Assembly: GCF_014303395.1 (NCBI RefSeq)
Contig: NZ_CP060298.1
Span: 4,793,001-4,857,000, forward strand
Length of the DNA stretch: 64,000 nucleotides
Direction of reading: 5' to 3'
Source: Nakamurella sp. PAMC28650
Lineage (GTDB): Bacteria; Actinomycetota; Actinomycetes; Mycobacteriales; Nakamurellaceae
Shown: positions 1 to 64,000 of the stretch, one piece after another
Position numbering within the stretch: the stretch's first letter is position 1
Layout: every line of letters starts with the position of its first letter
Notes under the pieces: generated by a model
Told to the model about the DNA's origin: nothing
Database searches by the model: none
Seen by the model: only the letters and a program-made list of their open reading frames with translations
Position numbers and translations under genes: made by a program

Positions 1-1276
1 CCGTGGCGCCGCTGGCGGGTTCGACGGTGGTGCGGTGGAACTCGTGTCCGGTGGAGCGAAACCCGGCCGGAGCCAGCAGGGAATCGGCCGGGCTGATCGC
101 GGTGCGGTAGGAGAGGGTGAGTTTCGGGGTCATCCGGGCCCCGGCCGGGATCACGCCCACCATGCCTGCTCCGTCCACGGTGTCGGCGAGGTACAGCAGC
201 CCGGCGCACTCGGCCACCGTCGGGACACCGGCATCGATGGCTGCCCGCAACGATTCCCGCATCGCGGTGTTGGCCGCGAGTCCGTCCGCGTGCACCTCGG
301 GGAAACCGCCACCGAGGTAGATGCCCTGGGTGCCCGCCGGGAGAGCGCCGTCGGAGATCGGGTCGAAGATCACCGGCTGCAGACCGGCCGCCCGCAGCAG
401 TTCGTCGGTCTCGGCGTACCGGAACGTGAAGGCCCTGCCCCCGGCCACGGCGACCACCGGCCGGCCGGCTGGGGAAGGCAGGTCGAAGGGCACGAGTTCC
501 TGCTCCGGGTCCCACGGGGTCGACGGCAGATCCGTTGCACCCCGGGCGATCCGGACGACCTCGTCCAGGTCGATCGCACTCGCGATCCGTGCGGCGAGGA
601 GGTCGAGAGCGGCCCGCGCATCCTCCCGCTCCTGCGCCGGGACCAGGCCGAGGTGTCGTGACGGGGCGGCGACCCCGACGTCCCGGTCGAGCACGCCCAG
701 CACCGGGATTCCGGTGGCCTCGAGCGCCGAGACGACCTCACCGGAATGACGGGCGGAGGCACCCTTGTTGAGGATGACGCCGGCGATCCGGACCGAGGTG
801 TCGAAGGTGGCCAGCCCGTGGACCACCGCGGCGTGGGTGCGGGACGCCGACGAGATGTCGACGACGAGGATCACCGGCGCCCTGACCACACCGGCCACAT
901 GGGCGGTCGAGGCGAAGCCCTCGCGTCCGATGGCACCGTCGAACAGGCCCATCACGCCTTCGATGACGGCGATGTCTGCCTGCTCCGGCGTGGCCGCACC
1001 GTGCAGGAGGAGCGGGACCAGACGGTGCTCGCCCACCAGGTGTGGATCGAGATTGCGACCTGGACGGCCGGTCGCCAGCGAGTGGTATCCGGGATCGATG
1101 TAGTCCGGGCCCACCTTGTGGCCGGAGACGACGTAGCCGGCGTTGCGCAGAGCGGCCATCAGGCCGATCGCAATCGTCGTCTTGCCGTGCCCGGAGGCCG
1201 GCGCTGCGATGACGATCCTCGGGAGCGACGTCAGCCCCGCCATCGGCCCGATGCCCGTAGCGTGCGGTCCCGTCAC
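1..1276 (-). CDS. cobB: Cobyrinate a,c-diamide synthase CobB/CbiA (3' end beyond window)
   Basis: Amidates the a and c side chains of the corrin ring using glutamine and ATP. Hand translation from the GTG at 1276 gives 425 open codons running off the left edge. The N-terminal ATPase domain shows a P-loop, APASGHGKTT, at about residues 25-34, then HKVGPDYIDPGYH and IEGVMGLFDG. The C-terminal glutamine amidotransferase domain has GIYLGGGFPEVHADG and the probable nucleophile in TVAECAGLLYL. The GTG overlaps the cobO stop by 4 bases (GTGA), so the two are translationally coupled. Third gene of the riboswitch-controlled operon. Only the extreme C-terminus is missing. Confidence 0.93.
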   Translation of the reverse strand, partial: MTGPHATGIGPMAGLTSLPRIVIAAPASGHGKTTIAIGLMAALRNAGYVVSGHKVGPDYIDPGYHSLATGRPGRNLDPHLVGEHRLVPLLLHGAATPEQADIAVIEGVMGLFDGAIGREGFASTAHVAGVVRAPVILVVDISSASRTHAAVVHGLATFDTSVRIAGVILNKGASARHSGEVVSALEATGIPVLGVLDRDVGVAAPSRHLGLVPAQEREDARAALDLLAARIASAIDLDEVVRIARGATDLPSTPWDPEQELVPFDLPSPAGRPVVAVAGGRAFTFRYAETDELLRAAGLQPVIFDPISDGALPAGTQGIYLGGGFPEVHADGLAANTAMRESLRAAIDAGVPTVAECAGLLYLADTVDGAGMVGVIPAGARMTPKLTLSYRTAISPADSLLAPAGFRSTGHEFHRTTVEPASGAT

Positions 1277-1887
1277 CACTCGATCCCCCTCTGCCCCTTC
1301 TGCCCGACGTCCATCGGGTGTTTGACACAGGTCATCTCGGTGACCAGGTCGGCGGCCTCCAGTAGTTTGGGGTCGGCCCGCCGCCCGGTGATCACCACGT
1401 GCTGGTGACCGGTTCGTTCCGCCAGAGTGCTGACCACGTCGTCGATGTCGACCCAGCCCCAGTTGATCGGATAGGTGAACTCGTCGAGGACGTACAACCC
1501 GTGGGTCTGCGCCAGCAGTCGGCGCTTGATCTCCTGCCAGCCGTCGGCGGCCTGCGCCGCATGGTCGGATTCGGAGCCGGCCTGGCGGCTCCACGACCAT
1601 CCCGAACCCATCTTGTGCCACTCGATGGGCCCTCCCGTGCCCTGCTCGTCGTGCAGCGCGCCCAGGGTCTCGAAGGCGGTCTGCTCGCCGATCCGCCACT
1701 TCGCGTTCTTGACGAACTGGAACACACCGACCGACCATCCCTGGTTCCAACCGCGCAGCGCGAGACCGAAGGCTGCAGTGGACTTTCCCTTGCCGTCGCC
1801 GGTATGCACCATCAGCAGAGGGCGATTGCGTCGCTGCCGCGTCGTCAGACCGTCCTGGGGAACGGATTCCGGTTGTCCCTGCGGCAT
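1273..1887 (-). CDS. cobO: Cob(I)yrinic acid a,c-diamide adenosyltransferase CobO
   Basis: Transfers the adenosyl group of ATP to cob(I)yrinic acid a,c-diamide (CobO/BtuR family). The 204-residue protein has the family P-loop GDGKGKST at residues 30-37, LALRGWNQGW, and the late motif LYVLDEFTYPINWGW; length is normal. The ATG at 1887 overlaps the upstream chelatase stop by one base (TGATG), and its own stop overlaps the cobB start, so all three genes are coupled. It ends HPMDVGQKGQRGIEW, the expected CobO C-terminus (KG-R-GIE). Confidence 0.96.
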   Translation of the reverse strand: MPQGQPESVPQDGLTTRQRRNRPLLMVHTGDGKGKSTAAFGLALRGWNQGWSVGVFQFVKNAKWRIGEQTAFETLGALHDEQGTGGPIEWHKMGSGWSWSRQAGSESDHAAQAADGWQEIKRRLLAQTHGLYVLDEFTYPINWGWVDIDDVVSTLAERTGHQHVVITGRRADPKLLEAADLVTEMTCVKHPMDVGQKGQRGIEW

Positions 1888-4127
1888 CAGGCTGCCCGGC
1901 CGTTGCGTCCGGCTGCCCGGCCGTTGCGTCCGGCTGCCCGGCCGTGACGTCCGGCGGGCCGGCCGTCGCCGTTGCTGCCACGGACGTCACCTACGTCACG
2001 GACCTCACGGACGGCCCCGGCCAGGGCCTGGGCCCCCACCTCGGCCAGTGGGACGTACTGGGCGGCCAGGCTCCGGGCGAGCGCACCGGCCAGACCCATC
2101 CGGAACGGACCGCTCTCGCAGTCGATCACCAGACTCGAGACCCGCTCGGCCGCCAGGAGCGCGGCGGCGCGGCGCGAGCGGCGCAGCGCGTCGTCGCCGG
2201 CGGTGGCCCGCCCGTCGGTGACGACCACCAGCAGTGGACGCCGCCGGGGATCCCGGATCCGTTCCAGCCGGAGGATTTCCCTGGACATCAGCAGGCCCTC
2301 GGCAAGCGGCGTGCGTCCTCCCGCCGGAAGGTCCTCCAGTCGGCGGGCGGCGACCTCGACGGACGACGTCGGCGGCAGGGCCAGCGTGGCGCCGGCCCCG
2401 CGGAAGGTCACCAGAGCGACCTTGTCCCGTCGTTGGTAGGCGTCCATCAGCAGGGACAGCACAGCCGTCTTGATCTGCTCCATCCGCTTGCGGGCCGCCA
2501 TCGAACCCGAGGCGTCGACGCACAGCAGCACCAGGTTGGATTCGCGGCCCTCCTTGACGGCCATCCGGAGGTCGTCGTGCTGCAGGAGCAGGCCGGGCCC
2601 GGTGCGTCCCCGGCTCACCTGTTGCGGCGCTGCGGCTCTCACCGTTGCGGTCAGGTGCACGCTGCCGCCGGACCGGCCGACCAGCGGCATCGCGCCGACC
2701 GTCCGGCCCAGCGAGGTGATGGCGCGCGACCGCTTGCCGGCCTCGCCCTCGCCGCTACCGGCGACGGTGAACAGCTTCGTCCGGAAGGCGGCTCCGGAAG
2801 TCGCCGTGCTGCTCGTCGCCGCACCGCCGGCATCCGGGCCGGCAGACGGGGCGGCAGACGGCCTGCGTTCGGCCGCTACATCCCGATCAGGGCCGCCGGC
2901 CACATCCGGCCCTGCGTCTCGGATCTCGAACGACTCCGGCTCACCATCGCGACCATCGCGGGCGGCGCGGCCATCGCGGGCGGCGGCCCCGGCGCGCTCG
3001 GCGGCCGCACTCTCGTCCTCCGGGAGTCCGTCGGCATCGGTCCGCGCACCGTCGGGCACGGGGCCGTCGGACGGCCGTCGGTCAGAGGACGGCTCGTCCG
3101 GCTGCGGGGCGTCAGGGTCTGGTTCCTGGTCGCCGAGCACGGCATCCAGTAGATCCTCGTCGAGGCCAGGAGCATCGAAAGGGTTGCGGCGACGGCGATG
3201 TGGCAGGGCCAGCCGGGCTGCCGCGCGGATGTCGGCCCGGCTCACCGCCGTCCGCCCGTGCCAGGCGGCGTGCGCCACCGCAGCTCTCGCGGTCACGATG
3301 TCCGCGCGCATGCCGTCCACTTCGAAGACCGAGCACACCTCGGCGATCTTGACCAGCGCGGCATCGGAGAGGGTGACCCCGGCGAGGTCCGCCTGTCCCT
3401 GCCGGATCCGGGCCGCCATCTCCCGTTCCACAACCTCGTAGCGCCGGGCGAAGCTGTCCGGGTTGGCGTCGAAGGCCAGTCGCCGGCGGATCACCTCGGC
3501 CCGCAGACCGGGATCACGGGGTGCACTGATCTGGACCGTCAGCCCGAACCGGTCCAGCAGTTGCGGGCGCAGTTCGCCTTCCTCCGGATTCATCGTCCCG
3601 ACCAGCACGAAGCGGGCGGCGTGGGCGACCGAGACGCCGTCGCGCTCGACCGTCGACCGGCCCATCGCCGCAGCGTCGAGCAGCAGATCGACCAGGTGAT
3701 CGTGCAGCAGGTTCACCTCGTCGACGTAGAGCAGGCCGCGATGTGCGGCCGCGAGCAGCCCGGGCTCGTACTCGGTGACACCCGCCGAGAGCGCCTTCTC
3801 CAGGTGGAGGGAGCCGATCACCCGATCCTCGGTCGCACCGACCGGGAGTTCCACCAGCCGGGCCGGGCGCAGCGTCGAGGTACCGGCGTGCTGTGCGACG
3901 TCGGGGCAGGCCGGGTCAGGGTCGTGGGGATCGCAGGAGAAGCGGCATCCGTCGACGACGTCGACGGGGGGCAGCAGTGCGGCCAGCGCGCGAACCATCG
4001 TCGATTTGGCGGTGCCCTTCTCCCCGCGGACGAGCACTCCGCCGATCGCCGGGGAGACGGCGCACAGAGCCAGCGCCAGGGCCATGTCGTCGGATCCGAC
4101 GACGGCTGTGAAGGGAAAGGTGCGCAT
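1887..4127 (-). CDS. Fused ChlI/ChlD-type chelatase subunit, probable cobaltochelatase partner of CobN
   Basis: A 746-residue AAA+/VWA protein. The N-terminal ATPase has Walker A GEKGTAKST (35-43), Walker B LLYVDEVNLL and LVGTMNPEEGELRPQLLDRF. A long Asp/Pro/Ala-rich linker follows (about 330-450), then a VWA domain with MIDAS motif DASGSMAA. This I-D fusion is known from actinobacterial cobalamin loci, where it is thought to energise cobalt insertion by CobN; chlorophyll-type magnesium chelation is unlikely because every neighbour is a cob gene. The C-terminus is a low-complexity tail of Gly-Arg-Ala-Asn repeats encoded by a 21-bp tandem repeat. First gene after the cobalamin riboswitch. Confidence 0.9.
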   Translation of the reverse strand: MRTFPFTAVVGSDDMALALALCAVSPAIGGVLVRGEKGTAKSTMVRALAALLPPVDVVDGCRFSCDPHDPDPACPDVAQHAGTSTLRPARLVELPVGATEDRVIGSLHLEKALSAGVTEYEPGLLAAAHRGLLYVDEVNLLHDHLVDLLLDAAAMGRSTVERDGVSVAHAARFVLVGTMNPEEGELRPQLLDRFGLTVQISAPRDPGLRAEVIRRRLAFDANPDSFARRYEVVEREMAARIRQGQADLAGVTLSDAALVKIAEVCSVFEVDGMRADIVTARAAVAHAAWHGRTAVSRADIRAAARLALPHRRRRNPFDAPGLDEDLLDAVLGDQEPDPDAPQPDEPSSDRRPSDGPVPDGARTDADGLPEDESAAAERAGAAARDGRAARDGRDGEPESFEIRDAGPDVAGGPDRDVAAERRPSAAPSAGPDAGGAATSSTATSGAAFRTKLFTVAGSGEGEAGKRSRAITSLGRTVGAMPLVGRSGGSVHLTATVRAAAPQQVSRGRTGPGLLLQHDDLRMAVKEGRESNLVLLCVDASGSMAARKRMEQIKTAVLSLLMDAYQRRDKVALVTFRGAGATLALPPTSSVEVAARRLEDLPAGGRTPLAEGLLMSREILRLERIRDPRRRPLLVVVTDGRATAGDDALRRSRRAAALLAAERVSSLVIDCESGPFRMGLAGALARSLAAQYVPLAEVGAQALAGAVREVRDVGDVRGSNGDGRPAGRHGRAAGRNGRAAGRNGRAA
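1890..1952. repeat. Three 21-bp tandem repeats in the 3' end of the chelatase gene
   Basis: Units start at 1890, 1911 and 1932; the third differs by a few bases. Each unit encodes seven residues of the Gly-Arg-Asn/His-Gly-Arg-Ala-Ala tail. The copies are in frame and look like slippage expansion of a dispensable tail. Confidence 0.85.
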
Positions 4128-4204
4128 GCCCGGTACCTACCGCTTTCGCCTCATGCGGGTGTCCACGCCCGCGTTGATGGACCGAAGCCCAGGTGGCGAG
4201 CGAC

Positions 4205-4345
4205 GGGACGAACCGAGACGTCCTGGCTTCCGGCAGTTCCGATGAGCTCGGACCTGCAGGTCACAGTGGCGGGACCGCTCCGGATTCACCGATCCCCTGC
4301 AGGGGTCGATCCACCGGTATTCCTCTCGAGAAGTCGACGTCATGC
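4205..4345 (-). ncRNA. Cobalamin riboswitch
   Basis: Read on the minus strand, the leader of the chelatase operon has the conserved parts in order: GAGGAATACCGGTG, then AATCCGGAGCGGTCCC joined to GCCACTGTGACC (the B12 box), then GGAAGCCAGGACG. A perfect GC hairpin at 4155-4172, between the aptamer and the ATG at 4127, may form part of the expression platform. B12 binding is expected to lower expression of chelatase-cobO-cobB. Coordinates are approximate at both ends. Confidence 0.93.
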
Positions 4346-4436
4346 TCCCACAGATGCATCCACCGCCGGCACCGGGCCGGACCGGCCGCGGTCGGCCCGA
4401 AGACGCCCGTGTCCGGTTGGACTACTGTCCGAAACC

Positions 4437-5714
4437 ATGCCCACCGACCCGCCGGAGCCGACCGCTGCGCCCAGCCACCGGGTGATCGTCGTCGGGATCG
4501 GGGCCGACGGCTGGGCCGGTCTCGGGGAGGCGGCCCGACAGGTGGTCATGGCCGCCCCGCTGGTCATCGGCGGCCATCGTCACCAGGGGCTCCTGCCCGA
4601 CCTCCCCGGCCAGGACCGACGCCGCTGGCCCACCCCGCTGCTACCGAATCTGGCCGCGCTGCTGGCCGAGTACCGCGACCGGCAGATCGTCGTCCTCGCC
4701 TCCGGGGACCCGATGCGCTCCGGCATCGGCACCGCGTTGATCGAACGGTTGGGCCCCGATCAGGTCCGCGTCATCCCTGCGATCTCCTCAGTGGCCCTGG
4801 CCGGCGCCCGGATGGGCTGGTCGGCAGAGTCGACCGATGTGGTGACGGTCGTCGGCCGGAATCCGCACTCCGTACTCGCCCGGCTCGGCCCGGAGCGACG
4901 GCTGATCGTGCTGTCCTCCGACCAGCACACCCCCGCTCTGGTCGCCGCACTGCTGGTGGGTGCCGGCTACGGATCGAGCCGCATGACGGTCCTGGGTGAG
5001 CTCGGCGGTCCCGACGAGTCCGCGGAGTCCGCGACCGCTGCGGCCTGGACGTCCGACAGCCCGCGGCTGAACCTGATCTGCCTGGAGCTGCAGCCGGATC
5101 ACGGCACTCCCCTGCTCGCCGGCATCCCCGGGCTGCCGGACACCGCCTTCGAGAACGACGGGCAACTGACGAAGCGGGACGTGCGGGCCAGCGCGCTGTC
5201 CCGGCTGGGTCCGGTACCGGGTCAACTGCTCTGGGACGTCGGGGCCGGGGCCGGATCGGTGGCGATCGAGTGGGCACGGACCGACCCGCGGTGTTCGGCG
5301 ATCGCACTGGAGCAGGACCCGGAGCGGGCCGCGCGGATCACCCGCAATGCGCAGAGTCTCGGGGTGCCGGGGGTCCGGGTGATCACCGGGCCGGCCCCGG
5401 CGGTGTTGGCCGGGCTGCCCACTCCGCAGGCCGTCTTCGTCGGAGGCGGGGCCACTGCTTCCGGCGTGATCGACAAGTGTTGGGGTGCGCTGGCTCCCGG
5501 TGGCCGGCTGGTCGTGCACGGCGTCACCCTGGAGACCGATGCGGTGCTCGCGGACAGATACCGGTCGCTCGGTGGTGAGCTCGTCCGGCTGTCGGTGGAA
5601 CGGGCCGCGCCGATCGGGTCCTTCACCGGCTGGACACCGGCACGCGCCGTGACGCAGTGGTCCATCACCAAGGTTCCGACGGCCGGGCACCCGGCGGAAG
5701 GGGGCACGTCATGA
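4437..5714 (+). CDS. cobL: Precorrin-6Y C5,15-methyltransferase (decarboxylating) CobL
   Basis: Methylates C5 and C15 of precorrin-6Y and removes the C12 acetate carboxyl. The 425-residue protein carries both halves of CobL: an N-terminal tetrapyrrole methylase domain (VIVVGIGADGW near the start, LASGDPMRSGIG) and a C-terminal CbiT-like SAM domain (FENDGQLTKRDVRA, LWDVGAGAGSVAIEW, AVFVGGGA). The open frame runs further upstream, but ATG 4437 is chosen because homology begins there and upstream lies the divergent riboswitch leader. Its stop overlaps cobM by ATGA. Confidence 0.94.
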   Translation: MPTDPPEPTAAPSHRVIVVGIGADGWAGLGEAARQVVMAAPLVIGGHRHQGLLPDLPGQDRRRWPTPLLPNLAALLAEYRDRQIVVLASGDPMRSGIGTALIERLGPDQVRVIPAISSVALAGARMGWSAESTDVVTVVGRNPHSVLARLGPERRLIVLSSDQHTPALVAALLVGAGYGSSRMTVLGELGGPDESAESATAAAWTSDSPRLNLICLELQPDHGTPLLAGIPGLPDTAFENDGQLTKRDVRASALSRLGPVPGQLLWDVGAGAGSVAIEWARTDPRCSAIALEQDPERAARITRNAQSLGVPGVRVITGPAPAVLAGLPTPQAVFVGGGATASGVIDKCWGALAPGGRLVVHGVTLETDAVLADRYRSLGGELVRLSVERAAPIGSFTGWTPARAVTQWSITKVPTAGHPAEGGTS

Positions 5715-6448
5715 CCGTCCACTTCATCGGGGCCGGCCCCGGGGCCGCCGACCTGCTGACCCTGCGGGCGGTGACGTTGATGGGGTCGGCGCGGGTCTGC
5801 CTCTATGCCGGGACCTACATCACGGCGGAGGTTCTCGCGCACTGCGCGGCCGGTGCCGAGCTGATCGACACCCAACACCTGGATCTCGACGGAATCATCG
5901 GGCACCTGACGCGCGCACATGCCGCCGGTCACGACGTGGCCCGGCTGTGCTCCGGTGATCCGTCGCTGTACTCGGCGTTGGCCGAACAGACACGCCGGCT
6001 GGACGCCATCGGCGTGCCATGGGATGTCACGCCCGGAGTGCCAGCCTACGCCGCCGCCGCCGCCGTTCTCGGTCGGGAACTGACCGCACCCGAGTTGTCC
6101 CAGACAGTCATCCTGACCAGGACGCAGGCCAGATCGACGAAGATGCCCGACACCGAGGCGCTGCCGGTCCTGGCCCGCAGCCACGCGACGATCGTGTTGC
6201 ACCTGGCCATCACCCGCATCCGTCAGGTGGTCGCCGATCTGGTCCCCGAGTACGGGACGGACGCTCCGGTGGCGGTGGTGGCCAACGCTTCTGCCGCTTC
6301 CGAGGTGGTGCTCCGGGGAACGCTGTCGGACATCTCCGACCAGGTGGAGGCCGCCGGTCTCCGTCAGGCCGCCGTCATCATCGTCGGAAAAACTTTGGGC
6401 GCAATGGATTTCGTCGACTCCCACCTCTACGCCCCCCGCGCACGCTGA
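5711..6448 (+). CDS. cobM: Precorrin-4 C11-methyltransferase CobM
   Basis: Methylates C11 of precorrin-4. The 245 residues form a single tetrapyrrole methylase domain: TVHFIGAGPGAADLLTLRA at the N-terminus, CLYAGTYI, the SAM-site motif LCSGDPSLYSA, VTPGVPAYAAAAA, and ILTRTQARSTKMP, which is typical of CobM/CbiF. ATG 5711 overlaps the cobL stop by 4 bases. Ends 25 bp from the convergent esterase gene. Confidence 0.95.
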   Translation: MTVHFIGAGPGAADLLTLRAVTLMGSARVCLYAGTYITAEVLAHCAAGAELIDTQHLDLDGIIGHLTRAHAAGHDVARLCSGDPSLYSALAEQTRRLDAIGVPWDVTPGVPAYAAAAAVLGRELTAPELSQTVILTRTQARSTKMPDTEALPVLARSHATIVLHLAITRIRQVVADLVPEYGTDAPVAVVANASAASEVVLRGTLSDISDQVEAAGLRQAAVIIVGKTLGAMDFVDSHLYAPRAR

Positions 6449-6473
6449 GCACCGGTCGGCCGCCGGCGTCGGG

Positions 6474-7520
6474 TCAGGGGGCGAGGAGTGCGACGGCCTG
6501 GGCGGCGCAGGCAGACCAGGCCGGGGTCCCGACGGTGATCAGCGAGAAGTGGTCACCCGGAACGGTGGTCAGGGTGGCGTCGCCGCCGGCCCTGGTGGCG
6601 GCACCGACGTAGTCGGCACTCTGCGAATAGGGCACATGGGAGTCGGAGCGGCTGTGCACGCATCGGACGGGAACCCGGTTCGGCAGCGCCTGCTGGGGAG
6701 AGGCGATCTGGTAGCGGGCCGCCACCGCGTCGGGACTGCCACCGAGGAGATCCTGTTCCGCACCGCCGCCGAGATCGTCCCTGGCCGCCGCCACCAGGTC
6801 CAGCACCCCCGCCTGGGACACGACGCCCGTCACCGGAACCTGCGAACCGGCCCGCGGGTCGGCCTCGTTGACCGCACCCCGCCCGGCCGCCCACACGGCG
6901 AGCTGACCGCCGGCCGAATGCCCGATGACGACGACCCGGCCCAGGTCGAGCCCGGCCAGGGCGGCCACCGGACGCAGATGGTCGATCCCGGCCGCGACGT
7001 CCCGGAACGTGTGCGGCCAGCCGCCTCCGTCGCCGACCCGGCGGTATTCCAGGTTCCAGGCCGGGTAGCCCCGTGATGCCAGGTCGTGGGCCAGGGGTGC
7101 CCCGAGGTCCGCGCCGTATTCAGCCGACCAGAAGCCGCCGTGGATGATCACGGCGACCCCCGGATGCCGGGGGCCGGTCGGCAGGTAGAGCTCCCCCCAC
7201 TGCGAATCGTCTGTGCCGTAGGCGATGTGGTGCGGACCGGGACCGGTGAGGGCGACCTCGGCGGTGTCCCTGGTCACCGACCGCGAGGACGCGATGCCGG
7301 CCACCGGCGTCACCGCCGCGATCCCGGCCGACGATGCGGGAACTGTCGGGACCAGCGCCCCGCTGGGGCCGGGTGGCGTTGCAGGTCCGGCGGCGTCAAC
7401 CGGATCAGCGCAGCCGACGACCGCGAACGGGAGCATCGCAGCTGCCGTCACGGCGGCCCGACGGGACCATCGCGGCCCACCTCCGGCCGCCGGGCATGGG
7501 TGGTTCTCAGGAGGCGGCAC
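6474..7520 (-). CDS. Secreted lipoprotein-like alpha/beta hydrolase (esterase)
   Basis: A 348-residue protein with an Arg-rich N-terminus, a hydrophobic stretch and a lipobox-like PFAVVGC, suggesting export and lipid anchoring. The hydrolase core has the oxyanion motif VIIHGGFWSAEYG, the nucleophile elbow VIGHSAGGQ, and a C-terminal VPGDHFSLI that supplies the catalytic His. This is the BD-FAE/carboxylesterase type of fold; the substrate is unknown. It is convergent with cobM and divergent from the amidohydrolase at 7615. Confidence 0.82.
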   Translation of the reverse strand: MPPPENHPCPAAGGGPRWSRRAAVTAAAMLPFAVVGCADPVDAAGPATPPGPSGALVPTVPASSAGIAAVTPVAGIASSRSVTRDTAEVALTGPGPHHIAYGTDDSQWGELYLPTGPRHPGVAVIIHGGFWSAEYGADLGAPLAHDLASRGYPAWNLEYRRVGDGGGWPHTFRDVAAGIDHLRPVAALAGLDLGRVVVIGHSAGGQLAVWAAGRGAVNEADPRAGSQVPVTGVVSQAGVLDLVAAARDDLGGGAEQDLLGGSPDAVAARYQIASPQQALPNRVPVRCVHSRSDSHVPYSQSADYVGAATRAGGDATLTTVPGDHFSLITVGTPAWSACAAQAVALLAP

Positions 7521-7614
7521 GGCAGGTGATTCGGCGCCGAAGGTCAGCAGGATGGTGATGCGGGCGGGCCCGGCGACCGTTGTGCGAAGCGGTTCGGAGC
7601 CCTACCGTCGGACG

Positions 7615-8967
7615 ATGAGCACCCCCGAACCGCGCCGGTTGGTGGTCCGCGGCTGCGACGTCCTCGAGGTACCGGCCGAGGGCGAGTGCACCGTGGTGAG
7701 CGGGAAGGACATCCACATCACCGGGAATCTGATCACCTCGATCGTCCCGACCGGTCGACCGGTGCCGCGGGCAGCCGAAATCCTGGACGGGACCGGTCTG
7801 CTCGCCACGCCCGGACTGGTGAACGGGCACACCCACAGCCCGATGGTGCTGTTCCGGGGCGCCGCCGAGGACGTTCCGGTGCACGACTGGTTCAACAAGC
7901 GGGTCTGGCCGATGGAGAGCAACCTGACCGCGCAGGACGTCCACCACGGGGCCCTGCTGGCGTGCGCCGAGATGATCTCCTCCGGGGTGACGACCTTCGT
8001 CGACCACTACTTCTTCCCCGAGCAGATCGCCGAAGCCGTTGCGAGCACCGGGATCCGGGCCAACATCGCGCCGACCTTCTTCAGCAGCCAGGGGCCGGCG
8101 GCCCTGGCGGAAACCGTCGCGTTCGCGGAGCACTGGCACGGCGGTGCCGGCGGCCGGGTGACGGTCTCCCTGGGGCCGCACGCTCCCTACACGGTGGACG
8201 ACGCCGATCTGACGACCCTGGCCGTTCACGCGCGCCGGCTGGGTATCGGACTGCACCTGCACGCCAGCGAGAACCTGGCCCAGACCGAGTCGAGCATGGC
8301 CCGGCGCGGTATCACCCCGATCGAGGTGCTCGAGCGCACCGGGATCCTGGACGCCGGGGTGATGATCGCCCACGGCTGCGGCATCATCCCGCAGGACTAC
8401 GCGATGTTGGCCGACCACGCGGACCGGGTGGCGGTGACGAGCTGCCCGAAGGTCTACCTCAAGCACGCGCTCTGGCCGCTGACCCCGATCCGGGACCTGC
8501 TCGACCTGGGTGTCACGGTGGCCGCCGGCACCGATGGCGCAGCCGGCCACAACACGCTGGACGTGTGGGAAGCGCTCCGACTGGTGGCGATGACGCAGAA
8601 GCTCGAGACCAGGGACGCGATGTTCCTCTCGGTGTCCGACACCCTGCGGCTGGCGATGCGGGGAGGGGCGGCGGCAGCCCGGCTCCCACCGGGGGCCGGT
8701 GCCCTGGAACCGGGGCAGCTGGCCGACATCGTGCTGGTCGACCTGTCCGGGCTGCACCACCGCCCGCTGCACGATCCGAGGGCCGCCCTGGTCTACGGGG
8801 TGCAGACCAACGACGTGAAGTCGGTGGTGGTCGACGGCAGGGTGCTGATGCGGGACCGGAAGCTGCTGACCGTCGACGTTCCCGGGTTGCTGGCCGAGAT
8901 CGACGCCAGGACCGGCAGGCTGGTCGACACGTCCTCGGGAGCTTCCGTCCAGTTCTACGACCCGTGA
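7615..8967 (+). CDS. Amidohydrolase of the MTA/SAH deaminase - chlorohydrolase family
   Basis: A 450-residue metal-dependent deaminase-fold protein. Seen motifs are PGLVNGHTHSPM (HxH metal site), LHLHASENLAQTE (third metal His region), MIAHGCG, and GTDGAAGHNTLDVWEALR with the metal Asp. Close relatives deaminate methylthioadenosine/S-adenosylhomocysteine or dechlorinate/deaminate triazines (AtzA/TrzN); which applies here cannot be read from motifs. ATG 7615 is chosen because the longer open frame crosses the divergent promoter region. No operon partner. Confidence 0.85.
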   Translation: MSTPEPRRLVVRGCDVLEVPAEGECTVVSGKDIHITGNLITSIVPTGRPVPRAAEILDGTGLLATPGLVNGHTHSPMVLFRGAAEDVPVHDWFNKRVWPMESNLTAQDVHHGALLACAEMISSGVTTFVDHYFFPEQIAEAVASTGIRANIAPTFFSSQGPAALAETVAFAEHWHGGAGGRVTVSLGPHAPYTVDDADLTTLAVHARRLGIGLHLHASENLAQTESSMARRGITPIEVLERTGILDAGVMIAHGCGIIPQDYAMLADHADRVAVTSCPKVYLKHALWPLTPIRDLLDLGVTVAAGTDGAAGHNTLDVWEALRLVAMTQKLETRDAMFLSVSDTLRLAMRGGAAAARLPPGAGALEPGQLADIVLVDLSGLHHRPLHDPRAALVYGVQTNDVKSVVVDGRVLMRDRKLLTVDVPGLLAEIDARTGRLVDTSSGASVQFYDP

Positions 8968-8973
8968 CGAACG

Positions 8974-9059
8974 CCCGCATGGATCAACTTCGCCGTCATG
9001 GGACCGGAGTGACAGGAGTCGTCACTTTCGTCCATGCGTGCGAAGTTGATCCATGCGGG
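8974..9059. repeat. Palindrome-ended repeat element, copy A
   Basis: An 86-bp element with perfect 20-bp terminal inverted repeats (CCCGCATGGATCAACTTCGC at the left, its exact complement at the right) around a 46-bp centre. It fills the space between two convergent genes. The reverse complement of its inner 80 bp matches copy B at 47578-47657 at about 69 of 80 positions by hand alignment. It could fold into a long hairpin and end transcription from both sides. Confidence 0.88.
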
Positions 9060-9069
9060 ACGGGGCGGG

Positions 9070-10797
9070 TCAGTGGCGTCGCGAGGCGCTGAGTTCCAGC
9101 TCGGGCCTGGCCTGCTCGTCGACCTGCCGGGCCTCGAGTTCGTCCTGGGCGACCTGCTGGTCGACGACCTGGGCGTCCAGCACCACGTTGAGTTCCTCCG
9201 GGTCGACATTGCTGGCCCGCAGCGGGGTTTCCCTGATGCAGAGGATGACGATCGCGCCGACGGCCGCGGCCACGGCGCTGATCCCGAAGGCCCAGGCCGT
9301 ACCGATGCCGTACGACTCCTTGACCACTGCGGCGACCGGGGCCGGCAGAGTGGCCGTGTTCGGGGTGCCCGAGGATGCGCCGAGCACCGACGGATCGATG
9401 CCCAGTCGGGTCAGACCGGACTGGAGGTTGGACGTGACCTTCGAGGCCAGCACGGCGCCGAGCGCACTGACACCGATGGCGCCACCGAGTGAACGGATGA
9501 ACGAGACCGTGGCCGACGCGCTGCCGATGTCGCGGATCGACACGCTGTTCTGGACCGCGAGCACGAGGTTCTGCATCGTCGCCCCCATGCCACTGCCGGC
9601 CAGCACCATGCCGATGGCCAGCACCCAGTAGGGCGAGGTCGCCGACATCGTCGACAGCACAGCGAGTCCGACGACCAGCAGGACGCCACCGACGGCCAGG
9701 TAGCGCTTCCACTTCCCGGTGCTGGTGATGACCCGGCCGACGATCAGGGACGTCAGGAACATGCCAAGGACCAGCGGGATGGTGGCCACCCCGGACATGG
9801 TCGGGGTGTTGCCACGGGCGACCTGGAAGTACTGGCTCAGGAACACGGTGATCCCGTAGAGCGAGGATCCGACCATCAGGCTCGCTACGGAGGCCAGCGC
9901 GACGGTGCGGTTCTTGAAGATCTTCAGCGGGATGATCGGCTCGGCCACCCTGGTCTCGACCCAGACCGCGATGCCCAGCAGCAGCAGGCCGCCGATCACC
10001 ATGGCCGCGGACGGGAGGGAGATCCAGGAGAAGTTGGTGCCGGCGAGCGAGACCCAGATCAGCAGGAGGCTCACGCCGGCGACGATCAGGGTGGCGCCGA
10101 GGTAGTCGATCCGGGCCTTCCGCCTGAGCGTCGGGAGCTTCAGGGTCTTCTGCAGCACGACGATGGCGGCGACCGCGAACGGCACACCCACGTAGAAGCA
10201 CCAGCGCCAACCGAGCCAGGAGGTGTCGACGATGACGCCGCCGACCAGCGGGCCGAGCACGGTGGCCAGCGCGAAGACGGCACCGAGGTAACCGCTGTAG
10301 CGACCACGCTCCCTGGGCGAGATCATCCGGGCCATGATGACCTGCACCAGGGCCAGCAGACCGCCGGCGCCGATGCCCTGGATCGCCCTCGCGAAGATCA
10401 GCATGCCGACGCTCTGCGACAGACCGGCGACGGCCGAACCCCCGACGTACACGACCAGGGAGATCTGCACCAGCAGCTTCGGGCTCATCAGGTCCGAGAG
10501 CTTGCCCCAGATCGGGGTGGTCGCCGTGAGCGCGAGCAGGGTGGCGACGACCACCCACGTGTAGCCGGACTCGGTGCCGTGCAGCTGACGGATGATGGTC
10601 GGCAGCGCGTTGGTCACCACGGTCGAGGACAGCATCGCGACGAACATGCCGATCAGCAGGCCCGAGAGGGACTGCAGGATCTGACGGTGCGACATGCTGC
10701 CGATCTCGCCGGTGTGGTGGGCCGAGGAGAGTTGCGGGGCCGGTGATTTGGCCTCGGTCCGAAGGTGCCGGGGCCGATGGGGGGCAGTGCTGGTCAT
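9070..10797 (-). CDS. MFS drug exporter, DHA2 (EmrB/QacA) family, 14 membrane segments
   Basis: A 575-residue integral membrane protein. Family signatures are VVTNALPTI in helix 1, GKLSDLMSP in loop 2-3, FARAIQGIGAGG and the motif C-like LGPLVGGVIVDT. The hydrophobic pattern fits 14 helices, with a soluble Glu/Gln-rich tail. It lies 81 bp downstream of a MarR gene on the same strand, the usual arrangement for a ligand-induced efflux pump. A second possible start (Met in GSMSHRQ) would remove about 34 residues. Confidence 0.92.
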   Translation of the reverse strand: MTSTAPHRPRHLRTEAKSPAPQLSSAHHTGEIGSMSHRQILQSLSGLLIGMFVAMLSSTVVTNALPTIIRQLHGTESGYTWVVVATLLALTATTPIWGKLSDLMSPKLLVQISLVVYVGGSAVAGLSQSVGMLIFARAIQGIGAGGLLALVQVIMARMISPRERGRYSGYLGAVFALATVLGPLVGGVIVDTSWLGWRWCFYVGVPFAVAAIVVLQKTLKLPTLRRKARIDYLGATLIVAGVSLLLIWVSLAGTNFSWISLPSAAMVIGGLLLLGIAVWVETRVAEPIIPLKIFKNRTVALASVASLMVGSSLYGITVFLSQYFQVARGNTPTMSGVATIPLVLGMFLTSLIVGRVITSTGKWKRYLAVGGVLLVVGLAVLSTMSATSPYWVLAIGMVLAGSGMGATMQNLVLAVQNSVSIRDIGSASATVSFIRSLGGAIGVSALGAVLASKVTSNLQSGLTRLGIDPSVLGASSGTPNTATLPAPVAAVVKESYGIGTAWAFGISAVAAAVGAIVILCIRETPLRASNVDPEELNVVLDAQVVDQQVAQDELEARQVDEQARPELELSASRRH

Positions 10798-10878
10798 GAA
10801 TTCACACTTTCGAGGAGCAGGTGTTCTGGCGAATGGTGGTGGTGGCGCCCGCCCCGGTGGGGGCCGGACGAAGAGCGG

Positions 10879-11376
10879 TCAGCTGCCCACCGCGACCGGC
10901 CGACGAACGGCCGTCGGGTGCGACCTGGCACACCCGGGCTCGCTCGCGACCAGATCGGTGGCCAACCTGCGCACCAGCTGGGTCAGGGCACGGACATCGG
11001 TCTCGGACCAGTGGGTGATCCGGTCGGCGATATCTGATCCGGCCGTCTCGGCGGCTGCGCTCAGTGCCGATTCCCCGGCCGGGGTGAGCCGGACGAGCTG
11101 GGCCCGGTGGTCGAGATCGTCCTTCACCCGTCCGACCAGGCCGGCCGCCTCCAGCGCGGTGATCTGCCGGCTCGCAGCCGAGACGTCGATCATCAACATC
11201 TCGGCCAGAGCGGAGACCCTGGCACCCGGCGTGCCGTCCAGAGCGCTCATCATCATGAGCGCCCCGGCGTCCTGCTTGTACTTCGTGGAGCGGCGGCGGG
11301 CCCTGGTCAGCTGCTGCAGCGACCGGATCAGGTCGACGCAGTCGGCGGTGGTGGGTGGCGTCGTCTCGGTCTTCAC
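10879..11376 (-). CDS. MarR-family regulator, probable repressor of the adjacent MFS pump
   Basis: 165 residues with a winged-helix core: ALAEMLMIDVSAASRQITAL (recognition region) and a wing RVKDDLDHRAQLVRLT, the usual MarR D-x-R signature. Starts at GTG 11376 with almost no leader after a -10-like TATGAT, so it may be leaderless or nearly so. A palindrome just upstream is the likely operator and suggests autoregulation. Confidence 0.9.
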   Translation of the reverse strand: MKTETTPPTTADCVDLIRSLQQLTRARRRSTKYKQDAGALMMMSALDGTPGARVSALAEMLMIDVSAASRQITALEAAGLVGRVKDDLDHRAQLVRLTPAGESALSAAAETAGSDIADRITHWSETDVRALTQLVRRLATDLVASEPGCARSHPTAVRRPVAVGS

Positions 11377-11396
11377 AATTACTCATGCTAATCATA

Positions 11397-11417
11397 TTGC
11401 TTGCATGACTCAAGCAA
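11397..11417. promoter_or_regulatory. Candidate MarR operator
   Basis: TTGCTTG and CAAGCAA form a perfect 7-bp inverted repeat with a 7-bp spacer, 20 bp upstream of the marR start. On the minus strand the left arm doubles as a -35-like TTGCTT, 15 bp before TATGAT, so binding would block the promoter. Confidence 0.6.
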
Positions 11418-11462
11418 CTGTGACGCGGATGACCCGCTCGCCCGGGTCGGCGAGCGCAACCG

Positions 11463-12698
11463 TCAGCCGGCCATCCGCAGCAGCTGACGGAAGTCGTTGG
11501 CCGCCAGGGGCGGAGCGAACAGGAAGCCCTGGCCGAGCAGGCATCCGGACTTCCTGGCCCTGGCGGCCTGCTCCGAGGTCTCGACACCCTCGATGACGGA
11601 ATCGAATCCGAGATCGTCGGCCAGCCCGAGGAGCGCGCGGAGAACGGCATCCCCGACCAGGGTGCCCAGCGCGGCGGTGACGCTCCGGTCCAGTTTGATC
11701 CCGTCGATCGGCAGGTTCATGACCTGCTCCATCGAGGAGAAGCCGGTGCCGAAATCATCCAGCACGATGCGGAAGCCGCAGGCGCGCAGATCCTCGAGCA
11801 GGTGCCCGCCTCCGGGGTGGAACGCGAGGGCCGCGGTCTCGGTGACCTCGAAATCGATGCTGTCCGGCGAGATGCCCGCATCGAGCACGGTGTCGGTCAG
11901 CGCCACCAGAGCGTCCGGATTGTCGAGATGCCGGGCCGAGAGATTCACGTTCAGCCGCAGATCCGGTGTCCGGCTCTGCCAGTGCCGCAGGTCCGTCGCC
12001 GCCTGGCGGAGGATCGACAGATCGAGGTCGATCACGATGTCGGAGTCCTCGGCGAGCGGGACGAACCCACCGGGCTGGATCAGCCCGCGGGCCGGATGGT
12101 GCCAACGCGCGAGGGCCTCCACCGACCGCACCTTCCCGGAGGCGAGGTCGACCACCGGCTGGTAGAACGGGACGATCTGGCCGCTGTCGATCGCGGCCGC
12201 CAGGATCTCTGCTTCCGCCGTCGATCCGGCCGGCCCGGACCCCACGCGGCGCATCAGTTCGAGTTGGTCACGGACCACGGCGGCGGCCGACTGCAGCTTC
12301 TCCAGCTGGCCGTTCCCGAACTCCCGCGGCACCGTGTCCAACAGGCAGAGGCTTCCTATGGCGATCCCCTCACGCCCGATGATCGGCACCCCGATGTACG
12401 AACGGACGTGGGCCGCGCTCGCTGGAATGACATCCATGTCCTGCAACGCGGTCGGCCGCCCGTCGCGGACGACCTGATGGCAGAGCGTCTGCGAGCGTGG
12501 CCGGATGCCGGTGTCCATTCCCACTGCTGCGATCGTGTGCTGGCTCTCGGAGTCGAGCAGGTTGACCAGGACCATCGGGAAACCGAAGTGGTCCGCGACG
12601 AGTCGGACGAAATGGCTCAGGGCCGTGTCGGTCGTCGAACGGCCGATGTAGTGCCGTGCGGAAAGGTGTTGCTGTCGTTTCCTGACGATTCGTTCCAC
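11463..12698 (-). CDS. GAF-EAL protein, c-di-GMP phosphodiesterase
   Basis: 411 residues. An N-terminal GAF domain (about 20-150; LVADHFGFPMVLVNLLD, YIGVPI) is followed by an EAL domain (about 170-405). Catalytic residues are kept: the signature VEALARWHHP, NVNLSARHL, FEVTETAAL, LDDFGTGFSS, IKLDRS, VIEGVET and GQGFLF. It should therefore hydrolyse c-di-GMP in response to a signal at the GAF domain, and no GGDEF domain is present. Starts at GTG 12698 behind a GGAGG site. No operon partner. Confidence 0.92.
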   Translation of the reverse strand: MERIVRKRQQHLSARHYIGRSTTDTALSHFVRLVADHFGFPMVLVNLLDSESQHTIAAVGMDTGIRPRSQTLCHQVVRDGRPTALQDMDVIPASAAHVRSYIGVPIIGREGIAIGSLCLLDTVPREFGNGQLEKLQSAAAVVRDQLELMRRVGSGPAGSTAEAEILAAAIDSGQIVPFYQPVVDLASGKVRSVEALARWHHPARGLIQPGGFVPLAEDSDIVIDLDLSILRQAATDLRHWQSRTPDLRLNVNLSARHLDNPDALVALTDTVLDAGISPDSIDFEVTETAALAFHPGGGHLLEDLRACGFRIVLDDFGTGFSSMEQVMNLPIDGIKLDRSVTAALGTLVGDAVLRALLGLADDLGFDSVIEGVETSEQAARARKSGCLLGQGFLFAPPLAANDFRQLLRMAG

Positions 12699-12847
12699 TG
12701 CCGACCTCCGAGCCCGCGTGCTCCCGCACGGCGGTAGGCTTTTCCCTCCAAGGAGACAACCTGTGGCGAAGTTGAACCCCGGTTCAGGTCATCCTCAACG
12801 GTTCGTCACGGCGCGCGGCGCAGATGGTCCGGTTTATCACGATTCGG

Positions 12848-13321
12848 TCACGTTGCGGAGCGGCGGAGCTCTGCGTCCGGTGTCCAGCTCATCACCAGGT
12901 CCGGCTCTTTCTCCTCGTTGTCCTGACCGGACGCGAACGAGCTGACCACGAAGCCGTGCCTGCGGTAGAACGCCCGAGCCTGATGGTTCCGTTGGAAGAC
13001 GTACAGTCGCAGACCCTTCGGGCTGACCAGCTTCACCTGCTCGAGCAGCCTGGATCCCACCCCCGTCCGCAGGTGCTCCGGCCGGACGTAGAGGTGGTCG
13101 AGGCTGTCGCCGGACACCGCGGCGAAACCGATGATGCGCTCGCCTGATGTGGCCACGAGCACGGTGCTGGACGGCAGCACCGACGTGGCGAAATACGTGC
13201 GGACGTCGGCGGCGCTGTGCAGGTCCGGCAGATACGGCATCCTAGCCCGCCGCGAGATCAGGTGCACATCGGCGCTCTCGGCCGCATCGGCAGCGGTGGC
13301 GCCCCGGATCAGGATGTTCAC
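12848..13321 (-). CDS. GNAT-family N-acetyltransferase coupled to the cob operon
   Basis: 157 residues of GNAT fold: LDHLYVRPEHLRTGVGSRLL is the beta4/acetyl-CoA pyrophosphate-loop region (R/Q-x-x-G-x-G/A) and AFYRRHGFV the C-terminal motif. The GTG start at 13321 overlaps the cobIJ stop by 4 bases, so it is co-translated with cobalamin genes although no role in that pathway is known. Substrate unknown. Confidence 0.85.
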   Translation of the reverse strand: MNILIRGATAADAAESADVHLISRRARMPYLPDLHSAADVRTYFATSVLPSSTVLVATSGERIIGFAAVSGDSLDHLYVRPEHLRTGVGSRLLEQVKLVSPKGLRLYVFQRNHQARAFYRRHGFVVSSFASGQDNEEKEPDLVMSWTPDAELRRSAT

Positions 13322-14847
13322 CCGACCGGCTGCGGTGCGGGGACGAAGCGTCTGGTCCAGACCCGATCACCGGAGACCAGCGTTCCGCCGGCCCCGATGA
13401 TCAGCAGACACTGCATGTCGATCGCGGCGGGATCCAGCCGTCCCAGCGTCGTCGTCTCCACCGACTCGCCGGGCCGGCCGACCGACCGTCCGATCACCAC
13501 CACTGTCTCCGGCGAACGGTGCTCCAGGAGCACCTGCTTGGCCAGGGCAACCTGGGTGGCCCGTGTGCGGGAGCCCGGGTTGTAGATCGCCAGGACCAGA
13601 TCCGACTCCGAGATCTTGCGCAGCCGATCGGCGATCACGTCCCATGGTTTGAGCCGGTCCGACAACGACATCACCGCGTAGTCGCCGCCCAGCGGAGCGC
13701 CTGCGGCCGCGGCCACCGCCTGCGCCGCCGTGATAGCCGGCAGCACCGTGATCCTGACCCCGGAGTAGATCTCGTCCTGCGCGGCCTCGAACACCGCCGA
13801 CGCCATCCCGAACACCCCGGCGTCACCGCCGGAGACGACGGCCACCCGCTCCCCCGCCAGCGCCAGATCGAGCGCGAACCGGGCACGGTCCACCTCGACG
13901 GTATTGCCCGAGGCATGCCGACGCAGTCCGGCGCGCTGCGGAATTCGATCGACATACGGTGCGTAGCCGACGATGTGGTCGACGATGGCGAGCACGTCGG
14001 TCACCTCGGGCGTGATCCACCGCTCCGGCCCCGGGCCGAGCCCGACCACGAACAGCTCGGCCGGATCAGTCCGGGCGACGGGCGGGACGGGTTGTGCCAC
14101 AGCACCATCGGCGGACGCATCGCCGACCTGACGATCGGCACCGGGCACCAGGATGATCGAGAAATACGGCACGGCACCAGGGTCGACGTCACGCACCGGG
14201 ATCATGGCCTGACCCGGGATCGAGGCACGCTCCACGTACCACGCTTCGTCCAGGCGCCCGGCCTCGGCCAGCGCGGCCCTGACCGCCGGAAAGGTGCGCC
14301 CCAGCTTCATGATCGCCGCGGCCTGGGTGTCGGCCAGCCGTCTGGCCAGTTCCGGCTGCGGCAGCGTCCCGGGCAGGATCGTCAGGACGTCCTCGTGACG
14401 CACCAGGGGTTTTCCGGCGACCGCGGCGGCCGCCGACACCGACGTCACCCCCGGTACCACCTCGGTGACGAACGAGGGGGCGAGACGGTCGTGCAGGTAC
14501 ATGTAGGAGCCGTAGAACAGCGGGTCGCCCTCGCACAGGACGACGACGGTACGCCCGGCGCGCAGGTGCACCGCGAGTCGCTCCGCGGACGAATCGTAGA
14601 AGTCGACCATCGCGCCCCGGTACCCACCCGGGTGCGCCGTGCGCTCGGTGGTCACCGGGTAGACGAGAGCCTCCTCGATCACCCCGCGGGGCAGTAGAGC
14701 GGCGGCGATCGACCGTGCGATGGATCGGCCGTGGGTGCCGGAGTGATAGGCCACCACGTCGGCGGCGGCGATCAGCCGGGCCGCCTTGAGCGTGACGAGT
14801 TCCGGATCACCGGGGCCGAGGCCCACCCCGTAGAGGAGCCCCGACAT
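13318..14847 (-). CDS. cobIJ: Fused precorrin-2 C20-/precorrin-3B C17-methyltransferase CobIJ
   Basis: A 509-residue fusion of two tetrapyrrole methylases. The CobI half (1-250) has YGVGLGPGDPELVTLKA, VLCEGDPLFYGSYMY and VPGVTSVSAAAA. The CobJ half (about 270-505) starts LFVVGLGPGPERWITPE and has VSGGDAGVFGMASAV, LPAITAAQAVAAAAGAP and AIYNPGSRTR. The fusion is common in actinobacteria. ATG 14847 was chosen over a much longer open frame because it matches the CobI N-terminus and overlaps the cobH stop by one base. Confidence 0.95.
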   Translation of the reverse strand: MSGLLYGVGLGPGDPELVTLKAARLIAAADVVAYHSGTHGRSIARSIAAALLPRGVIEEALVYPVTTERTAHPGGYRGAMVDFYDSSAERLAVHLRAGRTVVVLCEGDPLFYGSYMYLHDRLAPSFVTEVVPGVTSVSAAAAVAGKPLVRHEDVLTILPGTLPQPELARRLADTQAAAIMKLGRTFPAVRAALAEAGRLDEAWYVERASIPGQAMIPVRDVDPGAVPYFSIILVPGADRQVGDASADGAVAQPVPPVARTDPAELFVVGLGPGPERWITPEVTDVLAIVDHIVGYAPYVDRIPQRAGLRRHASGNTVEVDRARFALDLALAGERVAVVSGGDAGVFGMASAVFEAAQDEIYSGVRITVLPAITAAQAVAAAAGAPLGGDYAVMSLSDRLKPWDVIADRLRKISESDLVLAIYNPGSRTRATQVALAKQVLLEHRSPETVVVIGRSVGRPGESVETTTLGRLDPAAIDMQCLLIIGAGGTLVSGDRVWTRRFVPAPQPVG

Positions 14848-15548
14848 CACTCGCGCTCCTGGGCCAGGGCGTTGACGGCCGCGGCGGCCAGTGCCGACCC
14901 GCCGCGGCGTCCACGCACCACGACGTAGGGAATACCCGACTCGTGTTGCAACAGAGCCTCTTTCGATTCCATGGCGCCGATGAAACCCACCGGGATGCCG
15001 ACGATGACGGCTGGTCGTGGACCTCCTGCCGAGATCATCTCCAGCAGGTGGAACAGCGCGGTCGGCGCATTGCCGATGGCGACCACGGCGCCGGCCAGCC
15101 GTTCGCCCCACAGCGACACCGCGGCAGCGGATCTGGTGGTGTCCCACCGCCTGGCCAGTTCGGGTACCCGCGGATCCCGCAGCAGGCAGATCACGTCGTT
15201 GGCAGCCGGTAGCCGAGCCCGGGTGATCCCGGAGGCGACCATGTTGGCGTCGGTGAAGATCGGCGCCCCGGACTCGAGTGCCGCCCTGGCCGCCGGCACC
15301 AGGTCGGGGTGCACCCGGAGATCGGCCACCAGGTCGATCTGTCCGGTCGCGTGCACCATCCGGACGGCCAGCTTCTCCGCGGCGGCCGGGAGCCCGGACA
15401 TGTCCGTCTCCCGCCGGATCGTCGCGAACGACCGCAGATAGATCTGGGCGCCGTCGGTCACGTAGTCGTACCGGCGGGGCGGCGGCTGCGGTTGCTGCGG
15501 TTGCTGCGGTTGGGCATCGGTGGCGATTCCGAGGTGGTTCGTCGTCAC
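14847..15548 (-). CDS. cobH: Precorrin-8X methylmutase CobH
   Basis: Moves the C11 methyl group to C12 to give hydrogenobyrinic acid. Recognisable CbiC/CobH blocks are VRMVHATGQIDLV (catalytic His), PIFTDANMVASGI, AIGNAPTALFHLLEMI and VGIPVGFIGAMESKEAL. The 233-residue protein has an extra Gln/Pro-rich N-terminal stretch of about 25 residues, encoded by short repeats. GTG 15548 overlaps the cobG stop (GTGA). Confidence 0.95.
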   Translation of the reverse strand: MTTNHLGIATDAQPQQPQQPQPPPRRYDYVTDGAQIYLRSFATIRRETDMSGLPAAAEKLAVRMVHATGQIDLVADLRVHPDLVPAARAALESGAPIFTDANMVASGITRARLPAANDVICLLRDPRVPELARRWDTTRSAAAVSLWGERLAGAVVAIGNAPTALFHLLEMISAGGPRPAVIVGIPVGFIGAMESKEALLQHESGIPYVVVRGRRGGSALAAAAVNALAQERE

Positions 15549-16876
15549 GGAGCAGTCCTGGCCAGTGCAACGGCGCGGCTCAGGGACGCGGTGGTGCTGG
15601 TGTGTTCGAACAATTCGGGTGACGACGGCGACGGACCGCCGGCGGCAGGGCGGCGCGTCACCACCTGGCGTGAACCGGTCAGGGCCAACACCTCCACGTG
15701 GTCGACGGCGGGTGATCCACACCGGCGCTCGCAGGCGACGACGTGGACCGGACGAGTGTCCGGCCCTCCACCCGCCGTGGCCAGGAGCGTGGCGATCGGG
15801 CGGGTGACCGCGGCGGCGGAAGCGCACCCGGGCGCCCCGGTGCAGGCGGACACCCCGTGCCGGCCGGAGTGCGGATCGGTCACCAGGCCGGCCTTCTCGA
15901 GATCGGCGACCAGGGCGTCGAGGTCGGTCACCGGCGATCTCAGATCGGGTATCACCAGGGTCCGCCATGGCGTGACGATCAATTCGCCGCTCCCGGCGTC
16001 GATGGCTGCCGTGGCGGCGACCCGGATCTGGGCCGGGTCCAGCAGTCCCAGCGGCACACCGACCACCAGGAGATCCTGGCCGTTGGACTGGTGCAGCACG
16101 CCGAGTCGAGCAGGGTCCGACGGTCGAGCGGGGTCGGACGGGACGGGGCCCACCGGCCCCGGGACGTCCGCGGCATCCAGCCCGAGCCCACCCCACAATC
16201 CGGTGCCGGCATCGGGCAGGTCGGCAACGTGCCAGGCCGCGGACGGACCGTGGCCGCGGGCACGCTGGAAGGCGACGGCCAGCGCCAGCATCAGGTGCGC
16301 CGCCTCGCGGAGCGCCACCACCGGACCCGGTCGACCGCCGACGGTCAGGGTGGCGTCGCCGGGGCCGACGGCGTAGAGGCCGAGATCGTGTGCAAGCGGC
16401 AGCACGTCACCCCGCCCGTCGTCCAGCCCGAACAGAAAGCGACCTGGCAGTGACGCGAGAAGTGGTGTGCTGCAGAGCAGATCGTCCAGCTCGTCGACGA
16501 GCTCGCGGAGATCCGCCGACCCTCCGCAACGACCGGTGAGCGGCGAACAGATGATGTTGCGCACCATCTCGTGCGTGGCCGAAGGCAGCAGGCCGGCCCG
16601 GGTCACCGCGTCGACCAGAGCCACCGGCGCCTCGCCGTCGTCGCCGGTCCGTACTCCCCGCAGCTGCAGGTTGCCTCTGGAGGTGAGCTGCACCTGGTGG
16701 TCGCCGAACTCGACGGCTGCCATGGACACGGCCTGCAGGGCCGATGCAGGGATCCGGCCGCCCGGCAGTCGCAACCGGACCAGTGCGCCGTCCGCGGCGA
16801 GATGGGGTCGCAGCAGTCCGGGGCAGCGGTCGACCTGCGTTCTGGGCACAGGTCGGGCCGGGGCGCTCACCCCCAC
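15545..16876 (-). CDS. cobG: Precorrin-3B synthase CobG
   Basis: An oxygen-dependent enzyme that hydroxylates and lactonises precorrin-3A, marking the aerobic route. The 443-residue nitrite/sulfite reductase-like protein shows VQLTSRGNLQLRGV, RNIICSPLTGRCGG and the Fe-S/siroheme-type cysteines in SACTGAPGCASA and ACERRCGSP. First gene of cobG-cobH-cobIJ-GNAT. No B12 riboswitch is visible upstream, unlike the chelatase operon. Confidence 0.93.
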   Translation of the reverse strand: MGVSAPARPVPRTQVDRCPGLLRPHLAADGALVRLRLPGGRIPASALQAVSMAAVEFGDHQVQLTSRGNLQLRGVRTGDDGEAPVALVDAVTRAGLLPSATHEMVRNIICSPLTGRCGGSADLRELVDELDDLLCSTPLLASLPGRFLFGLDDGRGDVLPLAHDLGLYAVGPGDATLTVGGRPGPVVALREAAHLMLALAVAFQRARGHGPSAAWHVADLPDAGTGLWGGLGLDAADVPGPVGPVPSDPARPSDPARLGVLHQSNGQDLLVVGVPLGLLDPAQIRVAATAAIDAGSGELIVTPWRTLVIPDLRSPVTDLDALVADLEKAGLVTDPHSGRHGVSACTGAPGCASAAAVTRPIATLLATAGGGPDTRPVHVVACERRCGSPAVDHVEVLALTGSRQVVTRRPAAGGPSPSSPELFEHTSTTASLSRAVALARTAP

Positions 16877-16898
16877 ATGGTGGCATGCCCTCCGGTCC

Positions 16899-16925
16899 CT
16901 CTCGGCCCGGCGGGTGGGCCGAGAG
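16899..16925 (-). terminator. Strong hairpin in the cobG leader
   Basis: Perfect 10-bp arms (CTCTCGGCCC / GGGCCGAGAG) with a 7-base loop, 23 bp upstream of cobG. No T-run follows. It may attenuate read-through from rpf or mask the cobG start region. Confidence 0.5.
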
Positions 16926-16945
16926 CGTCTGCGGGAACACGCGCC

Positions 16946-16979
16946 ACGGTCCCGGCCGCCGTGGGGCAGCCGGGACCGT
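16946..16979 (-). terminator. Terminator-like hairpin after rpf
   Basis: Perfect 11-bp arms (ACGGTCCCGGC / GCCGGGACCGT) with a 12-base loop, 16 bp past the rpf stop. GC-rich and without a T-run, as is common in actinobacteria. Confidence 0.7.
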
Positions 16980-16994
16980 CTGGAACGCGGCAGA

Positions 16995-18035
<1,041 letters not shown>

Positions 18036-18045
18036 TATCCGTGAG

Positions 18046-18442
18046 GGTTCCGTGGGTCGGATTGGACAGCGCTCGGCGCGGTGAACCACGAAGTCATCTG
18101 GGTGGCAATTGATTTCGGTGCTGCTGTCAATCGCCTGTGGTGAACATACGATGCATTCCTGAAGAGTCCCTGACCAGATCGGGACATAACGGAACGATAA
18201 CGAGTGTCCCCGGTGGGTGTTCTGTGGCATATTCCCAGCTCCGGACAAATATTGATCTTCATCGGGAAATGTGGCCCAGCCCACAGAAATAGTGCTTCTG
18301 CCTGCCACGTCCCGAAGCCGATCGAGCGGTGACACGGGTCGGGGGGACACCCCCAGATCGAAGGTCGGTCGGTCGTCGCTCGCCGCGAACCCGGCCGCCG
18401 CCGATCGAGAGGCTGTCGGTGGCGGCCACTAGCGTGAGGTTC
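18046..18442. other. Intergenic region between rpf and kwaA
   Basis: About 400 bp, more AT-rich than its surroundings, especially 18090-18300. It should hold the rpf promoter (leftward) and the kwaA promoter (rightward). No convincing gene or strong consensus promoter was found. Confidence 0.5.
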
Positions 18443-19003
18443 ATGAGGAGTCCGGCGTTCCGACCGTCTCTGCCCGTCCGGGTGATCATGCTGTCGGCCG
18501 CCTACTCCCCGCTGCTGCTGCTGCTCGCGCTGCTCGACTCGTTCCGGCTGGACTGGCTCCGGTGGGTGTTCGTGGCCCTCGCCGTCGCCGGCGTCCTGGG
18601 GACCGTGCTGTTCCTGACGGTCGCGATCCCGCGGCGCAACGGGTCGCCGGAGCAGGTCTACAGCGTCAAGCCCCGGGAGGGAGAGGCGCTCAAGTTCTTC
18701 GCGTCCTATGTGGTCCCGTTCTTCGTGACGGCGACCGCGAGCGGCTCGGTTCGCTGGGGGCTGCTGATCTACCTGTCGATGATCGCCGTGCTCTATCTGC
18801 AGGGCGACCTCTACTTCTCGAATCCGCTGCTCGCCGCACTCGGCTACCGGGTGTTCGAACTCGGTCGGGCCGACCGGGGCTCCCTCCTGGTGATCAGCCG
18901 ATCGTGGTACCTGGCCCCCGGCGAGAACATCTTGCTCGTCCCACTCGGCGGTTACATCTACATCCAGCAACGCCCGCCCGGACCGGAGGACACCACACCA
19001 TGA
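18443..19003 (+). CDS. kwaA: KwaA-like membrane protein of a Kiwa anti-phage system
   Basis: 186 residues with four hydrophobic segments: IMLSAAYSPLLLLLALL, VFVALAVAGVLGTVLFLTV, FFASYVVPFFVTATA and GLLIYLSMIAVLYLQ. It ends with a soluble part containing NPLLAALGYRVFEL and VPLGGYIYIQQR. Size, topology and the coupled downstream DUF4868-like gene fit KwaA, which senses phage at the membrane and works with KwaB. ATG 18443 is chosen because the upstream extension is Arg/Pro-rich and unlike the family. The identification rests on recall of the family plus gene pairing. Confidence 0.7.
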   Translation: MRSPAFRPSLPVRVIMLSAAYSPLLLLLALLDSFRLDWLRWVFVALAVAGVLGTVLFLTVAIPRRNGSPEQVYSVKPREGEALKFFASYVVPFFVTATASGSVRWGLLIYLSMIAVLYLQGDLYFSNPLLAALGYRVFELGRADRGSLLVISRSWYLAPGENILLVPLGGYIYIQQRPPGPEDTTP

Positions 19004-19970
19004 CGCAGAGCCCGAACGAGTCCGATGTCCGCGTCCGGCTCGCCGCCCTGGTCGATGCGTCCGCCCTGTCCGTCGATCTGCTGCTGGTGGATGCGCACCG
19101 CTCGGACGCGCCGATCGTCTACGACGTACCGATCAGCGCAGAACTGGCCGGCCAACTGCTGGCCCAGGTGGCCGAGACCGCATCCGTCGCCCTCGACGCC
19201 GAACTCCGGCCGGTGCAGCCCGGTTTCACCCCCGGACCGGCGCAGTGGGTCCATGCGCAGATCGTCGACGGGCCGCTGGCCGATCTCGAACCGCTGGTCC
19301 GTGCCCCGACGCACCAGCAGTACGACCGCGACGCCGAATTCGGTCGTCGAAGCCTGATGGTGTTGCGGGTGCGATCGCGCGACGGGGCCGAGTTGGGTCG
19401 CCTCTACCAGGGCTTCTCGCCGGAGAAGGCGCTGGCGCACAGCAAGCGGATCCTGGCGTTGTGGAACGGTGAGCAGTTCGCTTCGCTCGATGCGGAGCCT
19501 CTGGTGATCGATCGCGCCCTGCGGCTCTTCGCCTTCGACGACGTGGCGGTGATGAAGAGCAACAGCGCCTACGAATCGCTCTTCGGGGCGCTCCCGGACC
19601 TCAGGGTCCAGGCCGCGGCACCTTCGCGGCCACCTTCGGCAAACTGGACATCGTCGGCGCCGACGAGCTGCAGGCCGCCTGTGAATCGGACATCAACATG
19701 ATGCGCAAGCTGTCGAGCATCGGGCACAAGATGGCCCAACCGGGGTATCCCGCCGCCCTGGACATGCCCAGTGTGCTGTCCTTCCTGGCGCGCAATCCGC
19801 ACATCGACGTGCCGGTCGACACCTCCGGGGTCACGCCCGCCCTGGTCTTCAGCGCGCAGGCCCAGCACCGCTGGGCACTGCTCAAACTGCTGGACGACGA
19901 CTTCCTGCGTTCCGACCTCACCAACATCAACTACGAGGCCAACTCCAAGAGCGAGGTCCCGTCCTCCTGA
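19000..19970 (+). pseudogene. kwaB: KwaB-like (DUF4868) Kiwa effector, frameshifted
   Basis: The ATG at 19000 overlaps the kwaA stop (ATGA). Frame 1 runs from MTQSPNESD through IDRALRLFAFDDVAV and SAYESLFGALPDLRVQA. Homology then continues one base out of frame with GTFAATFGKLDIVGADELQA, NMMRKLSSIGHKM, and the C-terminal block RWALLKLLDDDFLRSDL and NINYEANSK. Adding one base near 19613-19620 restores a protein of about 323 residues, normal for KwaB. As sequenced, frame 1 ends at 19701 and lacks the C-terminal third. An internal ATG at 19698 could start a 90-residue fragment. Sequencing error, true inactivation and recoding all remain possible. Confidence 0.72.
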
Positions 19971-20045
19971 CGGGTCGGGCACACTGGCCGGTGACGCCGG
20001 CACCGGCAGATCTCGCATTTCGCACAGGGGAGAACACCGATCACC

Positions 20046-21308
20046 GTGGCACGCACCAACTGGGCCGGCAACGTCGTCTTCTCCGCCGCTGACTTCGGCG
20101 CCCCGGCGACGGTGGCCGAGCTGCAGCACACCGTTGCAGCGGCGGATCGCGTACGAGCGCTGGGCAGCGGTCACTCCTTCAACCGGATCGCCGACACCAC
20201 CGGGCGTCTGCTGTCCGTGGCCGAGCTTCCGGCGGTGCTGGACATCGACTCGGCCGGCGCGCAGGTCGAGGTGAGCGGCGGTACGCGCTACGGCGAACTC
20301 GGACGGGCCCTGCAGTCGGCCGGGTTCGCGCTGCACAACACCGGTTCGCTACCTCACATCTCGGTGGCTGGTGCCAGCTCGACCGGCACCCACGGGTCCG
20401 GCTCGGGAAACGGCAATCTAGCCACCATCGTCTCGGCGGTCGAATTGGTCACGGCCGACGGCGATCTCGTCGCCCTGAGCCGGGATTCCGAGGGTGAACG
20501 GTTCAACGGAATGGTCCTGGCGCTGGGTTCGCTGGGCGTCATGACGACGCTGACGTTGGACCTGGTGCCGACCTTCGACATCCGTCAGGACGTCTACGAG
20601 GGCCTCCCGGCCGCCCGACTCGACCAGCACTTCGACGAGGTGATGTCCTCCGGCTACAGCGTCAGCGTGTTCACCGACTGGAAACCGTCCGGGCTGCATG
20701 TCATCTGGCGCAAGAGCCGGGTGTCGGGTGCGGCGGTCGACGCCGACCCGGAATGGCTCGGCGCACGGCTGGCCACCGTCGAGCACAACCCGGTGCCCGG
20801 GATGCCGCCGCAGAACGCCACCGCCCAACTCGGGCAACCCGGCCCCTGGAACGAACGCCTGCCGCATTTCCGGCTGGATTTCACCCCCAGCAGCGGGGAG
20901 GAGCTGCAGTCCGAGTATCTCCTGCCGCGACACCATGCCGCCGCGGCCCGGCAGGCGCTGCAGGAGATCGCCGACCTCATCGCCCCGGTGTTGATGATCT
21001 CGGAATTCCGCACCGTCGCCGCAGACGACCTGTGGCTCAGTCCGAGCTACCGGACCGACGCCATCGCCTTCCACTTCACCTGGATCCGCGATCCTGCCGC
21101 GGTGTCGCCCGTCCTGACGGCGATCGAGGAGCGGCTCGCCCCGTTCGGCGCCCGGCCGCATTGGGGCAAGGTCTTCAACACGAGCCCCGTGTCGTTGGAC
21201 GGTCTCTACGAACGATTGCCCGATTTCCGCGCGCTGGTCACCTCGCTCGATCCGGCCGGCAAGTTCCGCAACGACTTCCTGGACCGGCTCGTGATGGAGC
21301 GCTCCTGA
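20046..21308 (+). CDS. FAD-dependent alditol (xylitol/sorbitol) oxidase
   Basis: Oxidises the terminal carbon of sugar alcohols with oxygen, giving peroxide (AldO/XyoA type). The 420-residue protein has the PP-loop ALGSGHSFN, whose His is the expected covalent flavin site, then TGSLPHISVAGASSTGTHGS, and the C-terminal ALO domain with FHFTWIRDP and RPHWGKVF. Starts at GTG 20046, no clear operon. 420 residues is the normal length. Confidence 0.9.
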   Translation: MARTNWAGNVVFSAADFGAPATVAELQHTVAAADRVRALGSGHSFNRIADTTGRLLSVAELPAVLDIDSAGAQVEVSGGTRYGELGRALQSAGFALHNTGSLPHISVAGASSTGTHGSGSGNGNLATIVSAVELVTADGDLVALSRDSEGERFNGMVLALGSLGVMTTLTLDLVPTFDIRQDVYEGLPAARLDQHFDEVMSSGYSVSVFTDWKPSGLHVIWRKSRVSGAAVDADPEWLGARLATVEHNPVPGMPPQNATAQLGQPGPWNERLPHFRLDFTPSSGEELQSEYLLPRHHAAAARQALQEIADLIAPVLMISEFRTVAADDLWLSPSYRTDAIAFHFTWIRDPAAVSPVLTAIEERLAPFGARPHWGKVFNTSPVSLDGLYERLPDFRALVTSLDPAGKFRNDFLDRLVMERS

Positions 21309-21334
21309 CGAGCTGAGACTGCCGGCAGCACGGC

Positions 21335-21430
21335 GCGGATCGGTCGGTGCATCGATCGGTGCAGTCGCGGATCGGTGCAGTCGCGGATCGGTGCAGTCGC
21401 GGATCGGTGCAGTTGCGGATCGGTACAGTC
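21335..21430. repeat. Six-copy 16-bp tandem array
   Basis: Six contiguous 16-bp units. The last four (from 21367, 21383, 21399, 21415) are near-identical to GCGGATCGGTGCAGTC; the first two (21335, 21351) are degenerate. There are no spacers. It lies between the alditol oxidase stop and the next gene and may be a minisatellite or an array of protein-binding sites. Confidence 0.92.
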
Positions 21431-21474
21431 AGAGGCAACAGCCGCCCGTCCATCCGGTGGGGTGAACTGAACCC

Positions 21475-21993
21475 GTGGGAAGTGCTGCGGGCCGATTGCG
21501 CAGACGTCAGGGGGCCAAAGAGTTGTCGTCCACGGTGAGGCGTCCGGCCGTACTGCTACGGCGCTCGCCATCACTGTGGCTGCTGATCGGCCTGGTGCTG
21601 CTCTCCCTTCTGGGCAGGCACCTCCTCGGCGGCCACGACTCGGCCGGCCACCACGTCGTGCTGAATTCGGCCGCCACCGCATCCGCCGCACCGTCGACGG
21701 CGCCCTCCGCGACACGCGTGGCAGCGGGCATGGGGGTCGATAGCGCCAGGGGTGCCCCCGCCGAGCCCACCCGCGCCGTCGCCCCACCCACCGATGCATC
21801 CCACGGGGACGGCCCCGTCGTGATCGGTTGCGTGCTCCTGCTCCTGGTCGGACTCGTGACCGCACTGTCGTGCCGGCTTCGACAGCGCTCGCTCGACGAC
21901 CGGACGCCGGTGGGATGGCTTGCACTGCAGGGGAATCTCCGCGGTCCCCCGGACCCGGTGGCACGGCTGGCGCTGTGCGTGCAGCGGACCTGA
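21475..21993 (+). CDS. Small two-helix membrane protein of unknown function
   Basis: 172 residues from GTG 21475. One hydrophobic segment (LWLLIGLVLLSLLG) near residue 35 and a second (VVIGCVLLLLVGLVTAL) near 125 flank an Ala/Ser/Pro-rich, probably extracytoplasmic region with several His. The layout resembles small DUF6153-type actinobacterial membrane proteins, but no motif proves this. A GTG start near 21534 would give a shorter form. Codon use is like its neighbours. Confidence 0.6.
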   Translation: MGSAAGRLRRRQGAKELSSTVRRPAVLLRRSPSLWLLIGLVLLSLLGRHLLGGHDSAGHHVVLNSAATASAAPSTAPSATRVAAGMGVDSARGAPAEPTRAVAPPTDASHGDGPVVIGCVLLLLVGLVTALSCRLRQRSLDDRTPVGWLALQGNLRGPPDPVARLALCVQRT

Positions 21994-22087
21994 GGGGACT
22001 CGTCGTCACCTGATCCGGATCTCGATCGGTGCGCCGTTCGCTCTGCCGTCCTGCTCTCCTTCACCAGTGCATGCCCCCGGAGTTCTC

Positions 22088-23434
22088 ATGTCAACGTCCC
22101 CGCGCGGGCGACTCGTCGTCGCCGCCGTCCTTTTCCCCCTGATCCTCGCCTCGTGCACGATCGACCCGTCGACCGGACCCGTCGCCATCAGCTCGGCGAC
22201 CTCGAGCGGCGTGTCCCTGCCCGGAGCCACCTTCCCGAGCGGCGCCCCCTCACCGACCACCGCCTCCTCACCCACCGTCGACACCTCCCGGACGACTGGG
22301 TCCTCCGCTCCGTCGTCCCCGACACTCCCGTCCACCACGGCCGTTCCGGCGCCCCGGATCCGCACCAGCCCGGCGGACGGAGCGGACGGGATCTCCCCGA
22401 CCGCGCCGGTCACCGTCCGGGCCCAGGCCGGCACCTTCTTGCGGGTGGCCCTGACCAATCCCGAGGGCAGACCCGTCACCGGAGCCTTCTCCGCGGGACG
22501 GACGGTCTGGACCTCTACCGAACCGCTCGGATACCGACGCAAGTACACCCTGACGGCCGGCGCCGTCCGCCCGGGCGCACCGCGCACCGAGTCCACGTCG
22601 TCCTTCACCACGCTGTCCCCGTTGCAGACCATCTACCCCTCGTTCTTCCCGAACCCGACCATGAAGACCGTCGGCGTCGGCCAGCCGATGGTGATCATCT
22701 TCGACAAGGCGCCGGTCGACCGGGTCGCTGCCGAGAAGGCCCTGTCGGTGAAAACGGTGCCGGCGGTGAAGGGTTCCTGGTTCTGGTGGGACGACCGCAC
22801 GGTCCACTACCGACCCAGCACGCACTGGAAGCCCGGCACCGAGGTCACCGTCTCGGCCAACCTCTACGGGGTCCACCTCGGCGGCGGATCCTACGGCGAG
22901 GCGGATCGCAGCATGAGCGTCACCATCGGGCCCTCCAGGATCGCCACCATCGACGACGCGACCAAGCAGATGCAGGTCTTCGTGGACGGCCGGAAGGTCA
23001 AGACGTTCCCGGTGTCGATGGGGATGGACAAGGAGGTCACGGTCGCAGGTCAGAAGATTTCCTTCGTGACCCCGTCCGGCACCTATGTCGCGCAGGAGAA
23101 GTACGAGGTCAAGCAGATGAGCTCCGCCTCCTACGGCCTGCCGGTGAATTCCTCCCTCGGGTACGACTCCCGCATCCCGCTCGCGATGCGGTTCTCCGAC
23201 GGAGGGATCTTCGTGCACGCGGCGCCCTGGTCGGTGGCCGACCAGGGCGTGCGCAACGTGTCCCACGGTTGCATCAACCTCGGACCGGCTGCGGGTCGGT
23301 GGTTCTACGACAACTTCGGCCACGGTGACGTGATGACGGTGAAGGGCACCTCGACCCGGCTCGACCCGTCCGACGGCTTCGGCGACTGGAACATCAGCTG
23401 GGACAAGTGGCTGGCCGGCAGCGCCCTGGCCTGA
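22088..23434 (+). CDS. Lipoprotein L,D-transpeptidase (YkuD) with Ig-like domain
   Basis: Forms 3-3 peptidoglycan cross-links outside the membrane. The 448 residues comprise a lipoprotein signal (VVAAVLFPLILASC, lipobox Cys near 23), a long Ser/Thr/Pro linker, an Ig-like domain of the mycobacterial Ldt type (VGQPMVIIFDKAPVDR, WFWWDDRTVHYRP), and the catalytic YkuD domain with FVHAAPWS and VSHGCINLGP holding the His and Cys. ATG 22088 is chosen because it begins the signal peptide directly. Together with Rpf it gives this region two wall-remodelling enzymes. Confidence 0.93.
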   Translation: MSTSPRGRLVVAAVLFPLILASCTIDPSTGPVAISSATSSGVSLPGATFPSGAPSPTTASSPTVDTSRTTGSSAPSSPTLPSTTAVPAPRIRTSPADGADGISPTAPVTVRAQAGTFLRVALTNPEGRPVTGAFSAGRTVWTSTEPLGYRRKYTLTAGAVRPGAPRTESTSSFTTLSPLQTIYPSFFPNPTMKTVGVGQPMVIIFDKAPVDRVAAEKALSVKTVPAVKGSWFWWDDRTVHYRPSTHWKPGTEVTVSANLYGVHLGGGSYGEADRSMSVTIGPSRIATIDDATKQMQVFVDGRKVKTFPVSMGMDKEVTVAGQKISFVTPSGTYVAQEKYEVKQMSSASYGLPVNSSLGYDSRIPLAMRFSDGGIFVHAAPWSVADQGVRNVSHGCINLGPAAGRWFYDNFGHGDVMTVKGTSTRLDPSDGFGDWNISWDKWLAGSALA

Positions 23435-23537
23435 CGCCCCCACCCCCACTACCCCCACCCCCCCACCCCGTCGAGCGGTGAGGTAAACCGGGCAAATCAG
23501 ACAGAATTCGACAACAACCCACCGATGGATGAACCTG

Positions 23538-24680
23538 TCAGGGTTGCCGGGCGCCGAGCATCCGCTTGAGCTTGGCCGGCGGAGCGGGATGGTTGACGCC
23601 GATGACCTGTCGGAGTCCGCCGTCGGAGGGCCAGGTGAGCAGCGCGGACAAGGCTTCCAGGGACCCCTCGGAGGTGACGGGAACACCGGCGGGTCCGGGC
23701 GGTCCGGCCATCTTGATGTGCAGGCCGAACTGCTCGGTCCAGGCGTACATCGACGGTCGGTAGACCGGGGCGTCCTCCCCGTGCAGGAGGGCCAGGGCAG
23801 CTGCTCGCGCCTGTTCGACGGCGTTCGTCCAGGTGGGAGTGCGAAACGCGTTCCCACCTTGGCCGATCGACAGCGCGACCTCGCCGGCCGCGACGATCTC
23901 CGGGCTCACCCGGCAACGCTGGTCGACGAGAACGCCGGCCCCGAGCCGGATTCCCGACCCTTCGAGCCACTCCACGTTCGGGATGTCACCCACGGCCGAG
24001 ATCACGACGTCGGCCTCCCAGCGCCGACCGTCAGCAGTGAGAACGCCGGTCGGAGCCGGAGATCCGATGAGGCGCACGCCCTCGCCTTCCACCTCGATCC
24101 GGACGCCCCTCCCGATCGCGGCCGCCCTGACCGCCCCTCCCACGGTCGCGCCCAGCAGACGATCGAGCGGGGGCGCGACGTCGATGACGGTGACCTGCTT
24201 CCCGAGAGTGCAGCAGGTGGAGGCGATCTCCATGCCCAGGAAGCCGCCCCCCACGATCAGCACCGAATCGCACCGCGCGATCTCGTCCCTGAGTCGGAGG
24301 CAGTCCTGCTGGGTGCGCAGGACCCGTTCGTCCTGATCGGCGGTCCCGATTCGGCGGGCCCTCGCGCCGGTGGCGATGATCAGCCCGTCGTAGGACACAT
24401 CGCCCCCGGCCGTCCGAACGGTGCGGCCCCGCGGGTCGAGACCGACCGCCGGAGTTCGCAGGCGCAGATCGACTGCGTCGGACATCGGCGCCAGTGCCAC
24501 GCTCTCCAGGGATTCGTTGCCGGCCAGGACTTTCTTGGACAGCGGGACACGTGTGTACGGCTGCGACCCCTCGTCGCTGAGCACGGTGATCGAACCGTCG
24601 AAGTCGGCCGCGCGTAGCGTCTGCACCGCCGTCACGGCGGCAATCGAACCGCCGACCACGACCACCCGGCGCAGCGTCAT
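23538..24680 (-). CDS. NAD(P)H:ferredoxin reductase, P450 partner
   Basis: 380-residue FAD/NAD(P)-dependent pyridine-nucleotide reductase. It has an N-terminal FAD-binding VVVVGGSIAA (GxSxA variant of GxGxxG), LIIATGARARR, the NAD(P)-binding VLIVGGGFLGMEIAS, and DVVISAVGDIPNVEWL. The ATG overlaps the ferredoxin stop by 4 bases. It transfers electrons from NAD(P)H to the ferredoxin and on to the P450 at 24890. Confidence 0.92.
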   Translation of the reverse strand: MTLRRVVVVGGSIAAVTAVQTLRAADFDGSITVLSDEGSQPYTRVPLSKKVLAGNESLESVALAPMSDAVDLRLRTPAVGLDPRGRTVRTAGGDVSYDGLIIATGARARRIGTADQDERVLRTQQDCLRLRDEIARCDSVLIVGGGFLGMEIASTCCTLGKQVTVIDVAPPLDRLLGATVGGAVRAAAIGRGVRIEVEGEGVRLIGSPAPTGVLTADGRRWEADVVISAVGDIPNVEWLEGSGIRLGAGVLVDQRCRVSPEIVAAGEVALSIGQGGNAFRTPTWTNAVEQARAAALALLHGEDAPVYRPSMYAWTEQFGLHIKMAGPPGPAGVPVTSEGSLEALSALLTWPSDGGLRQVIGVNHPAPPAKLKRMLGARQP

Positions 24681-24868
24681 GGGGTGGTCCGCAGGGCTGC
24701 CACCGGGCAGACCCGCGCGCCTGCTTCGGCTTTGCGCTCCAATTCCGGGGGAAGCTGCCGATGCCGGAGCATCACGACGGTGTCGTCGTCCAATTCGTAG
24801 ACTTCCGGAGCGACATCCGCGCAGAGCCCATGCCCCTCGCAGCGGTCGCGGTCGGCCCAGATCTGCAT
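24677..24868 (-). CDS. [3Fe-4S]-type ferredoxin
   Basis: 63 residues: ADRDRCEGHGLCADVAPEVY, and VCPVAALR at the end. The CxxHxxC...CP cysteine pattern with His in the second position indicates a 3Fe-4S ferredoxin of the P450-redox type. Starts 21 bp after the P450 stop with AAGGAGA upstream of the ATG; coupled to the reductase gene. Confidence 0.94.
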   Translation of the reverse strand: MQIWADRDRCEGHGLCADVAPEVYELDDDTVVMLRHRQLPPELERKAEAGARVCPVAALRTTP

Positions 24869-24889
24869 GTTTTTCTCCTTGACGTTGAT

Positions 24890-26065
24890 TCAGCCCGCGA
24901 CGAGGCGCAGGGGAAGGCTGCGGTAGGCGCGCAGCAAGCTGTTGACGACGCGCACCGGCTCACCGGCCGGTTCGATCCGGGCCACGCGAGCGGCCAACGC
25001 GGTGATGACGGCAGCGAATACGAGTCGGGCCAAGCCCTGTCCGGCGCAGGCGTGCACCCCGTAGCCGAGTCCGAGATGATCTGCGTTGTCCCGCAGGATG
25101 TCGAACTTCTCCGGGTCGTCCCACCTGCGTTCGTCACGGTTGGCCGAGGCGTAGAGGACGGCCACCCTGGCGCCATCCGGGACGGGCGTGCCATCCAGCA
25201 CCGTCGGGCCGGAAGTGACCCGGGTGAAAGTCCGCAATGGCGACTCGAGCCGGACGACCTCGTTGAACGCGCCCCCCACCAGCGACGGGTCCTCCCGCAG
25301 GAGAGCCCACTGGTCCGGGTGCTGCGAGAACAGGTCAAGTGCCGAGCCCAGAGCGCTGATGGTCGTCTCCAGCGAGGGTCCGAAGTAGTCCAGCAGCAGG
25401 GCCGGACACTGTTCGACGGTGATCTTGCCGGTATCGGCCGACGTCAGGAGATCTTCACCGAGCGAACCGGGAGCAAGGCCACGGGTCAGCACGAGCTGCT
25501 CGGCATAGCGGCCCAGCTCCCCGGCCAGCTGACCGGCCGCGGGGGTCCGCTCGCTCGGCGGACCCAGCGCCTCGATCGCACCACCGGCCCATTCCAGCAA
25601 CCGATCTCGGCAGTCCTCGGGGAAGCCCAGGAATTCGGGTACCACCGACATCGGCATCGCCTGCGCGAGATCTGCTACTCCATTGATGACCTCGCGTTCA
25701 GTGGCCTTCACCACCACCTGCTCGGCCAGTTGCTGGATCCGCTCACGTTCGCCGCGCAGCGCGCGAGGGGTGAGTCGATGCGCCACCACGGTCCTCAGGT
25801 GATCGTGGACGGGCTGGTCGCTGGCCAGCGTCGTGCCCCGGATCAGTTCGTTGGCGAATTCGTTGAAACCCACTCCCTCACCGGAACGAAACGTTCCCGC
25901 GTCGGCGAACACCGTCCGGACGTCGTCGTAGCGACCGACCGCGAGAACGTTCTGTGCTCCCAGCAGGACTACCGGCCCGAGGTCCCGGATCGCCCGGTAG
26001 TGGGGGTACGGATCTTCGATGGCGGCGCGGCTGAAGATATCCGGTTCGTAGATCGGGACAGCCAT
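24890..26065 (-). CDS. Cytochrome P450 monooxygenase
   Basis: 391 residues. The haem-binding motif is LGLGYGVHACAGQGLAR (Cys ligand; Tyr replaces the usual Phe), the K-helix ExxR is NEVVRLES, and the I-helix is YFGPSLETT, which keeps the acid-Thr pair but has Pro-Ser where Ala-Gly is usual. Start ATG 26065 has AGGAG upstream; a longer frame exists but runs into the regulator region. First gene of P450-ferredoxin-reductase. Substrate unknown; the surrounding aromatic genes suggest an aromatic or terpenoid compound. Confidence 0.93.
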   Translation of the reverse strand: MAVPIYEPDIFSRAAIEDPYPHYRAIRDLGPVVLLGAQNVLAVGRYDDVRTVFADAGTFRSGEGVGFNEFANELIRGTTLASDQPVHDHLRTVVAHRLTPRALRGERERIQQLAEQVVVKATEREVINGVADLAQAMPMSVVPEFLGFPEDCRDRLLEWAGGAIEALGPPSERTPAAGQLAGELGRYAEQLVLTRGLAPGSLGEDLLTSADTGKITVEQCPALLLDYFGPSLETTISALGSALDLFSQHPDQWALLREDPSLVGGAFNEVVRLESPLRTFTRVTSGPTVLDGTPVPDGARVAVLYASANRDERRWDDPEKFDILRDNADHLGLGYGVHACAGQGLARLVFAAVITALAARVARIEPAGEPVRVVNSLLRAYRSLPLRLVAG

Positions 26066-26128
26066 TTCTTGCCTCTCCTTGCGACGGGACGAAGACGCGC
26101 CGCGTTGTCGATATCCCACTCGTCGAAA

Positions 26129-26139
26129 ACCGATTCGGT
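26129..26139. promoter_or_regulatory. Candidate TetR operator between P450 and tetR
   Basis: ACCGATTCGGT is a perfect 11-bp palindrome near the middle of the 137-bp divergent gap, itself nested in a wider TCGTCG/CGACGA inverted repeat (26120-26157). A TetR dimer here could repress both promoters. Confidence 0.5.
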
Positions 26140-26202
26140 ATTCGGATATGGCGACGATAGGGCATGATGGCCCCACGGGCAAGCGGTGCGGAGGAGGATT
26201 CG

Positions 26203-26994
26203 ATGCGGGCGGTAGCAGCGAACGATCGTCCGACGTCCGGGCCTCCTCCCGACGGCGAGACTGACGGACCAGACGGACCAGACGGACCAGACGGAGTCGA
26301 CGGAACAGACGGAGCTGACGGAGTCGAACCAGCTGACAGGGCTGATGCGATCGCAGCCAGCCGGTGGGTCCGGCTCCCCCAGCAGCAACGGGCCCGCCGC
26401 ACCATCGAGCGGGTCCTGGACGCCGGCGCCGAACTGCTGGCCGAGTCGGGGTACGCGGGCTTCTCCATCAGCGAGGTCTGCCGGCGCAGCGCTGTCTCCC
26501 CGGGGGCTCTCTACGAACGGATCGACGGCGGCAAGGACGCGCTGTTCCTGGCCATCCACGAACGCGAACTGGCCAGGATGACCGCTGGCATCAACGTCTT
26601 CATCGACGGCGCGCGCTGGTCGGCACTCAGCTCCGAGGACCTGGTGACGGAGGTGGTGCACGAGCTGGGACGGCACTACCTGGGCGACGAGCGCCTTCTC
26701 AAGGTCTTCATCCTGCGCGCGGCCGTCGATGAACGGACCCGCATCCAGGGCTCTGCCGCCGGTCGTCGTCTGGAGATGGCGGTCACCTCGCTACTGCTCC
26801 GGAGGGCGAAGGACTACCCGCACCCGGATCCGTCCGCCGCCGTGCTCACGGCCTACCGGGTGGTGGTGGATTCGCTTTCCTGGCGGATCGCGTTCGGCGT
26901 CGACCATGCCTCGGTCCAGGAGCAGACGGCGCAGGACTGGCTGGAGCGGCTCACCGCAGTGGCCCGTGGATACCTGCTCGGGCCGCCGGGCTGA
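26203..26994 (+). CDS. TetR-family regulator with acidic repeat N-terminus
   Basis: 263 residues from ATG 26203, chosen because GGAGGAGG lies 5 bases upstream; an ATG at 26164 has no such site. A Gly/Pro/Asp-rich head with tandem DGP units (9-bp DNA repeat, 26265-26330) precedes the TetR helix-turn-helix: RRTIERVLDAGAELLAESGY, FSISEVCRRSAVSPGALYERI. Divergent from the P450 operon, so it probably controls it. Confidence 0.88.
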   Translation: MRAVAANDRPTSGPPPDGETDGPDGPDGPDGVDGTDGADGVEPADRADAIAASRWVRLPQQQRARRTIERVLDAGAELLAESGYAGFSISEVCRRSAVSPGALYERIDGGKDALFLAIHERELARMTAGINVFIDGARWSALSSEDLVTEVVHELGRHYLGDERLLKVFILRAAVDERTRIQGSAAGRRLEMAVTSLLLRRAKDYPHPDPSAAVLTAYRVVVDSLSWRIAFGVDHASVQEQTAQDWLERLTAVARGYLLGPPG

Positions 26995-27072
26995 CTGCTC
27001 CCCCGGAGCAGCGATCTCATCGGCTGCTCCCGACTACCGCTCCCGATTGCTCCTTGCCTGATCCCTCCCTTG

Positions 27073-28033
27073 TCACCGTTCCCGTTTCCGGGACCGGACC
27101 CGGGCGGCGGGTATCCCCGGGACCGAAATCCCTGGAACGACGGTGTTCTCGATGGTGCCGATGCCCTCGACCGTCATCCGCACGCGGTCACCGGGCTTCA
27201 GCGGCGGCGGGTCGACGCGGCCGTTGCGGCCCCACAGTTCGCCGAGACAGCCGCCGTTGCCGCACGTTCCGGACCCCAGCACATCACCGGCCCGCACCCA
27301 GGTTCCGCGCGAGGCGTAGGCGACCAGATCCTCGAACGGCCAGCCCATGTTGGAGAGCAGATCCTGTCCGATCAGCTCGTCGTTGACCCAGACCCGCATG
27401 TCCAGAGCGAGAAACCCGTCACCATCGACGAACTCGTCCAGCTCGTCGGCGGTGACCAACCAGGGGCCGAGGGTACTGGCCGAGTCCTTGCCCTTCGCCG
27501 GGCCCAGGTTGACCTTCATCTCCCGCCGCTGCAGATCGCGCGCCGACCAGTCGGAGGATCGTGTATCCGAAGATGTGCTCCCGCGCCTGCCCGGGGCTCA
27601 GGGACGTTCCGTCCGTTCCGATCACCGCTGCGACCTCCAGCTCGAAGTCCAGCAGTTCCGATCCGGGAGGCACTGCGACGTCGTCGTGGGCACCGACCAG
27701 CGCATAGGGATTGGTGAAGTAGAAAGTCGGCGCCTCGTACCATTCCGGTGCCACTCCGGACCCGCCGCTGACGCTGGCCACCACCCCCTCCACATGTTCC
27801 TCGAAGGCCACGAAGTCCCGGATCGTCGGTGGCTGCAACGGTGGAAGGAGCCGCACTTCGGCCAACGGGATTCCCGGGCCCTGCACGGCCTGCGTGCCCG
27901 CGTCGATGGCGTCGGGCTGACCGGCCCGGACCAGGTCGAGCACCGTCCGGCCGTCGGTGAGGGGATGCATCGAGTCTGCGGAGACCACCCCCGCCCTGAC
28001 GACCCCCTCGTATTCGTAGGTCGCGAATTTCAT
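27073..28033 (-). pseudogene. Fumarylacetoacetate hydrolase-family gene, frameshifted
   Basis: Frame 1 from ATG 28033 encodes the N-terminal half: RDFVAFEEHVE, FYFTNPYALVG, the metal motif LDFELEVAAVIG, and EHIFGYTIL. Homology continues in another frame with DWSARDLQRREM, NLGPAKGKDSASTLGPWLV, DLLSNMGWPFEDLVAY and GSGTCGNGGC. The break is near 27553-27560, where CTC-C-GAC stands in place of the expected codons for Leu-Asn-Asp, equal to losing two bases. Restored, it would be about 320 residues. Last gene of the ring-cleavage operon. Confidence 0.88.
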
Positions 28034-28039
28034 CGCCGG

Positions 28040-28978
28040 CTACACCGGGGGGGCCACGAACAGGCCCTTGTCGGGGTCGTTGAACGACTTCCGGGCCACG
28101 AACTCGTCCATCGCGTTGGCGGTCCCCCACTGGTCGGAGACCTCGGGATCGGAGAAGTCGTGCATGGACGGGTGCCAGGTGTCCTCGTCCAGTCGTTCGA
28201 GTTCGGTGGTGTATTCGATGGTGTTGCCGTGGGGATCGAGGAAGTAGCTGAAGGTGTTGTTGCCTGCCTTGTGCCGGCCCGGCCCCCAGATCTTCTCCAC
28301 CCCGGCCCGCAGCAGGCGTCCGGTTCCGCGCATGTACTCGTCGATCCCGCGCATCTCGAACGAGGCATGGTGCAGCGACGCGTGGGGTCCGCGGGCGATG
28401 GCAAAACTGTGGTGCCAGTCGTTGCACCGCATGAACCACATCATGTTGCCCATTCGCGGGTGCATCAGGGTGTCCGACAGCGCGAAGGACAGGTACTTCT
28501 CGTAGAAGGCCTTGGTGCCCTCCGGATCCGGTGAGTTGACCACCACGTGGGAAAGGCGCACCGGGATCGATTCCCTCTCCTCGATCCTGCGGTGCGCCCG
28601 CACGTCCACATCCGAGCTGATCTCGATGCACCGGCCGTCGTTGTCGAAGAACCGAAAACCGTAACCACCGCCCGGAGTGTCCAGCGCGGCCGGCTCGGTG
28701 ACCATTTGGACGCCATCACCGGCGAGCCGGAGGGCCAGGGTGTCGACATCGGCTGCGTCGGCGGCCCCGAACGCGATCAGATCGATCCGCTTCTCGTCCG
28801 CCTGGCGCAGCCGGACGACGTACTGCTCCGGTGATCCCTCCGCGGCCAGGAAGGTGACCCCGGAGTCGCTGTGCTCGGCCTTGAGACCCCAGTGCCCGGT
28901 GTAGAACTCGAGCTGCCGGGCGTGGTCGGGCACGGCTAGGTCGACGTGCCGGAGGTGGGTGATCAGGCGGTCGGTCAT
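28040..28978 (-). CDS. Two-domain extradiol ring-cleavage dioxygenase (VOC family)
   Basis: 312 residues made of two glyoxalase/VOC modules. The N-terminal module is LITHLRHVDLAVPDHARQL. The C-terminal catalytic module has VRLSHVVVNSPDPEG (first His), HASLHHASFEM (second His) and NTIEYTTEL (Glu), the 2-His-1-carboxylate iron site of catechol 2,3-dioxygenase relatives. Cleaves a catechol-type ring next to the hydroxyls. ATG 28978 overlaps the upstream decarboxylase stop by 4 bases. Confidence 0.92.
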   Translation of the reverse strand: MTDRLITHLRHVDLAVPDHARQLEFYTGHWGLKAEHSDSGVTFLAAEGSPEQYVVRLRQADEKRIDLIAFGAADAADVDTLALRLAGDGVQMVTEPAALDTPGGGYGFRFFDNDGRCIEISSDVDVRAHRRIEERESIPVRLSHVVVNSPDPEGTKAFYEKYLSFALSDTLMHPRMGNMMWFMRCNDWHHSFAIARGPHASLHHASFEMRGIDEYMRGTGRLLRAGVEKIWGPGRHKAGNNTFSYFLDPHGNTIEYTTELERLDEDTWHPSMHDFSDPEVSDQWGTANAMDEFVARKSFNDPDKGLFVAPPV

Positions 28979-30057
28979 GCTTTCACTCCTTGGAAACTTT
29001 CGGGAGACACGCTTTCGGAAGACGGGCCAGGGGGGCACACGCCGAGCGCCTGCGCGTTGCCTGTGGTGATGGCGTACTCCGCATCGGCGCCGAGACCGGC
29101 GGCCAACACACGGTCCACCGGGTCGGTGACGCCCATGTCGAACGGATAGTCCGAACCCATCAGGACCCGGTCAGGGCCGGCCGCGGCCACCAGTGCTCGC
29201 AACGCCTCCGGCGTGTGGACCAGGGAGTCGAAGTGGAGTTTCCGGAGGTAGCTGCTCGGCTTCTGCAGGCAACCTCTGGCCTCCGGCCGCACCTCCCAGG
29301 CGTGGTCGGAGCGGCCGAGAAAGGTCGGCAGGTAGCCCCCGCCGTGGGCGGCGAGCAGCTCGAGCCCCGGATGCCGATCCAGCACCCCCGAGAAGATGAG
29401 ATGGGAGAGGGCGACGGCATTCTCGACCGGCTGACCGACCGTGTTGGAGAGGTAGAAGTGGTCCAGACGTTCGTCGAGGGTGCAGCCGAACGGATGCAGG
29501 AAGATCACTGCACCCAATTCGGCCGCTCGTCGCCAGAACGGTTCCAGCCGCTCGTCACCCAGTTCGATCGTCCGGCCGGCCGTCGGTGCGTGGGAGGAGA
29601 TCTCCACCCCGACCAGACCGCATTCGCCCACCGCGTCGTCGAGCAACTCCACGCACAGGTCCGGATGCTGTAATGGCACCAGGCCCAGACCGGTGAAGCG
29701 GGTCGGTTCCTCGGCGACGATCGCGGCCACGCCGCGGTTCGCCGATCGGCACACCACCTTTGCCAGTTCGGGTTCGGCCCAGTAGTGATACTGCGACGGT
29801 GACGGCGAGATCACCTGCACCGCAACGCCGGCTGCGTCCATATCGGCCAGACGGCGATCCAGCACGGTCAACTGGGGGATCCGCGAGCCGAACATCCTCC
29901 CGGAGACCGCCATCGACTCGGCGCCGTTCCGCCGGGCGTCGAGTTCACGATGAGCGGCCAGGCCGGGCTGTCCGGCCACCGCCGCCTCCACCTCGGGCAC
30001 GATGACGTGGGCGTGCACGTCTACCGTCCTGGTCGACGCCGCTGCTCCCGACGTCAT
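28975..30057 (-). CDS. ACMSD-type amidohydrolase, probable decarboxylase
   Basis: 360 residues of amidohydrolase_2 type: metal-binding VDVHAHVIVPE (HxH at 15-17), IFLHPFGC, AAHGGGYLPTFLGR and LMGSDYPFDMG with the metal Asp. Relatives decarboxylate aminocarboxymuconate semialdehyde, resorcylates or other carboxylated ring products without a cofactor. ATG 30057 overlaps the monooxygenase stop by 4 bases. The preserved ligands suggest an active enzyme; which acid it handles is open. Confidence 0.87.
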   Translation of the reverse strand: MTSGAAASTRTVDVHAHVIVPEVEAAVAGQPGLAAHRELDARRNGAESMAVSGRMFGSRIPQLTVLDRRLADMDAAGVAVQVISPSPSQYHYWAEPELAKVVCRSANRGVAAIVAEEPTRFTGLGLVPLQHPDLCVELLDDAVGECGLVGVEISSHAPTAGRTIELGDERLEPFWRRAAELGAVIFLHPFGCTLDERLDHFYLSNTVGQPVENAVALSHLIFSGVLDRHPGLELLAAHGGGYLPTFLGRSDHAWEVRPEARGCLQKPSSYLRKLHFDSLVHTPEALRALVAAAGPDRVLMGSDYPFDMGVTDPVDRVLAAGLGADAEYAITTGNAQALGVCPPGPSSESVSPESFQGVKA

Positions 30058-31184
30058 GCCGGCACGCTGACCAATGCCGAGATGCGGCCCATCAGAGCGG
30101 GCACGTCGCCCCGCTCGTGGTCCAGCAGCCACTGGCCGAGTTGGTTGGAGGCATCCACCACCGCCTTCGCGCGGTCGAATCGCCGGGCCGTGAAGGCCGC
30201 CCACAGTTGTTCGTCGAGATCGTGGGCGCCGATCAGCAGCTCGGCCAGGACGGCGGCGTCTACTAGCGCCTGGGCGGCGCCCTGGGCCAGGGTCGGCGGG
30301 CACGAGTGCGCGGCATCGCCGATCAACACCACGCGTCCGCGGTGCCAATCGCCCTCCAGCACATGGGTTTCGAACCAGGTGTAGTTGATGCTCGACGGGT
30401 CGTCGAGAAGTTCCCTGATCAAGTCCCACGGCCCGTGGTATCCGGTGGAGAGTTCGCGCATGGCCGCCAGCTGCTGCTCGGGCGTCAGGACGCTGCGGTC
30501 CTGGGCATCCTCCACCAGGTAGGCGTAGAGCGAGTCCTGTCCGGTCGGGCAGTAGCCGGCGATGTAGCAGGGGCCGCCGTAGATCAGGTCGGTCCGCACC
30601 ACGGACTCCGGTCGGCCGGTGAACGCGCGCCAGATCCCCATCCCCGTCGACCTCGTCTCCAGTTCGATGCCCAGGGCCCGCCTGGTCCAGGACCGGATGC
30701 CGTCGGCACCGATCACGAGGTCGTAGCGTCCGGTCGAGCCGTCGGCGAAGCTCACGTCGATCCCGCTGTCGTCCTGCGCCAACGCGGTGTGAGTGGTGCC
30801 GAACCGGAACTTGACGCCCACCTCGGCGGCCCGGTCGAGCAGGATGCGCGCCAGTTCCGGCCGCGGCATACCGACGGTCGCCGGGAGATCGGCACCGCCG
30901 GTGCGAGCGTCGGGCATCTCGACCAGCAGGGTTCCATCGGCGTCAGGTGCGCGCAGACCGAGCGAGTCGAAGGGGTAACCGGCCGACAGGATCTGATCCC
31001 AGACCCCGAGCTGCCTCAGGACCCGCAAGGCGTTGCCCTGCAACGTGATACCGGAGCCGATGGCGGTGGCGTCCGGTTTCACCTCGACCAACTCGACCGC
31101 GACGCCGGCCTGGGCCAGCAGGATGGACACCGCGGTTCCGGCCGGACCACCGCCGACCACCAGAACTGTGTTCACAGCAGGCAT
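30054..31184 (-). CDS. FAD-dependent aromatic monooxygenase (PHBH/salicylate hydroxylase type)
   Basis: 376 residues with the class A flavin hydroxylase motifs: N-terminal VLVVGGGPAGTAVSILLA (GxGxxG), the middle DG motif YDLVIGADGIRSWTRR, and the C-terminal VVLIGDAAHSCPPTLAQGA. Uses NAD(P)H and O2 to hydroxylate, sometimes with decarboxylation. The start at ATG 31184 matches the Rossmann fold beginning. Lies 25 bp downstream of the cyclase gene and would form the diol substrate for the VOC dioxygenase. Confidence 0.93.
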   Translation of the reverse strand: MPAVNTVLVVGGGPAGTAVSILLAQAGVAVELVEVKPDATAIGSGITLQGNALRVLRQLGVWDQILSAGYPFDSLGLRAPDADGTLLVEMPDARTGGADLPATVGMPRPELARILLDRAAEVGVKFRFGTTHTALAQDDSGIDVSFADGSTGRYDLVIGADGIRSWTRRALGIELETRSTGMGIWRAFTGRPESVVRTDLIYGGPCYIAGYCPTGQDSLYAYLVEDAQDRSVLTPEQQLAAMRELSTGYHGPWDLIRELLDDPSSINYTWFETHVLEGDWHRGRVVLIGDAAHSCPPTLAQGAAQALVDAAVLAELLIGAHDLDEQLWAAFTARRFDRAKAVVDASNQLGQWLLDHERGDVPALMGRISALVSVPA

Positions 31185-31209
31185 GGTTCGCACTCCTCGT
31201 TCATGAGAG

Positions 31210-32214
31210 TCATTTGACAGCAACGGGGTTGACGGGCGCACCGACCGCGCCGGTGACCGGGATCGGGGCGGCGGTGAGGAAGAAGTCCCATTGCCCGTCC
31301 ACTGCACAGTCGGCCGACAATTCCTCGAGATCCCACATCTCGCCGAGGAAGAGGCCCATGTTCGGGATGGCCACCTGGTGCAGCGGTTGGAACGCGGCAT
31401 CGAATTCGTTGGGACGTACCTCGAATCCCCAGGTGTCGGTGGCGATGGCTGCGATCTCCCGTTCGAACAGCCAGTCCGCCGTGGTGAACGACAGGCCCGG
31501 CGATGCGCCGCCGGCGTAGTCGCCCCATCCCTCGCGCCTGGCTCTGGCCAACCGCCCGGTCCGGATGACGAGCAGGTCACCGCGCCCGACGGCCGCACTG
31601 GCCCCTTGCGCGTGGATGGTCTGCTCGAGATGTGCGGTGATGATGGCGAACCCGTCCGGTAGTTCACCGTCGGTACCGACCGACCGCCCGACGTCCAGCA
31701 GCACGCCCCGGCCGGCGATCAGCCCACCCACCGTCTGTATCCCGGTGACCAGATCGCCTTCACTGGTGACCACCTCGCCGGCCCGGCGGCCGTTGTAGGC
31801 CATCCCGTGGTCGAAGATGTGCCCGAGGCCGTCCCACTGGGTGGAGGCCTGCAGGGGCATGAACACCACGTCGTCGGCCCCGCCGAAGCCGTGCGGGAAT
31901 CCCTGGTTGGCACGTTCCGCGTCCACCCCGGTGTCCAGCATGGTGTGCACCGGGTTGGTCCGCCGGCGCCACCCCTTCTGCGGTCCGTTCATGTCGAAGG
32001 ACTGGGCGAGGGAGAAGGTGACACCCCGTCGGACCAGGGCTGCGCCCTCCACCCTCTTGTCCGGGGTCAGGAAATTCAGCGTGCCGAGGACGTCGTCGGC
32101 GCCCCACCGCCCGGCATTGGAACAACGGGCGGCCGCCGCGGCGATCGCCCCGGCCGGGTCACCCCGATCCGGCACCACCACCGGCAACGGCACTGGCGCG
32201 CCCGGGGAGTTCAC
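31210..32214 (-). CDS. Cyclase-family (kynurenine formamidase-like) hydrolase
   Basis: 334 residues with the metal motif STQWDGLGHIFDHGMAYNG (H-x-G/D-x-H type), GVLLDVGR and GDLLVIRTG. Family members hydrolyse amides or lactones, or open rings. GTG 32214 is preferred because it gives the GTGA overlap with the upstream stop seen across the operon; ATG 32235 would add seven residues. Likely a hydrolytic step in the same pathway as the dioxygenase. Confidence 0.87.
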   Translation of the reverse strand: MNSPGAPVPLPVVVPDRGDPAGAIAAAAARCSNAGRWGADDVLGTLNFLTPDKRVEGAALVRRGVTFSLAQSFDMNGPQKGWRRRTNPVHTMLDTGVDAERANQGFPHGFGGADDVVFMPLQASTQWDGLGHIFDHGMAYNGRRAGEVVTSEGDLVTGIQTVGGLIAGRGVLLDVGRSVGTDGELPDGFAIITAHLEQTIHAQGASAAVGRGDLLVIRTGRLARARREGWGDYAGGASPGLSFTTADWLFEREIAAIATDTWGFEVRPNEFDAAFQPLHQVAIPNMGLFLGEMWDLEELSADCAVDGQWDFFLTAAPIPVTGAVGAPVNPVAVK

Positions 32215-33179
32215 CTCCGGGCCTCCGCGACGCATCGGATCACCTGGGAGCCCAGACCGGTGATGGTCCCCACCATCACATCGCCGTCGCGCAGGAAACG
32301 CCCGGTCGGCTGGCCGTTGCCCGCGGGGCTACCGGTCAGCACCAGGTCACCCGGAAGCAGCGTGGTGGTCTGGGAGATCTCCGAGATCAACGCGGCGACG
32401 TCGAAGAGCATGTCCTTGGTCGACTCGTCCTGACGGACCTCACCGTTCAGCGTCAGCGTGATCCGCAGGTCCATCGGATCGGCGACCGCAGCGGCCGGAA
32501 CCAGCCACGGCCCGGTGGGCAGGAAGCCGGGCGCGTTCTTGCCACGGAACCAATCGGTGCCGATCTCCTTCATGTCGCGCCGGAAGACCCGGTCCCGGGT
32601 GGTCAGATCGTTGACGATGGTGTACCCGGCGACGTGCTCGAGTGCCTCTCCGCGGCCGACCCGAAACGCCGGGACGCCGATCACCGCAGCCAGTTCGAGT
32701 TCCCAGTCGTGGCGATCGCTGTAGGCCGGCAGTGTCACGTCGTCGAAAGGACCGCCGATCGACGACGGCAGACCCAGGAACACGTAGGGAATACCGCTGG
32801 CGGCACGTTCGTCCATCATGGCGGCGACCTCTGCCCTGACCTCATCCACGGTCTTGCCCTCGGTGATCTCCATGTGCGCCATGGCCAGATCGATGACGTG
32901 GGTCCGGTAGTTGGCCCCCGACTGGAAGACCTGCCGCGGCTGCACCGGAGCCAGCACCACGTGGTCGGCCAGATCTGCTGTCATGGAGAGGTTCTCGAGA
33001 ATCGGCAGGACGCGGGTCCAGTCCTGCAGCAGGTCGGTCACCGAGACCGGCACCGGCAGGCCGATCTCGTCGGCGACCGTGTCCAGGTCGAGCACACGCT
33101 CGTACCTGACCAGGGCGGTGAACTCACGGGTGCCGTCGGACAGGCGGCCGAGCGCAAAGGCGGGTGTAGCGGGATCCAC
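32211..33179 (-). CDS. Fumarylacetoacetate hydrolase-family protein
   Basis: 322 residues: PRQVFQSGANYRTHV, VFLGLPSSIGGPFDDV, the metal-binding WELELAAVIGVPA, GYTIVNDLTTRDR, FLPTGPWLVPA and LTGSPAGNG. Family members hydrolyse or decarboxylate ring-fission products. GTG 33179 has GAAAGGG upstream. First gene of a six-gene leftward operon, divergent from a lysR gene, and intact, in contrast to the frameshifted paralogue at its far end. Confidence 0.92.
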   Translation of the reverse strand: MDPATPAFALGRLSDGTREFTALVRYERVLDLDTVADEIGLPVPVSVTDLLQDWTRVLPILENLSMTADLADHVVLAPVQPRQVFQSGANYRTHVIDLAMAHMEITEGKTVDEVRAEVAAMMDERAASGIPYVFLGLPSSIGGPFDDVTLPAYSDRHDWELELAAVIGVPAFRVGRGEALEHVAGYTIVNDLTTRDRVFRRDMKEIGTDWFRGKNAPGFLPTGPWLVPAAAVADPMDLRITLTLNGEVRQDESTKDMLFDVAALISEISQTTTLLPGDLVLTGSPAGNGQPTGRFLRDGDVMVGTITGLGSQVIRCVAEARR

Positions 33180-33288
33180 GATGACCCTTTCGTCAGGACT
33201 GGTGTCGTCAGCCTCCCCTGGCCCATCGACATCAGGAAGATGAAATTGCTGATGCCGGAAATCACTGCGGTCGATATGCTCGGCCACT

Positions 33289-34205
33289 GTGAACCTGGGT
33301 AACCTCGACCTGAACCTGCTGGTCTCGTTGGACGCCCTCCTGCAGGAGCGGAGCGTCACCCGTGCAGCGGCTCTTCTTGGCCTCGGCCAACCTGCTCTCT
33401 CGGCCTCCCTGGCCAAGCTGCGTCGACACTTCAACACCCTTTGCTCTTCCGGGTCGGGAACGAGTACCGCCTGACCCCCCTCGCGGTCCAGCTGAAATCC
33501 AGAACCCGGACGGCACTGGACGGTGCGGATCGTGTCTTCAGCGCCCAGCCGGACTTCGATCCGATGCATTCACGTCGGGAGTTCAGCGTCGTGATGAGCG
33601 ACTACGGCATCGCGATCCTGGGTCAGACCCTGGTCGATCTGATGACCACGGAAGCGCCGGCGGCCAGGATCCGTTTGGTGCACAACACCCCTGACTTCGT
33701 CGACCGGGCCGAACAGGCCCTGATGTCCATCGACGCGCTCATCCTGCCGCACGGGTTCGTCTCCGACCTGCCCCATGTCGACCTCTACCGGGACGAGTGG
33801 GTCCTGGTGGTCGCCGGCGACAACCCCGAGGTGGGGGCCGTGCTGACCATCGGGCAACTGACCACGATGCCCTGGGTGGTGACCTACCACGGGCCCACGG
33901 CCTCGACGCCGGCGGCGCGGCAGATGCGCATGCTGGGGATCGAGCCGCAGGTCCAGGTGGTGACGGAGAGCTTCCTGGCCATCCCGGCACTGGTGGCCGG
34001 GAGTGGCAGGATCGCCCTGCTCCAGCGCCGGCTGGTCAGCAAGTTGCCACTGGACAGCGGAATCCGGGCGCTGCCGTGCCCGTTCGAGGTCGGCCCGCTG
34101 GTCGAGGCGATGTGGTGGCATTCGGCCTACGATCGCGATCCGGAGCACCTGTACTTCCGCGATCTGGTGCAGCGGGCCGCGAAATCGGCCACCGGGGCGG
34201 GCTGA
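33289..34205 (+). pseudogene. LysR-family regulator, frameshifted in the linker helix
   Basis: From GTG 33289 the helix-turn-helix reads [39 protein letters not shown]. The frame then breaks and continues one base off with [16 protein letters not shown] and the whole effector domain to 34205. The break is near 33435, where AAC-AC-CCT should read as Asn-Asp-Pro, so one base is missing. Restored length is about 305 residues, normal for LysR of the NahR/NodD-like group. Divergent from the ring-cleavage operon, so probably its activator. Confidence 0.9.
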
Positions 34206-34260
34206 CATCAGCTCGCCGAGGACGTACCTCGTTCAACCAGCGATCACCGGGGAGTTTCAG

Positions 34261-35193
34261 ATGGGTCTGCCGAGCCTGGATCTCAACCTGCTGGTGGCGC
34301 TGCACGCGCTGCTGGCCGAGCGCAACGTGACGCGGGCCGGCGAGCGCATCGGCCTGAGCCAGCCCGCCACGAGCGCGGCCCTTGCCCGTCTCCGCCGGCA
34401 CTTCGACGACGAGCTGCTGCAGCGGGTCGGGTCGCGCTACGAGCTGACGCCGCTGGCGTCGTCCCTGCTGGAGCAGTTCCAACTCGCCCTCCGCTACGTC
34501 GAGAACACCTTCGCGGCACGACCCGTCTTCAACGCTGCCGTTTCCACCAGGGGCTTCTCGATCCTCGCGTCGGACTACGCGTTGATCGTGCTCGGCGGGA
34601 CCCTCGGCCGACTGATGCAGGAGCGGGCACCGAACGTCCGGCTGCACATCAACAACCTGGACCGGCACCTGGTCGACGACGCTGCCAACACGCTCCGGAT
34701 CCACGACGCCATGTTGCTGCCCAAGGGCTATGTCTCCGATCTGGCCGAGGCTCCCCTGTTCGAGGACGACTGGGTCATCCTGGCCTCGACCAGGCCGGGC
34801 CGGGAGGCCAGGGTGCTGGACCTCGACGAGCTGTCGACCGCTCGATGGGTCACCACCTACGACTCGCCGACCCAGTTCACCCCCGCCGACAAGACGCTGA
34901 GATTTCTGGGCATCGAGCGGAGATCGGACATCATCGTGGAGAACTTCGCCTCGCTGCCATTCCTGGTGCGCGACACCGATCGTCTCGCACTGGTACCGCG
35001 TCGCCTCGCCCACACCTTCGGCAGGGTCGAGGGAATCGAGCAACTCGAACCTCCCGTCTCGTTGCCGCAGCTGAGCGAGAGCCTCTGGTGGCATCCCAGC
35101 CGAGAGACAGATCCGGGCCACCGATGGCTCCTGGACATCATCATCGACGCCGCCGACCAGATTGGGATGGAAACGCGGAACGTTCCCCGCTAG
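34261..35193 (+). CDS. LysR-family regulator (NahR/NodD-like)
   Basis: 310 residues, start ATG 34261. HTH: LDLNLLVALHALLAERNVTR, GLSQPATSAALARLRRHFDD, then DELLQRVGSRYELTPLA; the effector domain follows. It parallels the frameshifted gene just upstream along its whole length, so the pair looks like an old tandem duplication. Candidate targets are the leftward ring-cleavage operon and the rightward ABC importer. Confidence 0.93.
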   Translation: MGLPSLDLNLLVALHALLAERNVTRAGERIGLSQPATSAALARLRRHFDDELLQRVGSRYELTPLASSLLEQFQLALRYVENTFAARPVFNAAVSTRGFSILASDYALIVLGGTLGRLMQERAPNVRLHINNLDRHLVDDAANTLRIHDAMLLPKGYVSDLAEAPLFEDDWVILASTRPGREARVLDLDELSTARWVTTYDSPTQFTPADKTLRFLGIERRSDIIVENFASLPFLVRDTDRLALVPRRLAHTFGRVEGIEQLEPPVSLPQLSESLWWHPSRETDPGHRWLLDIIIDAADQIGMETRNVPR

Positions 35194-35255
35194 TGCGACA
35201 CTGCTTGTGGCACAATGCTTTCTGCGTCGTCCCGCTGGATCTGGTGGTGTATTGA

Positions 35256-35280
35256 CCTTCGTCCGTCGATATGACGAAGG
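35256..35280. promoter_or_regulatory. Inverted repeat upstream of the first ABC importer
   Basis: CCTTCGTC and GACGAAGG form perfect 8-bp arms around 9 bases, 63 bp past the lysR stop and 202 bp before the importer start. No T-run follows, so an operator or a weak terminator are both possible. The rest of 35194-35481 shows only a short TTGTG/CACAA repeat near 35207. Confidence 0.5.
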
Positions 35281-35481
35281 GCCGATCAGTGCGCTCCCGA
35301 AATGGATCTCGGCCAGGAGAACAGCCCTGCCATCCGTTGGGCAAATGGTCCCCATGTCCACATTCGATTTCTCAAGCCCGGTGACGGCGTGGTTTCTTGG
35401 CACTCACGACGGATGCCAGACAGGCCCGTCGGTACGGCAGCCGAGTCTGCCTCTACACGGCCCCCAACGACGGAGGTACCT

Positions 35482-36765
35482 GTGTCACGCACAACCCATC
35501 TCATTCGCATGCTCGGCGCCGGCCTGGTCTGCGTGGCTCTCGCCACCACCTCGGCCTGCTCGTCGAAGTCCGCGGCCACCAACAATTCCGCACCAGCCTC
35601 CGCAACATCATCACCACTGTCCTCCGCGGCCGGGGCAGCCGGGTCAGCAGGCTCATCGGCTGGACCCGGTTCATCGGCTGCGCCCGGCTCTTCGGCAGCG
35701 CCCGGCTCGGGCGGCGCCACGTCCGCGGGCTCGGCGGCGCTCGCGCTCGCACATCAGGGGGTCACCGGCCCCCTGCCGTCGGCGTCGGTCGAGCCCAAGT
35801 CGGGGGTGAACTACTGGGTCGTCTCCTGTGGACAACGCGTCAGCACCTGCTCGTCCACGACGGCGGGGGCAGTCGAGGCGGCCACCAAGATCGGCTGGCA
35901 GACCCACGTCTGCGACGGTCAGCTCAACCCGGCCGGCATCTCCAGTTGCATCCGGCAGGCCGTCGCCGCCAAAGCGGCGGCCCTGCAGGTCATCGGCACC
36001 GATTGCGCGCCGATCAAACAGGCCCTCACCGAGGCCAACGCGGCCGGTATCAAGACCATCGGCGGCGGCGGCTTCGACTGCTCGGAGACCGGGGGCGATC
36101 GGGTCTTCAGCGGCTTCATCAAGTACCAGGTCAAATTCAGCAATCACCAGTGGTGGGCGCAGATCGGCAAACTCCAGGCCGACTGGCTCATCGGGGCCAC
36201 CAACGGGCAGGCCAAGGTGCTCTCGGTGAAGTTCACCGACGAGGCCTGGGGCGATGACATCCAGAATGCGTTCATCGCCGAGCTCAAGACCTGCGCAGGC
36301 TGTTCGATCGTCAAGACGCAGGAGCTGAGCAACGGCGACCTGGCCGACGGATCGCTGCGGACGAAGTTCTCCACCGCGCTGCTCCAGGCCACCACGGCGA
36401 ACGCGATCAACGTGCCGATCGACGGCTGGTTCTCCGCGGGCCTCGCCCAGGCCGTCACCAGCTCCGGCCGGGCCGCCACCCTGAAGGTGATCGGCTCGAT
36501 CGGAGAGGTCCCCAACATGGAATACATCCGGACCGGGGCGGGCGAGAACGCCAGCGCCGCATTCTCCGGCAACAACTCCGGCTGGGCCGGCGTCGATGTC
36601 GCGGTTCGCCTGCTCGACGGCCAGACCGCTCCGGCCGACGGATTTCCCGAAGGCGTCAGCATCCGGGTGGTCGACCGGACGGCGAACCTACCCGCCAGTG
36701 GCAGCCCGTACCAGCCCCCGGTCGACTACCGGGCGGCCTACCTGAAGCTCTGGGGCGTTTCGTGA
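35482..36765 (+). CDS. Sugar-type (CUT2) ABC substrate-binding lipoprotein
   Basis: 427 residues from GTG 35482, with GGAGG upstream. Lipoprotein signal LVCVALATTSAC, then an Ala/Ser/Gly/Pro linker of about 60 residues, then a periplasmic-binding-protein fold (YWVVSCGQRVSTCSS, IGTDCAPIKQALTEANAAGI). It has an unusual number of cysteines in the mature domain, probably in disulfides. Coupled to the ATPase (GTGA). The ligand is unknown; the setting among ring-cleavage genes suggests an aromatic compound or its glycoside. Confidence 0.88.
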   Translation: MSRTTHLIRMLGAGLVCVALATTSACSSKSAATNNSAPASATSSPLSSAAGAAGSAGSSAGPGSSAAPGSSAAPGSGGATSAGSAALALAHQGVTGPLPSASVEPKSGVNYWVVSCGQRVSTCSSTTAGAVEAATKIGWQTHVCDGQLNPAGISSCIRQAVAAKAAALQVIGTDCAPIKQALTEANAAGIKTIGGGGFDCSETGGDRVFSGFIKYQVKFSNHQWWAQIGKLQADWLIGATNGQAKVLSVKFTDEAWGDDIQNAFIAELKTCAGCSIVKTQELSNGDLADGSLRTKFSTALLQATTANAINVPIDGWFSAGLAQAVTSSGRAATLKVIGSIGEVPNMEYIRTGAGENASAAFSGNNSGWAGVDVAVRLLDGQTAPADGFPEGVSIRVVDRTANLPASGSPYQPPVDYRAAYLKLWGVS

Positions 36766-38345
36766 CGGTTCCACCTCCCGCCCGACCGGTCCTGCAGGTC
36801 GGTGATCTGGCCAAGAGCTTCGGCCTTACCCAGGCCCTGGCCGGAGTCGACGTCTCCGTCCTGCCGGCCACCGTGCATGCGTTGCTCGGCGGCAACGGTT
36901 CGGGCAAATCCAGCATGGTCAAGATCCTGGCCGGCGTGTACCACGCCGACCGCGGCACCATCACCGTCAACGGATCGACGTTCGATGCGCCGTCCTACCG
37001 GGCGGCGGACGGACACCGGCTGGGTCTGCGTTTCGTCCACCAGGACCTGGGTCTGATCGAAGCGGCGACCATCTCGGAGAACATGGCGTTCACCCGGGGC
37101 TTTCCCCGCTCCCACTTCGGCCGGATCTCCTGGCGCACACTGCATCGGAGCACCGCCGCGCTGCTCGAGCGATTCGAGATCGATGCGGGACCGAAGACGC
37201 CGGTTGCGTCGCTGCGCCCCGCCGACCGGACCATGGTGGCCATTGCCAGAGCGTTGGGCGACGAGGCGACCGACGACGAGACCGCCGGCCGGGCACCGGA
37301 ATCCAGGTTGCTGGTGCTGGACGAACCGACGGCCAGCCTGCCCCGTCACGAATCGGAGATGCTGCTCGCCGCGATCCGGCGGCGGGCAGCCCACGGCCAG
37401 ACCATCGTGCTGATCAGCCACCACCTGCAGGAGGTCCTGGACGTCGCCGACACCATCACGGTGCTGCGCGACGGCCGGGTGGCGGGCTCGGTGGCGGCGG
37501 CCGATGCCGACGAGGAGGTCATCGTGTCCCTGATCGCCGGGCGGGCCGTGCAGTTGGAAGGTGCCGCTCGGCGCCCGGCACCGAGCTCGGAGACCGCCGC
37601 GGCCCTGCAGGTCACCGGGCTGCAGGCGGGTCCTCTGCAGGGCGTCGACATCACCGTTCGCCCAGGCGAGATCGTCGGCGTCACCGGGCTTCTGGGCTCT
37701 GGTCGCAGCAGCCTGGTGCGGGCCGTCTTCGGCGCACTACCTCGCCGCGCCGGAACCGTCCAGGTCCATGGTGTGACGGTGCCGGCCACCGGTCCGTCGG
37801 CGGCCATGGCCGCGGGCATCGCGCTGGTGCCGGAGGATCGCGGTGCCGATGCGGCGTTCATCGATCACTCCGTGCAGGAGAACCTGTCCGCGACCGTGAC
37901 CAACACCTACTGGCGGGCCGGCTGGATGAACACCCGGCGTGAGCAGGACGACGCCTGGTCGCTCATCGATCGGTTCGGGATCAAGACCGACGCTGCGGCT
38001 GCTCCACTGTCCTCTCTGTCCGGAGGCAATCAGCAGAAGGCGATCCTGGCCCGCTGGCTGCGCCGCGAACCGCGCGTGCTGCTGCTGGACGAGCCGAGCC
38101 AGGGCGTCGACATCGTCTCGCGCGCGGACATCTACCGCCTCATCCGGCACGCCGCCGCCCAGGGCTGCGCGGTCCTGGTCGCCTCCTCGGACGCGCAGGA
38201 GATCGACCTGCTGTGCGACCGCGCCGTGGTCCTGGCCGGCGGCCGGGTGGCCGCGGAACTGGACCGCAAGCACCTCGACGCCGACACGCTGCTCCGCCTG
38301 ACCCACACCGTCCGGGACGATTCGCATCTGGGAGTTCTCGCATGA
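36762..38345 (+). CDS. CUT2-type ABC ATPase (two nucleotide-binding domains)
   Basis: 527 residues with tandem ATPase domains as in RbsA/XylG. Domain 1 has Walker A GGNGSGKSS and Walker B LLVLDEPTASLP, but no LSGGQ: the place reads LRPADRTMVAIARALG, and an insert of about 15 residues precedes Walker B. Domain 2 has GLLGSGRSS, the canonical LSGGNQQKAILARWL and VLLLDEPSQGVD. Overlaps both neighbours by 4 bases. Confidence 0.93.
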   Translation: MTVPPPARPVLQVGDLAKSFGLTQALAGVDVSVLPATVHALLGGNGSGKSSMVKILAGVYHADRGTITVNGSTFDAPSYRAADGHRLGLRFVHQDLGLIEAATISENMAFTRGFPRSHFGRISWRTLHRSTAALLERFEIDAGPKTPVASLRPADRTMVAIARALGDEATDDETAGRAPESRLLVLDEPTASLPRHESEMLLAAIRRRAAHGQTIVLISHHLQEVLDVADTITVLRDGRVAGSVAAADADEEVIVSLIAGRAVQLEGAARRPAPSSETAAALQVTGLQAGPLQGVDITVRPGEIVGVTGLLGSGRSSLVRAVFGALPRRAGTVQVHGVTVPATGPSAAMAAGIALVPEDRGADAAFIDHSVQENLSATVTNTYWRAGWMNTRREQDDAWSLIDRFGIKTDAAAAPLSSLSGGNQQKAILARWLRREPRVLLLDEPSQGVDIVSRADIYRLIRHAAAQGCAVLVASSDAQEIDLLCDRAVVLAGGRVAAELDRKHLDADTLLRLTHTVRDDSHLGVLA

Positions 38346-39388
38346 CCCTCGCTGACACACCGAAGAACGCCGTCGGCGAAAACCACGCTGCGGTGGCGGT
38401 TCCGTCCCGACGGGCGGCCCGGCTCGACCTCGGAGGCTTCTTCGAGCGATGGGCGCTTCTCGGTCTGCTGATCGTCATCGTCGTGTTCTTCAGCCTCTAC
38501 TCCGCCAGCTCGGCCGTCTTCCCGACGGCCGCCAACATCGGCGTGCTGACCGGTAACCAGGCGGTGGTGGCACTTGTCGCGGTCGCCGCCCTCTTTCCTC
38601 TGGTCGGTGGTCACTTCGACTTCTCCGTCGGGGCGACGTCGGCCTTCACCTCGGTGCTGTGCGCCGGCCTGATGTCGCGTCATTCCGTACCGCTGGTCGT
38701 CGCCATCGCTATCAGTGTCGGGGTCGGCGCCGTGATCGGTGCGATCAACGGCGCACTGATCGCGATCTACCGGGCCAACGCCTTCATCATCACCCTCGGC
38801 GGTGCGACGCTGCTCGGCGGACTGATCAGCTGGTATAGCGACAACCAGAGCATCTCCACCGGGATCTTCCCCGCGCTCACCGATTTCGGCAGCCTCACCT
38901 GGTTCGGCCTGCCCCGGCTCGTCTACCTGGTGATAGTGCTGGCCGCCCTCGGCTGGTACGTCCTGGTCCAAACCCCCTACGGCCGTTCGCTCTACGCCAT
39001 CGGATCGAACCCGCGAGCGGCCAGGCTGGTCGGGATCAAGGTGCAGCGGGAGGTCTTCCTGGCGTTCGTCGTCTCCGGCACGCTTGCCGGTGTGGCCGGG
39101 GTACTGACCACCGCGCGGACCGGTGGTTCGACGACCGACACCGGAACCACCGTGCTGTTCGGGGCGCTCGCTGCGGTGTTCCTCGGCCTGACCGCCGTCA
39201 CGCCGGGGCGTTTCAACATCGTCGGAACGATGATCGGCGTGCTCTTCGTGGCGGCGAGCGTTAGTGGCCTGACCCTGTCCGGGGCCAGCGACTGGGTGCA
39301 GCCGGTGTTCAACGGCGGTTCGCTGATGGTCGCGGTCATCCTCTCGACCTACCTCAACCGCCGGCGCCGCGGGGTCGATGCGCTGTAG
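38342..39388 (+). CDS. CUT2-type ABC permease (BPD_transp_2)
   Basis: 348 residues, mostly hydrophobic, about 8-10 helices. Family blocks are LVGGHFDFSVGATSAFTSV, NAFIITLGGATLLGGL, YAIGSNPRAARLVGIKV (coupling loop) and LGLTAVTPGRFNIVGT. ATG 38342 overlaps the ATPase stop. Completes a binding protein-ATPase-permease importer; being a single permease it should form a homodimer. Confidence 0.92.
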   Translation: MTLADTPKNAVGENHAAVAVPSRRAARLDLGGFFERWALLGLLIVIVVFFSLYSASSAVFPTAANIGVLTGNQAVVALVAVAALFPLVGGHFDFSVGATSAFTSVLCAGLMSRHSVPLVVAIAISVGVGAVIGAINGALIAIYRANAFIITLGGATLLGGLISWYSDNQSISTGIFPALTDFGSLTWFGLPRLVYLVIVLAALGWYVLVQTPYGRSLYAIGSNPRAARLVGIKVQREVFLAFVVSGTLAGVAGVLTTARTGGSTTDTGTTVLFGALAAVFLGLTAVTPGRFNIVGTMIGVLFVAASVSGLTLSGASDWVQPVFNGGSLMVAVILSTYLNRRRRGVDAL

Positions 39389-39418
39389 CGCAATGGTTTC
39401 CATGGATCGGACAGGGCG

Positions 39419-40693
39419 ATGAAGCCGGTGGGCACGAAAGGGCGGACAGTGGCGGTCGGACCTGCGCGATGGAGGGACCAGCGGTGGCTGGTCGACGAGG
39501 CCATCCGCAACCAGGGAATCGAATTCGACCAACCGCGCGTCGGCTACAGCTTGGGTCCGGTCGCCAGCGACACGACCATCGGTGAGATGGTCGCCCTGCG
39601 CACCAGGATCAAGAAGATCGCCGACTTCGTCCCGACCGTCTCGGGCCTGGCCCGCCGGCGGGAGGCGATGGCACGGGCCGCGGAGGACGCCGGGCACGGC
39701 GTCACCGCCGGTGAGCACTGGTTCGCCGCGGCGATGTTGTGGGCGATGGCCTGCTGGCCGTTGTGGCAGGTGACCGATCAGTTGATCGAGATCGACGAGC
39801 GCAAGAACGCCTGCTACCTGCGGTGGGCCGCGCACGCGTCCCACCACGTCGAACGGGTCGACATCCCTTTTGGCTCGGCCACTCTCCCGGCCTGGCTGCA
39901 TCTTGCACCGGGTGAACGCTCCGGTCCCCTGCCGACCGTGCTCGCTTGCGGCGGGATGGATGCTCCCCGCGAGATCTGCGTGGCCCGGGAGGGCGACGGC
40001 CTGTTGGCGCGCGGTCTGGCGGTGCTGGCCTTCGACGGGCCCGGCCAGGGAGAGTCGCCGATCCACGGCGTACACGTGACGCCCACCGCCTGGATAGACG
40101 CCGGGGAGGCCCTTCTCGCCTGGACGAGATCCCGCCCGGAGATCGACGAACATCGGCTGGTCGCCAGCGGAACCAGTTTCGGGTCCCACTGGATCACCCA
40201 GATCGCGGCCACCCAGCCCTCCCTGCTGGGCTGCGCCGCCGCCCTGCCGGTCTTCGAACCGGGATGCAGCACGATCTTCTCCGAGGCCGCGCCCACGTTC
40301 AAGGCCCGACACATGTTCATGGCCGGGATGTTCGAGGACGAAGCAGCGTTCGATGCCATGGCAGCCGGCTACGACCTGCGTCCCCTGGTGCAGGAGATGC
40401 GTGTCCCGTGGATGGTCGTCGCCGGCGAGGCCGACGAACTGTCACCGGTGGAATGGGTGCACGAACTGGTGGCGCGCTGCCCGGCCCCGACCTCGCTGCT
40501 GGTCTACGCCGGCGCCCGCCACTCGCTGACCGAGAGCGGATCGACGCTGACCGGTCCGCCCTGGCGCACCGAGATCGCCGACTGGCTCTGCCACCGTGCG
40601 AACGGTATCGCTGCCGTCGACCTGCATCGCCACGTCGACTCCGGCGGAGCAACTCGCTTACTTCCGATGCCAGAGACAGGGAAACACCGATGA
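39419..40693 (+). CDS. Alpha/beta hydrolase, C-C bond hydrolase-like
   Basis: 424 residues with an N-terminal helical cap (about 1-140) and a hydrolase core: LAFDGPGQGES, nucleophile elbow VASGTSFGSHW, Asp in VAGEADELSP, His in YAGARHSLTE. The layout resembles 2,6-dihydroxypseudooxynicotine hydrolase and related enzymes that cleave C-C bonds of acyl-aromatics. Starts 30 bp after the permease, so probably in the same operon, and is coupled to the SnoaL-like gene. Confidence 0.85.
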   Translation: MKPVGTKGRTVAVGPARWRDQRWLVDEAIRNQGIEFDQPRVGYSLGPVASDTTIGEMVALRTRIKKIADFVPTVSGLARRREAMARAAEDAGHGVTAGEHWFAAAMLWAMACWPLWQVTDQLIEIDERKNACYLRWAAHASHHVERVDIPFGSATLPAWLHLAPGERSGPLPTVLACGGMDAPREICVAREGDGLLARGLAVLAFDGPGQGESPIHGVHVTPTAWIDAGEALLAWTRSRPEIDEHRLVASGTSFGSHWITQIAATQPSLLGCAAALPVFEPGCSTIFSEAAPTFKARHMFMAGMFEDEAAFDAMAAGYDLRPLVQEMRVPWMVVAGEADELSPVEWVHELVARCPAPTSLLVYAGARHSLTESGSTLTGPPWRTEIADWLCHRANGIAAVDLHRHVDSGGATRLLPMPETGKHR

Positions 40694-41208
40694 CCACCAC
40701 CTCGTCACCCACGCCGATCCGACCATCCGCGCCGACCGACCCGGTCGACCAACTCGCCTGGCTGGTCGACCGGGCCCGGATCAGTGACCTGCTCGTCGAA
40801 TTCGCCAGGACCCTGGACGATCGGGACTGGCAGGGAAACACCGCCCTCTACATGCCGGACGGCATTTTCATGGTGGGCGACGTTCTCCGTCTGCAGGGCC
40901 ACGCCCAACTGGCGATGACGGGCTCCGAACGTGGGCTGGCGCAGTATCACGGGACCTGGCACGCCAGCTCGAACCATGCGATCCAGATCGACGGCGACAC
41001 CGCCCGCACCCGTTCGTATCTCATCGGGGTACACCTGCTGGCCGGCGGCACCACCCACCACGCCGACGGCGGCGGCTGGTACGACTGCACCCTGCAGCGG
41101 ACAGCCGACGGTTGGCGTTTCACCACCGTCCGGCTGCACGAGGTGTGGCACGCCGGCCAGGCACTGCCACATGTGTCGGCGAAACCGGACCTGGCCGCGA
41201 CACCCTGA
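40690..41208 (+). CDS. SnoaL/NTF2-like protein
   Basis: 172 residues: WLVDRARISDLLVEFARTLD, WQGNTALYMPDGIF, GTWHASSNHAIQIDGD, GGWYDCTLQRTADGWRF. This is the cone-shaped NTF2 fold with polar residues in the cavity, seen in small dehydratases and cyclases. ATG 40690 overlaps the hydrolase stop. May act on a pathway intermediate; the exact reaction cannot be inferred. Confidence 0.83.
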   Translation: MTTTSSPTPIRPSAPTDPVDQLAWLVDRARISDLLVEFARTLDDRDWQGNTALYMPDGIFMVGDVLRLQGHAQLAMTGSERGLAQYHGTWHASSNHAIQIDGDTARTRSYLIGVHLLAGGTTHHADGGGWYDCTLQRTADGWRFTTVRLHEVWHAGQALPHVSAKPDLAATP

Positions 41209-41244
41209 GATTGCCACCGGTTCGACGCAGCCGGGGTCGACGTC

Positions 41245-41300
41245 GACGGACGGCGAAGTGCCGCCGGTCAGCACGACCGGCGGCTCTTCGCCGTTCCGTC
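41245..41300. terminator. Long bidirectional terminator hairpin
   Basis: Nested arms: GCCGCCGGTC/GACCGGCGGC around AGCAC, extended outward by CGGCGAAG/CTTCGCCG past a T-T mismatch, and then GACGGA/TCCGTC with one bulge. Sits between two convergent genes and closes the importer operon. Confidence 0.88.
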
Positions 41301-41308
41301 GGGTGGGC

Positions 41309-42148
41309 TCAGCAGGTGACGGTCAGGTAGAACGCGGAGTCGTTCGAGACTCCGTTGCTGTCTGTTGCCACGACATAGACGCCTGGATTGGCGCTGAAGC
41401 GGGGCTCGACCTCCATCGTGCGGCCGGGGTCGTAGGCCGTGGCCGCGTAGGCGCAATTCGAGACGTCGCGGTCGAAGTCGACCAGATAGACCCCGGTTCC
41501 GATGTAGGTCGTCGACACCACGCGCGAGCCGCGCAATACGGTTCCGCCCACGTCCACCAGGGCCGACATCGGAGAAATGTAGAAGCCGGTCACGTCGATG
41601 ACGACATCAGTACTACCACCGACTGATCGGACCGTGAAATCGCGGCCGGCGGAGGCCACCTGGATTTCACCCGATTTCCCGACGATCCCGCCGCGCGAAT
41701 AGTTGGTGAACGACGCCAACGGTTCGGGCGTGCCGTACGACCAGATCCGCAGATATCCAGGGGCCGAGGGGTTGACGGTCAGAACGCTTGCGCTGATCGC
41801 GGTGGCCGCGGAGGGAATGCCACAGGAGGCGCCACCCTGGTTGCTGAAACTACCCGTGCCGACCGCGCTGAAGTTCCGAAGCTGCAACGAGGCAATCCGT
41901 CCACCCGCCAAGCGCGTGTCGACGATGCGGCACGGTGCGATGGGCGTGAACTTCGACTCCACGCCATTCATCTCCAACGTCCGGATGTGGGGAACGGGAT
42001 GAGGATTGGGGGGTTGTGCGGTGGGGCCCGGTCGCGCCGGACCGGTGGTGGACCCGTAGGCCACGACCGCTCCGCCCCCGACCGCCACGACCGTGGCCAC
42101 CAGTACGCCCACCACTGCCCAACGATTCATCTCAGGACTCCGTCTCAC
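41309..42148 (-). CDS. Secreted or membrane-anchored protein with PCRIVDTR motif
   Basis: 279 residues with one N-terminal hydrophobic segment (WAVVGVLVATVVAVGGGAVVA), a Pro-rich spacer, then FTPIAPCRIVDTRLAGGR, a motif found in many actinobacterial surface proteins, and a beta-rich remainder (VVIDVTGFYIS). It ends with a separate small beta domain and a terminal Cys. ATG 42130 (MNRWAVV) is an alternative start. Function unknown; presumably at the cell surface. Confidence 0.75.
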   Translation of the reverse strand: MRRSPEMNRWAVVGVLVATVVAVGGGAVVAYGSTTGPARPGPTAQPPNPHPVPHIRTLEMNGVESKFTPIAPCRIVDTRLAGGRIASLQLRNFSAVGTGSFSNQGGASCGIPSAATAISASVLTVNPSAPGYLRIWSYGTPEPLASFTNYSRGGIVGKSGEIQVASAGRDFTVRSVGGSTDVVIDVTGFYISPMSALVDVGGTVLRGSRVVSTTYIGTGVYLVDFDRDVSNCAYAATAYDPGRTMEVEPRFSANPGVYVVATDSNGVSNDSAFYLTVTC

Positions 42149-42295
42149 GGCTCAGCATCGACGCAGGGTGCGTCACGAACAGGAGTCCTGCTGCACCCCT
42201 CTGATCCCGAACGACTCCGCCACCTGCTCGAAGTCCTGGACCACGTACAGGACCGTCGGCCCGGGTGCGCCGTGGCGACGGCCTGTCCGCAGCGA

Positions 42296-42850
42296 CTAAC
42301 CCTGGGGGGTGAACGCCTGGAAGGTGACGGTGCCCACCGACTTCAGGATCAGGCCACCGTTGCTCGTCTGGAAGCCGCGGTTGGTGTTGGAGTACGACGG
42401 GCCGGTGACCGGGCCGAACGGCCGGTCCAGGTTGTAGCTCAGCAGCGCCTTGTTCCCCATCGCGAAATTGGATCCTCCGGCGCCGTTGAAGCTGAAGACG
42501 CCGGTTCCGTACAACGCCTGGTTCTGGTTGACGTAGGCCGTCCCGTAGGTGACCGTGGCGGCCCCGAGCCCGGCGACCGAGACGGTCACGGTTCCGGTCC
42601 GGTTCTGCGGGAAGCCCGTGCCCTGATTGATGACGTCGGCGGTGTTGCTGCTCATCTTCATCGTCACCTGGGCATTGGTGAAAGCGGTTCCACCGAAGGT
42701 GCCGGTGGCCGAGGCACTCTCCTGGTAGACGATCGGGGTGCCGGTGGCAGCAGCAGCGGGCAGGGCCGCCGGGAACAACGCGACCGCAACAGCGACCGCC
42801 GAGGCGACCGCCGTGCCTCGTAGTGCGGCGCGCCGAGTGAAGATGTGCAC
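42296..42850 (-). CDS. Small secreted protein of unknown function
   Basis: 184 residues from GTG 42850, behind AGGAGG. Signal peptide TRRAALRGTAVASAVAV ... PAAAAT with an Arg pair (possible Tat export), then a Gly/Asn/Thr-rich, probably all-beta mature domain (GTFGGTAFTNAQVTMKM, GTVTVSVAGLGAATVTYG) without cysteines. No family recognised. The 147-bp gap to the next gene shows no clear feature. Confidence 0.75.
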   Translation of the reverse strand: MHIFTRRAALRGTAVASAVAVAVALFPAALPAAAATGTPIVYQESASATGTFGGTAFTNAQVTMKMSSNTADVINQGTGFPQNRTGTVTVSVAGLGAATVTYGTAYVNQNQALYGTGVFSFNGAGGSNFAMGNKALLSYNLDRPFGPVTGPSYSNTNRGFQTSNGGLILKSVGTVTFQAFTPQG

Positions 42851-43200
42851 GAGAACCTCCTGGGGTTGGGACAGCACGGGCCGGGTCGCCGCGATGGCGA
42901 TCGGGAGCCGCGAACCGTCGTCGGGACTGCGGCTCAGTCTGCACCCATCGTGCTCAGATTCCGCTGAGAAGCCGGGTGGCTGCCGCCGAGAAGCCGGGCG
43001 GCGCAGGTCCTCCGACCCGACCGATTCAGGAGGAGACGCCAAAGGAGGAGTCGGCTTCCGCGACTCTCCGGTCCGGCTGGACCACCGACCGGGACAGATG
43101 ACGGCGACGATCCGGATCGAGCCCCGCATCCTTGGCCGGACGGGCGGGCGACGACTGGGCGGCGACGAGATCGGCGTCGGGATCGAGGGGTTCTTTCCTG

Positions 43201-43860
43201 ATGGTGGCACCGGTGGCGGCTCTCCTTGCTGGCGGAAACGGGGACCTACCCACCGGGGCTGCCGTCGTCCCTGCACTGGAAAAAAACTTCGCCTCGGCCT
43301 GGCAGGAATCACCGTTCGCGCGCTGGATGATCAACAGCGCAATGGTCGTGGTGACGGGCGTGATCACGAACCTCATCCTGTGCAATATCGCCGGATACGC
43401 GTTCGCGCGCAACCGTTTTGCGGGCAGCCGGATCCTGTTCGTCATCATCCTGGGCACCCTGATGGTCGCCGAACCTGGTGACGCCCTTCGGGATACCTGC
43501 TGCGGCAGTCCTCCACCACCCTCCCGTCGAGTTGGAGGAAGCCGCCATCATCGATGTTGCCGGTCACTTCCGGGTGCTCACCAGGATTCTGCTGCCGCTC
43601 ATGGGGCCGCCGCTGTGCACGGTCGCGATCCTGACGTTCCTGTCCGTCTGGAACGACTTCCTCCGGCCGCCGGTGGTCACCTCCTCACCGCAGACCTTGA
43701 CGGTCCAACTGGGCCCGGCCAGCTTCCAGAGCGCCCACTTCACCGACTGGCCGGTCCTGATGGCCGGCACCCTGATGAGTCAATTGCCGGTGCTACTGCT
43801 GTTCCTGGCCGGCCAACGCCATTTCGTCTCCTCGATCGCCACCACCGGGATCAAATGGCG
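43201..43860 (+). pseudogene. Decayed CUT1-family (MalG-like) ABC permease
   Basis: Frame 1 keeps FARWMINSAMVVVTGVITN and NIAGYAFARNRFAGSRILF. A stretch of about 30-40 residues is then missing, and a second frame resumes at TPFGIP with VELEEAAIIDVAG (the EAA loop), ILLPLMGPPLC and FLSVWNDFLRPP. Two small indels near 43490-43540 shift the frame out and back. The first helix is also shortened. No ATPase or binding protein for it is nearby. Confidence 0.85.
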
Positions 43861-43891
43861 GAGGGGCGGAGCCGGTGGCGGAACACCTTCG

Positions 43892-45673
43892 TCAGGAGCG
43901 GATGGGCACGACGGCCGGATCTGCCGTGCCGGCTGTGCCGGCCGAGCCGGCCGAGCAGCGGATCCCGGGCAGCGACACACTGGCGGTGGTCCCGCCGCCC
44001 GGACCGCCGCGCAGGGTGAGGTGCCCACCCATGGCTTCGGTGAGCGCCCGCGACAGGGCCAGGCCGAGGCCGGCTCCCGGCTCCCCGCCGATCTCCGCGC
44101 CCAGCCGGTCGAATGGTTGGAAGAGCCGCTCCTGGAGTTCGTTCGAGATCCCGGGCCCCGAGTCGGTCACCTCGACCGTCGTGCCGTCGGTGGTCGTCAC
44201 GGTGACGCGGACCCAGCCTCCGGAGTGGTTGTACACCAGGCCGTTGTTCACCAGATTGATCAGGACCTGGCGCAGCCGACGACGGTCGGCGCAGACCCGG
44301 TCGGCCGCGTCCCCGGCCGCGTCCGGGGCCCCGACCCGATCGGTGGGTTCGGTGCGCAGCATGACGGACCGCTTGGCTGCCAACGGCCGCAGCAACTCGA
44401 CCACCTCGTCGACCAGCACCGCCACGTCCACCACCTCGTTCTGGAGGGTGAGCGCGCCGGCTTCGATCTTGGCGATGTCCAGCACATCGTCGACCAGAGC
44501 GAGGATATGGCCGGCGGCACCCTCGATGTGGTGCAGGGCGAGCCGTCTGCGCTCCGCGGACAGGTCGAGGTTCTGCAACAACTCGGTGAATCCGGTGACG
44601 GCTTGCAGAGGTGTGCGGATCTCGTGGCTCAGGGCCGCCAGAAAATCCGACTTCGCCCGGCTGGCCGCCTCCGCGGTGCGTCGAGCCGCCTCGGCCTCGC
44701 GGCGAGCCAGCCGCTCGGCCTGCGCAGCCCGCCGCTGGGTGACGTCCAGCAGGTTGACGCACAGCCCGGCCGGCCGGCCGTCGGCGCCGCGCACCGCCGA
44801 GACGGTGGCCGCCACGACGACGAGATGTCCGTCGGACGCTTCGAGCCTGGCCTCGAACTCGATGCTGTCCACCCCGTCGTGACCGCTGCCCTGCGCACCG
44901 GGTCGAGCCGGAATGCACAGGGCGGCCGCTGCAGCAGTCCGGTCGTCCGGGTGGACCAGCTCGGTCAGGCGCCGATCCAGCAGCTCGGACTCGTTGCACA
45001 CCAGCATCACTTGCAGTGCTTTGTTGACCTTCGTCAAGGTCCCGTGCAGGTCCGTCAGGGCCATCCCGACCGCATTGTCCTCGAAAGCCCGCCGAAACCG
45101 CTCCTCGCTGTCGGCGAGCGCACCGAACAGCCCGGCATGCTCGATGGCCACACCGGACAGATGGACGAAGCGTCCCACCAGGCGAAGTTCCCGATCCGTC
45201 GGGACATGCGGCTCGAGGTGATACACGGCGAAAGTACCCAGGACCGCCCCGCTGCGACCGAAGATCGGTTGGGACCAGCAGGATCGGAGGCCGTGCGCAG
45301 CGGCCAGCTCACGAAAGGCGACCCAGCGCGAGTCGAACCTGATGTCCTCCGCGATGATCGGCGTCCGCAAATGTGCTGCGGTACCACAGGATCCGACGTC
45401 CGGTCCGATGGTGACACCGTCGATCTCGGACATGTAGCGGGACGGCAGACGCGGTGCTGCACCGTGATGGAGACGTCTGGTCGACGGATCCAGCAGCAGG
45501 ACCGAACACCGGCTGCCGGGGATCAGGTCCTCGAGGGCGATCGCGACCGCGGTCAGCACGTCCGTCAGGGTCGCACCCGAGGCCAGCAGATCGAGCACCT
45601 CGGTATGTCGCTCGATCAGCATCAGCGAGTCGGCATGGTCGATGCCGGCGCTCACCCCGACCGTCGCCGTCAC
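43892..45673 (-). CDS. GAF-PAS hybrid-free sensor histidine kinase
   Basis: 593 residues: GAF (about 15-165; DVGSCGTAAHLRTPIIAEDI), PAS/PAC (about 180-300; RAFEDNAVGMALTDLHGTL), HisKA (FLAALSHEIRTPLQAV, phospho-His) and HATPase (NLVNNGLVYNHS, VTDSGPGIS, GAGLGLALSR). No membrane segment, so cytoplasmic. No receiver domain is fused. GTG 45673 overlaps the response-regulator stop (GTGA), so the pair is one system. Confidence 0.92.
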   Translation of the reverse strand: MTATVGVSAGIDHADSLMLIERHTEVLDLLASGATLTDVLTAVAIALEDLIPGSRCSVLLLDPSTRRLHHGAAPRLPSRYMSEIDGVTIGPDVGSCGTAAHLRTPIIAEDIRFDSRWVAFRELAAAHGLRSCWSQPIFGRSGAVLGTFAVYHLEPHVPTDRELRLVGRFVHLSGVAIEHAGLFGALADSEERFRRAFEDNAVGMALTDLHGTLTKVNKALQVMLVCNESELLDRRLTELVHPDDRTAAAAALCIPARPGAQGSGHDGVDSIEFEARLEASDGHLVVVAATVSAVRGADGRPAGLCVNLLDVTQRRAAQAERLARREAEAARRTAEAASRAKSDFLAALSHEIRTPLQAVTGFTELLQNLDLSAERRRLALHHIEGAAGHILALVDDVLDIAKIEAGALTLQNEVVDVAVLVDEVVELLRPLAAKRSVMLRTEPTDRVGAPDAAGDAADRVCADRRRLRQVLINLVNNGLVYNHSGGWVRVTVTTTDGTTVEVTDSGPGISNELQERLFQPFDRLGAEIGGEPGAGLGLALSRALTEAMGGHLTLRGGPGGGTTASVSLPGIRCSAGSAGTAGTADPAVVPIRS

Positions 45674-46401
45674 GTACCAGGTTCCCAGCGGTATCCGACC
45701 CCTCTGATGGTCAGCAGCCGGCGAGGGTGGGCCGGTGAGGGTTCCACCTTGTGCCGCAGGCGATGTACGTGCTCGGTGACCGTCGCCTCGCACTGCCAAC
45801 CGGGATCGGAACGCCAGACGTGTTCCAGTAGTTGCGCTCTGGTGAAGACATGCCGTGGATGCCCGGCCAGGAAGGCGATCAGGTCGAACTCCTTCGCCGT
45901 CAACTCGATCACCGTTCCGTCGACGGTGACCTCACGACTCGCGGCGTCGATCCGGAGTTCCGGCGAAGCGGTGCCGCCGGGCCGATCGGCGGACTCGTCC
46001 GGCCGGGCCGGCGCACACCTGCGCAGCACGGACCGCACCCGGGCGGCCAGCTCCTCCGGCGAGAAGGGCTTGACCAGGTAGTCGTCGGCACCCAGGTCGA
46101 GTCCGACGATCCGATCCATCTCACCGTTGCGCCCGCTGAGCACGATGACGGGCAGGCGGCTGCGCTGTCGAACCCGGCGCAGCACGTCCAGACCGCCCAG
46201 ACCTGGAAGGGAGAGGTCGAGCACCATCAGGTCGGGCGGGAGCGTCGCGATCGACTGCAGCGCTGCCGGGCCGTCACCGGCCTGGTCGACCGAGAAACCC
46301 TCGGCCTCCAACTGCCAGCTGACCACCTCACGCACGCGCTCGTCGTCGTCCACCACCAGAATGTTTCTCCGGATGGCAACGGGCGGTGCCTGACTGGTCA
46401 C
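45670..46401 (-). CDS. OmpR-family response regulator
   Basis: 243 residues: receiver domain (ILVVDDDERVREVV, phospho-acceptor in LMVLDLSLPGLGG, DDYLVKPFSPEEL) and winged-helix output (ELTAKEFDLIAFLAGHP, TVTEHVHRLRHKVE, IRGVGYRWE). GTG 46401 chosen at the beginning of homology; a much longer frame runs upstream through the SDR gene. Partner of the kinase at 43892. Targets unknown. Confidence 0.93.
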   Translation of the reverse strand: MTSQAPPVAIRRNILVVDDDERVREVVSWQLEAEGFSVDQAGDGPAALQSIATLPPDLMVLDLSLPGLGGLDVLRRVRQRSRLPVIVLSGRNGEMDRIVGLDLGADDYLVKPFSPEELAARVRSVLRRCAPARPDESADRPGGTASPELRIDAASREVTVDGTVIELTAKEFDLIAFLAGHPRHVFTRAQLLEHVWRSDPGWQCEATVTEHVHRLRHKVEPSPAHPRRLLTIRGVGYRWEPGT

Positions 46402-46457
46402 TGGCGCATCCTCATCGACGGCACTGACAACTCGGTTGCAGGCGACGCTACCCCGGG

Positions 46458-47234
46458 TCAGCCCGCGGTAATACCGCCATCGATGACCAATTCGGAGCCG
46501 GTCACCCAGGTCGACTCGTCCGATGCCAGGTAGAGCACACCCCAGGCGATGTCCATCGGGACACCCGGCCGACCGAGCGGGTGCATGGCGCCCAGCGCGT
46601 CGAAGAATCCATCGCGGTCGCCGGTGTTGTCGCCGAGGAACTGCACCATCGGCGTCCAGGTGTAGCTCGGGTGCACCGAGTTGACGCGGATCTTGTACCC
46701 CGACTTGGCGACGTGCAGAGCCGCGGACTTGCTGAACATCCGCACCGCGCCCTTGGACGCGTTGTAGGCCGCCAGGTTCTCGATGCCCACCAACCCGGCG
46801 ATCGAGGAGATGTTGACGATCGAACCTCCGATCGGGGTCTGGTTCTTCATCACCGCGATGGCGGCCCTGGTCCCGAGGAACACCGCCTCGCTGTTGATCG
46901 AGTTGACCCGGCGCCAGTCCTCGAGCGTGGTGTCCTCGACCGTGGCATCGACGACGATGCCGGCGTTGTTCACCACCACGTCGATGCGGCCGTACTTCTC
47001 CACGATCTCGCCGGTGATCTCGTTCCAGCGGGCTTCGTCGGTGACGTCCTGGTGCAGATACTCGGCCTTCCCGCCGGCCTCGTTGATCTCCTTGGCCACC
47101 GACATGCCCTCTTCGTCGAGGACGTCCGTCAGGATGACCGTCGCTCCCTCCGTTGCCAGCGTGCGACTGGTGGCCTCGCCGAGACCCCTGGCACCGCCGG
47201 TGATCAGTGCGATCTTTCCTTCGACTCTTCCCAC
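46458..47234 (-). CDS. Short-chain dehydrogenase/reductase
   Basis: 258 residues, classical SDR: ALITGGARGLGEATSR (cofactor loop), VVVNNAGIVV, catalytic ISSIAGLVGIENLAAYNASKG (Ser, Tyr-x-x-x-Lys), and the C-terminal VTGSELVIDGGITAG. The Asp in TVILTDVLDE favours NAD(H). GTG 47234 has GGAGG upstream. Substrate unknown; possibly an alcohol intermediate of the neighbouring pathways. Confidence 0.92.
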   Translation of the reverse strand: MGRVEGKIALITGGARGLGEATSRTLATEGATVILTDVLDEEGMSVAKEINEAGGKAEYLHQDVTDEARWNEITGEIVEKYGRIDVVVNNAGIVVDATVEDTTLEDWRRVNSINSEAVFLGTRAAIAVMKNQTPIGGSIVNISSIAGLVGIENLAAYNASKGAVRMFSKSAALHVAKSGYKIRVNSVHPSYTWTPMVQFLGDNTGDRDGFFDALGAMHPLGRPGVPMDIAWGVLYLASDESTWVTGSELVIDGGITAG

Positions 47235-47577
47235 GACATCCTCCACGTCTCGGTTGGCTCTTCCCGGGGAGGATAACGACGGCGGGTGTGACAGGGCCCA
47301 TAGTTGACGAACTGTTGAGATGCCGTTGGGCAAAACACCAGATGCGCAGCGGCCCCAGGCCTGTGGCCCCGCTCCCGTCGACGTGTGCGCGGTGCTGGAT
47401 CGAGTCCGGTCCTAGCTCCTGGGGACCGGCCGCAGCCCGAGATCGCGCTGGGCCCGCTCCAGGGCCCTGGCTCGACGGTTGGAAGTGCGCTGCGCGGCCA
47501 GTCGGACCCTGGCCTCGGCGGCGAACGAACCGAGGGCCGCGACGAGACCCGCACCAGGCGTGGGCAGGCACCGTCTG
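47235..47577. other. Region upstream of the SDR gene with no recognised gene
   Basis: About 340 bp. It should contain the leftward SDR promoter. An open reading continues leftward from the DUF222 remnant through the repeat element into 47412-47577, but its product is Arg/Ala-rich and unlike any family I recognise. Confidence 0.4.
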
Positions 47578-47657
47578 GCGTGGATCAACTTCGCAGGGAT
47601 GGACGAAAGTGATGACTTCTGTCCCACCCGTCCCAAAAGGGCGAAGTTGATCCATGC
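47578..47657. repeat. Palindrome-ended repeat element, copy B
   Basis: 80 bp with 17-bp terminal inverted repeats (GCGTGGATCAACTTCGC left; complement of GCATGGATCAACTTCGC right; one mismatch). In the opposite orientation to copy A at 8974-9059, about 86% alike over 80 bp by hand alignment. Lies at the 3' side of a decayed DUF222 gene and appears to interrupt it. Confidence 0.88.
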
Positions 47658-47689
47658 GGCGTTGGTCCGTGCGGTACTCATCGGGAAGC

Positions 47690-48412
47690 CGGATTCCCTC
47701 GTGGCCTTCGCGATCTCACCGGTGAGGTGGTCCCAGTGCAGATAGATCACGATGTGAGGTTTCTCCCCGCCGTGGCTCAGCCCGGTCCCAGCGGCCAGGA
47801 ACCCTGCCAACGCGGCGACCAAGGCCGTGGGCGCGGCGGTTCGACAGCGACCGGGGATCGGCAGTGCCGTCGGCTGCGGGTTTCGGGGCGGACAGCGCGT
47901 CGATCGCCTTCCGCAGGACGTCGACGCCGGTGATCATCCACCCGTCCGGTCAGACCGGTCAGGCCGGTCAGCCCCCGGTCAGGCCGGTCAGTCCGGTCCG
48001 GGCGTTGCGGGACCCCCACGAGAACTCCATCCGCGTCCTGGTCTGGGTTTCGTCCAGGGTCCCGTCGGGGTCGGCGGCGTCCAGGACCGCGGCGGCGACC
48101 TGGTCCAACTGCCGCGGGTCCAGTGCGCCGGCCTGCTCGACCAGGAACTTCTCCCACCACTCCCGTTCCAGGATCGGCATGGCGGTGGGGAGTGTGCCCA
48201 TCGTCGCCGCGATTCTCCGGACATGCTCGGCACCGACTGCTCCGGCGTCCAGGGCTCCGGCCAGCACCGGCAGATCTTCGGCGCCGATCCTCCAAGAACG
48301 CGCCGTCCCGCAAATCGGTGACGGCGTTCATCGCCGACCGGACCAATTGTTTGGCCTGGTCGGAATCGACGAATCCGGCTGTCCCCGTATCCACCACTTT
48401 ATCGGCGGGCAC
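47690..48412 (-). pseudogene. Decayed DUF222 / HNH-endonuclease-type gene
   Basis: Pieces in several frames line up as one DUF222 protein: KQLVRSAMNAVTDLRDGAFL, then ALDAGAVGAEHVRRIAATM, EWWEKFLVEQAGALDPRQL and DPDGTLDETQTRTRMEF, then VLRKAIDALSAPKP, then GLSHGGEKPHIVIYLHWDHL. A 9-bp minisatellite of CGGTCAG-type units (about 47943-47998) lies at one junction. The HNH end is absent. Such genes occur in many copies in actinobacteria and often decay near mobile DNA. Confidence 0.78.
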
Positions 48413-48473
48413 CGACAGCCGACGCCGAAAGAAGCATCATTTCGCACCACCCCCCGGTCACAGAATGGTCACG

Positions 48474-49870
48474 ATATTTTGGGCTCTTGTGACGTTCTCG
48501 TGGGTGGTTTGACCCCTGGTTGTGGGCGACACACCGGGCTGCGTATAGGTTCTGGCTTATCTAGGGTCAGTCACTATCCAGGAGCACGGTGTGCGCGGTG
48601 TAACGATATGGCGAAAGCTGCTCGGTGTCGAGCAACTGCAGGTGTGCGATGTGGCGTGGGAGGAGGCCGACGACCGGCAGGTGCTGGTCGTTTCGGTGCG
48701 TGCGACGAAGGGCGCCCGGAGTAGGTGCAGTCGATGCCGGCGTAGACGGCCGGGCTATGACCAGGGCGGCGGAACCCGGCGGTGGCGGTCGCTGGACTGG
48801 GGGTCGACGATGGTATTCCTGCAGGCTGCGGCTCCGCGGGTGAACTGCCGGACGCACGGGGTGGTCGTCGCGGCGGTGCCGTGGGCCCGACCCGGCGCGC
48901 GGGCAACCCGAGCGTTTGAAGACCAGTGCGCGTGGTTGGCGGCGCACACCGCTTCGTCGGTGGTGGCGCAGTTGATGCGGACGTCGTGGCGGCACGTGAG
49001 CGCAATCATCGAGCACGTCGTCGCCGACGGTTTGGCCGGCCGGGACGTGCTCGCGGGGCTGCGGCGGATCGGCATCGATGAAATCTCCCACCGCAAAGGC
49101 CAGCGGTATCTGACGTGCGTGGTCGATCAAGACTCCGGCAGATTGGTGTGGGCCGCACCGGGCCGCAACAGCGACACCCTGGGTCGGTTCTTCGACCAAC
49201 TCGGCCCAGAACGGGCGGCGGCGTTGACGCACGTCTCGGCCGACGGGGCGCAGTGGATCCACGACACCGTGACGGCCCGCGCGCCGCAGGCGGTGCTGGG
49301 ATTGGATCCGTTTCATATCGTGGGGTGGGCCACCCGGGAGTTGGACAAGGTCCGTCGTCAGACGTGGAACACGCTGCGGGGTAACAGTAGCTCTGCGCAG
49401 GCGTCGTCGGTGAAGGGCAGCCGCTGGGCATTGCTGAAAAACCCGGCGGACCTGTCCCCGGAGCAACGCGGGTCCCTCGCTTCGATCGCCCAGACCAACC
49501 GGCATCTGTATCGGGCGTATCTGCTGAAGGAGCAACTGCGCGCGGTGTTCCAGGTCAAGGGCCAGGCCGGCCGTGAACTGTTGGCCGGCTGGATCGCCTG
49601 GGCCCGCCGCTCCCAACTCCCCGGCTTCATCGCCCTGGCCGCAACGTTGAAGCGGTTCCAGCAGCTGATTTGGAACACCCTGATCCACCAGATGAGCAAC
49701 GCCCAATCCGAGGCCACCAACACTCACCTACGGGCCTTGACCCGCAGGTCGTACGGCTTTCACAGCCCAGAAGCGTTGATAGCCATGGCAATGCTCACCC
49801 GCGGCGGGTTATGCCCGCCGCTTCCCGGACGCTAAACCACCCACGAAAACGTCAGGAGACCCATATTTTG
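48474..49870 (+). mobile_element. ISL3-family insertion sequence with 8-bp target duplication
   Basis: The IS proper is 48482-49862 (1381 bp). Its ends are 29-bp imperfect inverted repeats matching at 25 positions (left 48482-48510, right 49834-49862). The direct repeat ATATTTTG occurs immediately outside both ends (48474-48481 and 49863-49870), 8 bp as usual for ISL3. One transposase gene fills it. Perfect duplications and an open transposase indicate a recent insertion. Confidence 0.95.
48591..49835 (+). CDS. ISL3-family transposase
   Basis: 414 residues. N-terminal zinc-finger-like Cys cluster (RSRCSRCRRRRPGYD), helix-turn-helix region, and a DDE catalytic domain: IGIDEISHRKGQRYLT (first Asp), HVSADGAQWIHDT (second Asp), ALGLDPFHIVGWA-like LDPFHIVGWATRELDKVRR, and SNAQSEATNTHLR (Glu). 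GTG 48591; the stop codon lies inside the right inverted repeat. Appears complete and functional. Confidence 0.95.
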   Translation: MRGVTIWRKLLGVEQLQVCDVAWEEADDRQVLVVSVRATKGARSRCSRCRRRRPGYDQGGGTRRWRSLDWGSTMVFLQAAAPRVNCRTHGVVVAAVPWARPGARATRAFEDQCAWLAAHTASSVVAQLMRTSWRHVSAIIEHVVADGLAGRDVLAGLRRIGIDEISHRKGQRYLTCVVDQDSGRLVWAAPGRNSDTLGRFFDQLGPERAAALTHVSADGAQWIHDTVTARAPQAVLGLDPFHIVGWATRELDKVRRQTWNTLRGNSSSAQASSVKGSRWALLKNPADLSPEQRGSLASIAQTNRHLYRAYLLKEQLRAVFQVKGQAGRELLAGWIAWARRSQLPGFIALAATLKRFQQLIWNTLIHQMSNAQSEATNTHLRALTRRSYGFHSPEALIAMAMLTRGGLCPPLPGR

Positions 49871-50161
49871 GTGGTCACCCCGTAGGACCCAATTGATGGA
49901 CTACTGCATTTCTGCATCTGTTGCTCTTCGAACCTACTCACCTCGTCCCGTGCCCCGCCCGCCCAGCTGGTCGCCAGCCGACAAGCCCGTAGGAACTACG
50001 ACGAATGTCTCGTTCGGGCCTACCGCTGCGTCTCGACGCAGGGCCGTCGAATGCACGGTGCTGAAGGCCTTCTCGATCCCATACGTTCACTTCGACACCC
50101 GGATCGACACTGGCCCCAGCCGTGCTCGCGCCGTCACCGAAGACGACGAACAGGACAATTG
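49871..50161. other. Leader region of the second ABC importer
   Basis: About 290 bp between the IS and the importer. It should carry the importer promoter unless that was displaced by the insertion. Short TGCAT direct repeats near 49907 are the only feature noticed; no strong -35/-10 pair stands out. Confidence 0.4.
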
Positions 50162-51445
50162 ATGTCTCATCTTGGAGATCGCACCTCATGGCTGCGAGCG
50201 GCCGTCGTTTCGACGGCTGCCGTGCTCGCCGCCGCCACCCTCGCGGGCTGCTCGTCGAGCAGTACTGCGGCCGGCTCTTCCAGCAGCGCCGCCGGCTCCT
50301 CCAGCAGCGCGGCCGGTGCGTCCAGCAGTGCAGCCGGATCGTCCGGCAGTGCGGCTGGCTCGTCCGGAACCGCGGCTGGTCCGAGCGGCGGATCTGCTGT
50401 ATCGGCTGCCGACCTCGCCACGCTGAAGCAGGCACTCGCCGACGCCGCAAAGCAACCGACCTTCACCGCTCAGGGGCCGGCCTTCTCCGTCGCCGGCCTT
50501 GCCGGCAAGAAGATCCTCTCCATGCCCGTCAGCAGCCAGGTCAAGACGTGTGACACGAACTCCCGTCAGATCGTCGACATCGCGAAGAGCGTCGGCATGA
50601 CGGGCAGCACCTACTTCCAGAACAACGGCGGCCCGCAGGCGTGGGTGCAGGGCATGAACCTTGCGATCAGCCAGCACTACGACGGCATCGCGCTGGTCTG
50701 CGGCATCGATCCAGCTGCTCTGGCTCCCCAGATGGCGGCGGCCAAGGCCGCCGGAATCAAGGTCGTCGACATCCACCTCGCCGACGTCTCCGAGCCGGCC
50801 TCGACGTTGATCGCCGGACAGACCGACGGCCAGTTCGACCAGGCGATGCGGATGGGTGTCGCCTCGGCACTGACCCGGGCGAACGGTAGTGCGATCGACT
50901 CGCTGGTGATCACCTCGAACGAGAACCCGCCCTCCATCGGGATGGGTAACACCGTGACGCAGGAGTTCAAGAAGTATTGCGCCGCCTGCAAGGTCGACTC
51001 CATCAATGTCTCGATCCCGGACTGGTCGACGAAGTTGACCAGCGCGGTGCAGTCGGCGCTGGTGCGGAACCCGAACATCAAGGCGGTGTTCACCGTGTAC
51101 GACGCCCAGACGCCGTTCGTGCTGCCCGCGCTGAAGGCTTCCGCCCACGGCGCGATGATGTACGGCTTCGGTATGACGCCCGACGTCGTCCCGCTGATGG
51201 CCGACCCGTCGAACCTGCTGGGTACCAACATGGGTCCGGATGCTTCGTGGATGGCCTACAGCGGCGCCGACCAGCTGTTCCGGGTGATGTCCGGACAACC
51301 CGCCATCGCGGCGTCGAAGGCCTTCGCCCCGTACCGCCTCTTCACGCCGGCCAACGTCGCGGAATTCTCGGCGGCAGGCAAGGGCTTCGGTGACAGCTAC
51401 GTCAAGGGCTACCGCAGCCTGTGGCAGAACGCCCCCGCCGGCTGA
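50162..51445 (+). CDS. Sugar-type (CUT2) ABC substrate-binding lipoprotein
   Basis: 427 residues from ATG 50162: lipoprotein signal STAAVLAAATLAGC, a Ser/Ala/Gly linker with SSSSAAG repeats, then a type-I binding-protein fold (FSVAGLAGKKILSMPVSS, LVCGIDPAALAPQMAAAKAA, NIKAVFTVYDAQTPFVLPAL). Several cysteines in the mature part, as in the first importer's protein, but overall similarity between the two is low. First gene of a three-gene importer operon. Confidence 0.88.
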   Translation: MSHLGDRTSWLRAAVVSTAAVLAAATLAGCSSSSTAAGSSSSAAGSSSSAAGASSSAAGSSGSAAGSSGTAAGPSGGSAVSAADLATLKQALADAAKQPTFTAQGPAFSVAGLAGKKILSMPVSSQVKTCDTNSRQIVDIAKSVGMTGSTYFQNNGGPQAWVQGMNLAISQHYDGIALVCGIDPAALAPQMAAAKAAGIKVVDIHLADVSEPASTLIAGQTDGQFDQAMRMGVASALTRANGSAIDSLVITSNENPPSIGMGNTVTQEFKKYCAACKVDSINVSIPDWSTKLTSAVQSALVRNPNIKAVFTVYDAQTPFVLPALKASAHGAMMYGFGMTPDVVPLMADPSNLLGTNMGPDASWMAYSGADQLFRVMSGQPAIAASKAFAPYRLFTPANVAEFSAAGKGFGDSYVKGYRSLWQNAPAG

Positions 51446-51446
51446 C

Positions 51447-53060
51447 ATGTCCAGCACAACGGCTCTGGAGCTGCGGCACATCTCGAAGGTTTTCGGGGCC
51501 ACGCGTGCTCTGTCCGACGTCGATCTGACGGTCGAGCAGGGTGAGGTGCTCGCGCTGCTCGGCGAGAACGGATGCGGGAAGTCCACCCTGGTCAAGGTTC
51601 TCGCCGGAGTCAACGTCCCGGAACCCGGGGGGTGGCTCGCGGTGGATGGCCGGGAGGTCACGCTGCCGATGGCCCTCGGGGCATCCAGCGGCCTGGGTCT
51701 CAGCTTCGTCCACCAGGACCTCGGCCTCGCGAAACCGCTGACGGTGGTGGAGAATCTGCTCGGAAGCTCGCTGGCGACCGGCGGCCCGTCCCGTCGGCGG
51801 ATCAACTGGCGGCGCGAGATCCGGGCAGCAGCGAAGATGCTCGGTTCCTACGGGGTGAACATCGACCCCCGGTTGGTGGTGAACGACCTGCCACCGGTCG
51901 ACCAGGCCCTGGTGGCGATCGCCCGCGCGGCCGACCAACTCGAGCAGTACCGCGCCCGGACCGGTGCCGCGTCATCGGTTCTCGTTCTCGATGAACCGAC
52001 GGTGTTCCTGCCGGAGCACGAGGTCGAGTTCCTGTTCGATCTCATCCGGCGGGTGGTGGCCTCCGGATCGAGCGTCGTCTTCATCTCGCACGATCTTGCA
52101 GCCGTCCGGGAGATCGCCGACCGCGTGACCATCCTGCGTGACGGCAGGGTGGCAGCCACCGCGGCCATGAGCGACGTGAGTGACGACGAGATCGTCGAGC
52201 TCATCGTCGGTTCGGCCGCCGCCGCCGCTGCGGCCGGTGGACCCGTCGGTGCGGCCCAACGACTGCGACAGTTCGACTCCGGCTCCCCTGCCGCGGTCAC
52301 CGTCACCGGATTGAGAGGTGGTCGGGTCCACGATCTGGACCTGACGGTGGCCCCCGGGGAAGTCGTCGGCCTCGCAGGCCTGATGGGCTCCGGGGTCGAG
52401 GACGTGCCGTACCTGTTGTTCGGCGCCAGACCGGCCGGCGGCACGCTGGCGCTGCGCGACGCGTCGGTCGATCTCACCCGGCACAGCCCGGCGGCGGCGG
52501 TCCGGATGGGCATGGCTCTGATCCCGGCCGACCGGCGACGTGACGCGATCGCCCCGGCCGTGTCGGTGGCGGAGAACATGATGCTCCCGGTGGCGCAACG
52601 GTTCTCCAGGGCCGGCTGGCTCCGCGTCGGTGAGCTGCGGGCCACCGCCGACGAACGCGCGGAACGCTTGGACGTGCGCCCGCGCCGGACCTCGCTTCCG
52701 ATCGGCACGCTGAGCGGCGGCAACGCCCAGAAGGTGGTGCTGGCCAAGTGGTTGGAGATCGAGCCGCGCCTGCTGGTGCTGCACGAACCGACGCAGGGCG
52801 TCGACGTCGCTGCGCGCGCCGAGATCTACCGGGTCATCGAACGGGCGACGACGACGGGTATGTCCGTCATCTGGGTGTCGAGCGACTTCGACGAACTGGC
52901 CACGGTGTGCCATCGGGTGGTCGTGGTGAGCGACGGCCGGCAGGCCGGCCAGGTCGAAGGAGCCGTCATGAGTCCCGAGGCCATCTCGACCGCCGTCTAC
53001 GCCGCAGCGCGAGCGACCACCGAATCGTCCCTCTCGACCACAGAAAAGGTGCACCAGTGA
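51447..53060 (+). CDS. CUT2-type ABC ATPase with degenerate second domain
   Basis: 537 residues. Domain 1: Walker A GENGCGKST, FVHQDLGLAK, Walker B VLVLDEPTVFLP; again no LSGGQ but LPPVDQALVAIARA plus an insert before Walker B, as in the first importer. Domain 2: the Walker A position reads GLMGSGVEDVP (Lys/Ser lost) and Walker B reads LLVLHEPTQGVD (Asp to His), while the signature LSGGNAQKVVLAKWL is kept. Thus only one ATP site per chain can be canonical. ATG one base after the upstream stop. Confidence 0.93.
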   Translation: MSSTTALELRHISKVFGATRALSDVDLTVEQGEVLALLGENGCGKSTLVKVLAGVNVPEPGGWLAVDGREVTLPMALGASSGLGLSFVHQDLGLAKPLTVVENLLGSSLATGGPSRRRINWRREIRAAAKMLGSYGVNIDPRLVVNDLPPVDQALVAIARAADQLEQYRARTGAASSVLVLDEPTVFLPEHEVEFLFDLIRRVVASGSSVVFISHDLAAVREIADRVTILRDGRVAATAAMSDVSDDEIVELIVGSAAAAAAAGGPVGAAQRLRQFDSGSPAAVTVTGLRGGRVHDLDLTVAPGEVVGLAGLMGSGVEDVPYLLFGARPAGGTLALRDASVDLTRHSPAAAVRMGMALIPADRRRDAIAPAVSVAENMMLPVAQRFSRAGWLRVGELRATADERAERLDVRPRRTSLPIGTLSGGNAQKVVLAKWLEIEPRLLVLHEPTQGVDVAARAEIYRVIERATTTGMSVIWVSSDFDELATVCHRVVVVSDGRQAGQVEGAVMSPEAISTAVYAAARATTESSLSTTEKVHQ

Positions 53061-54082
53061 CGTCCGCCCCCATCACCGACCCGAAAACGCCGACGCCACA
53101 GCGACAGTCGCCGCGCACCTCCCCGGCCTGCGGCCGGTCGATCGGGCAGTGGGCCGAACGCTCGGCACTTCCGCTGGCCTGGCTCCTGCTGGTCGTGGTC
53201 TTCTCCATTCTTTCTCCGGACCGGTTCCTCACCAGCGGTAACGTCACGAGCATCCTCGGCTCCCAGTCGATCCTGTTCATGCTGGCCCTGGCCGCACTCG
53301 TCCCCTCGATGGTGGGCGACATCGATCTGTCGCTCGGCGCTACGGGTGCGCTGGCCGCCGTGGTGATCGCGGTGCTCAACGTGCAGCACGGCGTACCGGT
53401 CGGAGTGGCCTGCCTGATCGCGGTCGCGGTCGGCGCCGCCTGCGGTGGAGTCAACGCATTGTTCGTGGTGATGTTCAAGACCGAGCCGTTCATCGTCACG
53501 CTCGGCACGGGCACGTTCTTCACCGGCCTGGTCTTCTGGCTGGCGAACTCGACGACCATCGTCGGGGTGTCCGGCGACCTGGCGAACTGGACCTTCCTGC
53601 GCCAGGTCGGAAAGGTGCCGGTGCAGTTCTACTACTGCGTCCTGATCATGCTGATCATCTGGTACGTCGCACGCTTCACCCCGGTCGGGATGCGGGCGCT
53701 GTTCGTCGGGCAGTCGCGGGACGTCGCGGTCCTGAGCGGGATCAAGGTCACCCGGGTGCGGGTGGGTGCGTTCATCCTGGCCGGCACCATCGCCGCTCTG
53801 GCCGGTGTCCTCTACGTCGGCACCACCGGCTCCGCCGGCCCGTCCTCGGTCGACACGTTCCTGCTGCCCGCGTATGCCGCGGTCTTCCTGGGTGCGACCT
53901 CGATCCAGCCCGGTCGGTTCAACGCGCTCGGCACCGGGATCGCAGTGCTGTTCCTGGCCACCGGTGTGGCGGGGTTGCAACTTCTCGGGGCCCAGGATTT
54001 CGCCCAGCAACTTTTCTACGGTGCCGCTCTCGTGGCCGCCGTCACGCTCTCCCGACTCGTCCGCCGCCCTTCGACCCGGTAG
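53057..54082 (+). CDS. CUT2-type ABC permease (BPD_transp_2)
   Basis: 341 residues, hydrophobic, about 8-10 helices: LVPSMVGDIDLSLGATGAL, EPFIVTLGTGTFFTGL, LFVGQSRDVAVLSGIKV (coupling loop), FLGATSIQPGRFNALGTG. GTG 53057 overlaps the ATPase stop. Completes the second importer. A short GACCCGGTAGCCGCTC direct duplication lies just past its end (54076-54107). Confidence 0.92.
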   Translation: MTSAPITDPKTPTPQRQSPRTSPACGRSIGQWAERSALPLAWLLLVVVFSILSPDRFLTSGNVTSILGSQSILFMLALAALVPSMVGDIDLSLGATGALAAVVIAVLNVQHGVPVGVACLIAVAVGAACGGVNALFVVMFKTEPFIVTLGTGTFFTGLVFWLANSTTIVGVSGDLANWTFLRQVGKVPVQFYYCVLIMLIIWYVARFTPVGMRALFVGQSRDVAVLSGIKVTRVRVGAFILAGTIAALAGVLYVGTTGSAGPSSVDTFLLPAYAAVFLGATSIQPGRFNALGTGIAVLFLATGVAGLQLLGAQDFAQQLFYGAALVAAVTLSRLVRRPSTR

Positions 54083-54169
54083 CCGCTCGACCCGGTAGCC
54101 GCTCGGCCCGGAATTCCCAGGTGCTGAACCGATCTGCTCGTGCAGGGCAGATCGTCCAGGGCAGATCGT

Positions 54170-55186
54170 TCAGGGCAGGTCGATGCTGACGGTCCCCGGT
54201 TCGCGGTGCGAGTGGGAGCCCGCGCCCCCCACGGGTGGCGGGCCGACCACCCGCGACACGCAGGACTGCAGGCGATCGTTCCGCTGCCGCTGGGCTTCGC
54301 TGAGGAAGACATCCCGGTGGTCGATGACGCCCCGCACCTCGAGGACCTTGATCTGGCACAGGCCGCACTCTCCGCGACGGCAGTCGGACATCATCTCCAC
54401 ACCAGGGGATTCCAGCGCCTCGAGCATGGAAACATCGCCAGCCACCGTTGTCTCCAGGCCCAGTCGAGGGATCACCAGCCTGAAGGCCTCCGAGTCGAAT
54501 CGTCCACCGCTTCCGAACGTCTCGAATCGGAGATCGGCGGGACGCCGGCCGGCTCGAGCCCAGGTCGCCTGGATCGCCGCCAGCATCGGAGCCGGCCCGC
54601 AGAAGTAGAGCTCGCCGCCGGGCGGAACGCCCGCCACGAGTGCCTCGATGTCGATTCGACCGCCCTCGTCACCGATGTGCAGGTCCATCCGATCACCGTG
54701 TTCGGCGACGAGTTCGTCGGCGAAGGCCATGGCCGCCCGTGATCTGCCGGCGTAGACGAAGCGGTAGTCCGCCCCGCGGGTCTTGAGGGCCCTGCCCATC
54801 GCGACGAGGGCGGTGATCCCGATGCCGCCCGCCACCAGGACGTACGCCGGCGCGCCATAGCCGAGCGGGAAGTTCTGCAGGGGCTCGGTGATCCGCACCC
54901 GTTGCCCGGGACGCATCCCATGGAGGGAAGCCGAGCCGCCGCGGGTCGGCTCCGCCAGTTGGACGCCGATGACGATTTGATTGCGCCGTGGACCGCAGTC
55001 CACGACCGAATACGAGCGGACCTCGGATCGCCCGTGGACCTCGACTGCGATGTCGACGTGGCTGCCCGGCGCCGCCGGGGTCTGCATCCGGTCCGGTGAC
55101 AGCACGATCCGGCGCACGCGCTGCGCGATGACATCCACCTCCACTACCTGCGCACCTGTCCACACCTGGTGATGGGCGGCAGCCAT
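54170..55186 (-). CDS. VanB/phthalate dioxygenase reductase-type oxidoreductase
   Basis: 338 residues carrying FMN (VRSYSVVD), NAD(H) (YVLVAGGIGITALVAMG, YFCGPAPML) and a C-terminal plant-type [2Fe-2S] ferredoxin domain (SDCRRGECGLCQ, later LQSCVSR). Passes electrons from NADH to the Rieske oxygenase, whose stop codon directly abuts this start. Possibly ends at the 54140-54180 GCAGATCG-type repeats. A normal length for the family. Confidence 0.92.
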   Translation of the reverse strand: MAAAHHQVWTGAQVVEVDVIAQRVRRIVLSPDRMQTPAAPGSHVDIAVEVHGRSEVRSYSVVDCGPRRNQIVIGVQLAEPTRGGSASLHGMRPGQRVRITEPLQNFPLGYGAPAYVLVAGGIGITALVAMGRALKTRGADYRFVYAGRSRAAMAFADELVAEHGDRMDLHIGDEGGRIDIEALVAGVPPGGELYFCGPAPMLAAIQATWARAGRRPADLRFETFGSGGRFDSEAFRLVIPRLGLETTVAGDVSMLEALESPGVEMMSDCRRGECGLCQIKVLEVRGVIDHRDVFLSEAQRQRNDRLQSCVSRVVGPPPVGGAGSHSHREPGTVSIDLP

Positions 55187-56305
55187 CTACCGGGACCGGT
55201 CTCCGGTGTGGATCGACGAGAACTGCTCGTCGGTCACGGTTTCGGCGGCGATCATCTGCGCGACGATCCGCCGCGTCCACATGCTGCCGGCATCGATGTT
55301 GAGGTTGTAGAAGTCGTAGCCCGGGTTGGCGTCGATGCCGCGCTGCTGGGCTTCCAGCATGACCTCGTCCTCGAAGAAGATCCGGGAGACGCCTTCCCGC
55401 ATGCGGGTGGTGATGGCCTGTTTGTCGATGCACCAGTCGCGGGCGAAGGACCAGAGGTAGCGGCAGGTGTTGGCGGTCGCCGGCGTCATGGTGTTGATGA
55501 CCGTCCCGGTCACGCCCTGACTGCGATCACCCTGCGCGGCACCGGTTCCGGCCTTGGCCACGCCCACGTCGATCGTGACGGTCGAAGGAGCCGTGTACCG
55601 AATGATCTGCCAACGGTCGACCAGCCCGGCATAGTCGGGGAATCGATCCTGTAGCGCCTGCCTCCACACCGGCGGCGGCTCGATGCCCAGCATCCACTTG
55701 GTCACCGTGACCGTCCGATCGGTGTGGGTCACCTCGAACTCCGATTCCGACAGTCCGTCGTGACCGATGCTCGAGCCGTGGACGAACTGCTCGTGCGTGA
55801 GGTCCATCAGATTGTCGACGACAAGCTGGTACCCGCAACCCACCTCGATCGTCCGACCGTCGCCGGCCCAGTCCGGGTGCTCGTTCCAGAACAGATCCGG
55901 CACCGTGGTGGGATCCGCGAGGGCCGGATCGCCCGGCCAGACCCAGACGAAGCGGTGCCGCTCGACCACCGGGTAGGAATGCACGGTGGCGCTGGGATTG
56001 ATGGTGTCCTGCGCAGGCATGAAGGTGGCGCGGCCCCTGCTGTCGTAACAGATGCCGTGGTAGCCGCACATGATCTCGTCGTCCCCGCGCAGCGTACCCA
56101 TCGACAGCGGCACCAGTCGGTGCCAGCACGCGTCGGCCAGTGCGACGGTCCGCCCCGAGGTCGTGCGGTACAGCACCATCGGCCGACCGGCCACCGTTCT
56201 GGCGGTCAGGGATCGACCCACCTCGTGGTCCCAGGCGGCGGCGTACCACGCATCGAGCGGGAAGTGCCGCACCGCTGCGTCCGACTCCTGCTGTGACTCC
56301 GACAT
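55187..56305 (-). CDS. VanA-like Rieske oxygenase (aromatic O-demethylase type)
   Basis: 372 residues. Rieske cluster: DACWHRLVPLSMG and MCGYHGICYD (CxH...CxxH). Mononuclear iron: DNLMDLTHEQFVHGSSIG (Asp/His/His). The C-terminal YNLNIDAGSMWTRRIV also matches vanillate O-demethylase. VanA relatives remove methyl from vanillate, syringate, 3-O-methylgallate or dicamba; the exact methoxy-aromatic is open. ATG 56305 begins family homology. Forms a two-gene operon with the reductase, divergent from a sensor kinase. Confidence 0.9.
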   Translation of the reverse strand: MSESQQESDAAVRHFPLDAWYAAAWDHEVGRSLTARTVAGRPMVLYRTTSGRTVALADACWHRLVPLSMGTLRGDDEIMCGYHGICYDSRGRATFMPAQDTINPSATVHSYPVVERHRFVWVWPGDPALADPTTVPDLFWNEHPDWAGDGRTIEVGCGYQLVVDNLMDLTHEQFVHGSSIGHDGLSESEFEVTHTDRTVTVTKWMLGIEPPPVWRQALQDRFPDYAGLVDRWQIIRYTAPSTVTIDVGVAKAGTGAAQGDRSQGVTGTVINTMTPATANTCRYLWSFARDWCIDKQAITTRMREGVSRIFFEDEVMLEAQQRGIDANPGYDFYNLNIDAGSMWTRRIVAQMIAAETVTDEQFSSIHTGDRSR

Positions 56306-56391
56306 TCGGATTTCCCGTCTGGGCGGTCGCTCGTGCCCGGCCCCGCTCAGGTTAGGGCGCGGTGCGGCCGGCCACCCGAGGCGGGCGACCC

Positions 56392-56428
56392 GTCGTACCC
56401 GCGCGGTTCCGGAGAACCGGCGTACGAC
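56392..56428. promoter_or_regulatory. Nested inverted repeat between the VanA-like gene and the sensor kinase
   Basis: GTCGTAC (56392) and GTACGAC (56422) enclose GGTTC-CGGA-GAACC (56405-56418). Two near-concentric palindromes in a 208-bp divergent gap suggest an operator, perhaps for the NarL-type regulator encoded next door. Confidence 0.5.
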
Positions 56429-56513
56429 ACTTGACGTAGTTCCTCCGGCCGAATCATCGTGCTTCGGCCGGACGGTCCGCGTCAGGCAGAAGTCGCACGT
56501 AGGGTGGGAAATC

Positions 56514-58109
56514 GTGCACATCGATGTCACCGCGACCACTCCGGCCTGGCCGCCCGCCAGCACCGCCGAAGTGGTGTTGCGCGCCCTCGTGGATGTGTCC
56601 GCGGATGGTCTGGCCGTACTCGACGGCGACGGTCGTTTCGTCGGGTTGAACGCGAACGCCGCCGCCATCCTGGGGCTTCCGGACACCGAGCTGGTCGGAC
56701 GAACGGCGCCGTTCGCGATCGACCCGCTGTCCGAGGATCCGGTCGGTGGGATGCACACGACGGCCTGGACCACGCAGGACCGGCGTCGGCGTGACCTCGA
56801 GTACCGCCTCGAGCACATTCCCGGGCAGGCGGCGTCCGGGCAGGTGGTGTGGTTTCGGGACGTGACAGATGCGCTACGCCAACAGGAACGGCTGACCGCC
56901 ATCGTGCGGGTGGCGTCCAGCGTTGCCGACGCCGGGTCGCTGCACGCGACCCTCGACGCCGTTGCGCACGAGATCTTCATGACGGCGAACATCGCCGCGG
57001 TGCAGATCCATCTGGCGATGGACGACCCGCGGGACGAGGTACGGATCCTGGGCATGGCGGGCTTCGGGGACTCCACCGGTTTCACCGAGCGCCTGAGCGC
57101 CTGCCGCCGGTTGGGTGCCGACATCCGCTTCCTGGAAGCCATCGAGCGGGTCGAGGCGGTCGTCATCCCGCACCGCAAGGCCACCGTGATGGCGGATCCG
57201 GACTGGGCGCCCCTGCATTCGATCATGGATCATCCGAACTGGGACGGCTTCGTGGCGATGCCCCTGGTGGTGCGGGGTCGGGCGCTGGGCGTCATCAACG
57301 CCTACTACGTGCCGGGCGAGGATCCCGGACCGCAATCGCTGGACTTCCTGCGGGCGATGGCCGACTACGCCGCGGTCGCCATCGACACCGCCCAGTTGCT
57401 GGCCCAGACCCGCTCCCAGGTGCGACTCGAGGAGCGCCGGCGGCTGTCCAGGGACCTGCACGATTCCGTGGTGCAGCAACTGTTCTCGATGCGGATGCAG
57501 ACCACGGCGCTGCGGTCCGCGGCCGACCGGGAGGACCTCGACACGGCCTCGGTCTGCGGCGCCGCCGAGGAGCTCGCCGAACTGGCCCAGAATGCGCTGG
57601 CCGACGTCCGCCGACTCATGTTCGAGCTCCGTCCCCTCGACCTCACCGAGCGGGATCTGTTCGACGCGGTGCGGGCCCATGCCGCCAGCCTGCAGGCCAG
57701 GACCGGGTTGATCGTCGACGTCCGCGCACCGTCCGGCGTCGAGTCCGACCTGGACATCGACCTCCAGGAGGACCTCTACCGGATCGTCCAGGAGGCACTG
57801 CAGAACGTCGTCAAACACGCAAGGGCCACGGCGGTGAGCATCCTCATCACCGACACCGACCACGGTGACGGGCTCGTCGTGGAGGTGTCGGACGACGGAT
57901 GCGGTCCACACCTGGATTCCGGGACGACGACCGACGCTCCGGCGGCGACACTGGGGCTCATGTCGATGCGCGAACGCACCGAGAGGTGGGGCGGCCAACT
58001 GCTCGTCGGGCCACGCCCCACCGGCGGCTGGTCGGTGCGGGCCACCCTGCTCAGAGTGGGCAGGCCGGTGCGCCACACCACCGACCGTGGCCGCGGGGGT
58101 GGGCGATGA
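56514..58109 (+). CDS. PAS-GAF sensor kinase of the NarX/DesK (HisKA_3) class
   Basis: 531 residues: PAS (about 15-115; ALVDVSADGLAVLDGDG), GAF (about 130-300), HisKA_3 (RRRLSRDLHDSVVQQLFSM with the phospho-His) and HATPase (YRIVQEALQNVVKHA, VSDDGCGPH, LGLMSMRERT). No membrane helices. GTG 56514 is supported by GGGTGGGAA upstream. Coupled to its response regulator by ATGA. Its place opposite the VanA-like operon suggests sensing of an aromatic ligand. Confidence 0.91.
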   Translation: MHIDVTATTPAWPPASTAEVVLRALVDVSADGLAVLDGDGRFVGLNANAAAILGLPDTELVGRTAPFAIDPLSEDPVGGMHTTAWTTQDRRRRDLEYRLEHIPGQAASGQVVWFRDVTDALRQQERLTAIVRVASSVADAGSLHATLDAVAHEIFMTANIAAVQIHLAMDDPRDEVRILGMAGFGDSTGFTERLSACRRLGADIRFLEAIERVEAVVIPHRKATVMADPDWAPLHSIMDHPNWDGFVAMPLVVRGRALGVINAYYVPGEDPGPQSLDFLRAMADYAAVAIDTAQLLAQTRSQVRLEERRRLSRDLHDSVVQQLFSMRMQTTALRSAADREDLDTASVCGAAEELAELAQNALADVRRLMFELRPLDLTERDLFDAVRAHAASLQARTGLIVDVRAPSGVESDLDIDLQEDLYRIVQEALQNVVKHARATAVSILITDTDHGDGLVVEVSDDGCGPHLDSGTTTDAPAATLGLMSMRERTERWGGQLLVGPRPTGGWSVRATLLRVGRPVRHTTDRGRGGGR

Positions 58110-58783
58110 ACGACGCCACGCCTGCGGTCATCCGGGTGGCCGTGGTCGACGACCATGCGTTCGTGCGGCGGGGGGTCCGCGCCTACCTCGACACCGTGCC
58201 TTCGGTCGAGGTCATCGGGGAGGCCAACGACGGGGAGCAGATGATTGCTCTGCTGGAGCAGTGGCGGACCACCGCCGAGCCGTTGCCGCACGTCATCCTG
58301 ATGGACCTCCAGATGCCGGGCATGGGCGGTGTCGAAGCCACCGAGGCCATCGCCCGGGCGTACCCCGACGTCCGGGTCGTGGTGCTGACGAGCTTCGGTG
58401 AGGTCGAACGGGTGCATGCGGCGCTCGCCGCGGGCGCCGCCGGCTACCTGCTCAAGGATGCGGATCCCCACGATGTCGGCAGCGCCATCCGGGACGCCGC
58501 GGCCGGCCGGGTTCACCTGGACTCGACGGTCGCCCGACAACTCGCGCGGCGAATGGCCGCCCCCAAGATCGGCCTGTCGGGCCTGACCGCGCGGGAACGG
58601 GAAATTCTGGTCCTGGTGGCACAAGGGTTGTCCAACAACGACATCGCCAGCAGGCTGGTGATCAGCGACCGCACCGCCCGCACCCACGTGAGCAATGTGC
58701 TGAGCAAGCTGCAACTCTCGCCCCGGACGCAGGCCGCACTGCTGGCCATCCGCGAAGGTTTGATCACCGCGCCACCCTCCTGA
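58106..58783 (+). CDS. NarL/LuxR-family response regulator
   Basis: 225 residues: receiver (RVAVVDDHAFVRRGVRAYL; acceptor in HVILMDLQMPGMGG; YLLKDADPHDV) and LuxR-type HTH (GLTAREREILVLVAQGLSNN, DIASRLVISDRTARTHVSNV). Partner of the kinase at 56514. Likely targets are the divergent Rieske operon and the following ring-cleavage operon. Confidence 0.94.
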   Translation: MNDATPAVIRVAVVDDHAFVRRGVRAYLDTVPSVEVIGEANDGEQMIALLEQWRTTAEPLPHVILMDLQMPGMGGVEATEAIARAYPDVRVVVLTSFGEVERVHAALAAGAAGYLLKDADPHDVGSAIRDAAAGRVHLDSTVARQLARRMAAPKIGLSGLTAREREILVLVAQGLSNNDIASRLVISDRTARTHVSNVLSKLQLSPRTQAALLAIREGLITAPPS

Positions 58784-58829
58784 TCGCGACGGATGACGTA
58801 GACGTGGCGGGTCGCGATGGTCGATCAGG
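58779..58829 (+). terminator. Bulged stem-loop after the response regulator
   Basis: CCTGATCGCGAC (58779-58790) pairs with GTCGCGAT and GATCAGG (58811-58829), with a 4-base bulge and a 20-base loop. It overlaps the stop codon and could end the two-component operon before the ring-cleavage operon. Confidence 0.55.
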
Positions 58830-58928
58830 AGCTGACGTCGGTCCGTTGCTTCGGTCCCGCAGGGTTTCTAGCGTGGTAGGGGACGCGGCCGTCGGGCCGT
58901 CGACCTGCTCCGAAGGGAACGATCACGC

Positions 58929-59657
58929 ATGCCCCACGACGCCGAGACACCATCCATCCTGGTGATCAGCGCTCACTCCGGTGACTTCGTCTGGCGGGCC
59001 GGCGGGGCGATCGCCCTGTCCGCCCAACGGGCCTGCGCCGTCCACGTGCTCTGCTTGAGCTTCGGCGAACGGGGCGAGTCCCAGGGTTTGTGGAAGCAGC
59101 CGGAGATGACGCTCGAGCGGGTCAAGGAGGCCCGGCGGGCCGAGGCCACCGCCGCTGCCGAGGTTCTCGGGGCCAGCATCGAATTCCTCGACCTCGGCGA
59201 CTACCCGCTGACGGTCGACGCCGCCGCAGTCGAGCAGATCGTCCAGGTGCTGCGTGAACGGCAACCGGAAGTCCTGCTGACGCATGTCGCCGACGACCCG
59301 TACAACCGCGACCACAACCTGGCCCACGAGACCACCCTGCTGACCCGGATGGTCGCCCAGGCCCATGGCCACGACCGCACCACCCGTCCCCTGGGCGCCT
59401 CCCAGGTCCTCCAGTTCGAACCGCACCAGCCGGAGGTCTGCGGCTTCAACCCCGACCTGCTCCTTGACATCACACCGGTGTTCGACATCAAGGCCAAGGC
59501 GATGGCCTGCATGACGGCGCAGGATCACCTGTTGCGCTACTACACCGATCTGGGCAGCCGGCGGGGTGTGCAGGCGGTGCGCAACGGTGCGCCGTCGACC
59601 GTCACCCACGCCGAGGCCTACCAGCGCACCTTCCCGACGGTCGGCAGCGATCTGTGA
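58929..59657 (+). CDS. PIG-L-family protein, probable 4-oxalomesaconate hydratase
   Basis: 242 residues. PIG-L metal motifs: VISAHSGDFVWRAGG (usual AHPDD replaced by AHSGD) and DPYNRDHNLAHETT. GalB, the 4-oxalomesaconate hydratase of Pseudomonas gallate degradation, belongs to this family, and here the gene is directly followed by a LigK/GalC-type aldolase and LigAB, so hydration of 4-oxalomesaconate is the best guess. A sugar deacetylase role is less likely. ATG 58929 begins the operon. Confidence 0.83.
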   Translation: MPHDAETPSILVISAHSGDFVWRAGGAIALSAQRACAVHVLCLSFGERGESQGLWKQPEMTLERVKEARRAEATAAAEVLGASIEFLDLGDYPLTVDAAAVEQIVQVLRERQPEVLLTHVADDPYNRDHNLAHETTLLTRMVAQAHGHDRTTRPLGASQVLQFEPHQPEVCGFNPDLLLDITPVFDIKAKAMACMTAQDHLLRYYTDLGSRRGVQAVRNGAPSTVTHAEAYQRTFPTVGSDL

Positions 59658-60346
59658 TGAACGGACACGTGATCGTGCGGACCGATCGCCGGCCCGACCC
59701 TGACGCCGTCGCCACGCTCGCGCACGTCGGCGTGGCCACCGGTCACGAAGCCATGGGCCGGCGAGGTCTCGCCCAGCCGGTGCTTCGTCCCATCTACCCC
59801 GGGGCCCGCATCGCCGGCCGGGCCGTCACGGTGCTGAGCCACCCCGGCGACAACCTGATGATCCACGCCAGCATCGAGCAGTGCGGCCCGGGCGACATCC
59901 TCGTCGTCACCACCACTTCCCCGTCCACGGACGGCATGTTCGGCGAGCTGTTCGCCGTCCAACTGGCCGCCCGCGGCGTTCGCGGCCTGGTCATCGACGC
60001 CGGGGTGCGGGATGTCGCGGCACTCACCGCCATGGGCTTTCCCGTGTGGTCGCGCGCAGTCTCGGCCCAGGGCACCGTCAAGGCGAGTCCGGGTTCGGTC
60101 AACGTTCCGGTGGTGATCGCGGGCTGCCACCTCCGGCCCGGTGACGTCGTCGTGGCCGATGACGACGGCGTGCTCTGCGTCCCCCTGTCCCTGGCCCCTG
60201 AGGTCGCCGGGAAGGCCGTCGCCCGCGAGGCGTCCGAGGCGGACAAGATCGAGCAGTTCCGTTCGGGTGTACTGGGTCTGGACCTCTACGGGATGCGGCC
60301 GACGCTCGACCGGCTCGGTGTCGTCTACGTCGACGAGTCTGCGTGA
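59654..60346 (+). CDS. 4-carboxy-4-hydroxy-2-oxoadipate aldolase (LigK/GalC, RraA-like)
   Basis: 230 residues of RraA fold: AVTVLSHPGDNLMIHASIE, GDILVVTTTSPSTDGMFGEL, VRGLVIDAGVRDVAAL and PGDVVVADDDGVLCVP. The G-x-x-x-D-x-x-x-R-D metal motif is VIDAGVRD. Splits the hydrated product into pyruvate and oxaloacetate. GTG 59654 gives GTGA coupling; ATG 59657 is equally possible. Confidence 0.88.
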   Translation: MMNGHVIVRTDRRPDPDAVATLAHVGVATGHEAMGRRGLAQPVLRPIYPGARIAGRAVTVLSHPGDNLMIHASIEQCGPGDILVVTTTSPSTDGMFGELFAVQLAARGVRGLVIDAGVRDVAALTAMGFPVWSRAVSAQGTVKASPGSVNVPVVIAGCHLRPGDVVVADDDGVLCVPLSLAPEVAGKAVAREASEADKIEQFRSGVLGLDLYGMRPTLDRLGVVYVDESA

Positions 60347-61086
60347 GCACGTTCGTCCTGGTGCACGGGGCGTGGCACGGCGGCTGGTGCTGGGACCGGG
60401 TCGCCCCGCTGCTGCGGGCCGCCGGTCACGAAGTCCACTCCCCCACCCTCACCGGGCTGTCCGAGCGGGCCCACCTCCTGTCGCCTCAGGTCGGCCTGGA
60501 CACCCACACGGAGGACGTGGTCCGGCTGATCGACGTGCTGCAATTGCAGCAGGTGGTGCTGGTCGGCCACAGCTACGCCGGCCAGATCGTCAGCGCAGTG
60601 GCGGACCGGCGTCCCGGCATCGTCGGCCTGCGCGTCTATCTCGACGCTTTCGTGGGGACAGACGGGGAATCGGCCCGGGAGCTGCTGCCGCCCACGGTGG
60701 AGCACCACTGGGCGGAGTCCGCAGCCCAGGACGGTTTCGGATGGTTGGTACCGGTACGGAAGCTCACCGTCCTCGGCGTCACAGAACCGGCCGATATCGA
60801 CTGGCTCACACCGCGTCTCACCCCTCATCCCTGGAAGACCTACACCGACCGCCTACGGCTGACCGGCGCCGCGGACGAGACGCCGGCCGCCTTCATCGAG
60901 TGCGTCTCGTGGATGCGGGTATTCCGCGACCAGGCCGACCGGGCACGCGAGCGAGGCTGGCCGGTGCACGAGCTCCGGACCGGCCACGAAGCGATGGTGA
61001 CCGAACCGGCGGCCCTGTCCGCCGTACTGCTGGCCCTGGCCGCGGAACGAACTGCCCCATCGGCAGCACCACAGCGAGGGAGATGA
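60343..61086 (+). CDS. Alpha/beta hydrolase (salicylate-esterase/hydroxynitrile lyase type)
   Basis: 247 residues: FVLVHGAWHGGWCWDRV (oxyanion region), nucleophile elbow LVGHSYAGQIV, and a late TGHEAMVTEPAAL with the catalytic His. GTG 60343 overlaps the aldolase stop. In this operon it could hydrolyse an ester such as an alkyl gallate, or open a lactone such as 2-pyrone-4,6-dicarboxylate in place of LigI; both are inference. Confidence 0.82.
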   Translation: MSTFVLVHGAWHGGWCWDRVAPLLRAAGHEVHSPTLTGLSERAHLLSPQVGLDTHTEDVVRLIDVLQLQQVVLVGHSYAGQIVSAVADRRPGIVGLRVYLDAFVGTDGESARELLPPTVEHHWAESAAQDGFGWLVPVRKLTVLGVTEPADIDWLTPRLTPHPWKTYTDRLRLTGAADETPAAFIECVSWMRVFRDQADRARERGWPVHELRTGHEAMVTEPAALSAVLLALAAERTAPSAAPQRGR

Positions 61087-61087
61087 C

Positions 61088-61366
61088 GTGGAGTTTCTCG
61101 TCCGGTCCGAGAACCGGCTGCCCCCGGAGACATCCGCCGAGCGGCGGGCCGAGTTGCGAGCGGCGGAACGGGTCCGCGCGATGGAACTGCGGGCGGCCGG
61201 CACCCTACGGCGACTGTGGCGGGTGCCCGGCCGCAACGCCACCGTCGGCCTGTACGAGGCCGACGACCCCGCCGCCCTGCACGACGCGCTGATGTCCCTG
61301 CCGATGGCACCGTGGCTCGACGTCACCGTGGAGGCACTGGCCCAGCACCCCCAGGAACGATCGTGA
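61088..61366 (+). CDS. Muconolactone isomerase-like small protein
   Basis: 92 residues beginning MEFLVRSENRLPPETS, with ERVRAMELRAAGTLRRLWR and a C-terminal MAPWLDVTVEALAQHP. This matches the CatC/muconolactone delta-isomerase fold and length (about 95), but no ortho-cleavage genes are nearby. It may catalyse a different isomerisation, for example keto-enol tautomerisation of the LigAB product. Coupled to LigA by GTGA. Confidence 0.83.
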   Translation: MEFLVRSENRLPPETSAERRAELRAAERVRAMELRAAGTLRRLWRVPGRNATVGLYEADDPAALHDALMSLPMAPWLDVTVEALAQHPQERS

Positions 61367-61743
61367 CGACCTCGGGGGGTGCACCGGTGGGCGGGGAGAC
61401 ACCGGGGCGTACCGACACCTACGTGTTCGACGGCCAGACGAGCCGGCGGGGGTATCCCATGAACAAGATGTTCATGAGCCTGCGCACCGCCGCCGACCGC
61501 GAACGCTTCCTGGCCGACGAGCAGGCCTACTGCACGGAGTTCGGGCTGACCCCGGGACAGCAGACGGCGGTGGCCGACCGGGACTGGAACGCCATGCTCG
61601 ACCTCGGCGGCAGCATCTTCTACGTCTACAAGCTCGCCATGCTCGACGGCCGGTCCATGCAGTACCTCGGCGGCGTCTTCACCGGGATGACCGAAGACGA
61701 ATTCGTGGCGGCACTACGCTCGGGAGGGCGAATCAATGGCTGA
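61363..61743 (+). CDS. ligA: LigA-like extradiol dioxygenase alpha subunit
   Basis: 126 residues: YVFDGQTSRRGYPMNKMFMS, RERFLADEQAYCTEFGLT, NAMLDLGGSIFYVYKLAMLD and QYLGGVFTGMTEDEF. This is the small helical subunit that covers the active site of LigB in protocatechuate 4,5-dioxygenase. GTG 61363; overlaps ligB by 8 bases. Fused versions occur in gallate dioxygenases. Confidence 0.92.
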   Translation: MTTSGGAPVGGETPGRTDTYVFDGQTSRRGYPMNKMFMSLRTAADRERFLADEQAYCTEFGLTPGQQTAVADRDWNAMLDLGGSIFYVYKLAMLDGRSMQYLGGVFTGMTEDEFVAALRSGGRING

Positions 61744-62593
61744 ACTGATCTGGGGCCTCGCGACGTCGCACGTGCCGTCCATCGGGTCTGCCATGGATCG
61801 CGGCAAGACCCAGGATCCCTATTGGAAACCATTGTTCGATGGATACCAACCGGCGCGGGACTGGATGGCCCGGCACCGACCGGACATCGTGCTGGTCGTC
61901 TACAACGACCATGCCAACGGGGTCGACCTCGACATCATCCCGACCTTCGCGATCGGAACCGCCGAGCGGTACCAGGTCGCCGACGAGGGTTTCGGACGGC
62001 GTCCGGTACCGGATGTCGTAGGGGCGCCGGACCTTTCGCTGCACCTGGTGCAGAGCCTGATGGACGAGGGCTTCGATCTGACCGTCTTCCAGCAACTCGA
62101 CGTCGACCACGGCCTCACCGTGCCACTCTCGATCTTCTGCCCCGATCCGGGCGACGCCTGGCCGTGTGCGGTCGTGCCGCTGTTGGTCAACGTCATCCAG
62201 TACCCGCAGCCCACCGCCGCGCGCTGCTACGCACTCGGTCAGGCGATCGGGCGGGCCATCGCGGGTTTCGACTCGGACGTGAAGATCGCCATCTTCGGCA
62301 CCGGCGGGATGTCCCACCAACTCGCCGGGGCCCGGGCCGGCTTCATCAATCCCACCTTCGACCACATGTTCCTGGACGCCATCGAGAACGACCCGCAATC
62401 ACTGGCCGCCCTGACTCGCGAGGACTACATCACCCAGGCCGGCTCGGAGGGCATCGAGCTGATCATGTGGTTGGTGATGCGGGGTGCCATGCAACCCACG
62501 ATCCAGCTGGTGCACTCCACCTATCACGTCCCGGCCTCCAATACCGCTGCTGCGTTGGCGCTGTACGACAACCGGGCACCGCAGGGCATCTGA
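61736..62593 (+). CDS. ligB: LigB-like extradiol dioxygenase beta subunit (protocatechuate/gallate type)
   Basis: 285 residues with the LigB iron site: His12 in ATSHVPSIG, His59 in VVYNDHANG, Glu near 241 in SEGIELIMW, and catalytic His194 in GTGGMSHQLAG. Also VDHGLTVPLSI. Opens the ring of protocatechuate at 4,5 or of gallate/3-O-methylgallate. Last gene of the coupled operon starting at 58929. Confidence 0.94.
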   Translation: MAELIWGLATSHVPSIGSAMDRGKTQDPYWKPLFDGYQPARDWMARHRPDIVLVVYNDHANGVDLDIIPTFAIGTAERYQVADEGFGRRPVPDVVGAPDLSLHLVQSLMDEGFDLTVFQQLDVDHGLTVPLSIFCPDPGDAWPCAVVPLLVNVIQYPQPTAARCYALGQAIGRAIAGFDSDVKIAIFGTGGMSHQLAGARAGFINPTFDHMFLDAIENDPQSLAALTREDYITQAGSEGIELIMWLVMRGAMQPTIQLVHSTYHVPASNTAAALALYDNRAPQGI

Positions 62594-62642
62594 CCCGGTG
62601 CCGGGCCGCGGCGACCACCGTGGTGGCGCCGCGCACCAGGGG

Positions 62643-62671
62643 TTGACCGCGTGGCCGCCTCCTCCTAGTAT
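62643..62671 (+). promoter_or_regulatory. Sigma-70-type promoter of the SnoaL-MarR operon
   Basis: TTGACC (62643-62648) and TAGTAT (62666-62671) are spaced by 17 bp. Transcription would start inside the palindrome that follows. Confidence 0.75.
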
Positions 62672-62702
62672 CTGCATACGTGCAATAGTTGCGCGTATGC
62701 AG
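62672..62702. promoter_or_regulatory. Candidate MarR operator
   Basis: A 31-bp near-perfect palindrome: CTGCATACG-T-GCAA, centre TAG, then TTGC-G-CGTATGCAG. It directly abuts the -10 box and ends 18 bp before the SnoaL-like start, an ideal repressor site for the MarR gene in the same operon. Confidence 0.8.
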
Positions 62703-62720
62703 CTAATGGGAGGAGTTCCG

Positions 62721-63161
62721 ATGGATGCAACCAAAGGCGAGAGCGCCGCGATGGTGGGCCTGTTCGAGCGTCAGGCGGCCACCTGGAATGCCGGTGACGC
62801 CGCCGGGTACGCCGCGTGCTTCACCCTCGATGCGGAGTACGTCACCTGGGTGGGGACGCGCTACCGCGGAAGAGCGGACATCGAACGCTCCCACGCGGCC
62901 CTGTTCCGCAGGTTCCTCAGGGGCACGACCATGCGCTGGGAGATCATCTCGGTGCGGACCCTGGCCGGCGGTACGGCGGTGGTCCTCACCCGGGGCGACG
63001 TGGCGAAGCCGCGGCCGCGACGACTGACCAGGGTGCAGACCTATGTCGTCGTCGACAGCCCGGAAGGGTTGCAGGTGGCTTCTTTCCACAACACCAGGCG
63101 GCGGCCGCTGATCGAATCGCTGTCGTTCCGCGCCGCGCCGCAGACCCGGCCGGCCGGGTGA
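62721..63161 (+). CDS. SnoaL-like (SgcJ/EcaC-type) small protein
   Basis: 146 residues from ATG 62721, with GGAGGAG upstream; an ATG at 62697 lies inside the operator palindrome and is rejected. NTF2 fold: MVGLFERQAATWNAGDAAGY, YVTWVGTRYRGRADIERSH, VASFHNTRRRPL. No catalytic function can be assigned. Coupled to marR by GTGA, so it belongs to the same regulated unit. Confidence 0.82.
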   Translation: MDATKGESAAMVGLFERQAATWNAGDAAGYAACFTLDAEYVTWVGTRYRGRADIERSHAALFRRFLRGTTMRWEIISVRTLAGGTAVVLTRGDVAKPRPRRLTRVQTYVVVDSPEGLQVASFHNTRRRPLIESLSFRAAPQTRPAG

Positions 63162-63700
63162 ACCGCTCGGTCAGATCGCTGCTGCGCAAACGCAGTGCCG
63201 TCTATCGCGAGTACCTCGGCGCGGTCGTGGCCAACGGACAGGCCAACGCGGATTCGACCGGTCTGCACCCCACCGATGTCCGTGCGCTCGACGTGCTGCA
63301 GGCGTGCGGGCCGTTGAACGCCGGTCAGCTGGCCGACAAGGTGGGGTTGAGCACGGGGGCCACGACCCGGTTGGTGGACCGACTCGAGACGTCGAGCTAC
63401 GTGCGTCGTGACCCGGGGTCGCAGGACCGGCGCAGCGTGACGGTGTCGGTCACCACGGAGAGCGTCGATCACCTGCGTCAGGTGTTCGAGCCGACCCGGC
63501 ATCGGCTGGGCGAGCTGCTGCAGACCTATTCGGTCGAACAGCTGGAAGTGCTTTTCGACTACTTCGAACGGGCTACCCCCGTGTTGCGCGAGGCAGCCGA
63601 GGAGACCCGGCGGAAATACCGTGACGACCTCGGCCGGGCCGCCTCGCGACCGCGCCATCGAGCTGTGGTGGCGGTACCGCGGGTCAGTCCGGAGGCATGA
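63158..63700 (+). CDS. MarR-family regulator
   Basis: 180 residues: LDVLQACGPLNAGQLADKVG, LSTGATTRLVDRLETSSYV (recognition helix) and wing RRDPGSQDRRSVTVSVT with the MarR D-x-R signature. GTG 63158 overlaps the SnoaL-like stop. Probably represses its own operon through the palindrome at 62672. Its 3' end overlaps the convergent MDR gene by 17 bp. Confidence 0.9.
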   Translation: MNRSVRSLLRKRSAVYREYLGAVVANGQANADSTGLHPTDVRALDVLQACGPLNAGQLADKVGLSTGATTRLVDRLETSSYVRRDPGSQDRRSVTVSVTTESVDHLRQVFEPTRHRLGELLQTYSVEQLEVLFDYFERATPVLREAAEETRRKYRDDLGRAASRPRHRAVVAVPRVSPEA

Positions 63701-64000
63701 CGAGGATGGGCTTGATGACCTCTCCGCCGGCCGATGCCTGCAGGGCGTCCGCTATGCGTTCCAGGGGGAAGTACTCGACCAACCGGTCGAAGGGGAAACG
63801 GCCCTGCGAGTAGAGATCCATCAGCGCGCCGATCAGCCGTTGGCTACGGCCGCTGCCGCCCAGGGTTCCGACGATGGTCTTGCCCCACAGCGTGGTCAGG
63901 TGGTCGGCGGTGAACTCCGCGGCCGCGGGCGCGCCGCCGATCAGGACGCAGGTCCCCCGCATCCCCACCGAGTCGATCGCCTGCCGCACCACCGAGATCA
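63684..64000 (-). CDS. MDR zinc-type alcohol dehydrogenase, C-terminal part
   Basis: The last about 105 residues of a medium-chain dehydrogenase; the gene continues past the right edge. Seen: VVRQAIDSVGMRGTCVLIGG, LTTLWGKTIVGTLGGSG, GRFPFDRLVEYFPLERIADA, and GGEVIKPILVMPPD at the end. This is the NAD-binding and dimerisation part of the fold; zinc ligands would lie outside the window. Substrate unknown, perhaps an aromatic aldehyde or alcohol given the neighbours. Confidence 0.88.
   Translation of the reverse strand, partial: ISVVRQAIDSVGMRGTCVLIGGAPAAAEFTADHLTTLWGKTIVGTLGGSGRSQRLIGALMDLYSQGRFPFDRLVEYFPLERIADALQASAGGEVIKPILVMPPD

Follow-up and report, generated by a model that had tools for sequence, protein, structure and literature searches.

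A putative linear syringate/3-O-methylgallate pathway in Nakamurella, with a muconolactone-isomerase-family protein proposed at its isomerase step

The presence of a LigAB ring-cleavage dioxygenase in an operon that contains neither ligC nor ligI raises the question of which substrate this enzyme opens and how the product is then processed. The operon lies in a 64,000-nucleotide stretch of the Nakamurella sp. PAMC28650 genome (contig NZ_CP060298.1, positions 4,793,001 to 4,857,000), hereafter the window, in which six co-directional forward-strand genes at 58929–62593 encode a PIG-L protein, an RraA/LigK-like protein, an alpha/beta hydrolase, a muconolactone-isomerase-family protein (MIase), LigA and LigB. 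We consider it likely that this operon and a divergent pair of vanAB-like genes constitute a linear syringate/3-O-methylgallate pathway, for which we infer the reactions, substrates and regulation. Syringate is a common lignin fragment, syringyl units make up a large share of hardwood lignin, and little has been published, within the papers that could be searched, on actinobacterial genes for syringyl breakdown. The relevant features are as follows.

54170–55186, minus strand: VanB-like reductase (Pfam FAD_binding_6 and Fer2, FAD and 2Fe-2S domains), adjoining the VanA-like gene
55187–56302, minus strand: VanA-like oxygenase of the Rieske type (Pfam Rieske and VanA_C, the latter at 151.5 bits), a proposed O-demethylase for syringate
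56514–58109, plus strand: sensor histidine kinase (Pfam PAS and GAF domains; start placed by inspection, searched from 56550)
58106–58783, plus strand: LuxR-type response regulator (Pfam Response_reg and GerE)
58929–59657, plus strand: predicted GalB-type hydratase, PIG-L fold (5cgz match)
59654–60346, plus strand: LigK/GalC-type 4-carboxy-4-hydroxy-2-oxoadipate aldolase (TIGR02798, NF006731)
60343–61086, plus strand: alpha/beta hydrolase, proposed CHMOD methylesterase (Pfam, model fold, conservation)
61088–61366, plus strand: MIase (muconolactone-isomerase or CatC family), proposed CHMA/oxalomesaconate isomerase (PF02426)
61363–61743, plus strand: LigA, alpha subunit (start at 61363 or 61387; PF07746, 120 bits)
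61736–62593, plus strand: LigB, catalytic subunit (1b4u_B match)

All six operon proteins exceed Pfam cut-offs in profile searches, and their genes are closely spaced. The PIG-L and LigK-like genes overlap by 4 bp, as do the LigK-like and hydrolase genes; LigA and LigB overlap by 8 bp; and a 1-bp gap, with no overlap, separates the hydrolase from the MIase gene. These coordinates and matches bear out the sequence-only reading of six tightly packed genes without ligC or ligI. The LigA start is uncertain: a GTG at 61363 would produce a 4-bp overlap with the MIase gene, a second candidate lies at 61387, and our LigA searches used 61381–61743, which is in frame and begins at no start codon.

Several members of the operon resemble enzymes of known pathways. 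The PIG-L protein matches the 4-oxalomesaconate hydratase structure 5cgz with an E value of 5.6e-75, compared with 1.9e-6 for the next PIG-L structure. Its HPDDE-type motif reads HSGDF, and Gly or Ala occupies the position of the deacetylase Asp, which we take to be the general base in PIG-L deacetylases, in 39 of 41 aligned sequences, the other two not covering this site. The PIG-L protein, to which the sequence-only reading gave no function, is thus a predicted GalB-type hydratase, and the operon and vanAB-like genes would therefore form a nearly complete route. The aldolase scores 308.8 bits against TIGR02798 (cut-off 304.5) and 326 against NF006731 (cut-off 179). For LigB the closest structure is protocatechuate 4,5-dioxygenase (1b4u_B, E 7.1e-99), and His12, His59, His125, His194 and Glu241 are conserved in 87/87 aligned sequences.

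This resemblance of LigB to 1b4u, together with a LigA score just under the protocatechuate cut-off (107.7 versus 108.6), might suggest ordinary protocatechuate 4,5-cleavage in which unrecognized proteins substitute for LigC and LigI. The genome, a single contig of 5.63 Mb that is 100% complete, argues otherwise. A LigI query had no match in the whole genome in a search that carried no positive control of its own (LigIs of four reference clusters share 63–78% identity), and the genome has eight amidohydrolase matches. A LigC query returned only 17 generic relatives, the best with 34% identity over 165 of 315 residues and 76.7 bits, as compared with 55–68% and 359–438 bits among true LigCs. Nor does any of 80 related actinobacterial loci contain LigC or LigI. 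Moreover, PcaH, PcaG and PcaD all score above their cut-offs in this genome, and protocatechuate therefore has another route; a third intradiol dioxygenase falls below all cut-offs. With LigC and LigI missing and PcaGH present, we reject protocatechuate 4,5-cleavage, to which we assign only the slightest chance. The sequence-only reading had left open that ligC, ligI and galD might lie elsewhere in the genome; the searches above found no such ligC or ligI, and a further search found no protein of PrpF, the family of GalD and LigU, although it yielded matches in 2 of 14 control genomes.

In the pathway that we favor, VanAB would remove one methyl group from syringate to yield 3-O-methylgallate, which LigAB would open to the methyl ester CHMOD. 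The hydrolase would then act on CHMOD ahead of its cyclization to the pyrone PDC, cleaving the ester to release 4-carboxy-2-hydroxymuconate (CHMA) and methanol. Next, the MIase would shift a proton or double bond of CHMA, generating an isomer accepted by GalB; GalB would hydrate this isomer, and GalC would split the hydrated product into pyruvate and oxaloacetate. LigC would be unneeded because no aldehyde arises, and LigI because no pyrone requires opening. In our best reading, both enzymes are bypassed rather than replaced. Gene content and the related loci support the earlier proposal that 3-O-methylgallate is the substrate and that ligC and ligI are dispensable, with gallate as a possible alternative. 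The accompanying suggestion that 3-O-methylgallate is cleaved directly to 4-oxalomesaconate must be revised, as the product in the available text of PMC8091115 is CHMOD, and it is because of this methyl ester that a methylesterase would be needed.

The hydrolase is the candidate for this role. Fold comparison places its model closest to 6tj2, an SABP2-like hydrolase, and to SABP2 itself, with hydroxynitrile lyases and a pyrethroid hydrolase scoring about as well as SABP2, and Ser77 and His215 are invariant in 20/20 aligned sequences. An alternative, raised by the sequence-only reading, is that the hydrolase stands in for LigI, with LigAB converting 3-O-methylgallate via CHMOD to PDC and the hydrolase opening this pyrone. 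Non-enzymatic closure of CHMOD to PDC, described in the accessible portions of PMC8091115, would supply such a substrate, and LigI is absent from the genome and the 80 loci. Nevertheless, the modeled fold is nearest to SABP2-type methylesterases, and in Pseudomonas sp. NGC7, which cannot use PDC, a mutant in the corresponding hydrolase accumulates PDC (PMC12314914, available sections). We regard replacement of LigI as highly improbable; judging from the model, CHMOD methylesterase activity fits better. According to the same sections of PMC12314914, loss of the alpha/beta hydrolase MgaC in NGC7 converts syringate to PDC at 95%, and our locus suggests a similar one-deletion route from syringate to this polymer building block.

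A different pathway could begin with gallate, either imported or formed by removal of both methyl groups, in which case LigAB would be a gallate dioxygenase, the MIase would act as 4-oxalomesaconate tautomerase in place of GalD, and the hydrolase would free gallate from an ester or serve another function. The presence of GalB and GalC and the lack of PrpF in the genome are consistent with this idea. In addition, according to the available text of PMC10094722, LigA variants substituted at Phe103 are more active on both gallate and 3-O-methylgallate, and the window LigA has Met103. This residue occurs in 66 of 67 sequences from loci with both MIase and hydrolase, including the window and L096 (the other has Leu). 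As a specificity signature, Met103 fails: it is also found in 12/12 sequences from loci that have neither of the two proteins, as well as in the LigC/LigI-containing cluster L099. Against gallate as the starting point, the dioxygenase is encoded as two chains, LigA and LigB, the latter scoring 324.6 bits versus a cut-off of 412 for one-chain gallate dioxygenases, a shortfall partly due to length. A gallate pathway also leaves unexplained the hydrolase, which is found in 68/80 loci and is present wherever the MIase is. On balance, we find the gallate pathway unlikely.

The MIase scores 105.8 bits against PF02426, reaching the family score, but falls below the CatC equivalog cut-off (TIGR03221, 77.8 versus 130.6 bits). 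Its model has the ClcF fold (3znu, Z 15.7, 1.9 Å, 89 residues aligned), and Glu27, the residue exchanged in the E27A variant of ClcF whose substrate complex is 3zo7, is present in 67/67 aligned sequences. Fold and Glu27 are thus shared with CatC and ClcF, whereas residues such as Asn9, Leu40, Pro47 and Gly54 are specific to the operon proteins, which lie on one side of a branch with SH-aLRT support of 83 over 93 columns. We found no catechol gene among the neighbors examined, which speaks against the MIase being an isolated CatC that belongs to catechol degradation; the other MIase matches in the genome are a 31-residue stretch and one sequence under the cut-off. Muconolactone isomerase is a cofactor-free enzyme of 1,3-proton shifts, which is the kind of chemistry required at the isomerase step.

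Which isomerization the MIase might catalyze is suggested by its co-occurrence with GalD-like genes. PrpF was present in 32 of 50 genomes searched out of the 65 with MIase and hydrolase. Of 18 PrpF sites viewed in larger stretches, 13, each from a different genome, have GalC, GalB, LigJ or LigI genes as neighbors, whereas the other five show none, and in two further genomes (L020 and L029) GalD is within the LigB locus. Because MIase and a GalD-like gene coexist in at least 15 relatives, the common MIase role is more likely one step before the tautomerase, and the notion that the MIase simply replaces GalD is weakened. The tautomerase activity suggested by the sequence-only reading is possible in this bacterium, whose genome lacks PrpF. 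LigU-like DUF1932 proteins, another candidate tautomerase, gave weak matches (29–33%) in 6/80 loci and none in the window. We propose, tentatively and at somewhat below an even chance, that this MIase branch was recruited in many actinobacteria as a carboxyhydroxymuconate/oxalomesaconate isomerase at the place of MgaD in NGC7, and that GalD/LigU became dispensable in lineages like this one. The locus, a compact and nearly complete gene set, leads us to predict a function that would be new to this textbook family of enzymes. Among the literature titles and abstract openings listed, which cover few subscription papers, none linked muconolactone isomerase with 3-O-methylgallate breakdown.

The closest known system is the linear syringic acid pathway of NGC7 (2025), which comprises vanA1B1, mgaAB, mgaC, mgaD and galBCD in the accessible sections of PMC12314914, to which the following comparison refers. 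Both systems have a VanAB-type demethylase, a two-chain LigAB-like dioxygenase, a clustered alpha/beta hydrolase, GalB and GalC, and lack LigI. In contrast to NGC7, which has the SnoaL-type MgaD, a PrpF-type GalD and the regulators VanR2 and GalR, the Nakamurella operon encodes an MIase, the genome has no PrpF-family GalD, galBC share an operon with the dioxygenase, and a two-component system adjoins it; hydrolase and isomerase are likened by role, not sequence. In the DesA–LigAB–DesC–DesD route of Novosphingobium aromaticivorans, 3-O-methylgallate is opened to CHMOD, as proposed here, and the product then passes through a hydrolase that demethylates it and an isomerase of the cis-trans type (PMC8091115 and PMC6888825, available portions), again a match by role rather than to DesC or DesD sequence; the sphingomonads additionally possess LigI and a PDC branch. 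The galA–galBCD gallate pathway of Pseudomonas putida KT2440 shares GalB and GalC; its one-chain GalA and its GalD are absent here, and the hydrolase, MIase and vanAB genes are extra.

The adjoining two-component system probably controls the operon, and similar histidine kinases and response regulators occur in 60/80 and 58/80 related loci, respectively. A SnoaL-like gene at 62721–63161 has its own promoter-like site upstream and is found in 0/80 related loci, leaving its membership in the operon unsupported. The VanA-like protein, the sole VanA_C match in the genome, is nearest among solved structures to dicamba O-demethylase (3gb4, E 5.2e-49), and we infer that the VanB-like reductase belongs to the same pathway. 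VanA shares only 32–35% identity with the VanA proteins of 24 related loci and represents a different subgroup, and its gene points away from the operon; it could serve vanillate instead. In Rhodococcus ruber R1, VanAB stops at 3-O-methylgallate.

Among the 80 loci, the MIase occurs in 65, never without the hydrolase, and 12 have neither. Only 38 of these stretches yielded a GalB and 39 a GalC. In three loci (L021, L031 and L065), VanB, GalB, GalC, VanA, hydrolase, MIase, LigA and LigB all run in one direction. A plasmid of Rhodococcus opacus carries the module next to folate genes of one-carbon metabolism and a demethylase resembling LigM (5x1i, E 3.6e-133), and this demethylase is of the LigM/DesA class also used by N. 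aromaticivorans in the available text on that organism. Overall, an O-demethylase is present in 71/80 loci, VanA-like in 24 and LigM/DesA-like in 47 but never both, with none seen in the other nine. The pairing of two unrelated and mutually exclusive demethylase classes with one ring-opening module suggests that the same solution was assembled more than once.

The ring-cleavage operon of the window comprises six co-directional genes (58929-62593, forward strand) that overlap their neighbours by 4-8 bp, except for a 1-bp gap between the hydrolase and MIase genes, and that encode, in order and each above its cut-off, the Pfam domains PIG-L, RraA-like, Abhydrolase_6, MIase, LigA and LigB. Response-regulator and sensor-kinase genes lie 5' of it, and a VanA-like Rieske oxygenase and VanB-like reductase are encoded upstream on the opposite strand. 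The genome (one contig, 5.63 Mb, 100% complete) has LigA in this operon only. The sequence-only reading had proposed looking elsewhere in it for ligC, ligI and galD, and the search found none recognisable: with queries from a Paraburkholderia plasmid, LigI had no match and LigC picked up only 17 Gfo/Idh/MocA relatives of generic type, the strongest at 76.7 bits, and no PrpF protein, the family of GalD and LigU, was present. For comparison, four reference clusters, selected in part because they carry LigC/LigI annotations, show matches of 63-78% among their LigIs and 55-68% among their LigCs. The genome also encodes a protocatechuate 3,4-dioxygenase, with both subunits above their cut-offs and PcaD nearby.

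A search of genome_contigs gave 302 confirmed LigB relatives, of which we kept the best 80. Their titles name actinobacteria, and the nearest LigB relatives likewise place the window in an actinobacterium. Neighbouring genes in the 80 loci were sought by tblastn with reference proteins; several stretches end at contig ends, so the counts are lower bounds. LigA was found in 80 loci, the hydrolase in 68, MIase in 65, the sensor kinase in 60, the regulator in 58, a LigM/DesA-like demethylase in 47, GalC in 39, GalB in 38, VanB in 28 and VanA in 24; weak DUF1932 matches (6), LigJ (3) and GalD (2) were rarer, and neither LigC nor LigI was detected in any of the 80. MIase was always accompanied by the hydrolase (65/65); three loci had the hydrolase alone and 12 had neither. 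Three of eight loci inspected (L021, L031 and L065) carry VanB, GalB, GalC, VanA, hydrolase, MIase, LigA and LigB, all in the same direction.

An O-demethylase accompanies LigB in 71 of the 80 loci, VanA and LigM/DesA-like genes never sharing a locus and nine loci having neither; for scale, the whole window genome contains a single VanA_C. This pairing of one ring-opening module with two unrelated demethylases argues for a methoxylated substrate. VanAB of Rhodococcus ruber R1 is reported to convert syringate to 3-O-methylgallate, which it does not accept (PMC9867520); this product is the compound that the proposed pathway needs. The window VanA falls in another subgroup, with 32-35% identity to VanA of the 24 related loci, and its nearest solved structure is dicamba O-demethylase. 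From its position, and as the sole VanA_C protein of the genome (one in 5.6 Mb), we infer that it serves the operon; a LigM/DesA-type demethylase was not found in the genome (best match 26%, 24.6 bits). On a Rhodococcus opacus plasmid (L096, NZ_CP082159.1), genes for a LigM-like demethylase and for one-carbon folate metabolism accompany the LigAB-hydrolase-MIase module; the neighbours include methylene-THF reductase, formyl-THF deformylase, folE, folP, pabB and a Mur-ligase-family gene. The plasmid seems to carry a folate supply of its own to sustain O-demethylation. Separately, 10 of the 12 LigAB loci without hydrolase and MIase have a LigM/DesA-like gene (L019, L025, L026, L033, L037, L040, L044, L045, L050 and L059); perhaps both methyl groups are removed there first, followed by a gallate route.

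The window hydrolase is proposed to act as an esterase. Ring opening of 3-O-methylgallate yields the methyl ester CHMOD, which cyclises to the pyrone PDC (PMC8091115). An alpha/beta-hydrolase mutant of Pseudomonas sp. NGC7 converted syringate to PDC at 95% mol/mol, and CHMOD hydrolysis by this enzyme is its authors' inference from that yield (PMC12314914). The predicted model of the window hydrolase (pLDDT 84.5) is closest in fold to a SABP2-like bacterial hydrolase (6tj2; Z 28.8, 2.0 A, 229 aligned), followed by SABP2 (1xkl; Z 26.1, 2.5 A, 231 aligned), with MES16 lower (5hk8; Z 24.9, 2.6 A, 222 aligned); hydroxynitrile lyases and a pyrethroid hydrolase score within about 1 of SABP2. Ser77 and His215, presumed members of the catalytic triad, are invariant (20/20 rows).

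By our analysis the window route would be a variant of the NGC7 linear pathway, in which the isomerase step belongs to MgaD whereas the window operon has MIase. The MIase scores below the CatC equivalog cut-off and has its own distinctive residues across 67 operon rows; in a tree of only 93 columns with long-branched outsiders, operon MIases fall on one side of a branch (SH-aLRT 83). Because its model (pLDDT 93.9) matches ClcF (Z 15.7, 1.9 A, 89 aligned), and Glu27, the position altered by mutation in 3zo7, a substrate complex of ClcF, is kept in 67/67 rows, MIase probably retains proton-transfer chemistry on a new substrate. Of the 65 genomes that carry both MIase and hydrolase, 50 were searched for PrpF and 32 of these had it; it lay among pathway neighbours in 13 of 18 places inspected, and two further genomes have GalD inside the LigB locus itself. 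Given this coexistence, the shared MIase task is more likely CHMOD/CHMA isomerisation, the step that NGC7 gives to MgaD. Among the literature matches listed, no title or abstract opening joined a muconolactone isomerase to this pathway.

PrpF was absent from the other 18 of the 50 genomes searched, as from that of the window; 15 of the 18 have GalB and the other three LigJ. GalB at at least 70% identity occurs in eight genomes, all without PrpF (Fisher p 8e-5, with a post hoc threshold and kinship uncorrected). In these genomes GalB must take the hydrolase or MIase product without help from GalD. According to the NGC7 authors, there are Actinomycetes in which every step, a GalD-type tautomerase included, has a homologue at >50% identity (PMC12314914); lacking PrpF, the window genome would fail that count. 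Absence of a tautomerase gene is not unique to the window: the 14.2-kb protocatechuate 4,5-cleavage stretch of Arthrobacter keyseri plasmid pRE1 (L098) has LigJ and is without GalD or DUF1932 matches.

The PIG-L gene had been recognized from sequence but left without a role; its product matches the 4-oxalomesaconate hydratase GalB best (5cgz, E 5.6e-75; next PIG-L structures 1.9e-6 or weaker), so the operon holds both hydratase and aldolase. Its deacetylase motif reads HSGDF. An alignment of 41 GalB rows, drawn from the window, L096, L100 and 38 loci, shows Gly or Ala in place of the general-base Asp in 39, the remaining two lacking coverage. The catalytic Glu and His of GalB are kept in 37/41 (one Asp, three gaps) and 40/41 (one gap) rows, respectively.

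LigB His12, His59, His125, His194 and Glu241, presumably the functional residues, are conserved in 87/87 rows. Phe103 of SYK-6 LigA governs C5 selectivity, and some replacements boost gallate and 3-O-methylgallate activity (PMC10094722); DesB has Glu where LigAB has Phe (PMC3962378). Position 103 is Met in 66/67 rows with MIase and hydrolase, the window among them. Met103 would be compatible with 3-O-methylgallate as substrate but proves nothing, because it also occurs in a LigC/LigI cluster (L099) and in 12/12 loci without MIase and hydrolase.

Other features flank the region:
48591-49835, ISL3-family transposase gene, ~4.3 kb short of the region's vanAB end
50051-54082, genes upstream of vanB for a sugar-type ABC transporter, a possible importer, with a binding protein, a double ATPase and a permease
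62721 (ATG) to 63161, SnoaL-like gene behind the operon
Ahead of the SnoaL-like gene, a promoter-like site (62643-62671) overlaps the start of an inverted repeat (62659-62715; 27-nt, 85% complementary, 14-bp half-sites exact but for one base), and an ORF with a MarR domain follows the gene; 62643-63700 looks like a self-contained MarR-controlled unit.
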